NCBI GenBank assembly: GCA_027023475.1
Contig: JALVVJ010000135.1
Coordinates: forward strand, 1-32,199
Source: Flavobacteriales bacterium
Lineage (GTDB): Bacteria > Bacteroidota > Bacteroidia > Flavobacteriales > Flavobacteriaceae
DNA length: 32,199 nt
Direction of reading: 5' to 3'
The notes under the pieces are model-generated. The model was given only the letters and a program-made list of their open reading frames with translations. It had not been told where the DNA came from and ran no database searches. Made by a program: the position numbers and the translations under genes. The stretch's first letter is position 1; each line of letters opens with the position of its first letter. Shown piece by piece: positions 1-32,199 of this stretch.

Positions 1-940
<940 letters not shown>

Positions 941-959
941 TTAGGTTTATTTTTTTTTC

Positions 960-1393
960 GGGCGCCCCGCCGCACACGTTCGTGGCGCCTACGGCGCATC
1001 GGCAGGCGCTTCGGGACGACAGAGCGCCCTCCCGCCTGCCGCCACTCACGTGGCGCCGTCGGGCTGTCCGCTCAAATGCGGCTCGGGTCGCGGCGGTTTG
1101 CTAAGGGCCGGCTGCGGTGTCTCCTCGGTTCCTCGGAGCCTGCTCGCCGGCAGCAAACCAAGCCGCGCCGGCATCGCTTCAAGCATAAAGTATTGGAAAA
1201 GTTGCAGTTATTTTTGTCGAGAACAAAGCCGGCAATCCGAAGGCATAGCCGTAGCTATGGCAAGGATTGTCAATGCCGTTATCGGCAAAAAGAACAAAAC
1301 TTGGTGTGATAATTTCATGCTTGAAGCGATGCCTACCCTTCGCCGCATAACCGCTCCCATCCCTGGCGCTTCTTAACGCGCGATAAATCGCGC
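960..1393 (+). repeat. GC-rich dispersed repeat family 1, copy A (interrupted)
   Basis: This block is nearly identical to 11240-11482 for about 210 bases (starting GGGCGCCCCGCCGCACACG) and shares two fixed boxes with the copies at 15045 and 22032: GGGCTGTCCGCTC followed by AATGCGGCT, and the terminal box CCGCTCCCATCCCTGGCGC. It ends in the palindrome GCGCGATAAATCGCGC, also present in the 22032 copy. Unlike copy B it carries a 164-bp insertion (1170-1333) just before the terminal box. No coding frame is conserved between copies, so I read it as noncoding. Confidence 0.85.
1170..1333. mobile_element. 164-bp MITE-like hairpin element inside repeat copy A
   Basis: Perfect 17-bp terminal inverted repeats, GGCATCGCTTCAAGCAT at 1170-1186 and its complement at 1317-1333, enclose 130 bases that contain a second imperfect hairpin centred near 1250 (CATAGC..GCTATG with GGCAATCC..GGATTGTC). 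At the equivalent place in copy B (near 11448) there is no insertion. No open reading frame is likely to encode a transposase, so this would be non-autonomous. It may alternatively be a structured variable segment of the repeat itself. Confidence 0.55.
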
Positions 1394-1443
1394 TTGAATA
1401 TGGAACACCGAATAATCGATTTAAGATTTCCGATTTGCGTTCT

Positions 1444-1463
1444 CCTACTGCAAACATTGTAGG
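1444..1463. repeat. Short dispersed repeat CCTACTGCAAACATTGTAGG
   Basis: This 20-mer closely resembles three copies at 22287-22306, 22462-22483 and 22661-22680 (consensus CTACTGtAAACATTGAAGG). In both loci it lies 50-70 bases beyond the terminal palindrome of repeat family 1, so it may be the outer edge of that family. Confidence 0.5.
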
Positions 1464-1481
1464 CCGGTTGTTATACAGTAG

Positions 1482-1670
1482 AAGGCGAACTCCGGGCGGG
1501 CGGCAAAGCTATACTACACCGAAGTGGCTTTTATAAAATATGCTCCCGTTTCCTCTGTTCCAAGCAAAAACGGCTTATATGCTACTCCTGCTCAAACAGC
1601 CGTATTTCCGCGATTGATTGCGAAAATAAAAGAAGTGGAAAATGCGACTGAACGGTTAGTGTATGAGTAA
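1482..1670 (+). pseudogene. Possible 3' remnant of an unidentified gene
   Basis: A stretch open for 62 codons with normal-looking composition (for example LYYTEVAFIKYAP and ARLYY-like aromatic start, ending ENATERLVYE) lies between an upstream in-frame stop at 1479 and the stop at 1668-1670. There is no ATG, GTG or TTG in a sensible place. Its stop codon falls inside the left arm of the palindromic element at 1659, which looks like a gene cut by or fused to that element. I do not recognise the family. It could be a chance open frame. Confidence 0.25.
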
Positions 1671-1768
1671 TGGCGGGTTTTTTCGCACTTTTGTTCATTA
1701 TTGAACTAATGTTGATTTTACTCATAATTTGTTCATTGTTAGCACTTTGCCCGCCATTACTTATACAC
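1659..1768. repeat. Large palindromic cassette-boundary element P1
   Basis: Left arm GTGTATGAGTAATGGCGGG (1659-1677) pairs with right arm CCCGCCATTACTTATACAC (1750-1768) at 18 of 19 positions, around a 72-base AT-rich centre. The right 27 bases recur with one mismatch at 3765-3792. The element lies exactly at the truncated 3' end of the Fic gene. The large folded-palindrome layout recalls integron attC sites, but no integrase is visible here. Confidence 0.7.
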
Positions 1769-1772
1769 CTTC

Positions 1773-2126
1773 TTATGCAATGTCTTTTAGTCTTAAAAAT
1801 CCTTGTCGTTTTATCAAATCAAATCCGGTAAAAATTGCTTTTCTGTAATTAATTACTTCTTTTACTTGTGCCGGTTGTTTTCTTTGTGATGCGAGAGCTT
1901 TATATAATTCATCTTGCGTAGTGATGATATTTTCAATTTCCGAACTATCTTTTGCTTCTTGCAATACAACTGCATTTACCAACATTGCTTGATTTGGAAT
2001 TGTTTTTGCTATTCCTTTTAATTCGCCAAGAGATTGAGCTGTTTTACTTAACTGTCTAAGTATTTCAACAGTTTCAACTTTTTCTCTTTCAGGAGGCAAT
2101 TTTTTTAGTTTCTCTATATGTCCCAT
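1773..2126 (-). pseudogene. Fic family protein, N-terminal domain only (truncated)
   Basis: The 117 residues match the N-terminal Fic_N part of Bacteroidota Fic proteins: LPPEREKVETVEILRQL, then ELKGIAKTIPNQAMLVN and QEAKDSSEIENIITT, ending GFLRLKDIA. The SSEIENI segment resembles the conserved (S/T)xxxE(G/N) inhibitory motif region. Complete proteins of this type have about 350-380 residues and carry the catalytic HPFxxGNGR motif, which is absent: translation stops at 1773-1775, five bases from the right arm of palindrome P1. AMPylation activity is therefore not expected. It may be an inert remnant, or a free inhibitory-domain fragment if expressed. Base composition is low-GC like its two neighbours on the same strand. 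Confidence 0.7.
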
Positions 2127-2215
2127 TTTATCCCATATAGTTTAAATATGTCCCAAAAGTATGAAAATTAGTGCATATGTCAAAATAATGGTGTTATTTG
2201 TCCTACATTAAGCAC

Positions 2216-2407
2216 AACGACCCGCTGAACGCAGTTCCGCACTGAGGGCGGTTCTGTGAGCGCTCGCGCTCATCAGAAGTAAAGCCCGCAAGGGCGGGAC
2301 CAAATTGCTTTTAGCATATGTTCCGGCACGTTTTGTTCGATGCCGTCCTTCGGGCGCAAGCCGTTTATCAAAGATACGAAAAAAGCAATTTGGTTTAGCG
2401 GGTCGTT
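2216..2407. repeat. Nested inverted-repeat element P2a
   Basis: AACGACCCGCT (2216-2226) pairs perfectly with 2397-2407, and inside it ACCAAATTGCTTTT (2299-2312) pairs perfectly with 2381-2394. It fills most of the gap between the Fic remnant and the PD40 gene. No credible gene is seen in it. Confidence 0.6.
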
Positions 2408-2498
2408 CAGGCACATTTCCCAAAATACCGGGAGTTTTGCCGAAGGCGAAACCTAGGGATTTTGGTCGCCCGAAGGGCGAAGGTGACTGAACGGTTTA

Positions 2499-2605
2499 AA
2501 TATGGTGCGTTTGGCACTTCAACGCTCCAAATTTTGGGGTTTTCACTATGTATATTTATTGCTATCCTATTCATTATTAACACCATCTGCCAAATGCACT
2601 ATATT
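2499..2605. repeat. Palindromic cassette-boundary element P2b
   Basis: AATATGGTGCGTTTGGC (2499-2515) pairs with GCCAAATGCACTATATT (2589-2605) at 15 of 17 positions around an AT-rich centre. It sits 14 bases beyond the stop of the PD40 lipoprotein gene, in the same position relative to that gene as P1 and P3 have to theirs. Confidence 0.55.
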
Positions 2606-2619
2606 TTTTTGCTTTGTTA

Positions 2620-3648
2620 TTAATCAATTTTTTTTATCCCAACATAATATAAATCAAAATCACCTTTCCCTCCCGGTCTATTTGAAGAAAAAATCATTAA
2701 GTCATTACTAAAATCATATTCTCTTCTTATAATAGGTCGATACTCATCATATTGTGTATTAATTTTATTGCCAAAATTTACAGGGGTTGTCCAACTTCCA
2801 TTAACTTTTACTGAATAATATAAGTCAAATCCACCGTAACCCCCCTCTCTATTAGATGCAAAGACCATAAAATCACCAAGGATAAAAGGGCATTTATCGT
2901 CATAATTTGATGATAAAATTGTATCTTTAATAGGATTTGAATTAGTATTATTTAATATGTCAAGAATATCTTTTGTTTTATCTGTTTCATTATAATATAT
3001 GTTATAAGAACCTTCACGATTAGAGGTAAAGTAAATTCTTGAAGTATCCTTATTAAAAGTCGGATAGGCATCATCAAATTCAGAATTAATAAAATTGACT
3101 TTTTGTGGGGTTGTATAATTTTCATTATCAAGATTATGTGTAAACATTATGTTTTGGTTCCCCTCAATTCCACTTGAATACAAAAAAATATATGTTTCAT
3201 ATCGGTTATTTACATCCGTTCCACTTTGTTTTCTTCCTTTTGGTATTAGATATGGTCCGAATTCATTGGCTGTTGTATTTATTTTTATTAGTGCATTATT
3301 TATATTGTTGTTTTCAACAGCTACATCCAAATCTTCGTTTGTGTTATTATAAATTTTTAAAATACCAGTCGTTTTAGAAAAATCTATTGTCATAAGTTTG
3401 TATAAAATATCATAATTATTCCCGGCACTGTTCCTGTTAGTAGAAAAACATAACGGAAAAGTTTCTCCTAAACTTGGTGCAGTAGCGTTATAATCGTCAT
3501 ACCTTGTATTAAAATCTGTAAGATTTGTAGGTGTATCAGGAAACTTACCCGTAAAATATTTGTATTCATTATCAGGTTTACATGAATGAATCAAGGCAAT
3601 AATTAAAACAAAAATTAATAATTTCTCACATTGTTTAATAGCTTTCAT
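2620..3648 (-). CDS. PD40/TolB-like beta-propeller lipoprotein
   Basis: The product has 342 residues. The start MKAIKQCEKLLIFVLIIALIHSC is a lipoprotein signal peptide with the acylated cysteine at position 23, so it should be membrane-anchored in the envelope. The second half contains repeated PD40 (WD40-like) blades: IYFTSNREGSYNIYYN, MVFASNREGGYGGFDLYYS and MIFSSNRPGGKGDFDLYY, the last at the C terminus. In Bacteroidota such propellers often sit in OmpA-linked envelope proteins; here the propeller stands alone. The gene is strongly AT-rich and sits between palindromes P2b and P3, suggesting it was acquired as a single-gene cassette. Binding partner unknown. Confidence 0.75.
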   Translation of the reverse strand: MKAIKQCEKLLIFVLIIALIHSCKPDNEYKYFTGKFPDTPTNLTDFNTRYDDYNATAPSLGETFPLCFSTNRNSAGNNYDILYKLMTIDFSKTTGILKIYNNTNEDLDVAVENNNINNALIKINTTANEFGPYLIPKGRKQSGTDVNNRYETYIFLYSSGIEGNQNIMFTHNLDNENYTTPQKVNFINSEFDDAYPTFNKDTSRIYFTSNREGSYNIYYNETDKTKDILDILNNTNSNPIKDTILSSNYDDKCPFILGDFMVFASNREGGYGGFDLYYSVKVNGSWTTPVNFGNKINTQYDEYRPIIRREYDFSNDLMIFSSNRPGGKGDFDLYYVGIKKID

Positions 3649-3682
3649 AATGTATAGTTTTTAAATAAGGCCTAACGGTTAT

Positions 3683-3792
3683 GTGTATAAATAGTGGCGG
3701 GATTTTCTGCACTTACTTTCATTTTTGCACTACCGTTTATTTTATTCATATTTATTTCATTTTTAGCACTTCGCCCGCCATTACTTATACAC
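3683..3792. repeat. Large palindromic cassette-boundary element P3
   Basis: Left arm 3683-3701 (GTGTATAAATAGTGGCGGG) pairs with right arm 3774-3792 (CCCGCCATTACTTATACAC) with two mismatches. Just outside are CCTAAC (3671-3676) and GTTAGC (3797-3802), an RYYYAAC/GTTRRRY-like pair as in integron attC sites, although the match is imperfect. It separates the PD40 gene from the ATPase gene. The right arm is identical to that of P1. Confidence 0.7.
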
Positions 3793-3806
3793 AATGTTAG
3801 CGGTAG

Positions 3807-5078
3807 TTATTCTTTTTTTGTTAGCCAGGGTCTTGCTTTTACATAAGTAGCGAAAAGGCTATCTTTAAACCTGTAATATCGTTCTCGTATTTTTACTATT
3901 TCAGCTCCATAATCATTAGACACTAAATGTCCTACATACTGACTTGGATTATCGACATCATAATCTATAGCTATTTTATATGCATCTCTTGTTGAAATCT
4001 CTCCATCTTTTTGAATTACTTCCGCTAATGATTTTAATACAGCTTCACGCTGATGAGATGAAGCTACTGCTTTCTTGTATCTACCTTCTAATACAGGGTC
4101 AGCTTCTTTTTCTGCGATATCTTTCAATGTTTTTAAAATATATTCTTCATCTATCTCATAGATACCTTCATTATATGCAGTTTTTAATGCTTCTTTACCT
4201 ATTAAATGTATTATATAAGGATGTCCATTTGCTAATGAAATTAACTTATCACGAGCACTTTTGTTAAATTTAATAAAACCGTTAATTGAATTTTCTGCTG
4301 TATCAATTATTTCATTGAGTTCATTAGGCTTCATAGGTGGTAGATTTAAAACACTACCAGCAAATAATCTATCCGAACTTTCGTGTTCCTTCATTAAGTT
4401 TTGTATATCTTGTGCAACTCCAACAATGCAAAATTTGACACCAGGCACATTTGTTGCTAGTGATTTTAAGAGTTTTGCAAAACCAGAAGGATCTTCTATT
4501 TGATCAAATTCATCAATTACTATTAGTATTCCATCTTTTGCAACTTTAGTTTTTAAAATTTCACTCAAGACATTTTGAAAAACAACATCAATCTCGTGAA
4601 CTTGGATTGCCTTTGAGTATTGAGTTTCGTCAACAATTTCTGAACTTAATTTTGCTATTTTAACATCAAATCCACCTTGTATTTTCCCTAATTCTTTATA
4701 TGCATTTGGAATATCATAAATCCAATCATACAAACAATCTTTTGTTGTTAATAACCTTATTATAAGGTCAGATATTGTTTTCACACTATTGCCACAAGCT
4801 AAATAAATAGTCAAAAAATCCAACTTTTCATCAAAAGGAATATTTAATTTTTCTAATAATGAATTATCTCCTTCGGAAAGATTAATTATTTGTCTTGCTA
4901 GAGAACTTTTCCCTATACCGCGGCCACCTACAATTGCAATGTTTGAACCTTTCGTAATTAATCCAATAAATGCATCATTTACATATTCAGTTCTCCCAGC
5001 AAATTTTTTTGCATCACTTATTTCTTGTGCTGGTGTAAAAGCATTTATGACTTCACTAATTGATATTTTTTTACTCAT
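3807..5078 (-). CDS. AAA/ORC-like P-loop ATPase
   Basis: The 423-residue soluble protein has Walker A GGRGIGKSSL at residues 51-60 and Walker B ILIVIDEFDQIED at 184-196. The lid region LNLPPMKPNELNEII is followed by a C-terminal winged-helix-like part ending RYYRFKDSLFATYVKARPWL, which is the layout of Cdc6/ORC-related or STAND-like AAA ATPases (ATPase_2 / AAA_16 type). These proteins use ATP to switch or remodel partners, some in defence; the partner is not encoded next to it. It stands alone, is low-GC, ends four bases from the GTTAGC edge of palindrome P3, and has its own promoter at 5125-5154. A role in phage defence is possible but only inferred. Confidence 0.75.
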   Translation of the reverse strand: MSKKISISEVINAFTPAQEISDAKKFAGRTEYVNDAFIGLITKGSNIAIVGGRGIGKSSLARQIINLSEGDNSLLEKLNIPFDEKLDFLTIYLACGNSVKTISDLIIRLLTTKDCLYDWIYDIPNAYKELGKIQGGFDVKIAKLSSEIVDETQYSKAIQVHEIDVVFQNVLSEILKTKVAKDGILIVIDEFDQIEDPSGFAKLLKSLATNVPGVKFCIVGVAQDIQNLMKEHESSDRLFAGSVLNLPPMKPNELNEIIDTAENSINGFIKFNKSARDKLISLANGHPYIIHLIGKEALKTAYNEGIYEIDEEYILKTLKDIAEKEADPVLEGRYKKAVASSHQREAVLKSLAEVIQKDGEISTRDAYKIAIDYDVDNPSQYVGHLVSNDYGAEIVKIRERYYRFKDSLFATYVKARPWLTKKE

Positions 5079-5124
5079 TTATTTTTTAATTTCTTTTAAT
5101 TACCGCCAACGATTGTATACATTA

Positions 5125-5154
5125 CAAAGTTACCTATATTTTTCATTTATGCAA
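5125..5154 (-). promoter_or_regulatory. Promoter of the AAA ATPase gene
   Basis: On the reverse strand TTG (5154-5152), a 19-base spacer and TAACTTTG (5132-5125) match the Bacteroidota -33 TTTG / -7 TAnnTTTG pattern. The expected transcript start leaves about 40 bases before the ATG at 5078. Confidence 0.6.
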
Positions 5155-5239
5155 CAATTTTGTTGTTTTATTTCCCTTATTTTGTTGTGTATAGTTACTT
5201 TTTTTGTTTTTCCTCTCCAAAAATAATAAAAAATTTCCT

Positions 5240-5740
5240 TATTTCCTGTCATATCCCGCGCCAGCGGGCGCAGCGGTATCCTTGCCCGGCAGCCGGTGAA
5301 AGTTTTTGTGCCGGCGGCGGGGGCTCGCAGCGCAAGAGACCACGGCGCCGGCCTTACAAAAACCGCCGGATGGAGGGCAAGATAATAGCGGAGCACGCGA
5401 CGGCAACGCGTGAGGAACGGCCGGCGCAAGCCGGTCTTGCAAGTAACGCTTGCAAACCGGTCCCGCCTCGTGAATGTGCTGCGGCGCAAAGCGGCGCTAC
5501 TACATGAACGAGTGCGGGAAGCGCTCCGTCGTCGCGAAGCGGCGGCCGTTGCCCCGCCGCGGCGCGTATCAGCGCGCCGGGCGGATGGCCGGAAGTAAAT
5601 GTTTGAAAATCAAGCGAAAATCCCCGCCCCGCGGCGAAGCCGCGGGGCGGGGCGACGAAAATCCGGTTCAACATCCGGCCATCCGCAGCGGGCATCCGCC
5701 CGCCGGCGGGGCACCGAACGCGATTGCCGGGGCGCCCTGA
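5240..5740. repeat. GC-rich intergenic repeat block with several hairpins
   Basis: This 500-base stretch holds no credible gene. At 5290-5365 it contains, in reverse orientation, the core of the repeat at 22032 (shared GGGGGCTCGCAGCGCAAGAG followed by ACCAC). At 5429-5461 CCGGT-CTTGCAAG..CTTGCAA-ACCGG forms a hairpin. The strongest hairpin is annotated separately at 5622-5652. The segment GGCCGGAAGTAA near 5587 recurs near 15107 in copy C. Confidence 0.7.
5622..5652. repeat. Perfect 14-bp GC hairpin within a larger cruciform
   Basis: CCCCGCCCCGCGGC (5622-5635), loop GAA, and the exact complement at 5639-5652. Outer arms GGATGGCCGGA (from 5582) and TCCGGCCATCC (near 5673-5683) extend the palindrome to about 100 bases. 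There is no T-tract, so it is not a typical intrinsic terminator. Confidence 0.65.
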
Positions 5741-5793
5741 AATGTATCGTCCTCAACAAAACATAAAATCCGAATTTATTGACTATCGTCATA

Positions 5794-5823
5794 TTTTGAA
5801 CCGGTCAAAACTTGCTATATTTG
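5794..5823 (+). promoter_or_regulatory. Promoter of the efflux operon
   Basis: TTTTG (5794-5798), a 17-base spacer and TATATTTG (5816-5823) fit the Bacteroidota -33/-7 consensus. The -7 box overlaps the palindromic operator at 5820-5845, and the first gene starts at 5856. Confidence 0.65.
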
Positions 5824-5845
5824 TAAGTAAATACTCACTTACAAA
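5820..5845. promoter_or_regulatory. TetR-type operator palindrome
   Basis: TTTGTAAGT (5820-5828), 8-base spacer, ACTTACAAA (5837-5845): perfect 9-bp arms. GTAAGTA..TACTTAC-like palindromes are typical targets of TetR/AcrR regulators, and the operon ends with a TetR gene (10639-11226). Because it overlaps the -7 box and the likely transcription start, bound repressor would block the promoter. Confidence 0.7.
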
Positions 5846-5855
5846 ATCTGTTTCC

Positions 5856-6773
5856 ATGAAACGACTACATCATATTTTTGTTTTGCTGCTGATTTTGCTT
5901 GGCTTGGGTAAGCTTTCGGCCCAGGAACAACGGGACAGGGCTGCTGAAATGCAACCGGATGATTTTTTTATTTCCACCTATAAGTTTCACCCGCAACTCT
6001 TGGCAAAAAAACACTGGTTAATAGATTTTTCGACCCATATTCCCAAGTTTTTCAAGTATTACAACCCCAAAGCGGGCAAAATCGCACCCAAAATGCCCGT
6101 GGTGGTGCTCAATGAGGCCTATTTCAATGCGCACATATTATATGGTGTAAGTCCCAAAATAAACCTGTTTGTCAATCTGCCTTTTGTGAGCTTGCATCAT
6201 TATTCGCCCATGATGTTTCAAAAAGGGGTGGGCTTTGGCGATGTGGAAACCGGATTTGTATTTGGCAACCTGTTGAAAGGAAATCATTATCTCACGGTCG
6301 AAGCGCAAATCAATTGGCCCACGGGTATTTATTTGCTTAAAAAACAGGTTTTGAACACCGGAATGGGTGCTTTCGGCCTTCAAGCCGGGCTAAGCGGACT
6401 GGAAAACCTGCAAAACAAATCCGGTGCTTGGCAATTGGCCTACCATGCTTATTTCGACTACCTTATCAGTTTGGATAAAATCCAAAAAGGCCCTGCTGCG
6501 GGCGCAACCCTTTTGTTCCGCAAACCCTTTCACACTGCTTACGGCTATTTCGGCCTGGAAAATGCTTGGGATTTTCAATACCGTTCGGCGTTCAAGGAAG
6601 GGCCCAAAACTTTGCCCATGACAGGATTGATGCAGTTCGACCTGAGCATCGGCGGATGGTATGAATTCTTGAAGCATTGGTATTTGCGTATGGCCGTGCC
6701 CTATACGCTTTACCAAAACAAAACTTTTTTGACCAAATACAGCGTGGTCTTTCAGTTGGATTATCAATTCTAA
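5856..6773 (+). CDS. Outer-membrane beta-barrel protein of the efflux operon
   Basis: I chose the ATG at 5856 because it is the first downstream of the promoter and operator and begins a clean signal peptide (MKRLHHIFVLLLILLGLGKLSAQ). Upstream in-frame ATGs would lie before the promoter. The 305-residue product is rich in alternating aromatic and hydrophobic strands (GVSPKINLFVNLPFVSL, GFGDVETGFVFGNLL) and ends in a phenylalanine after VVFQLDYQF, a usual beta-signal for outer-membrane insertion. It resembles the PF13557 'MetA-pathway of phenol degradation' type of transporter-like barrels. Being first in a TetR-controlled efflux operon, it may help small hydrophobic compounds cross the outer membrane. 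Function not proven by sequence. Confidence 0.75.
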   Translation: MKRLHHIFVLLLILLGLGKLSAQEQRDRAAEMQPDDFFISTYKFHPQLLAKKHWLIDFSTHIPKFFKYYNPKAGKIAPKMPVVVLNEAYFNAHILYGVSPKINLFVNLPFVSLHHYSPMMFQKGVGFGDVETGFVFGNLLKGNHYLTVEAQINWPTGIYLLKKQVLNTGMGAFGLQAGLSGLENLQNKSGAWQLAYHAYFDYLISLDKIQKGPAAGATLLFRKPFHTAYGYFGLENAWDFQYRSAFKEGPKTLPMTGLMQFDLSIGGWYEFLKHWYLRMAVPYTLYQNKTFLTKYSVVFQLDYQF

Positions 6774-6794
6774 CCAAAAATAAAAAACAGCATT

Positions 6795-7616
6795 ATGAAA
6801 AAATTCTATACCAAAACGGTTTTGTTTTTGCTTAGCGGCATCGTGTCGGTGGCGTGTAGCGATATTAAATTGACCAACGACAAAAAAACCGAATCCGAAT
6901 TTCAGGGCTATATCGAAACCACCCAAGTGAATGTTACCACCCGGATGCCCGGTCGCATTGTGGACATCCTGGTGGACGAAGGCGACCATGTGAAGCAAGG
7001 CGATACGGTGGCTCTGCTCGATACGCGCGAAATTTTGGCCAACCGCAAAGCCCTGGTGGCCAAATTGCACAACGTGGCCGTAAACAAACGCCGTTTGGAA
7101 CATCTCTACCGCGTGGGCGCCGTGCCCAAACAAAAATTGGACGAAGTTACCACCGGTTACCAAATGCTTCAAGCCAAAATCCAGGCCTTGGACACGCGCA
7201 TTGCCGATATGGTCATCAAAGCACCTATGGATGGCGTGATTACACTCAAAGTGTTGGAAAAAAATCAAATGATGCCACCCGGCATGCCCGTGGTCATCGA
7301 AACCGACCCCCAAGGCACCTGGGCCCGGTTTAGCATTCCCGAAACCTATTTGGATCAATTGCACCTGGGCGACCAAGTCAGTATGCAAACCAATGCGGGC
7401 CATTTGACCTTAAAAGGTAAAATCATCCAAATTGTGCCCATGGCCAATTTTGCCACACACACGCCCACCACGGCCCGCGACGAACGCGACGTGCGTACCT
7501 TTGATGTCAAAATCCTGATTTTGGATCATCAAAAAGATGTCAAACCCGGCATGTCGGTCTTTTTGAAACTCAAATCACCGGACGCATCCCACAAAGACCA
7601 AACTTCAAAGTCTTGA
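6795..7616 (+). CDS. HlyD/EmrA-type periplasmic adaptor lipoprotein
   Basis: 273 residues. The start MKKFYTKTVLFLLSGIVSVAC has a lipobox with cysteine 21. The lipoyl-like half-motif GRIVDILVDEGDHVKQGDTVALLDT precedes a short coiled-coil hairpin (residues about 75-125) and the second half-motif IKAPMDGVITLKVLEKNQMMPPGMPVV, then a beta-barrel domain. This is the membrane-fusion protein that links an inner-membrane transporter to a TolC channel. It lies 21 bases after the barrel gene and 4 bases before the permease gene, all on the plus strand. The short hairpin and lipid anchor suit an ABC-type rather than a long EmrA-type system. Confidence 0.9.
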   Translation: MKKFYTKTVLFLLSGIVSVACSDIKLTNDKKTESEFQGYIETTQVNVTTRMPGRIVDILVDEGDHVKQGDTVALLDTREILANRKALVAKLHNVAVNKRRLEHLYRVGAVPKQKLDEVTTGYQMLQAKIQALDTRIADMVIKAPMDGVITLKVLEKNQMMPPGMPVVIETDPQGTWARFSIPETYLDQLHLGDQVSMQTNAGHLTLKGKIIQIVPMANFATHTPTTARDERDVRTFDVKILILDHQKDVKPGMSVFLKLKSPDASHKDQTSKS

Positions 7617-7620
7617 TTCC

Positions 7621-8826
7621 ATGAAAAAAGCTTTGAAAACCCTGGTGATGATCCTGGTGAAAATCACCTTGATTTCCGCCGCTTTGATATTGTTTTTCAG
7701 CATGATGGCTGGCATGTATTACAAAAGTGCGCCCACCAAAATACGCATGGCCGTGCTCGATCTGGACCAAAGCGCCCTCAGCCGGTCGATTATTCACAAT
7801 ATCAAGGCCTCGCAATATTTTGACCTAACACGCCAAGCCACGGATTATTTGGAATTGCAACGGCTGGTGGACAAAGGCGAAGTGGATGTGGGCGTGATGA
7901 TTCCGCCCAATGCCTACAAGGATGTGCTCAACAGGCGCAACGTCAATATCCTGGAACTGATCAACGGAACGGCCAATCCCATCGTGCCCAAACTCTCGTT
8001 GATGATGCTCAACAAAATCATCCTGACCATGGACATGCAAATGATGAAAAAAATGCGCGTGGAAGAACTGGGCACCGTGCCCAACGTTCGCCATATGCCC
8101 AAACCACCGCTTACGGTGAGCGAACGCGTGGTTTTTAACCCCGCTTTGTCCATGGAACCATCCTTGCTCCCGGCTTTTATGGGCTTGGCCATGCAAATCG
8201 TATCCATGCTCATTGTCATGTTCGGTTTGTTTGCGGCCTTCAAGCAATTCAAACAAAAATATCCCACGCTAACCCAAATCCGTCAATTGCCGCCCAAGGC
8301 CTTGATACCGCCTTACATTATCTCGTGGATCATTGTTTCCACGGCCATATCGGTGGCCTTTTTTACCACCATGCAACTTTTCGGCATACACTACGACCAT
8401 CATGCCCTTTGGAATACGGTTTTTGCCATTTCCATGCTGGTGTTGGCTATGGAAACCATATCTTACTTTTTGGTGCTTAACATAAAAAACGGTGCCGTTA
8501 TGGCCGCGCTAATCACCCTGATTGTCATGCCGGCCTATATGTATTCGGGCTTTTTGATTCCCGAAGAGCAAATGGCGTCCGTGCCCAACATGATTGGCAA
8601 TGCTTTTCCGCTACGTCATTATTTGAAGGTTTTGTATGCCGTGTTCAATCGCCACCAGCATTTGTATGTGGTCAAAGACCAGGTGGTCATTCTTTGGAAA
8701 TTTATCCTCGGATTTTTGACCCTGGCCATCATTTCCATTTTGTTCGGCCAATGGGAACGCAAACGTAAAATCAAAAAGTGGAAACAACTTCAAGCTCAAT
8801 CCAATGAAAACGAATCAAATCAATAA
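7621..8826 (+). CDS. ABC-2 type transporter permease
   Basis: 401 residues with the ABC2_membrane_3 layout: one N-terminal transmembrane helix (about 8-30), a large periplasmic domain (VLDLDQSALSRSIIHNI, VDKGEVDVGVMIPPNAYKD), then five or so helices from residue 175 on, ending in a basic tail QWERKRKIKKWKQLQ. This corresponds to the YhhJ/YbhS/YbhR permease type that exports drugs or other amphipathic compounds with a HlyD adaptor and TolC. No ATP-binding subunit gene lies in the operon or elsewhere in the window, so the energising ATPase must come from another locus or the system works differently. Its start follows the adaptor's stop by four bases. Confidence 0.88.
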   Translation: MKKALKTLVMILVKITLISAALILFFSMMAGMYYKSAPTKIRMAVLDLDQSALSRSIIHNIKASQYFDLTRQATDYLELQRLVDKGEVDVGVMIPPNAYKDVLNRRNVNILELINGTANPIVPKLSLMMLNKIILTMDMQMMKKMRVEELGTVPNVRHMPKPPLTVSERVVFNPALSMEPSLLPAFMGLAMQIVSMLIVMFGLFAAFKQFKQKYPTLTQIRQLPPKALIPPYIISWIIVSTAISVAFFTTMQLFGIHYDHHALWNTVFAISMLVLAMETISYFLVLNIKNGAVMAALITLIVMPAYMYSGFLIPEEQMASVPNMIGNAFPLRHYLKVLYAVFNRHQHLYVVKDQVVILWKFILGFLTLAIISILFGQWERKRKIKKWKQLQAQSNENESNQ

Positions 8827-8830
8827 GCCG

Positions 8831-10201
8831 ATGAGAACGTTGTTATATACCATAACGCTACTGTTTTTTTGGATGATGACGGGCCCTTCGTTGCTTGCCC
8901 AACAAAAAATCAACCTCAAACAGGCCATCCAAATGGCCCTTGACAACAATCCCGGCATCAAGGCCAAACAAAGCCAAATCAAACAGGCCCAGGCCAAGAA
9001 CAAACAGGTCAAATCCAGTTTCTTGCCCCAAGTGGGTATTTTGTCCAAATACCTTTACACCAACAATTTGCCTAATTTTTATCCCCTTTTGGGCAAAGAC
9101 ATTCCGGTAATGGATGCCGGTGGCCAAACCGGCGAACACGTAACCCTGCATCCTATGGCGCCCTATCCCGATTTGAGCGGCGATGTGCTGACCATGGATT
9201 TGAATGCCGTTTATCCGATCTACACCGGCCACAAGCGCGAAAACGCCCTCAAACTCACCGAACAACTCCAAAAGGCCTACGCCAAAAACATGGACGACAG
9301 CAAGGCCTTGCTGAGCTACAAGGTCAAGCAGGCCTACTACAATTATTTGATGATCAATGCCGTAATCAAGGTTTACGAAGATGTTTTAAAACAACTGAAC
9401 GATCATTTGGCCATGGCCCGGGCGGCCTACAAGGAAGGCCTTCGCTCCGAATTCGATGTGATCAGCTTTGAAAGCAAAATCGAAGAGTTCAAAGCCAAAA
9501 TCATCGACATGAAGGGCAAACGCGAAGTGGTGGCCACGGCCTTTTCCAAACTCATCGGGCTGCCCGACGGCCAAACGGCCGAATTTACGGGCAATATCAA
9601 TGACTTTTTCCGGCAAGAACAGGCCGGCAATGTGGCCATCGACCAACTGTATAACGGTAATCACAAGCTGGCCTTTCTGTCCGATATGCAGCAGGTGCTG
9701 CACTATAAAAAGGCCATGCAAAAGGCCGCCAAATTACCTGTGGTGTTTGCCTTCGGCAACTATCACATCTATCACGGCAAGGACTTTCCGCCTTTCAACC
9801 AAACCTGGCGTAACGGTTATGCCGTAGGTCTGGGACTCAAAATCAAGCTTTTCGACGGCAATAATTCCCGTTATCAAATGGACGAAATCACGGCCAAACA
9901 AGAGGAATTGGAAAACTACAAAGCCGGTTTGAAACTTAAACTGGACATTGCTTACCGGAAAACCTTGGAAACCATTAATAGTTTGCTGGCCCAAAAACAA
10001 GCCCATGAAAAGCATCTCAAAGTGGCCGAAAAAGCTTACGAAATTGCCAAAACCGCCTACAAAAACGGTGTGATCACCAATGTTCAACTCAATGGCGCCC
10101 ACTTGCAATTGAGCAAAATCCAAGTGCAAATCCTCAAAATCGAAAAAGACATCCTGACCCAAAAGGCCTACCTCAAATATTTGGCCGGTCAAATATTTTA
10201 A
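8831..10201 (+). CDS. TolC family outer-membrane efflux channel
   Basis: 456 residues from the ATG at 8831. I prefer this start because it lies 4 bases after the permease stop, the same gap as the preceding junction, and begins the signal peptide directly (MRTLLYTITLLFFWMMTGPSLLAQ). The ATG at 8804, inside the permease gene, would add nine residues. The mature part begins QKINLKQAIQMALDNNPGIKAKQSQIKQA and contains the two repeated halves of TolC with long alpha-hairpins (for example YEIAKTAYKNGVITNVQLNGA). It forms the outer-membrane exit duct for the adaptor and permease encoded just upstream. Confidence 0.92.
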   Translation: MRTLLYTITLLFFWMMTGPSLLAQQKINLKQAIQMALDNNPGIKAKQSQIKQAQAKNKQVKSSFLPQVGILSKYLYTNNLPNFYPLLGKDIPVMDAGGQTGEHVTLHPMAPYPDLSGDVLTMDLNAVYPIYTGHKRENALKLTEQLQKAYAKNMDDSKALLSYKVKQAYYNYLMINAVIKVYEDVLKQLNDHLAMARAAYKEGLRSEFDVISFESKIEEFKAKIIDMKGKREVVATAFSKLIGLPDGQTAEFTGNINDFFRQEQAGNVAIDQLYNGNHKLAFLSDMQQVLHYKKAMQKAAKLPVVFAFGNYHIYHGKDFPPFNQTWRNGYAVGLGLKIKLFDGNNSRYQMDEITAKQEELENYKAGLKLKLDIAYRKTLETINSLLAQKQAHEKHLKVAEKAYEIAKTAYKNGVITNVQLNGAHLQLSKIQVQILKIEKDILTQKAYLKYLAGQIF

Positions 10202-10234
10202 ACCCGGAATTTTAACCCAAAAAAAATATCCACC

Positions 10235-10606
10235 ATGGAAGATCAAACCAAAAAAATCGAACAAATCCTGGCCACCATGACCCAGGAAATCGGCGAAGTG
10301 CCCGAGTTGATGTTCCATCTGTCGGAACTTAAACCCGAAATGCTTTTCGAACACGTTGCCAACAAAAAATTTGCCTTTGGCGGTGAACATATTCCGCCCA
10401 AATACAAAATCCTGATGAGTTTGGCTATGGCGGCAGCCATGGGTATGGAAACCTGCATCAATACCTACACCAAGTTGGCCTTGCGCAAAGGTATTTCGGC
10501 CGGTGAAATCCTGGAAACGCTTCAATTGGCCCGCTACGTCAAAGGCGCTTCGGTGATGGCCGCCTCCAAGCAAGCCATTAAGATGTTGCACGACCAAAAG
10601 GCCTGA
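10235..10606 (+). CDS. Carboxymuconolactone decarboxylase (CMD/AhpD-like) family protein
   Basis: 123 residues with the all-helical CMD fold pattern: PPKYKILMSLAMAAAMGMETCINTYTKLALRKGIS followed by EILETLQLARYVKGASVMAASKQA. In peroxidase-type members the active site is CxxC with a proton-relay histidine three residues on. Here only Cys74 is present (TCINTYT); the second cysteine and the histidine are replaced, so AhpD-type disulfide peroxidase activity is unlikely. It follows the TolC gene by 33 bases and precedes tetR, so it is probably in the same operon and may act on the exported or inducing compound. Substrate unknown. Confidence 0.85.
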   Translation: MEDQTKKIEQILATMTQEIGEVPELMFHLSELKPEMLFEHVANKKFAFGGEHIPPKYKILMSLAMAAAMGMETCINTYTKLALRKGISAGEILETLQLARYVKGASVMAASKQAIKMLHDQKA

Positions 10607-10612
10607 AATCCG

Positions 10613-10620
10613 TATTTTTG
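10613..10620 (+). promoter_or_regulatory. Possible internal promoter -7 box upstream of tetR
   Basis: TATTTTTG matches TAnnTTTG exactly and lies 18 bases before the tetR ATG at 10639. A -33 TTG occurs at 10585 with a rather long spacer of 25, so the case is moderate. It would let the repressor be made independently of the operon promoter. Confidence 0.4.
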
Positions 10621-10638
10621 GCATTGACAAGTGATGGA

Positions 10639-11226
10639 ATGAACCGGAAGACCACCCACGACCGCAAGGAAGAAATCAAACAAGCGGTGCTCAAAATCAT
10701 TAAGGAATCGGGCATCAAGGCCGTTTCCACCAAACGATTGGCCGCCGAAATCGGCTTGTCGGAAGGGGCTATTTTCCGGCATTTCGAGAAAAAAAGCGAC
10801 ATCATTCGTTCCATTGTGGACGATGTGGCCCAGGATTTGATAGGCAATTTGAAGGAAATTGCCGAAAGTGATTTGCCGCCCCGGGAAAAGTTGGAAAAAT
10901 ATTTGTGCACCACCATCAATTATTTGTTGGAAAACAACGGTATCACTATCCTTTTGCTTTCCGAGGCCACCTATAACAATGATAGTGGCATGCTGGACAA
11001 GTTACGGTATATTTTTAACGCCCAACGGCGTTATTTCGAGCAAATTATACGTCAGGGCATCGACCTGGGCATTTGGCGCCCCGACGTAAAACTCAACGAC
11101 GTATCTTTGCTCTACATGGGCATTCCCATCACGTTGAACACCAGTATTGTATTGGGAATCTATCCCTTCGACCGCAGGCATTTTTGCAAGGACATGATAG
11201 GGCAGATCGAGCGCTTGATTAGTTAA
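10639..11226 (+). CDS. TetR/AcrR family transcriptional repressor
   Basis: 195 residues from the ATG at 10639 (the TTG at 10618 lies inside the putative -7 box and is a poor start). The N-terminal helix-turn-helix is clear: AVSTKRLAAEIGLSEGAIFRHFEKKSDII at residues 29-57 (read in parts, AVSTKRLAAEIGLSEG then AIFRHFEKKSDI). The ligand-binding C-terminal region is helical and not further assignable. As last gene of the cluster, with a perfect 9+8+9 palindrome at the operon promoter, it is the likely local repressor of the efflux genes, released when the exported compound binds. Confidence 0.9.
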   Translation: MNRKTTHDRKEEIKQAVLKIIKESGIKAVSTKRLAAEIGLSEGAIFRHFEKKSDIIRSIVDDVAQDLIGNLKEIAESDLPPREKLEKYLCTTINYLLENNGITILLLSEATYNNDSGMLDKLRYIFNAQRRYFEQIIRQGIDLGIWRPDVKLNDVSLLYMGIPITLNTSIVLGIYPFDRRHFCKDMIGQIERLIS

Positions 11227-11239
11227 AGTTTAGGTTTTT

Positions 11240-11482
11240 GGGCGCCCCGCCGCACACGTTCGTGGCGCCTACGGCGCATCGGCAGGCGCTTCGGGACGAC
11301 AGAGCGCCCTCCCGCCTGCCGCCACTCACGTGGCGCCGTCGGGCTGTCCGCTCGAATGCGGCTTGGGCCGCGGCGGTTTGCTAAGGGCCGGCTGCGGTGT
11401 CTCCTCGGTTCCTCGAAGCCTGCTCGCCGGCAGCAAACCATGCCGCGCCCCCACGCCGCATAACCGCTCCCATCCCTGGCGC
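11240..11482 (+). repeat. GC-rich dispersed repeat family 1, copy B (uninterrupted)
   Basis: About 210 bases from GGGCGCCCCGCCGCACACG are almost identical to 960-1169, then the block goes directly to the terminal box CCGCTCCCATCCCTGGCGC without the 164-bp insertion of copy A. It separates the efflux operon from the convergent sprE cluster. No gene is supported in it. Confidence 0.85.
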
Positions 11483-11519
11483 GGATAAGGTGTTTTTTGC
11501 GCAACCGGTCGTCTGATAA

Positions 11520-11885
11520 TTAATCCTTTATGGCCTGCACATTAAGCATCCACTCATAGAGCGTAAACCAAACATACAGCAGCATAAAACCCGCGGAAAA
11601 TCGAGCGGGATACTCAATATCACGAAACGATGCCCATAAGGCGAAAGCGCCTGCAAAGATGATTTTGAGCACGCTCCACACTAGGAACAAAAAGCCGGCA
11701 CGGCCGGGCTTGTAGCGTAACATTATCCATAAACTCAATAGGTAAAGCAAACTCCAAACCAGATGGAAAATCCATATCGAAGGCCAAGGAAATGGTGTCC
11801 GGCCGTGGCATACGAGCCACAAAATGCCGTAACCCGCCGCCGCCCACAAGGGCCACAAAAATGCTAACCGGAGCGTTTTTGCCAT
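11520..11885 (-). CDS. Small four-helix membrane protein next to atpZ (DUF6168-like)
   Basis: 121 residues with four hydrophobic helices: LRLAFLWPLWAAAGYGILWLV, WIFHLVWSLLYLLSLWIM, AGFLFLVWSVLKIIFAGAFALWA-like and FSAGFMLLYVWFTLYEW. It starts inside the 3' end of the AtpZ-like gene (22-base overlap). In flavobacteria a membrane protein of this size and position (DUF6168) lies between atpZ and atpB; I assign it on size, topology and neighbours, not on a diagnostic motif. Its role in F-ATPase assembly or ion supply is not known. atpB does not follow: repeat copy B and tetR occupy that place. Confidence 0.65.
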   Translation of the reverse strand: MAKTLRLAFLWPLWAAAGYGILWLVCHGRTPFPWPSIWIFHLVWSLLYLLSLWIMLRYKPGRAGFLFLVWSVLKIIFAGAFALWASFRDIEYPARFSAGFMLLYVWFTLYEWMLNVQAIKD

Positions 11886-12040
11886 CGAAAAATTTGTTTA
11901 AGCACCGAATAAAGAGCAATACCCACGCCGGCCAAACCCAATCCGGCCGTAAACCATGGCGTACGGGTGCCGTAATGTTCGTCCAAAAGGGAGCCCCCGT
12001 AAACAAAAACGCCGATGATGACCGCCATTTCGAACACCAT
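11864..12040 (-). CDS. atpZ: AtpZ/AtpI-like small membrane protein
   Basis: A 58-codon gene on the reverse strand from the ATG at 12040: MVFEMAVIIGVFVYGGSLLD, then a polar turn EHYGTRTPW, then a second helix FTAGLGLAGVGIALYSVLKQI and a basic end RWQKRSG. The two-helix hairpin with the glycine-rich first helix and LDEH-type loop is that of AtpZ/AtpI proteins, which help Mg2+ supply or c-ring assembly of F-ATPase. Family members usually start some 12 residues earlier; the frame is open back to 12085 right after the bactofilin stop (LKTAGKIAIFSSMVFEM), but with only CTG or similar codons, so a non-ATG start is possible. It overlaps the next gene by 22 bases. Confidence 0.65.
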   Translation of the reverse strand: MVFEMAVIIGVFVYGGSLLDEHYGTRTPWFTAGLGLAGVGIALYSVLKQIFRWQKRSG

Positions 12041-12085
12041 CGACGAAAAGATTGCTATTTTTCCTGCGGTTTTCAGGGAGCAATA

Positions 12086-12484
12086 TTATTTTGCCGGTGC
12101 CGGTGCCGGAGCGGTTTTACCCGTCTGCATTTCGCAAGTGGCATTGAACACGGCGCCCGGTTCTACCGACAATTTATTGGTCTTCACATTACCTTCGATG
12201 CGGGCGGTTTTTTTGATGCTCAGCAAATCCTTTACTTCCAATTCGCCTGTGATCACACCCAAAACTTCGGCTTGACCTACCTTAACAGTGCCGTTGAGCA
12301 CACCCTTTTCGCCCACCACCAATTTGCCGGTAGTAACCAGTGTACCTTCAAAACTCCCGTCGATGCGGAAATCTTCTTCGGAATGGATTTCACCGCTTAC
12401 CTTGGTGCTGATTCCCAGCCGGTTGGGTTGTTTGGATCCCGTTCCGTTGCCGCCGGTTGTTTTCTTCTCGTTTTTTGCGAACAT
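12086..12484 (-). CDS. Bactofilin (polymer-forming cytoskeletal protein)
   Basis: 132 residues. After a flexible polar N terminus (MFAKNEKKTTGGNGTGSK) comes the bactofilin core: ISTKVSGEIHSEEDFRIDG, GTLVTTGKLVVGEKGVL, KVGQAEVLGVITGELEVKD and KTARIEGNVKTNKLSVEPGA, a regular right-handed beta-helix with short hydrophobic turns. It ends in a low-complexity APAPAPAK tail. Bactofilins polymerise without nucleotide into filaments beneath the membrane. Gene order sprE - bactofilin - atpZ is common in flavobacteria. Its first 95 bases overlap the 3' end of sprE in another frame, which is unusually long. Confidence 0.9.
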   Translation of the reverse strand: MFAKNEKKTTGGNGTGSKQPNRLGISTKVSGEIHSEEDFRIDGSFEGTLVTTGKLVVGEKGVLNGTVKVGQAEVLGVITGELEVKDLLSIKKTARIEGNVKTNKLSVEPGAVFNATCEMQTGKTAPAPAPAK

Positions 12485-14969
12485 GGCCTGTGCTGTTTAT
12501 CTGTTTGGTTAATTGCAAATGTATGTAATTTCCGCGTGAAATGATAAAATGGGATGGCAAGGTGCAATGTTTTTCCCGCATTTTTTCCAGAATAAATTCG
12601 GCCGATGTGCGACTCAAAAAGTCGTGCACCACCACAAACCAAGTTCCGTCGTCGTATTGGTCGGTAAAGCTTTTGCGCGGTTTGGATTCGGTTTCGGTGT
12701 AAATGGCATTGAGGCATTTGTCCAACGAACGCACCGCGAGCGAATCACCCCGTGCCACACGAAAAACCAGGAAAAACGGAAACTGTTCGGGATGTTCGGG
12801 CCCGTAGCGGTTTTTGAGCATTTCCAATTTTTTGCGTTCGCTTTCCGCCTGCTTGGCATACGGGCTTCCGGCAAAGGTTTTTTCCACCTTTTTCAGCGTT
12901 TGAATGTAAGCGTCAATCCCGTCGGTTTTGCCCGAAATACGTGCCAGCAACAAATAGAGTTTCGCCCGCTCGGGATGATTGGCATAGCGATTGATCAAGC
13001 TGTCGGTCAACCGGCGGGCCCGGGTCCATTCGCCCGATTGAAACAAATCGTAGGCCTGCATAAAATCGGCATAAAACTGCTTGGACGAACTGTCCGAAAA
13101 ACTTTCGGGATGCAGAATGTATTGCGTGTAGGGGCTTTCGGGATAGTTTTTACGTAGCAAGGCCGCATAACGTTCGGCCTCATCCTCTTTGTGTTCCCGT
13201 TTGGCGATTTTGTAGAGCAAATACCAGGCGCGGCTGCGCATTTCGTCATCGGGCCGGGCATCCAAAACCTTTTGCAGGTGAGCACGGGCCAACCCGTATT
13301 CCTTTAATTTGTCATCGGCATAGTTGAGACCCAAATACAAATGCGCTTGCAGGATTTGATGCCGGAGCGAATCGCGCTGTGCTTCGGTGCGCGGTATTTG
13401 GCGCAGGTAATATTCGGGCGAGTATTTGTCGGGCAGTTCTTGTTTTGCCGTTTGTTCCCCGGCCTTTACCTGTTCGCCGGATGGCTCTTCTTTGACTTCT
13501 TCCTCCGAAAAATGGCCGTATTTGTTGGTCAGGCGCCAAAGGTCTTCCAGGCGGCGGTCGCCCCATTGTTGGCGGAATTGCTCCTTGCCGGTGGCCACTT
13601 GCTTTTGGTTGTAGAAATAAAAATTTCCCGCCGATTCGCCTTCACCTTGTTGTTCGGCTTGCATACGTTTGCGTGCGCGGGCGGCTTCTTCGGCTTGCAG
13701 GCGGCGGATATAGGCCAATATGCGCCGGCGTTGTTCGGCCGTGTCCAAACGCGAAAGGGCGATCAAACTGTCGTTGCGCCGGATGAGTTTTTCCCAATGC
13801 ACGATTTGGTCGATGCTGCGCCGTCGTTGGCCGATAAGCAAATATTCCAATTTGTTCTTATCGGTAACACTCAGCAAACTGTCCAAATAGGCACCTGCAT
13901 TCACATAATCGGAACGATCCCAATAAATGTCGGCCAATTTGGAGTAAGCCAAGCGTTGCAAACTTTTCACCGGCGAAGCCGTGGCTTGACCGTAATGTTT
14001 GACGGCCAAGGCCGTGTCGCCGCGGGTTTCGTAAAGCTCACCCAGCCGGAAATGAATGTCGGGATAGTAGCGGTGGAAATAATAATTTTTGAAATAACTG
14101 TTGAGTCGCTTGATGTATTTGGGTTGTAGTGCGGTGTCTTCGCGCGTAAGGTGCATACGATACCACAGGGTTTTGAGGTAAAAATATTCCGGGTCGCGGC
14201 GTTTGAGTATCAGGTCGGTCATAGCCACGGCCGAATCTTTGCGGCCCAGTTTTTCCCACACCTGTGCGGCTTTGTAGGCCAGCCGGATTTTGAGCCGTCG
14301 CGAACGGGCGGCACGGGCGGCGCGACTGAGCCAAACCCCTACGTGTTCTTCCAAGGTGTCGCCCCGCATGCTTTCGCTCATAAAGGCATAGGCCAGGGCG
14401 CGGGTGTCGGACCGCTTGGGTTCGGCGTTGATCACGGCGGCCAATTCGCGGCGTGCCAAACTTTTTTGACCCATACGAAGGCGGGTTTTGGCGCGCCATA
14501 GCCGTAGTTCGTTGCGAAGGTCGCTGTCGTAAAAATTGGTCAAGGCGTAGTTAAAGGCGTCCAGCGCGGCCAAATAACGTTGGTCGTAATAGCGCCCTTG
14601 GCCCAGCAGCAGGAAGGCGCGGTCCATTTCCCGGTTGTATTCCACGCCGCGGTATTCGATGCTGTGTTTTTGCACGGCTTTGGCGGCTTTTTCTTCGGCT
14701 TTTTGGATGTCTTGTGAACGCGACTGGCCCGGCGCCAGCACTTTGTCATCGAATTGGATGCCTTCGAGCGGAAATTCGCGGTAAAAATCTTCCTCGGCCT
14801 TGCGGCGCAGTTCGTCCACGCCTTTTTGCAGGGCTTCATTACCGTTGAAAAGCACGTTGTAACGGGCCGTCAAGGCGTGGTAATTGTTGGAAAGCACCGA
14901 GGGTTTACGGGTGGAGCAAGCGCCCGTCAAAAGAATCAAGGCCGGAACAAGGAAAATTATTCGCTTCAT
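12390..14969 (-). CDS. sprE: TPR lipoprotein SprE/PorW of the type IX secretion system
   Basis: 859 residues. Signal peptide MKRIIFLVPALILLTGAC with lipid cysteine 18, then STRKPSVLSNNYHALTARYN and NVLFNGNEALQKGVDEL, the characteristic start of SprE/PorW. Many tetratricopeptide-like helical pairs follow (AFLLLGQGRYYDQRYLAALDAF, YETRGDTALAVKHYGQA, AHLYLGLNYADDKLKEYGLA). SprE/PorW is an outer-membrane-associated lipoprotein needed for type IX protein secretion and gliding, thought to link the PorKN ring to the translocon. The conserved end is about HFIISRGNYIHLQLTKQI; a further 35-residue basic tail (HVRKKREENNRRQRN) is read out of frame through the bactofilin start. That tail is atypical and could reflect a shifted stop. 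Confidence 0.85.
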   Translation of the reverse strand: MKRIIFLVPALILLTGACSTRKPSVLSNNYHALTARYNVLFNGNEALQKGVDELRRKAEEDFYREFPLEGIQFDDKVLAPGQSRSQDIQKAEEKAAKAVQKHSIEYRGVEYNREMDRAFLLLGQGRYYDQRYLAALDAFNYALTNFYDSDLRNELRLWRAKTRLRMGQKSLARRELAAVINAEPKRSDTRALAYAFMSESMRGDTLEEHVGVWLSRAARAARSRRLKIRLAYKAAQVWEKLGRKDSAVAMTDLILKRRDPEYFYLKTLWYRMHLTREDTALQPKYIKRLNSYFKNYYFHRYYPDIHFRLGELYETRGDTALAVKHYGQATASPVKSLQRLAYSKLADIYWDRSDYVNAGAYLDSLLSVTDKNKLEYLLIGQRRRSIDQIVHWEKLIRRNDSLIALSRLDTAEQRRRILAYIRRLQAEEAARARKRMQAEQQGEGESAGNFYFYNQKQVATGKEQFRQQWGDRRLEDLWRLTNKYGHFSEEEVKEEPSGEQVKAGEQTAKQELPDKYSPEYYLRQIPRTEAQRDSLRHQILQAHLYLGLNYADDKLKEYGLARAHLQKVLDARPDDEMRSRAWYLLYKIAKREHKEDEAERYAALLRKNYPESPYTQYILHPESFSDSSSKQFYADFMQAYDLFQSGEWTRARRLTDSLINRYANHPERAKLYLLLARISGKTDGIDAYIQTLKKVEKTFAGSPYAKQAESERKKLEMLKNRYGPEHPEQFPFFLVFRVARGDSLAVRSLDKCLNAIYTETESKPRKSFTDQYDDGTWFVVVHDFLSRTSAEFILEKMREKHCTLPSHFIISRGNYIHLQLTKQINSTGHVRKKREENNRRQRNGIQTTQPAGNQHQGKR

Positions 14970-15044
14970 ACGCGCGGCTATGTGGCAATAACGTTTTGCG
15001 GTTCAATTTAGTATTTTTCGGGCAAACGGATTTTTTTGTTTTTT

Positions 15045-15406
15045 GGGCGCCCCGGCGCCCGGTTTCGGGGTCCCGCCGGCGGGCGAACGCCCGCGGCGGC
15101 CGGCCGGAAGTAAGTTCTTGTTAATATAACGACATTCGTCCCGTTCCGGCTGCCCGGCGCCTACGGCGCCGCGGCGGGGTATCGTCCGTTGCTTCAAGCG
15201 GCGGAGCGCTTTCGCACCGGCCGGCCCGAAATCCGGCGCCGTCGGGCTGTCCGCTCCAATGCGGCTTGGGCAGTGCCGTGGTTTTGCGCGGGCTGCGCCT
15301 ACGCTTGCTCGCGCCCGCCCGTGCGTGGGGCTTCCTTCGGTCGCCTCCGCCGGGCGGAAAACCATCGGCCTGCCCTGCACCGCATAACCGCTCCCATCCC
15401 TGGCGC
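15045..15406 (+). repeat. GC-rich dispersed repeat family 1, copy C (divergent)
   Basis: It begins GGGCGCCCCGGCGCCCGG, contains GGGCTGTCCGCTC..AATGCGGCTTGGGC near 15246-15273 and ends with CCGCTCCCATCCCTGGCGC at 15406. The interior differs from copies A and B, and includes a GGCCGGAAGTAA segment shared with 5587. It fills the space between sprE and the thioredoxin-like gene; no gene is supported in it. Confidence 0.8.
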
Positions 15407-15480
15407 GTTTTTCTTGCCGCAAACATATCCGTGTTGAAAGAAAAAGAAAGTTTCGCCTGCCGGTTTGCGGAACCAATGAA

Positions 15481-15509
15481 CTTGCATCGTCCGTTTTTTT
15501 CTATCTTTG
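15481..15509 (+). promoter_or_regulatory. Promoter of the thioredoxin-like gene
   Basis: CTTG (15481-15484), a 17-base spacer and TATCTTTG (15502-15509) fit the Bacteroidota consensus, 21 bases before the ATG at 15531. Confidence 0.6.
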
Positions 15510-15530
15510 CGCTTTAAAAAATCAAGCCCG

Positions 15531-15863
15531 ATGCAGTATCATTTTGCTCAATCTTTGGACCAGGCCCGCAAGTTTTTGCAAGACAATGAAGCCGTATTGG
15601 TCTTTTTTTCGGACGAATCCTGTAATGTGGGCGATGCCCTTTCGCCCAAGCTCCAAAAAATGCTTACCGAACATTTCGACCGGATGCAATTTTTGGAAAT
15701 CAATGTGCAAATGATTCCCGAAGCCCGCGGGCATTTCAATATTTTCGTTATTCCGTCGGTATTGGTTTATTTCGACGGTCGCGAAGCCATTCGTCAAGCC
15801 CGCCATATCAATGTGCAGGCCCTGGGCGCCGAATTGGACCGCTTGTATTCTTTGTATTATTAG
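15531..15863 (+). CDS. Thioredoxin-like protein with a single active-site cysteine
   Basis: 110 residues from the ATG at 15531; the alternative TTG at 15507 lies inside the -7 box. The fold pattern is thioredoxin-like: AVLVFFSDESCNVGDALSPK replaces the WCGPC strand-helix, and FVIPSVLVYFDG supplies the cis-proline (Pro75) strand. Only the first cysteine (Cys31) remains; the second is Gly34, so classical dithiol reduction is not possible. No signal peptide, hence cytoplasmic. It may bind or glutathionylate partners. The gene stands alone between two repeat blocks with its own promoter. Confidence 0.75.
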   Translation: MQYHFAQSLDQARKFLQDNEAVLVFFSDESCNVGDALSPKLQKMLTEHFDRMQFLEINVQMIPEARGHFNIFVIPSVLVYFDGREAIRQARHINVQALGAELDRLYSLYY

Positions 15864-15982
15864 GGACTTTCGTTTATTTTATTGAGGCAAAGGAACCGGT
15901 GGAGATACTTTATCTTGCGGCACAAAGCCAATACTTTTAGCCACAGGTTCCATAATCCGGTAACTTACAGAAAACATTTGCG

Positions 15983-16095
15983 GAGCAAGACCGGAGGGCT
16001 TGCGCAGCCCGCGGCAGACCGTAGGGCTGACGCGGTGGCGGAGGGAAACAAGGCGCGGCTTGTGGCGTTGGTCATTGGTAGCCGCAGATTCCCGT
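15983..16095. repeat. Degenerate short tandem repeat (AGACCGnAGGGCT type)
   Basis: Imperfect units such as GCAAGACCGGAGGGCTTGCG and GGCAGACCGTAGGGCTGACG follow one another. The same unit type fills 22680-22933, in both cases directly before a family 2 repeat. Confidence 0.5.
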
Positions 16096-16096
16096 A

Positions 16097-16292
16097 GCCG
16101 CGGAACAAGACAAGGGGCGCCGGCCCCGCGCCGGAGGCGCGGGGCCGGCGGCGCAAAATCGGGCAGGAATTTTCAAGTGATGATTTCAAGACACCGGAAT
16201 GTCCTGTATCCCAATCCGCTTGCCGCAAAATTTTGCGCCGCCGGCAGCGGAATTTCATTCCGCCGCCGGCGCCCTGACGGCTTGTGGAGCCG
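16097..16292. repeat. GC-rich dispersed repeat family 2, copy E
   Basis: The edges GCCGCGGAACAAGACAA and GCCCTGACGGCTTGTGGAGC, and the hairpins GGCCCCGCGCC..GGCGCGGGGCC and TTTTGCGCCGCCGGCAGCGG, are shared with 22934-23128, while the 60-70 bases in the middle differ completely. GCGGCGCAAAAT and ATTTTGCGCCGC bracket the variable middle as an inverted repeat. The stretch 15864-16337 holds no credible gene. Confidence 0.75.
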
Positions 16293-16337
16293 TGGAGGCG
16301 ACCGCAGGGCGCCGGAACGCCCAAAAATCAATGAAAA

Positions 16338-18842
16338 TCAGAACGGATAATTGATGCCCAATTGCAAGGTGCCATCGGTAATGCGCGGCCATTTCCAGCG
16401 TTGGGGCAAAGGATAAGCCGGGTCGTAGATTTTGAAGGCGTAGTCCAACCGCAAGGCGAAAAATCCGAAATCATACCGGTAGCCGAAGCCCGCCCCTATA
16501 CCGATGTCGCGAAGCGATTGCCAGCCGTGGAACTTGGCCTTTTCGTAGGGAATATCATCCCAAAGGTTCCAAATGTTGCCTGCGTCTACAAACAGGGCAC
16601 CGCGGTGGGCATCCATAATGCCGAAACGCCATTCCGCGTTGGCCATCAGCTTGAAGTTGGCTTCGTTGAAATCGCCGATGCCGCCCGTGCTTCCCGGGCC
16701 CAGTTCAAAAGCCCGCCAAGCACGTATGTCGGTGGATCCGCCGGCATAAAATGCTTCCACAAAAGGCACGTTACGCGAATTGCCGAAGGGCACGGCCAGT
16801 CCGGTGTAGAACCGTGCGGCCAAAATATTATTTTTGGATAATTCCCAGTGGCGGATGTAGCTGTATTCGGCCTTGACAAATTGGGCATAGGGCACGCCGT
16901 TTACGGTGCGTTGGCCAACGTTGTTTTCGGGCAATGGGGTTATTTTGGAAACCAGTCCGGGTAACCATCCGGCAAAGCCCAGGTAGAATTTATGCATCCA
17001 AAAATCGGGGTCGGTCAGACTGCTGCGCGTATCGTAAAGAAGCCGGTAGTTGGAATTGATAATCAGGACGTTTTCGGTGAGCCGGGTCTTGCGTTCGTAG
17101 ATTTGGCGAATGGTGTTGCGCACATCGGCCGGAAGGGCGGGGTCGTTCAGGGCCGTGTGGATAAAATCATCGGCCTGGCCCGGATCAATGCCCGAACCGT
17201 AGTAGGTTTGGGCAATTTGGTTCAGCCGGTCGAAGGCGGCGGAATAGATTTCGAAATACTGGTCGGGATTTTTGTAATTCACGTGATTGATTTCCAGCGG
17301 ATTAACCGTGTTTGTAACGATGTGGTTGGGCCGCCATTCGTAGCCATAGAGGAAATAAATTTTTTGCCTGTCGAGGCCGATATTGGTTTGCGTGTTGTAG
17401 CGCAGTCCCAAATGTGTTTTGGGACGCATATACATAGGAATCAGCCGCTGAATGGGTTTGGGTGCAATGATTCGCGGAATCCGCAGGTTCAGGTCGATGC
17501 CCGTTTCGCGAACGTTGAAATTCAAGTTGCCTTTGGGCAGGTTAAAACGAATGGAACTGGCCCAGAGCGAATAAACCGACAAACTCAGGTTTTCGAAGCC
17601 GTGGAAAACATTGCGCCAGGTAACGGCGCCTTCGAACGAAATACCCAAGGGCCGGATGTTGGAACGCGACACACCCACCGACGCCGAAGTCCCGAAACGT
17701 TTGTTGGGCACCAAAACGATTTCGGCATCGAGCAAGCTGTCGTTTTTGGGGAAATGATTGATATAGATTTGCCAAAAGTTTTCCAGGTTCATCAATTGTT
17801 CGCGAGTGCGGTTCAGGTTGCGGTCGGAATACAAGCTGTCGGGATGCAGGAACAACGACCGCGCTAAAAGTTCGGAACGAAAGCGGCGTTCGCGCGGGTA
17901 AAAGAATAGTTTTTTGCCCAGCGTGTCGATGCGGGCGGGGCGGTGTGTGCGGGTGTGGATGTCCCGGACAATCCTTATACGAAGACTGTCGTAGCGAAAA
18001 GGTAAAAAAGGCCGGGTAAGTATGGAATCGCCGCGGCGGAAAACTTTGTCAGGTATCAGGGTGTGCAAATGGATGTAGGGATGCGGTATGCTGTCGTAGA
18101 TAATGTCGTAATGAATGTTGGCCAATTGAAAATCATACAATCCGTGGTTGCGAAAATAGGCCGTCATTTTTTCCCTGTCCAGGGCCAAACTGTCGCGATT
18201 GTAGTAACGATGCGGATGCGAATAAAGCCGCGGGCGAATTTGCTTGTAAAGTTGCTTGACCACGGGCGAGGAAATCGAGTTGCTCACCGAATCGATGCGG
18301 TAGCGGGGGCCTTCGGCTATGGTGTAGTGCACATCGGCTTTCAATGCTTTTTGCGGATGGATGGCCCAGCGGGTCGTATTATCCAAAAAGCCGCGGTTTT
18401 TGAATAGCAATTGCAAATTGCGGGCACTTCGTTTGACCTTGAAACTGTCGACAAGCACCGGAGGTTGGCCAAAGGCCTGTATTTGCCGGTTCAGGCCGGC
18501 GTAATACATCCTGAGTTGATACACCTGTTTTTCGGAAAAAATCCGTTTAAATAGCCGGATGCCGCCCGGATGCCGGCGGACAAACCGGTTGTAGGTGCTG
18601 TCGGGTTGCGGGTCGGCAATGGAATACACACCCACCAATACGGGATAGCCCAAAACATAGAAATTGGGTTGTTGGAGAATATAATTTTGGGCCTTGGCGG
18701 GCTTGATGGTTGCGGTATGCCGGTAATTTAGCTTATTTTTACGCAACAAATACCGGCCCTGAGGAACCAATTTGTGAATATTGCACGAACCAATTCCCGC
18801 GGCCAATAAAATGCCTGCCAAAATGCGACCCAAGCTTTTCAT
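16338..18842 (-). CDS. tamL: TamL, lipoprotein BamA/TamA-family outer-membrane protein
   Basis: 834 residues. The start MKSLGRILAGILLAAGIGSC is a lipoprotein signal (cysteine 20), unlike proteobacterial TamA but typical of the Bacteroidota TamL variant. POTRA-like domains occupy roughly 30-400 (RSARNLQLLFKNRGFLDNT, TAYFRNHGLYDFQLANIHYD), then an Omp85 barrel to the C terminus: the lid-loop region EAFYAGGSTDIRAWRAFELG, then LFVDAGNIWNLWD, and ending DGTLQLGINYPF with terminal phenylalanine. Omp85 proteins insert or move substrates across the outer membrane with a TamB partner; tamB usually follows but is not present downstream here. It is divergent from the RNA methyltransferase gene, 45 bases apart. 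Confidence 0.88.
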   Translation of the reverse strand: MKSLGRILAGILLAAGIGSCNIHKLVPQGRYLLRKNKLNYRHTATIKPAKAQNYILQQPNFYVLGYPVLVGVYSIADPQPDSTYNRFVRRHPGGIRLFKRIFSEKQVYQLRMYYAGLNRQIQAFGQPPVLVDSFKVKRSARNLQLLFKNRGFLDNTTRWAIHPQKALKADVHYTIAEGPRYRIDSVSNSISSPVVKQLYKQIRPRLYSHPHRYYNRDSLALDREKMTAYFRNHGLYDFQLANIHYDIIYDSIPHPYIHLHTLIPDKVFRRGDSILTRPFLPFRYDSLRIRIVRDIHTRTHRPARIDTLGKKLFFYPRERRFRSELLARSLFLHPDSLYSDRNLNRTREQLMNLENFWQIYINHFPKNDSLLDAEIVLVPNKRFGTSASVGVSRSNIRPLGISFEGAVTWRNVFHGFENLSLSVYSLWASSIRFNLPKGNLNFNVRETGIDLNLRIPRIIAPKPIQRLIPMYMRPKTHLGLRYNTQTNIGLDRQKIYFLYGYEWRPNHIVTNTVNPLEINHVNYKNPDQYFEIYSAAFDRLNQIAQTYYGSGIDPGQADDFIHTALNDPALPADVRNTIRQIYERKTRLTENVLIINSNYRLLYDTRSSLTDPDFWMHKFYLGFAGWLPGLVSKITPLPENNVGQRTVNGVPYAQFVKAEYSYIRHWELSKNNILAARFYTGLAVPFGNSRNVPFVEAFYAGGSTDIRAWRAFELGPGSTGGIGDFNEANFKLMANAEWRFGIMDAHRGALFVDAGNIWNLWDDIPYEKAKFHGWQSLRDIGIGAGFGYRYDFGFFALRLDYAFKIYDPAYPLPQRWKWPRITDGTLQLGINYPF

Positions 18843-18852
18843 AGCGGTTTTA

Positions 18853-18860
18853 CAAAATTA
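18853..18860 (-). promoter_or_regulatory. Possible tamL -7 box (TAATTTTG)
   Basis: The reverse strand reads TAATTTTG, matching TAnnTTTG, 10 bases before the tamL ATG. A TTTG upstream is only 14 bases away, so spacing is short and the leader would be almost absent. Confidence 0.3.
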
Positions 18861-18887
18861 CTCTTTTTCAACCACAAACCGAAGCCA

Positions 18888-19622
18888 ATGAAGCCCGGCA
18901 AGGAGCAAATCAAACGCATCAGGAAACTTTACCGCAAAAAATACCGGCGCGAAAGCGGGCTTTTTGTGGTGGAACGTTGGAAAATCATCCGTCTTTTTCT
19001 GGAAGCGGGCTACCGGCCCGAACAAATTTGGGCTGTCCGGCCGCCGGAATTCTCTGCGGATGTTGCTTGGACACAAGTGGACGCCCGCACATTGGCGGCG
19101 ATGAGTGATCTGCAACATCCCTACGATGCCTTGGCGGTTTTTCGTATGCCACAACCGGAGCCGTTCCGTCCCCGGGGGTTGGTTCCCGTGCTGGACGGCA
19201 TTCAGGATCCGGGAAATTTGGGCACCATCATCCGCACGGCCGATTGGTTCGGCTTGGATCAAATCCTTTGTTCGCCCGACAGTGTGGATGCGTTTAATCC
19301 CAAAGTGATTCAGGCATCGATGGGCTCCTTGGCAAGGGTTAAAGTGTTTTACGGCCCTTTGGAGCAATGGTTGGAGGCAAACGAAATGCCGGTTTTCGGC
19401 GCATCGGCCGGTGGCGATAATCTTTTCGAAACCCGTTTGCCCGGTGCTATGTTTTTGGTCTTGGGCAACGAAGGGCACGGTATCGGCGCCGGATTGCAAA
19501 AATTTATTTCTCAACATTTGGCCATCCCCAAAGCTGCCCGGGCCGCCGCCGAAAGTTTAAACGTGGCCCAGGCGGCCGGTATTTTTATGGCCGAATGGTT
19601 CCGGCAGCAGCGGTTTACTTGA
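18888..19622 (+). CDS. SpoU/TrmH family RNA 2'-O-methyltransferase
   Basis: 244 residues. All three SPOUT motifs are present: DPGNLGTIIRTADWFG (motif 1, 108-123), VLGNEGHGIG (motif 2, 191-200) and AAESLNVAQAAGIFMAEW (motif 3, 220-237). The trefoil knot binds S-adenosylmethionine; the arginine in IIRTA and the asparagine in NVAQA are the usual catalytic and binding positions. The N terminus KRIRKLYRKKYRRESGLFVVE is the small substrate-binding domain. It probably methylates a ribose in rRNA or tRNA; which one cannot be told. It is divergent from tamL, an arrangement seen in many Bacteroidota, and its last 8 bases overlap the convergent lipoprotein gene. Confidence 0.92.
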   Translation: MKPGKEQIKRIRKLYRKKYRRESGLFVVERWKIIRLFLEAGYRPEQIWAVRPPEFSADVAWTQVDARTLAAMSDLQHPYDALAVFRMPQPEPFRPRGLVPVLDGIQDPGNLGTIIRTADWFGLDQILCSPDSVDAFNPKVIQASMGSLARVKVFYGPLEQWLEANEMPVFGASAGGDNLFETRLPGAMFLVLGNEGHGIGAGLQKFISQHLAIPKAARAAAESLNVAQAAGIFMAEWFRQQRFT

Positions 19623-20799
19623 ATTCGGTTTGGCGGAGGATATCGCTAAATTGTTTTTTGATGTCGGTGCCGGCGTCGTAGATCATCTGTTCGTTTGACG
19701 GGAAGGGCGCGCGTTTTTTTTGGGTAAATTCCAGGATTTCTTGTTCCAGCGCCCGGCGGTCGCCCGTGTAGGTGGCATAGCGGTGTTGGAACACATATTG
19801 CGCCGTTAGCGGTTTGTTGAACAAAGTCCGGCCCGTGTGCGGGTCGAAAAACAGCACTTGGGCTTGGATGCGGGCTTCCTTGGTTTGTTCATACAAATGC
19901 ACGGTGGCTTGCACCTTGCGATAAACGGGGATTTTGACCGGTCGGCCCAAACTGTCCTTTACAATGTTGCCATTGGCATCTTTTTGGTATCGCCATCCGT
20001 CCTGAATTTCGCGTTCGCGCACAATCACTTTTTCGCGTTCACGTTCGGGGCTCACTTGGATGTCGGTAAAAACGAGTTTTCCGGTATAATCGTATTGGGT
20101 GCTGTCGCCCGTCCAGTCGGTGTAACGGGTCCAAAAGTTATCGGCATTGTAGCTGTCAAAGCGGGTCAGTTCGTCCAGTAATTTCCGGGGCAGGACTTTG
20201 TCGGTGCGGTTTTCGATGCGTATGCCCACATTGACCATACCCTTGGTGCGTGCTTGTTCCATTAGCTGACGCGTGTTGCGAAAGCCGGGGTGCAGGAAAT
20301 CGGCTTTTTCAAGCAATTGATAAGCCCTGCGGTAGGCCTGACGGTCGTTTTTTTGCATTTCGGCCAAGGCTTGGTCGTAGAGGTAAAGGACGTATTTTTC
20401 ACGCGCTTGGATGGTGGCATCGGAAAAATCGCGAAGGTCGAAGCGGGCTTGCCGGTTTTGGCCCACCACACGCAAAGGGAGCAACGGACGGATAAGGTCT
20501 TGGCGTTGATTGATGCGAACGAGCGTATTGTAGATTTTTTCCCAACGGTCGGGGCGGGGGTCTTTTTTCCATTGTTCTATCCGGGCCAAATCTTCGGCTT
20601 GGGCCTTGGCAAAGCCCTTTTCCAGGAGCAATACGTATTTATCGGTTGATTTGACGTTGCGTTTTTTTTGCAGTTTGCGAACTGTCAGTTCTATGGCGTC
20701 GTCGTAGTGTCCGGCACCTATGAGTTCGTTGATTTTTTTGGCCGGGCCACAGGCCGTCATTAGCCCAATAAGCAAACCAAGGATGTAAATTTTTTTCAT
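19615..20799 (-). CDS. Lipoprotein with TPR-like N-terminal half, function unknown
   Basis: 394 residues. MKKIYILGLLIGLMTAC gives a lipid cysteine at 17. Residues 25-185 are helical and TPR-like (INELIGAGHYDDAIELTVRKL, YDQALAEMQKNDRQAYRRAYQLLEKADFLHPG). The second half is strand-rich (MVNVGIRIENRTDKVLPRKLL, YRKVQATVHLYEQTKEARIQAQVLFFDPHTG) with a highly charged segment SPEREREKVIVREREIQDG. It would sit in the periplasm or outer membrane. I do not recognise a named family. It lies just downstream of alr on the same strand, but has its own -7 box and a GGAGGA touching the start codon. Convergent overlap of 8 bases with the methyltransferase gene. Confidence 0.75.
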   Translation of the reverse strand: MKKIYILGLLIGLMTACGPAKKINELIGAGHYDDAIELTVRKLQKKRNVKSTDKYVLLLEKGFAKAQAEDLARIEQWKKDPRPDRWEKIYNTLVRINQRQDLIRPLLPLRVVGQNRQARFDLRDFSDATIQAREKYVLYLYDQALAEMQKNDRQAYRRAYQLLEKADFLHPGFRNTRQLMEQARTKGMVNVGIRIENRTDKVLPRKLLDELTRFDSYNADNFWTRYTDWTGDSTQYDYTGKLVFTDIQVSPEREREKVIVREREIQDGWRYQKDANGNIVKDSLGRPVKIPVYRKVQATVHLYEQTKEARIQAQVLFFDPHTGRTLFNKPLTAQYVFQHRYATYTGDRRALEQEILEFTQKKRAPFPSNEQMIYDAGTDIKKQFSDILRQTEFK

Positions 20800-20815
20800 T
20801 CCTCCAATTTTTTTT

Positions 20816-20847
20816 CAAAAATAATCAAATCCCGTGCCTAATCCCAA
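20816..20847 (-). promoter_or_regulatory. Promoter of the TPR-like lipoprotein gene
   Basis: On the reverse strand TTG (20847-20845, within the 3' end of alr), 21-base spacer, TATTTTTG (20823-20816). It lies 16 bases before the ATG, which is also preceded by a GGAGGA sequence, rare in this window. Confidence 0.5.
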
Positions 20848-21938
20848 TCCCGGAGGATGCGGGGCACACGCGGATGCACATCGGTCAGGATTTCGTAAGG
20901 TATGGTTTGTAAAGCCCCGGCCCAGACTTCCACCCGCGGGTCGCGGCCGAAAATTTCCACCCAATCGCCCGGTTGTACACCGGTTCCTGTGGCATCCACC
21001 GTAATCAAATCCATACTCACGCGTCCCACCAACGGGCAGCGGTATCGGCCGCAACGCACATAGAGGCCGCGTTCGGACGCCAAACGACGGATGCCATCGG
21101 CATAACCTACGGGAACAAGTGCAATGCGCCGGGGCGAAGGTGCACGGTAGGTGCGATTGTAACCCACACTTTCGCCCGCTCCGATTTCCCGCACTTGGGT
21201 GATCCGCGCCCGTAGCGAAGCCACCGGACGAAGGCCGGGTGCCGCATCAGCGGGCAGGGTATGGTAGCCGTAGAGTGAAATACCGGGTCGCACCATATCG
21301 AAATGGCTTTCGGGAAAGCGAAATATGCCGGCCGTGTTGGCCAAATGTCGAAGCAATCCCGGATATACAACTTTCCACGGGCGGGAAAGTTCGTCGAACA
21401 AACGGATTTGTGCGCGCGTAAAATCATCTTCGCCGGGATCGTCGGCGGCGGCGAGGTGTGAAAAGATGCTGCGGGGTTCCAAAATGCTTTGCCCACGGAA
21501 AAAATCAAGCAAATCCGAATTTTGTCCGGTCAAAAGCCCACTGCGGTGCATGCCCGTATCCAATTGGATATGCACCGGATATCGTTCCAATCCCAAGCTT
21601 TGGATAAAGTCGTGATATTTCCGTGCTTGCCCGATATCGTAAATGACAGGTTGCAGCCGGGCGGCAAAAAATTCCGGTTCGGGTTCCACCGGCGGATTAT
21701 AAACCACCACCGGAAGCCGGTCGTTCGATGCTTTGAGTCGTAATCCTTCGCTTGCTTGGGCCACGGCCAAGTAACGGGCGTCGTTGCCCACAATGGAGGC
21801 CACCAAAGTAGCGTCGTGGCCGTAGGCGTTGGCTTTAAGGTTGAGCCATAGCCGAATGCCGGGCGCAAGTGTTTGCCGGATAACGGACAGGTTGTACCGT
21901 AGCGCGGCAGGCGAAATCCACAGGGCTTTGTTGTCCAT
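20838..21938 (-). CDS. alr: Alanine racemase
   Basis: 366 residues, the usual length. The N-terminal TIM barrel has LNLKANAYGHDATLVA with the PLP-binding Lys35; DTGMHRSGL (127-135) and FSHLAAADDP are conserved; the second catalytic base is in SVGYNRTYRA (Tyr260); the C-terminal domain has ALVPVGYADGIRR and VGRVSMDLITVDATG. The enzyme interconverts L- and D-alanine in the cytoplasm to supply D-alanine for peptidoglycan. The start MDNKALWISPAALRYNLSVI is the normal one. No MurF-type fusion partner, which some Bacteroidota have, is attached. Confidence 0.95.
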   Translation of the reverse strand: MDNKALWISPAALRYNLSVIRQTLAPGIRLWLNLKANAYGHDATLVASIVGNDARYLAVAQASEGLRLKASNDRLPVVVYNPPVEPEPEFFAARLQPVIYDIGQARKYHDFIQSLGLERYPVHIQLDTGMHRSGLLTGQNSDLLDFFRGQSILEPRSIFSHLAAADDPGEDDFTRAQIRLFDELSRPWKVVYPGLLRHLANTAGIFRFPESHFDMVRPGISLYGYHTLPADAAPGLRPVASLRARITQVREIGAGESVGYNRTYRAPSPRRIALVPVGYADGIRRLASERGLYVRCGRYRCPLVGRVSMDLITVDATGTGVQPGDWVEIFGRDPRVEVWAGALQTIPYEILTDVHPRVPRILRDWD

Positions 21939-22031
21939 CCCAGGTCATTGTTGGGAAAAGAAAGTTACGGATTTTACGGCTTATGAAAAAGGATGCGTTT
22001 TGGTGTTTTGAAATATTTTTGATTGGTTTTT

Positions 22032-22233
22032 GGGCGCCTCCCGCACATTGCTTGCGCAATGTCGGGACCGGGCTGTCCGCTCAAATGCGGCTTGGGCAAG
22101 GCCGGTTTTTGTAAAGCCGCCGGCGTGGTCTCTTGCGCTGCGAGCCCCCGCCACCGGAACAAAAAATTCGGCCTGCCCCACGCCGCATAACCGCTCCCAT
22201 CCCTGGCGCTTTTTGGCGCGCGATAAATCGCGC
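22032..22233 (+). repeat. GC-rich dispersed repeat family 1, copy D
   Basis: It begins GGGCGCCTCCCGCACATTG, then has GGGCTGTCCGCTCAAATGCG, ends with CCGCTCCCATCCCTGGCGC (to 22209) and the palindrome GCGCGATAAATCGCGC also seen in copy A. The middle (GTGGTCTCTTGCGCTGCGAG, 22127-22146) recurs in reverse at 5320-5343. Confidence 0.85.
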
Positions 22234-22310
22234 GTCCACAATGGAACATCCGGCCTTGGTTGGAATATCCGGGTTTATGATTGTCCGCTACTGTAAACAT
22301 TGAAGGAAAA

Positions 22311-22456
22311 TGTCATTTCGACGAACGAAGTGAGGAGAAATCTCTTCATGGGTACTCTATCCGGGACGGAATATTAAGTTTCTATTGCCCAATCTAAAAT
22401 GAGATTCCTCGGCGTTTTGCCTTGCTGACGCTCGGCAAAACTTTGTCGGAATGACA
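22311..22456. repeat. TGTCATTTCGA palindromic repeat, copy 1
   Basis: Ends TGTCATTTCGAC and GTCGGAATGACA are inverted repeats; inside, GAGAAATCTC and GAGATTCCTC pair. This type of TGTCATTTCGA..GAGATT..TCGGAATGACA element is familiar from many Bacteroidota genomes as an intergenic palindrome. Confidence 0.75.
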
Positions 22457-22487
22457 TCGCTCTACTACTGAAAACATTGAAGCAGTG

Positions 22488-22653
22488 TGTCATTTCGAAG
22501 GAGTTCCCGAAGGGAACGACTGAGAAATCTCGACACGGATAATTCATTCAAGGCGGAATGTTACGTTCCTATTGTCCAATCCGTGAAGAGATTCCTTCCC
22601 GACCTTCGGTGCGGGACAGGCAGTCGCCGCTGTGCGGCTCTGTCGGAAAGACA
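22488..22653. repeat. TGTCATTTCGA palindromic repeat, copy 2
   Basis: Same layout as copy 1: TGTCATTTCGAA at the left, GAGAAATCTCGAC, GAGATTCCTTCC, and GTCGGAAAGACA at the right. The 20-mer CTACTGnAAACATTGAAG precedes, separates and follows the two copies (22287, 22462, 22661). Confidence 0.75.
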
Positions 22654-22679
22654 CCGTTCTCCTAATGTAAACATTGAAG

Positions 22680-22933
22680 GCGAAACCGCGCAGCGGGTTC
22701 GCCGCTTCCCGAGGAGACCGAAGGGCTCCGAGGGCCGCGAAGCAAGACCAACGGCGAAGCGAAGCGGAGCCGGAAGGGCTTGCGAAGCTGCGAAGGGAGA
22801 CAAACGCGAAGCCGAAGCCAGAGCGTGCCGGCTCCCGGAGCTGCGAAGCGAGACCGCCAGGGCTCGCGGAGCCGTGGAGGCAGACCGCAGGGCTGCCGGA
22901 ACTTGTCCCGCACATTGCGCAGCAATGTCGGGA
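22680..22933. repeat. Degenerate short tandem repeat, longer copy
   Basis: Imperfect units of about 25-35 bases built from GCGAAGCnAGACCnnAGGGCT follow each other across 250 bases, for example near 22706, 22740, 22850 and 22876. Both strands have long open frames purely because of the composition and the lack of stops; their frames are not conserved with 15983-16095. Confidence 0.55.
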
Positions 22934-23128
22934 GCCGCGGAACAAGACAAAGGGCGCCGGCCCCGCGCCGAAGGCGCGGGGCCGGCGGCGCAAATCAATG
23001 GCGGAATTTTACGGTTGAGGCGGTATTTTATTGCGTGTTTCAGAAAAAACGCTTCGCCGCTAAAACTTTTGCGCCGCCGGCAGCGGAGCTCTGCTCCGCC
23101 GCCGGCGCCCTGACGGCTTGTGGAGCCG
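22934..23128. repeat. GC-rich dispersed repeat family 2, copy F
   Basis: Edges and hairpins match copy E at 16097-16292 (GCCGCGGAACAAGACAA at the left, GCCCTGACGGCTTGTGGAGC at the right) with a different middle. 23129-23256 is AT-rich with nothing recognisable. Confidence 0.75.
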
Positions 23129-23256
23129 GCGGGGAGACAAGCCGCGAAATTAGTTATCAGTTTTGAGTTATCGGTTTTGAATTAATTATGAGATGAGTTT
23201 CAATGAGTTATTTTGTAAAATATAAGCGGTGCCGGCTCCCCGCCGTTCAAAAAAAA

Positions 23257-24039
23257 CTAAATTTCCAAATGGCGCAACCACCGCCAATAGGCCCCGACGG
23301 CTGACAATGAAATGCGTCCCGTGCGCCACAAAAAAAACATCAGTTTCCAAAAGTAGGCATAAACCCGCGGGCCATAGAGCAGTTTATACATGGCCAAGCG
23401 CGCACGGATGTTTTCGGGCCGTTCCAAAAAGTGGCTTGAAGTGATGGGGGCGTGTTCAACCACCGCATCGCCTCCGGCATAGACCACCGGATGACCGGCA
23501 CGGTGCCAGCAGGTCAGGAAAATAAAATTTTCGGCATCGGGATAGGGAGCGCCCAGGCCGAAACGTTCGTCGAACCCTAAGCCCGCCGTTTTCCACGCAT
23601 CCAACTTGAACGAAATTTGGCCCGAATAAACCTCGCCAAAATCCTTCAAAGGGTAGGGGGCAGGCCGGTGCGGGCCGAAATAACCTCCGCCGGTTTTTTG
23701 CATGGGGAATATCAACAACGGACTTTCCAAGCGGCGGTGCGCTTCGATTATTCGCGCGGCAAAACCGGGCAGGAAAAGCATATCGTCGTCGGCCAGGAGC
23801 ACATAACGCCCGCGTGCCGCTTGCAGGGCCGTGTTCCGGCTGCGCGAAAGTCCGTAGCCCGTTTGGTTGATAACGCGGATGTGGGCGGGCAGTTTGTCAG
23901 GTGGAATTTGCGCCCGTCCATCCGATTGGTTTACAATCAGAATATGCGCAGCTTCGGTGCCGTGGGGAAAAAGCGAGGCCAACCAATCCATATTCCGGCG
24001 ATCGGTGGTGGCCAACAAAATTTCCAATTCCGGACGCAT
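23257..24039 (-). CDS. Family 2 glycosyltransferase (GT-A fold)
   Basis: 260 residues from the ATG at 24039; the upstream ATG at 24072 would add 11 residues (MKGFYSCKVRQ) but would start almost at the expected transcription start. The GT-A signature is clear: ILLATTD at the first strand, GLSRSRNTALQAARGRYVLL, then the nucleotide-sugar binding DDD at residues 84-86 and later DERFGLGAPYPDAENFIFL. The C terminus has a short hydrophobic segment (AYFWKLMFFLWRT). It would transfer a sugar to surface polysaccharide or glycolipid. It is divergent from another glycosyltransferase gene. Confidence 0.85.
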   Translation of the reverse strand: MRPELEILLATTDRRNMDWLASLFPHGTEAAHILIVNQSDGRAQIPPDKLPAHIRVINQTGYGLSRSRNTALQAARGRYVLLADDDMLFLPGFAARIIEAHRRLESPLLIFPMQKTGGGYFGPHRPAPYPLKDFGEVYSGQISFKLDAWKTAGLGFDERFGLGAPYPDAENFIFLTCWHRAGHPVVYAGGDAVVEHAPITSSHFLERPENIRARLAMYKLLYGPRVYAYFWKLMFFLWRTGRISLSAVGAYWRWLRHLEI

Positions 24040-24069
24040 TTGCCTAACTTTACACGAATAAAATCCTTT

Positions 24070-24077
24070 CAAAGATA
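24070..24077 (-). promoter_or_regulatory. Promoter -7 box of the family 2 glycosyltransferase
   Basis: The reverse strand reads TATCTTTG, matching TAnnTTTG, 30 bases before the ATG at 24039. It touches the GTG start codon of the divergent gene at 24078, so the rest of this promoter lies inside that gene. Confidence 0.45.
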
Positions 24078-25223
24078 GTGAAAGTCCTGCTCGTGGGCGA
24101 ATACAGTCGCTTACACAACAGCTTGAAAGAAGGCCTGGAACGACTGGGTATCCGGGCGCATATTGCCGCCACAGGTGATGGTTTCAAGCAATATCCGTCC
24201 GATTTCGACCTGCGGCCACGACTGATTTTGCATCCTGCCATGCGTCCGTTGCGTCAGGGTGTTTTCCGCTTGACACGCTATGATTTGGCGCGTGCCGAAA
24301 CAGCTTGGCGTGTGGGCCGGCAATATGCCCGTTGGAAGGATTACGATGTGGTGCAATTGATCAACGGCTTTCCTTTTGAATCGCATTTGGGCTATGAACA
24401 AAAAATCATCCGCCGCATTTTGGAACGCAATGCTAAGACCTTCCTTTTGGCCTGCGGCGACGACCCGGTGGTGAACCGTTACTATTTGGAAAATTCAGGC
24501 ATACCTTATTCGGTGCTTACGCCCGTGCAGGAAAATCCGGCGTTGAAACGACGGTTCCGGTATTCGCTCAAATACCTGGAACCGGCCTTTACGGCTTGGC
24601 ATGATGAATTGAGCGGCAGGGTGCGCGGCATTATTCCCACCGATTTGGATTATGCACTTCCTTACCAAAATCATCCCAAGGCCCTGCCCATGATTCCCAA
24701 TCCGGTGAATACGGACAAAATCAGGTATGCTTTTCCGCCCTTGAAAGGGCCGGTGAGGATTTTGCACGGAATCAATTCGGGCAATTACTGGAAAAAAGGA
24801 AACGGATTTTTCGAAAAGGCCTTAGACGAAATCCGTCGCCGTTACGGCCCTGACAAAGTGCATATCGAGCAAGTGCGCGATTTACCATACCGGGATTATA
24901 TCCGGCAGGTGGAAAGCGCACATATTGTTATGGATCAGGTGTATTCGTGGGACCAAGGGTATAATGCCTTGGAGAGTATGGCCATGGGAAAAGTGGTGTT
25001 TACGGGTGCCGAAAAGGTTTTTTACGAACATTACGGATTGGACGAACCGGTATGTATCAATGCCCGGCCCGATACGGATGATTTGGTGGAAAAACTGGCC
25101 GGACTAATTGAAAATCCGCAACTGTTGCAACGCATTTCGGAAAATGCGCGGCGGTTTATCGAACGCGAGCATCATTATGTTCGAATTGCCGAACGCTACG
25201 TGTCGACTTGGGAGCGTGCTTGA
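24078..25223 (+). CDS. GT-B glycosyltransferase (group 1-like)
   Basis: 381 residues from a GTG at 24078, giving the typical first strand KVLLVGEYSRLHNSLKEGLERLG with no better start nearby. The C-terminal half has the GT-B donor-site layout: VRILHGINSGNYWKKGNGFF, VHIEQVRDLPYRDYIRQVESA, and WDQGYNALESMAMGKVVFTG, with Glu299 in the place of the EX7E-type acidic residue. It should transfer a sugar from a nucleotide donor, probably in surface glycan synthesis with the divergent family 2 enzyme. Acceptor unknown. Just downstream lies a severed RHS fragment. Confidence 0.85.
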   Translation: MKVLLVGEYSRLHNSLKEGLERLGIRAHIAATGDGFKQYPSDFDLRPRLILHPAMRPLRQGVFRLTRYDLARAETAWRVGRQYARWKDYDVVQLINGFPFESHLGYEQKIIRRILERNAKTFLLACGDDPVVNRYYLENSGIPYSVLTPVQENPALKRRFRYSLKYLEPAFTAWHDELSGRVRGIIPTDLDYALPYQNHPKALPMIPNPVNTDKIRYAFPPLKGPVRILHGINSGNYWKKGNGFFEKALDEIRRRYGPDKVHIEQVRDLPYRDYIRQVESAHIVMDQVYSWDQGYNALESMAMGKVVFTGAEKVFYEHYGLDEPVCINARPDTDDLVEKLAGLIENPQLLQRISENARRFIEREHHYVRIAERYVSTWERA

Positions 25224-25242
25224 TTGGCGCGGAAGTTACCAG

Positions 25243-25360
25243 CGTTGGCATATTGGCGTGGTTGTAAGCAATATACGAAATTTCTTTGTTTTGGTCGGCG
25301 GTCATGTTGCCGGCGGGGGTAGGAGACCCCGGTGGAGCGGGGCTTCCAATTATTTTGATT
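25243..25360 (-). pseudogene. Severed 5' fragment of an RHS core module
   Basis: On the reverse strand, ATG at 25305 starts TADQNKEISYIAYNHANMPT, as in the RHS module at 27093, and the match ends abruptly after the codons for MPT at 25243. The 45 bases before the ATG (CCCCGCTCCACCGGGGTCTC and on) also resemble the leader at 27094-27140. This fragment keeps only what lies left of the junction that the other modules share. Confidence 0.75.
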
Positions 25361-25375
25361 AATAATGGTCATATA

Positions 25376-25768
25376 TCACTCTAATAAATCATCAGGAATA
25401 GGGATATTATTTTTTTTTGCAAGATTAATAATTGTGTCTTTGTAAGTTGTTGCATACCCTTTTTTTAAATCTTCTACTAATTCTTCCAGTGTCCCAATAA
25501 ATAATTTTGCGGGATTTTTTTCTAAATATTCGTTCAAAATTTTTATGGCATCGGCAAACCGTTCAGTTTCTACATATGCAATATACAAACCTAAATAATC
25601 TAATTCATTATTTGTCCCTATTGACAAAACTTTTTCCAAATAAGAAATTCCTTCTGCAAATCTATTTTCATCGATCAATAATAAACCGATTAGTTCCAAA
25701 GCTTTTTTATTACTTGGGTTTTTTATGAGTATGGCTTTTAATTTTTTAATTTTTTCTTTTTTTGTCAC
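25376..25768 (-). CDS. TPR-like putative immunity protein for RHS module 4
   Basis: 130 residues from a GTG at 25768 that overlaps the RHS stop codon (GTGA, 4-base overlap), which indicates translational coupling. The protein is helical with TPR-like spacing: NPSNKKALELIGLLLIDENR, FAEGISYLEKVLSIGTNNE and FADAIKILNEYLEKNPAK. Position and coupling are as expected for the immunity partner of a polymorphic toxin; no family-specific immunity motif is recognised. Strongly AT-rich. Confidence 0.65.
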   Translation of the reverse strand: MTKKEKIKKLKAILIKNPSNKKALELIGLLLIDENRFAEGISYLEKVLSIGTNNELDYLGLYIAYVETERFADAIKILNEYLEKNPAKLFIGTLEELVEDLKKGYATTYKDTIINLAKKNNIPIPDDLLE

Positions 25769-27093
25769 TGTTGCGGATTTTGAGGTGGGTTAATAACAGG
25801 TTTGTTTTGTGGAATAGCATCTCTCAATCTTTGGGTTTGTTGTTGATACTGTTGTTCGACACTAACAGGTTGAGTAGAATAAATATCGTTGATATCATTC
25901 CAATCTATTGGGCCATTTAATCGTTTTAAAGCATGTTTGAAATTTTGCACGCTTTTATCTTTGCTAAATATTCTATTTTGTTTAGTGCCAGGTTTTTTGA
26001 ATTTTTTTGCGGCCTGCTGTGCTTTTTCAAGACCATCTAGTTGATTCTTTGAACGTTCAACATCGTTTCCTGTTTTTACGCGATCTTTTTTTAATTGACG
26101 CAGATTATCATTATTTGTAGATTGTGATTCATTTTGATTAGCATTACCGGTATTTGAATCATTGGTTGTTGTGTCCGATGTGGGACTTTCAGTATTTGTT
26201 GTTGCGGGTTCAGTTTCGGTTTCGGCACCTAAATCTGTATTTGGTGATACCTCAGGGGTTGATTCAGTCGATGTCTCATTAATATTTGGAACTTGTTCCC
26301 CAAAATTTGTTTCTTCAAATCCTTCAAGATTAAAACCTCTGGTTGCATCACTAAATGTAACAAAATCATACCACCCGAAAAATTCTAATTCCAACCCCTC
26401 CAACTCTCTTCCCAAGCCCAATTTATTTTCTTGGAAAGCATACGTGGAATTGTAGGGATATTTAGCCGCCAACGGATCCACATTAAAAAACCTTCCTATC
26501 GCATAATCATAATTCCTGTACTTAAAACTATCCCAGCCCAGGTCTAAATCTTCCTGGCGTTCTTGGCCTTGGAACTTGTACTTATACCTCCCCGCCTGCG
26601 CCTGCACCGTAAAAATAAAATCTTGTTCCTTGTCGTATTTTAAGTCTTCTTTTTCTTCGTTGTAGCCCTTGTGCAAAAGCCCAAAGGGATAGTAATTATG
26701 CTCGCGCAACACGGTTAAATTTCCGTTTTCTTTTGTAATGTTTTGCCGGATGTTGCCCAAGTGGTCGGTGTGGTTGTAAACATATTGAAACTTAAACTCG
26801 TTATCAATGCCATCCGGATACACCGCACTCACATAGCCCTCGTCCGTGCCAATGAACATGAGTTTCCAGTCGTATTTAATGTGGTTGTTTTCCTTAAACT
26901 CGTATTGCATGCCAAAGATATAGGCCGTGCCCTTGGCTTCTTCCGCCGCACCATCCTTGGAAAACTTATACCATTTGTTGCCCAAGGCGTCGTAAATAAA
27001 CCTTATTTCTCCGGGGCCTATTCTCACCCTTGTAGGTATATTGGCGTGATTATAGGCAATATACGAAATTTCTTTGTTTTGGTCGGCTTTCAT
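25765..27093 (-). CDS. RHS core fragment with predicted C-terminal toxin (module 4)
   Basis: 442 residues from the ATG at 27093 (MKADQNKEISYIAYNHANIP); a GTG at 27117 is less likely. Residues 1-230 are the end of an RHS repeat core: FIYDALGNKWYKFSKDG, NHTDHLGNIRQNITKENG, YYPFGLLHKGYNEEKED, GRYKYKFQGQERQEDLDL and AIGRFFNVDPLA, closing with ELEGLE. After that point the sequence is unique: a Thr/Ser/Asn-rich linker of about 80 residues, then a lysine-rich helical domain (KSVQNFKHALKRLNGPIDWN) and a Gln/Pro-rich end. The core encapsulates, the C-terminal part would be the toxic effector; its activity is not recognisable. No signal peptide and too short to form an RHS shell, so it is probably not functional as it stands. 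Confidence 0.75.
   Translation of the reverse strand: MKADQNKEISYIAYNHANIPTRVRIGPGEIRFIYDALGNKWYKFSKDGAAEEAKGTAYIFGMQYEFKENNHIKYDWKLMFIGTDEGYVSAVYPDGIDNEFKFQYVYNHTDHLGNIRQNITKENGNLTVLREHNYYPFGLLHKGYNEEKEDLKYDKEQDFIFTVQAQAGRYKYKFQGQERQEDLDLGWDSFKYRNYDYAIGRFFNVDPLAAKYPYNSTYAFQENKLGLGRELEGLELEFFGWYDFVTFSDATRGFNLEGFEETNFGEQVPNINETSTESTPEVSPNTDLGAETETEPATTNTESPTSDTTTNDSNTGNANQNESQSTNNDNLRQLKKDRVKTGNDVERSKNQLDGLEKAQQAAKKFKKPGTKQNRIFSKDKSVQNFKHALKRLNGPIDWNDINDIYSTQPVSVEQQYQQQTQRLRDAIPQNKPVINPPQNPQQ
26390..27081 (-). repeat. RHS core repeat, copy 4
   Basis: About 690 bases with near-identity to 28460-29131, 30226-30905 and (partly) 31997-32199. It runs from the codons for EISYIAYNHAN to those for LEGLE; similarity stops sharply on both sides. 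Confidence 0.85.
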
Positions 27094-27155
27094 GTTGTGC
27101 CGGGGGCGGGAGACCACGGCGGGGCGGGGATATTAAATTTATGGTATGCCATTCT

Positions 27156-27686
27156 TTAATGATTGCATAATCTAATTCCTTTTTCTGGGTTTACAGGTTT
27201 TTCTGTTTGATAACAGGCCAATTCATAGATATGATTTTTAAAATCCAATTTACGATTTAATTTTTTTTCAAAATAATTTTTCATTTCAGGTTTTATTTCA
27301 TACATATGATAAAGATTATTATCACCCGATATTAGATTATCCCCGATTATTTGATATAATTCTTTTAATGGAAATTTTTTTTCGGATAGAACCATTTGAT
27401 CAATTTGCTTTCCTGTTGTATTTTCATATACTTCAATTACTCTAATAACATTAAATTGACAATCTTCATTTATGTGATTTTTAGATAATATTATTTCATT
27501 TCTTTTTTTTAGAAAACGAATAGCTTTATACACGGAAATTATTAGCAAAAAAACAATACTAATTAGGACTCTATAAAAAGTGGCAACTCTCCAAGGTGAG
27601 TGCCATATTGACCAATTTGCCAAAACAGCAAGTGCAACAAAAAGGAATATTCGTAAGTAAACTTGGTATTTTAATTTTTGGTTCAT
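27156..27686 (-). CDS. Two-helix membrane protein, putative immunity for RHS module 3
   Basis: 176 residues. The start codon shares a base with the RHS stop (TAATG). Two transmembrane helices near the N terminus (VYLRIFLFVALAVLANWSIW and FYRVLISIVFLLIISVYKAI) are followed by a soluble cytoplasmic domain (QFNVIRVIEVYENTTGKQ, LKELYQIIGDNLISGDNN). Membrane-bound immunity proteins usually guard against toxins that attack or cross the inner membrane. Family not recognised. AT-rich like the other immunity genes. Confidence 0.65.
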   Translation of the reverse strand: MNQKLKYQVYLRIFLFVALAVLANWSIWHSPWRVATFYRVLISIVFLLIISVYKAIRFLKKRNEIILSKNHINEDCQFNVIRVIEVYENTTGKQIDQMVLSEKKFPLKELYQIIGDNLISGDNNLYHMYEIKPEMKNYFEKKLNRKLDFKNHIYELACYQTEKPVNPEKGIRLCNH

Positions 27687-29110
27687 TAATTACTATTGTT
27701 TGTAGAATCATTATAATAAATATAACTATTTCGAAAAGTCGAATAAGTGCCATATGCCCCAGAAACATTCAATACGGCATTTTGGGCTTTTAACATAGTA
27801 TTGTATGTCCTTATACTGTTTCTATATATTTCGGCTTTTTTGGTCAGAGTCATTCCCTCACCTGTTAATCTAGTAATGGCATTCCATGATCGTGAAGCCC
27901 TATATGCATTTGCACTCATTCCAATTGTTGATGCAGCGCCTTCGAACAATAAAGATTCAGGAGATGCAAATCCCATTAAGGCACTTGAAATCACAGGATA
28001 TTGATTTGCGCCACCATAATAACCGGACATAACAGGTTCATGAAGATAAAATCCGATTTGAAATTCTCTCTCACGCATTTCCTGTTCGTATAAATAACTA
28101 TAATAATTGCTCAAAATTACATCATCATCAGTCATTTGTTTCAACATTACAGGTGATTGATTTTGTGTATTATTACCAGAGAATATGCCATAATCCTCCG
28201 AGCGAACAGTATTATTAGTTGTATTTGCTGGCGGTTCTGTTGTCTCTGTACAGCTATCGGAGCATTGCTCATCGCAAGCATCATTAGATAGTGTATCCGA
28301 GGTTATTGTAACTGGATCTAAATTAATTGTTTCTATATTTTCTTCTTGACTAGTAGTTGAGCTGTTAGTACTTATAGTTGTGTTGCTTGTGTTAGATCCA
28401 GAATTCATATTATTCAATATCTCCTCATCCCGTACTCGCATCCATACATCCACACCACTCTCCAAACCTTCAATTTCCGGCGACCAAACGGGTTTATTAC
28501 CTGCAAACTGATACACTGTCATATACGGAAACTTCTCCGCCAACGGATCCACATTAAAAAACCTTCCTATGGCATAATCATAATTTCTGTACTTAAAACT
28601 ATCCCAGCCCAGGTCTAAATCCTCCTGGCGTTCCTGGCCTTGGAATTTATACTTATACCTCCCCGCCTGGGCTTGCACCGTAAAAATAAAATCCTGCTCC
28701 TTGTCGTATTTTAGGTCTTCTTTTTCTTCGTTGTAACCGCGGTGGAGCAGGCCGAAGGGATAGTAATTATGCTCGCGCAAAACGGTCAAGTTTCCATTCT
28801 CGCGGGTAATGTTTTGACGGATGTTGCCCAAGTGGTCGGTGTGGTTGTACACGTACTGGAACTTAAACTCGTTATCAATGCCATCCGGATACACCGCACT
28901 CACATAGCCCTCGTCCGTGCCAATGAACATCAGTTTCCACTTGTATTGGATATGGTTGTTTTCCTTAAACTCGTATTGCATGCCAAAGATATACGCCGTG
29001 CCTTTGGCTTCGTCCATGGCACCATCCTTGGAAAACTTATACCATTTATTGCCCAAGGCGTCGTAAATAAATTCTATATCACCTCTTCGCATACTTACGT
29101 GCGTTGGCAT
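27686..29110 (-). CDS. RHS core fragment with predicted C-terminal toxin (module 3)
   Basis: 474 residues from the ATG at 29110 (MPTHVSMRRGDIEFIYDALG). The RHS core ends IEGLE near residue 218. The C-terminal part has a long Asn/Thr/Ser linker containing the cysteine cluster DACDEQCSDSCTE, then a helical region (DVILSNYYSYLYEQEMRERE) and a Gly/Ala/Ser-rich domain (ALMGFASPESLLFEGAAST, NAVLNVSGAYGTYSTFRN). The Gly/Ala-rich end next to a membrane-type immunity gene would suit a pore-forming toxin, but this is inference. No start signals precede the ATG; the upstream frame reads IAYNHAN back to a stop at 29132. Confidence 0.75.
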   Translation of the reverse strand: MPTHVSMRRGDIEFIYDALGNKWYKFSKDGAMDEAKGTAYIFGMQYEFKENNHIQYKWKLMFIGTDEGYVSAVYPDGIDNEFKFQYVYNHTDHLGNIRQNITRENGNLTVLREHNYYPFGLLHRGYNEEKEDLKYDKEQDFIFTVQAQAGRYKYKFQGQERQEDLDLGWDSFKYRNYDYAIGRFFNVDPLAEKFPYMTVYQFAGNKPVWSPEIEGLESGVDVWMRVRDEEILNNMNSGSNTSNTTISTNSSTTSQEENIETINLDPVTITSDTLSNDACDEQCSDSCTETTEPPANTTNNTVRSEDYGIFSGNNTQNQSPVMLKQMTDDDVILSNYYSYLYEQEMREREFQIGFYLHEPVMSGYYGGANQYPVISSALMGFASPESLLFEGAASTIGMSANAYRASRSWNAITRLTGEGMTLTKKAEIYRNSIRTYNTMLKAQNAVLNVSGAYGTYSTFRNSYIYYNDSTNNSN

Positions 29111-29131
29111 ATTGGCGTGGTTATAGGCAAT
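28460..29131 (-). repeat. RHS core repeat, copy 3
   Basis: Shares the core of copies 2 and 4. It starts at the codons for IAYNHANM, shortly after the stop of the immunity gene at 29141, and ends at IEGLE; it has a slightly different last segment (YQFAGNKPVWSPEIEGLE). Confidence 0.85.
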
Positions 29132-29140
29132 TTATAAATT

Positions 29141-29596
29141 TTATTTTGAAACAATTAAATGAACATATATGACCCATATCAATACTTTTCCAAATATGAT
29201 AAAAAACGAATAATCTGAATAAGTAAATGCTGCCTTGTAAGTTTGGATTAATCTCAAAGCCGTGGAGTCTAATTGATTTTTTATTTTAGGAATATCTTGT
29301 ATTATGTCTGAATTAATAACTTTTGGATCACCAAGAAGTGATTCCAGGGATTTCTTGTATTTATTATAAAGCTCAGGGTAATGTTCATAAAGATAGTTTC
29401 CTACATATTTAGAATACAAACCATACGCAAATCCTACAATTCCGAACAAAAGAAAATCAACATATATAAAATAATAAAATTTATAATTATAAAAACTATA
29501 AATATATAAAATTCCACCTACTATGGATAGAGCCACAAATATGGATTTCAAGTTATCTGATGTAAGAAAAATTTGAATTAATTCCTTAATTTTCAT
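29141..29596 (-). CDS. Membrane protein, putative immunity for RHS module 2
   Basis: 151 residues from the ATG at 29596, which overlaps the RHS stop by 11 bases (ATGAAAATTAA). Helices: SIFVALSIVGGILYIYSFYN, YFIYVDFLLFGIVGFAYGLY and, at the C terminus, FFIIFGKVLIWVIYVHLIV. A charged soluble loop lies between (YPELYNKYKKSLESLLGDPK). Three membrane helices suggest protection against a membrane-acting toxin. No named family recognised. Confidence 0.65.
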   Translation of the reverse strand: MKIKELIQIFLTSDNLKSIFVALSIVGGILYIYSFYNYKFYYFIYVDFLLFGIVGFAYGLYSKYVGNYLYEHYPELYNKYKKSLESLLGDPKVINSDIIQDIPKIKNQLDSTALRLIQTYKAAFTYSDYSFFIIFGKVLIWVIYVHLIVSK

Positions 29597-30875
29597 TGTC
29601 TTGATTTTGGTCATCATCGTCATCATCGGATTTTATTTTTTTTATTTCTTCTCTAATCATAGATAGAGCTTTGTCATATTTTGAAATTGATTGAATTTTT
29701 TCATCAATTTTGTGTTGCAATTCTTTTTGTTCTTCCTTGTCTTCCGATTTGTTTTTTTGATCAACTAAATCAGCCAATTCTGTTTTTTGTTTTTCAATTA
29801 TTTTGGTTAGTACATTTTCTGCTGAAGTTAAGTGATCTAAAAATTCTGACACCTTAGCTTTATCATCAGACATAATTGTATAAGTGTAAAACCCCTCAGC
29901 AGAAACTCCATTAGACTTTAAACCAATACCCCTAAAACCATATACACCAACATGACCGGAAAAAGAATAAGAAATTCCAAAACCTGACACAACTCCTTCT
30001 CCCCAACTTACACCAGCATCAAAACCTGACCCCGCCGCGTCATATACTGATTCCATCCAGGGATAGAATGTTACACTTAAACCATATGTTGCATCCATTG
30101 ATGTTGATCCACCCGCACTCAAAACACCGACGATTTTAACACCATCGGGCCCAATGGCAATACCTGTTTCCGTAGCCATTGCACCATAAACAGATAAGGT
30201 AGCTCTTTTAGTAACAATGACAACCTCCAACCCCTCCAATTCCACACCATCCACCACTCTGTTCTCACTAAAATTATACACACCGTTGTAAGGAAACTTC
30301 TCCGCCAACGGATCCACATTAAAGAAACGCCCAATGGCATAATCATAATTCCGGTACTTAAAACTATCCCAGCCCAAATTCAAATCCTCCTGGCGTTCCT
30401 GCCCCTGGAATTTATACTTATACCTCCCCGCCTGGGCCTGCACCGTAAAAATAAAATCTTGTTCCTTGTCATACTTTAAATCCTCTTTTTCTTCGTTGTA
30501 ACCGCGGTGGAGTAGGCCAAAAGGATAGTAATTATGCTCGCGCAAAACGGTTAAGCGGCCGTTCTCGCGGGTAATGTTTTGGCGGATGTTTCCTAAGTGG
30601 TCGGTGTGGTTGTACACATACTGGAACTTAAACTCGTTATCTATCCCTTCCGGATAAACCGCACTCACATAGCCCTCGTCGGTGCCAATGAACATCAGTT
30701 TCCAGTCGTATTGGATATAATCGTTGTATTTGAATTCGTACTGCATGCCAAAGATATAGGCGGTACCGTGTTTTTCATCACGTTGGTAATCGCCTACGCG
30801 TTTGTACCACTTGTTGCCAAGGGCATCGTAGGTAAACAAAACTTCGCCGTTGTTCATTTGTACATGCGTTGGCAT
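29586..30875 (-). CDS. RHS core fragment with predicted C-terminal toxin (module 2)
   Basis: 429 residues from the ATG at 30875 (MPTHVQMNNGEVLFTYDALG). The core ends VVDGVELEGLE near residue 219. The C-terminal domain first has a Gly/Ser-rich, strand-like region (MATETGIAIGPDGVKIVGVL, GVSWGEGVVSGFGISYSFSG, GFRGIGLKSNGVSAEGFYTY), then an 80-residue charged coiled coil (LTKIIEKQKTELADLVDQKN), and finally a six-aspartate tract before QNQDNEN. The order resembles membrane-inserting proteins with an acidic tail; with a three-helix immunity partner a pore-former is plausible. I know no named family with this layout. Confidence 0.75.
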   Translation of the reverse strand: MPTHVQMNNGEVLFTYDALGNKWYKRVGDYQRDEKHGTAYIFGMQYEFKYNDYIQYDWKLMFIGTDEGYVSAVYPEGIDNEFKFQYVYNHTDHLGNIRQNITRENGRLTVLREHNYYPFGLLHRGYNEEKEDLKYDKEQDFIFTVQAQAGRYKYKFQGQERQEDLNLGWDSFKYRNYDYAIGRFFNVDPLAEKFPYNGVYNFSENRVVDGVELEGLEVVIVTKRATLSVYGAMATETGIAIGPDGVKIVGVLSAGGSTSMDATYGLSVTFYPWMESVYDAAGSGFDAGVSWGEGVVSGFGISYSFSGHVGVYGFRGIGLKSNGVSAEGFYTYTIMSDDKAKVSEFLDHLTSAENVLTKIIEKQKTELADLVDQKNKSEDKEEQKELQHKIDEKIQSISKYDKALSMIREEIKKIKSDDDDDDQNQDNEN

Positions 30876-30905
30876 ATTGGCGTGGTTGTAAGCAATATAC
30901 GAAAT
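30226..30905 (-). repeat. RHS core repeat, copy 2
   Basis: Runs from the codons for ISYIAYNHAN, directly after the stop codon of the immunity gene at 30906, to ELEGLE. Its last 100 bases are almost identical to those of copy 1 (FPYNGVYNFSENRVVD), a tighter relation than to copies 3 and 4. Confidence 0.85.
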
Positions 30906-31343
30906 TTATTTTTCCACCTTAATCGGAAAATTGCTATACAACAAATAATATGTATCGTCTGTAAATTCCATTAAAAGGTTTCCATCCTCGGTTATCAAGG
31001 TTGTTCCTAATGTTCCATAATCCAAAATAAAATCGTCCCAATTTTCAATGAAATATTTGCTAGTTGTTTTTATCATAGGTTCATTTGGGCCAAATTCGAC
31101 CAACACCTTTGAGTTTTGTTTTCCGAATGCACTATTGATTAATCCATTTTTAATTATTTCTCGATAATTTTCAATATAATATGGGATACTATATTTTTTA
31201 TCCAATGCATTCCAATCTATTAGAGTTCTGATTTTATCTTGGTTAGAATTAATTTTATACCCTTTGGATTTTACAAATTCAATAAAAAAATCCGGGTACT
31301 TTTCATTTATTATTTCAATGTGTGAGTTCTTATATAGTTCCAT
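30906..31343 (-). CDS. Putative immunity protein for RHS module 1
   Basis: 145 residues from the ATG at 31343, one base after the toxin stop codon (TAGaATG); a GTG at 31355 overlapping the toxin end is the alternative. The protein is soluble and acidic, with aromatic-rich segments (YPDFFIEFVKSKGYKIN, IPYYIENYREIIKNGLIN, NWDDFILDYGTLGTTLI, DDTYYLLYSNFPIKVEK). A cytosolic immunity protein suits a toxin with a cytosolic target such as a nuclease. Its stop at 30906-30908 is in the same frame as the next RHS core. Confidence 0.65.
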   Translation of the reverse strand: MELYKNSHIEIINEKYPDFFIEFVKSKGYKINSNQDKIRTLIDWNALDKKYSIPYYIENYREIIKNGLINSAFGKQNSKVLVEFGPNEPMIKTTSKYFIENWDDFILDYGTLGTTLITEDGNLLMEFTDDTYYLLYSNFPIKVEK

Positions 31344-31344
31344 T

Positions 31345-32199
31345 CTATTTTTCACTTTTTATAATTTCATTATTTATAATTCTATCAACCTGTTCTCGGG
31401 AAGAATTAAACAGCACAGCACCTTTTTCTTTTCCTTTTGTCCAATTATAATGTGCGCCTTTCGTGTTGTCATAATCAATTCTGAATTCGTGTTTAACACC
31501 ATCCGCATCTTTCCAAGTCCAACCCACAACTTTATCCTTTTGACTTCCAAATTTTCCATAAACCAATTTGGCATCATCAGGAATTTCACCAACAATATCT
31601 TTTACTACCTTGAATGCATCTTTTCTCGTTCCGCTTTTTGTTAATGTAATTAATTCTTTTCCTGCACCAATTTTCATCGTATATTTAACCAAGCCCTTTA
31701 CCTTTTCGGAATATTTAAATCCCTTAACAACTCTGGCACCCAATTTTCCTAACTTGCCAAAAGGAATAAAACCAATTGCTAACCAAACCGCTGCCTCCGC
31801 TCTATTATAATTATTCCCATCAAAATCTTTTCCAGTAACCACTCCATATATATCTTCAATTGGAGTAGTGTACCTGACAACTGTTTTAAGCACTTTGCCG
31901 GTTTGGCGAATTGTTTGTTTATATACTTCTATTTTTTGCCGGGCTGAAAGTCCGTTTGTTGCTCTACTATTTTGAATGGCATCCACCGATGTATATTCCA
32001 ACCCCTCCAATTCCACAACATCCACCACTCTGTTCTCACTAAAATTATACACACCGTTGTAAGGAAACTTCTCCGCCAACGGATCCACATTAAAAAATCT
32101 TCCTATCGCATAATCATAATTCCGGTACTTAAAACTATCCCAGCCCAAATCCAAATCCTCCTGGCGTTCCTGGCCTTGGAATTTATACTTATACCTCCC
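31345..32199 (-). CDS. RHS protein C-terminal part with predicted toxin (module 1), 5' end beyond window
   Basis: The frame is open to the right edge, giving 284 residues. The first 67 are RHS core (GRYKYKFQGQERQEDLDL, AIGRFFNVDPLAEKFPYN, VVELEGLE). The C-terminal region has a short linker, a helical part with an alanine/glycine segment (AAVWLAIGFIPFGKLGKLGA), and a last 100 residues with VYGKFGSQKDKVVGWTWKD, HEFRIDYDNTKGAHYNWTKG and KGAVLFNSSREQVDRIIN. The invariant-looking His, Asp and Lys positions in the FRIDYDN..GAHYNW stretch resemble a small nuclease-type toxin domain, but I cannot name the family. Whether this is the full-length, expressed RHS gene depends on sequence outside the window. 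Confidence 0.75.
   Translation of the reverse strand, partial: GRYKYKFQGQERQEDLDLGWDSFKYRNYDYAIGRFFNVDPLAEKFPYNGVYNFSENRVVDVVELEGLEYTSVDAIQNSRATNGLSARQKIEVYKQTIRQTGKVLKTVVRYTTPIEDIYGVVTGKDFDGNNYNRAEAAVWLAIGFIPFGKLGKLGARVVKGFKYSEKVKGLVKYTMKIGAGKELITLTKSGTRKDAFKVVKDIVGEIPDDAKLVYGKFGSQKDKVVGWTWKDADGVKHEFRIDYDNTKGAHYNWTKGKEKGAVLFNSSREQVDRIINNEIIKSEK
31997..32199 (-). repeat. RHS core repeat, copy 1 (partial)
   Basis: The last 203 bases of the core, cut by the window edge; nearly identical to 30226-30428. Confidence 0.8.

Follow-up and report, generated by a model that had tools for sequence, protein, structure and literature searches.

Gene cassettes on a Flavobacteriaceae contig resemble those of integrons and share site types with arrays headed by a predicted non-IntI recombinase

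Palindromes and AT-rich genes in the window

The window, by which we mean the whole 32,199-nucleotide stretch of Flavobacteriaceae DNA analysed here, contains three AT-rich genes (117, 342 and 423 aa), all on the minus strand and accompanied by large palindromes. GC content is ~0.29–0.36 across most of these genes and 0.43 near 2001–2500, compared with mostly 0.44–0.56 in the adjoining segments, in agreement with a first-pass annotation that had described the genes as unlike their surroundings. Palindromes P1 (arms 1659–1677/1750–1768, 95% complementary) and P3 (arms 3682–3701/3774–3793, 90% complementary) each enclose 72 nt and share 80% identity across 117 nt, so the similarity of their arms reported earlier is borne out; a third palindrome, P2, is also real, pairing 2216–2230 with 2393–2407 and 2299–2322 with 2371–2394. 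Between positions 1001 and 5200 there are five inverted repeats of 19 nt (≤2 mismatches, spacing 30–119, shifted registers included), while 20 block shuffles pooled gave one. The earlier placement of the palindromes at gene 3′ ends is correct for P1 (117-aa gene) and P3 (423-aa gene), whereas the 342-aa gene is followed by a further site of the same kind with different arm letters, here called type B (2492–2618). An Rfam search of positions 1–7000 at gathering scores returned no match.

Integron cassettes have R″/R′ boxes containing AAC and GTT, and they recombine at G|TT. On the gene strand, the sites described here have the layout xxxxAAC-spacer-stem-loop-stem-NNACC-G|TT at the 3′ end of the gene, and the CCTAAC/GTTAGC edges noted previously at P3 are present. 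By their sequence, the palindromes look like cassette recombination sites. The features, all on the minus strand, are as follows.

5110..5205, minus: sequence to the left of cassette 1, probably the right-hand portion of a further site, whose end reads ..GTATACAATC-G|TT
3676..5109, minus: cassette 1, STAND-type ATPase gene (ORF 3807–5078, nSTAND1 match) plus site P3; G|TT crossover between 5110 and 5109
3676..3808, minus: P3, type A site; R″ ACTACCGCTAAC, 19-nt arms, right core G|TTAGGC
2492..3675, minus: cassette 2, PD40 gene (ORF 2620–3648, PD40 match) plus type B site
2492..2618, minus: type B site, arms AATATAGTGCATTTGGCA / TGCCAAACGCACCATATT, R″ eroded
2218..2491, minus: ORF-less cassette, with palindrome P2 as its site
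1653..2217, minus: cassette 3, Fic gene remnant (ORF 1773–2126, Fic_N domain only) plus site P1
1653..1770, minus: P1, type A site, R″ eroded (AAG for AAC)

Positions 1653–5109 very probably represent four cassettes, three with a gene and one without an ORF, that belong to an integron-like system of Bacteroidota, a degree of confidence that applies jointly to the whole explanation developed below. The P2 site is atypical, its AAC joining the stem with no spacer.

Cassette starts complement their own 3′ boxes

As in integron cassettes, the 5′ start (G|TT+N7) tends to complement the cassette's own 3′ R″ box, with crossover at G|TT, some window cassettes excepted. The start of cassette 1, GTTGGCGGTAATTAA, agrees with the reverse complement of its own R″, GTTAGCGGTAGTTAT, at 12 of 15 positions, a match equalled by none of 28 foreign R″ boxes, and the ORF-less cassette agrees at 11 of 13. 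Cassette 2 fails this test, its agreement being limited to GTTA and scattered letters. Cassette 3 fails with the window's eroded R″ but agrees at 13 of 15 positions with the R″ of a longer copy in genome G166, ~0.7 kb of which is absent from the window. Among 39 elements (three of 42 were excluded because their upstream DNA was too short), 13 reached at least 9/12 and 26 fell below, compared with 29 of 1357 mismatched controls; the 39 include several with eroded or misread R″ (L080, L089, L107 at 482, and P1).

On the Persicobacter plasmid pPP2, which carries a ~100-kb array headed by a relative of the recombinase described below, starts with an exact N7 match and an A/C pair number 62 in 105 kb, preceded by CC in 53 cases and AC in nine, versus three in the other 300 kb. 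Distinct pPP2 starts matching at ≥9/10 number 53, versus nine with shuffled starts. With these matches far above controls and the AAC/GTT cores, the earlier proposal of gene capture through folded, attC-like palindromes gains support. Separately, the 41 exact pairs carrying G/A that the pPP2 array contains all come from one recurring 11-mer, which forms the inner stem of a repeated site.

Strong hairpins at gene 3′ ends, such as these palindromes can form, would also be expected of transcription terminators or of MITE-like insertions downstream of stable genes. However, the start/R″ complementarity spans whole genes, between-genome homology stops within 5 nt of G|TT, and whole cassettes recur with other neighbours, which already contradicts such an origin for the pPP2 array. 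In that array, 15 cassette types recur beside other neighbours (36 copies), and within each type the copies differ in left site, next cassette or both, the next cassette being located by a simple pattern and illegible for some copies. The Fic cassette likewise has a different left neighbour in G166. Stable, syntenic genes, which the first-pass annotation had named as the outcome that would speak against cassettes, were not seen, and we consider terminators or MITE-like insertions highly improbable.

Pieces of the window recur elsewhere as well. The ORF-less cassette has one whole copy and one copy split by an assembly gap on contig C131, and a partial copy on C174; 5110..5205 resembles the sequence preceding a cassette start in L083; and the type B arms are identical in L086, L096 and, behind a recombinase, G161, with one change in pPP2.

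Cassette arrays lie behind a predicted tyrosine recombinase

No array-type recombinase was found in the window's genome (assembly 95% complete), its best match being Xer-like (139.5 bits). The earlier remark that no integrase lies nearby holds for this genome, but elsewhere a tyrosine recombinase distinct from IntI heads the arrays. The advice to look for a tyrosine recombinase in the genomes that carry the palindromes led to a strong match in only 6 of 21 type A hosts, which counts against the explanation. With the start/box test failed by two of its three gene cassettes when their own sequence is used, and no such recombinase in its genome, the window looks like a decayed outpost of the cassette system, whose cassettes probably came from recombinase-headed arrays and would now be decaying without one.

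Loci were taken for 20 of the 22 best recombinase matches, G797 and G580 being left out as near a contig end. In 14 of these 20 Bacteroidia loci cassettes lie downstream of the recombinase gene, with an exact start at 45–97 bp in nine, one mismatch at 51–52 bp in two, and an exact but more distant start in three. Among the six without an exact downstream cassette, four end within 370 bp and one within 2.6 kb, and the sixth (L219) had none in the 7.6 kb searched. The 20 loci (289 kb) contain 52 signature starts on the recombinase strand and five on the other, compared with ~6.4 on both strands together after shuffling. In 11 of the 20 loci the first start follows the gene at 45–97 bp and marks a candidate attI-like site, although just 8 of the 20 have a palindrome ahead of the first crossover that scores above every shuffle (L204 was read by eye).

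A Bacteroidales array (G161) carries the recombinase, a type B site, another type and a type A site in a single row, so both site types of the window occur behind a recombinase. The recombinase and the type A site are on opposite strands in G157 and G162, and the recombinase copies in G162, G164 and G165 contain stop codons. Cassette cargo includes restriction-modification and other candidate defence genes.

Sequence features indicate that the array recombinase is a tyrosine recombinase, not IntI. It contains Phage_int_SAM_4 and Phage_integrase domains preceded by ~100 additional N-terminal residues with no Pfam match. The distance from GxRxxE to HxLRH is 91–96 residues in 22 array recombinases versus 133 in 19 IntI proteins (from 21 loci, one yielding no ORF by the filter and one no measurable distance), which indicates absence of the integron-specific insertion (I2). 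The TIGR02249 score is 198.3 bits, below the cut-off of 265, while the pPP2 protein, the one scored, reaches 226.1 bits against NF040815 (XerA-like; cut-off 220). The nearest solved chains are XerC/XerA-like (4a8e, 5hxy, 1a0p). The recombinase tree leaves out L127, places XerD on a very long branch and has no given root.

We also weighed whether these are classical integron cassettes without a local integrase (CALIN), with a classical IntI lost or acting in trans. The AAC/GTT cores, one-gene cassettes and single orientation fit this reading, and IntI occurs in 84 of 296 genomes of a phylum sample and in one type A host MAG. Yet only one of the 84 carriers belongs to the window's class, no IntI exceeds the cut-off in the window's own genome or in any of 149 genomes of its family, and ten IntI loci (142 kb) hold no signature starts. 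No type A-like right arm lies within 12 kb of IntI in G155, and an exact match to the right-arm motif occurs once across 80 of the 84 IntI genomes, near-matches being about equally frequent with the reversed pattern, as judged by eye. A stem finder that accepted near-perfect stems detected hardly any sites, or none, in IntI loci, but it is too strict for bulged attC and so uninformative there. With arrays headed by a non-IntI recombinase, a CALIN origin appears improbable.

Stem mismatches and the folding of the two strands

P1 and P3 each contain a single A.C mismatch, at nt 10 and at nt 15 after AAC, respectively. Across 68 distinct sites the same positions are fixed, with A.C at nt 10 in 46/68 and at nt 15 in 59/65, and they hold across arms of different letters. 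Mismatch totals are A.C 118, C.A 16, T.G 6 and G.T 4, under a stem score that treated all four equally. A separate 42-row count gave A.C 80 plus C.A 5 (85), including L107 at 482 in the wrong orientation and misaligned rows such as L094. By folding energies, the strand opposite the gene strand folds better in 61 of 68 sites. Spacers are mostly 3 nt on the left and 5–6 nt on the right, and loop lengths vary (~70–150 nt between the arms); an unpaired central spacer and a variable terminal structure are also features of integron-type attC. The 68 sites fit ungapped pairing with A.C mismatches rather than extrahelical bases, with the qualification that they were chosen by an ungapped stem score, which would miss bulged sites.

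These data bear on a reading in which the same cassettes and recombinase undergo ordinary double-strand recombination, the hairpins arising from R and L boxes that bind the recombinase as inverted repeats. Xer enzymes act on double strands and have no I2, a domain held necessary for folded attC (PMC7790495); the attI-like palindromes could be paired binding boxes. Against it, neither the A.C bias nor the fact that one strand folds better would serve a purpose in double strands. To our knowledge, a loop of this length is also unlike an Xer core site. We regard double-strand recombination as a serious but rather unlikely alternative.

Distribution

Type A sites were found in 25 stretches, and comparable sites follow genes in MAGs that bear the labels of several phyla; together with the G161 array, this matches the earlier impression that such palindromes flank genes in other Bacteroidota. 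Searches of viral contigs for the arm gave 0 matches, and phages gave none. We found no account of such a system in the open-access PMC literature (preprints excluded), nor a paper there on Persicobacter with an integron.

Discussion

The best explanation as a whole, in which we have considerable confidence, is that integron-like cassettes are moved by an XerA-like recombinase without I2. Cassette boundaries, start/R″ complementarity, the fixed A.C positions in arms that differ in letters, cassettes recurring beside other neighbours, arrays behind the recombinase and the presence of both of the window's site types in one such array can be read from the DNA itself. In the proposed mechanism, the array recombinase would perform the reaction, cutting between G and TT in the right core of a cassette site and linking that site either to a second cassette site or to an attI-like site immediately downstream of the recombinase gene. 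Cassettes would thereby be gained, lost and reordered in one orientation. The substrate would be the folded other strand, its mark being the A.C mismatches of the gene strand, each of which reads as a T.G wobble pair on the folded strand.

As proposed, the system would work like an integron and, by the IntI criterion, is not one. As in integrons and superintegrons, its cassettes stand in rows, mostly carry one gene each and point the same way; its site is a palindrome whose spacer is unpaired and whose loop varies; and its tyrosine recombinase has the same two domains. The system differs in the missing insertion and the N-terminal extension, in an array that follows the recombinase gene on its own strand (at the cassette-bearing loci examined), in R box complementarity of up to 10 nt plus the A.C pair, and probably in mismatches where integrons have extrahelical bases. 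A CALIN is recognised by at least two attC sites under a covariance model with no IntI nearby. Like a CALIN, the window has cassettes and sites in a genome with no integrase gene found, but its sites probably belong to a non-IntI system. The NF040815 score and nearest solved chains tie the recombinase to XerA-like and XerC/D enzymes, from which the extension and the cassettes behind the gene set it apart.

According to PMC7790495, I2 is necessary for cassette capture, confers single-strand recombination and is found in no other protein, and integron searches demand the IntI-specific domain, as described in PMC9668308; arrays whose recombinase lacks I2 would thus be missed as integrons. Long cassette rows behind such a recombinase suggest that an integron-like system of gene capture has been overlooked in Bacteroidota. 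We lean slightly towards the broader view of a second integron lineage in this phylum, with an I2-less Xer-like recombinase, a T.G-marked folded strand, a hairpin-like attI and cassettes reaching distant phyla, notably at hydrothermal vents. Should the mechanism prove correct, a major phylum would hold a large pool of cassettes that has gone uncounted, with restriction-modification and other candidate defence genes among its cargo, and the origin of integrons from Xer-like enzymes becomes directly testable.

The promoter motif TAnnTTTG occurs in the loops of 6 of 68 sites on the gene strand and 8 of 68 on the other, compared with 3.0 after shuffling.

Palindromic sites in the window and elsewhere

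The first-pass annotation had read the palindromes P1 and P3 as large and related, and they are similar inverted repeats of 110 nt each, above chance. Read along the minus strand, which is the gene strand, P3 is CGCTAAC-ATT-GTGTATAAGTAATGGCGGG-loop-CCCGCCACTATTTATACAC-ATAACC-GTTAGGC. Together with a type B site and the palindrome P2, these type A sites delimit four cassettes.

Cassettes of the window
3676-5109, minus strand: STAND cassette, type A site P3 (3676-3808)
2492-3675, minus strand: PD40 cassette; type B site (2492-2618) behind a 342-aa gene, with other arm letters than P1 and P3
2218-2491, minus strand: ORF-less cassette, a separate unit carrying P2 as its site
1653-2217, minus strand: Fic remnant, type A site P1 (1653-1770)

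The P2 site is atypical and contains no spacer; copies of its cassette lie on contig C131 and, partially, on C174. In L091 (G000:C131:23000-32830), a very short site, ACACAACATTGTGTATGAGCAATGC-TTC-GCACTGCTCATACACATAACCG, stands upstream of the copy of P2 on the minus strand, and its size suggests that a site can do without the long loop.

The genome that carries the window (2.29 Mb in 197 contigs, 95% complete) contains six P1 matches, one of them partial, and is one of only 2/149 genomes of the family with the arm. Similar palindromes had been suspected in other Bacteroidota; a right-arm scan of species genomes recovered them there and under labels of other phyla, in 25 stretches from MAGs labeled Flavobacteriales, Bacteroidales, Saprospiraceae, Cytophagaceae, Maribacter, Melioribacteraceae, Calditrichia, WOR-3, Desulfurellales, Nautiliaceae, Hydrogenothermaceae, and Thiotrichaceae. 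Some contigs are short and possibly misbinned; long ones with a type A site include WOR-3 (168 kb), Saprospiraceae (127 kb), Bacteroidales (102 kb), and Bacteroidota (164 kb). Judging by accession series, many of these MAGs are presumably vent metagenomes. Type A conservation ends on the right at AACC-G|TT, where the bar marks the predicted crossover, and on the left near AAC. The right flanks in L001, L002, L028, L029, L083, L085, and L094, from different contigs and MAGs, share the same kind of sequence, GTTCAGKYRCA.., which could be a favored target or else mark where a shared cassette begins.

A recombinase-headed cassette array on plasmid pPP2

A plasmid search with P3 returned one record, the 404-kb Persicobacter psychrovividus plasmid pPP2, in which a row of cassettes on one strand extends from the record's origin down to ~303 kb with the signature G|TT-N7-A .. 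C-N7'-AAC. Exact N7 complementarity is found in 62 cassettes with 41 distinct heads, and all 62 exact starts are preceded by CC or AC. Fifteen heads recur two to four times each (36 copies), and among the copies of each the left site, the next cassette, or both differ; the stable synteny that the first-pass annotation held would count against gene capture was thus not seen in pPP2.

The array is headed, across the origin, by a tyrosine recombinase of 379 residues whose Phage_int_SAM_4 and Phage_integrase domains follow ~100 N-terminal residues that match no Pfam family. It scores 226 bits against NF040815 and 198.3 bits, in two stretches, against TIGR02249. Relatives at E <= 1e-65 occur in 77/395 Bacteroidia genomes, the window's own not among them; G282 and G032, both from the window's family, are single-contig genomes. 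Among 20 fetched recombinase loci, an exact start lies 45-97 bp behind the gene in nine, a one-mismatch start 51-52 bp behind it in two, and exact starts at greater distance in three; of the remaining six, four (L203, L205, L216, L220) end within 370 bp and L214 within 2.6 kb, while L219 has no start in 7.6 kb. The palindrome ahead of the first start beats 50 shuffles in 8/20 loci, with one more identified by eye. A relative in Persicobacter sp. JZB09 (54.7%) is followed by one start, missed by the exact scan and found by eye, whose 3' box (R'') ends in AAT.

Because an integron cassette opens with the TT that belongs to its site, complementarity between the start and the R'' of the same cassette is required. 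The best upstream start agreed with its own R'' at 9/12 or more positions in 13/39 testable elements, against 29/1357 trials with foreign boxes, in an ungapped scan that scores some two-site loci low; in the two-site loci (L098, L099, L107, L115), the first site's right flank resembles by eye the second site's R'', not its own.

The recombinase is distinct from IntI

The GxRxxE-HxLRH distance is 91-96 in 22 recombinases of this family, an array being visible for only part of them, vs. 133 in 19 IntI, and a tree separates the two sets with split support of 100/99. The closest solved chains are XerC/XerA-like (4a8e, 5hxy) and IntI4 (2a3v, in two stretches). The cassette system, with recombination inferred, works like an integron, but its recombinase differs, which places it outside the integrons when these are defined by IntI. 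One Calditrichia MAG with a type A site also carries, on a different contig, a lone classical IntI (G155:C326:84-1022, L090; 402 bits).

Site structure and strand bias

Pairing is preserved at most positions, by several kinds of base pair, across 68 distinct array sites (13 sources, 48 distinct 18-nt left arms). Counting from AAC, an A.C occurs at nt 10 in 46/68 and at nt 15 in 59/65; type A rows have it at these positions in 32/42 and 39/42, and in the window P1 retains the one at nt 10 and P3 the one at nt 15, neither site having both. The pPP2 R box has a further A.C at position 11 in 62/145 exact pairs, 41 of the remaining pairs being one repeat. The other, non-gene strand folds better in 61/68 (DNA) and 60/68 (RNA) array sites, and in 32/42 and 38/42 type A rows. 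Classical attC strands are chosen mainly through extrahelical bases, according to PMC2727003, whereas here mismatches that turn into wobble pairs may serve this role.

Linking the window to recombinase-headed arrays

Contig C41 of the Bacteroidales MAG G161 carries, on one strand, a 384-aa recombinase (419 bits), a first crossover, and three cassettes.

Cassettes of G161 C41
Cassette 1: DNA methyltransferase genes, ends in a type B site
Cassette 2: GIY-YIG protein
Cassette 3: ends in a type A site

Start and R'' agree over 9, 10, and 9 leading letters, in order, and the exact scan passes the middle one only. In L242 (3173-8730), multi-gene cassettes each lie between two sites; one holds DNA methyltransferase genes resembling a restriction-modification set, and another includes a GIY-YIG protein that belongs to the candidate defense family PDC-S14.

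The search for a tyrosine recombinase in the same genomes, proposed by the first-pass annotation, succeeded in part: 6/21 type A hosts have a strong match (G161, G159, G157, and, with stop codons, G162, G164, and G165), while the window's own 95% complete genome has a Xer-like match only. Recombinase and type A site lie on opposite strands in G157 and G162 and on different contigs in G159, G164, and G165. Of the window's cassettes, STAND passes the start/R'' test and PD40 fails it. The Fic cassette start agrees only with the R'' of a longer relative in G166, and homology to G166 stops at 2213, at most 5 nt from the predicted crossover. Eroded boxes and a truncated Fic gene give the window the look of a cassette set in decay.

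Other features of the window

Four minus-strand ORFs at 25376-32154 share a core (..YNHTDHLGNIRQN..RFFNVDPLA..), have different C-terminal ends, and each lie near a small ORF. They resemble a row of alternative tips of the Rhs type, accompanied by possible immunity genes; the sole Pfam hit, in one ORF, was a weak one to Pre-toxin TG. A GC-rich intergenic repeat (ORF motif RARDGSGYA) occupies 954-1463, with similar motifs at ~11223-11504, 15003-15476, and 21974-22300 and copies elsewhere in the genome, on separate contigs (L092 6687-7193, L094 4096-4511).
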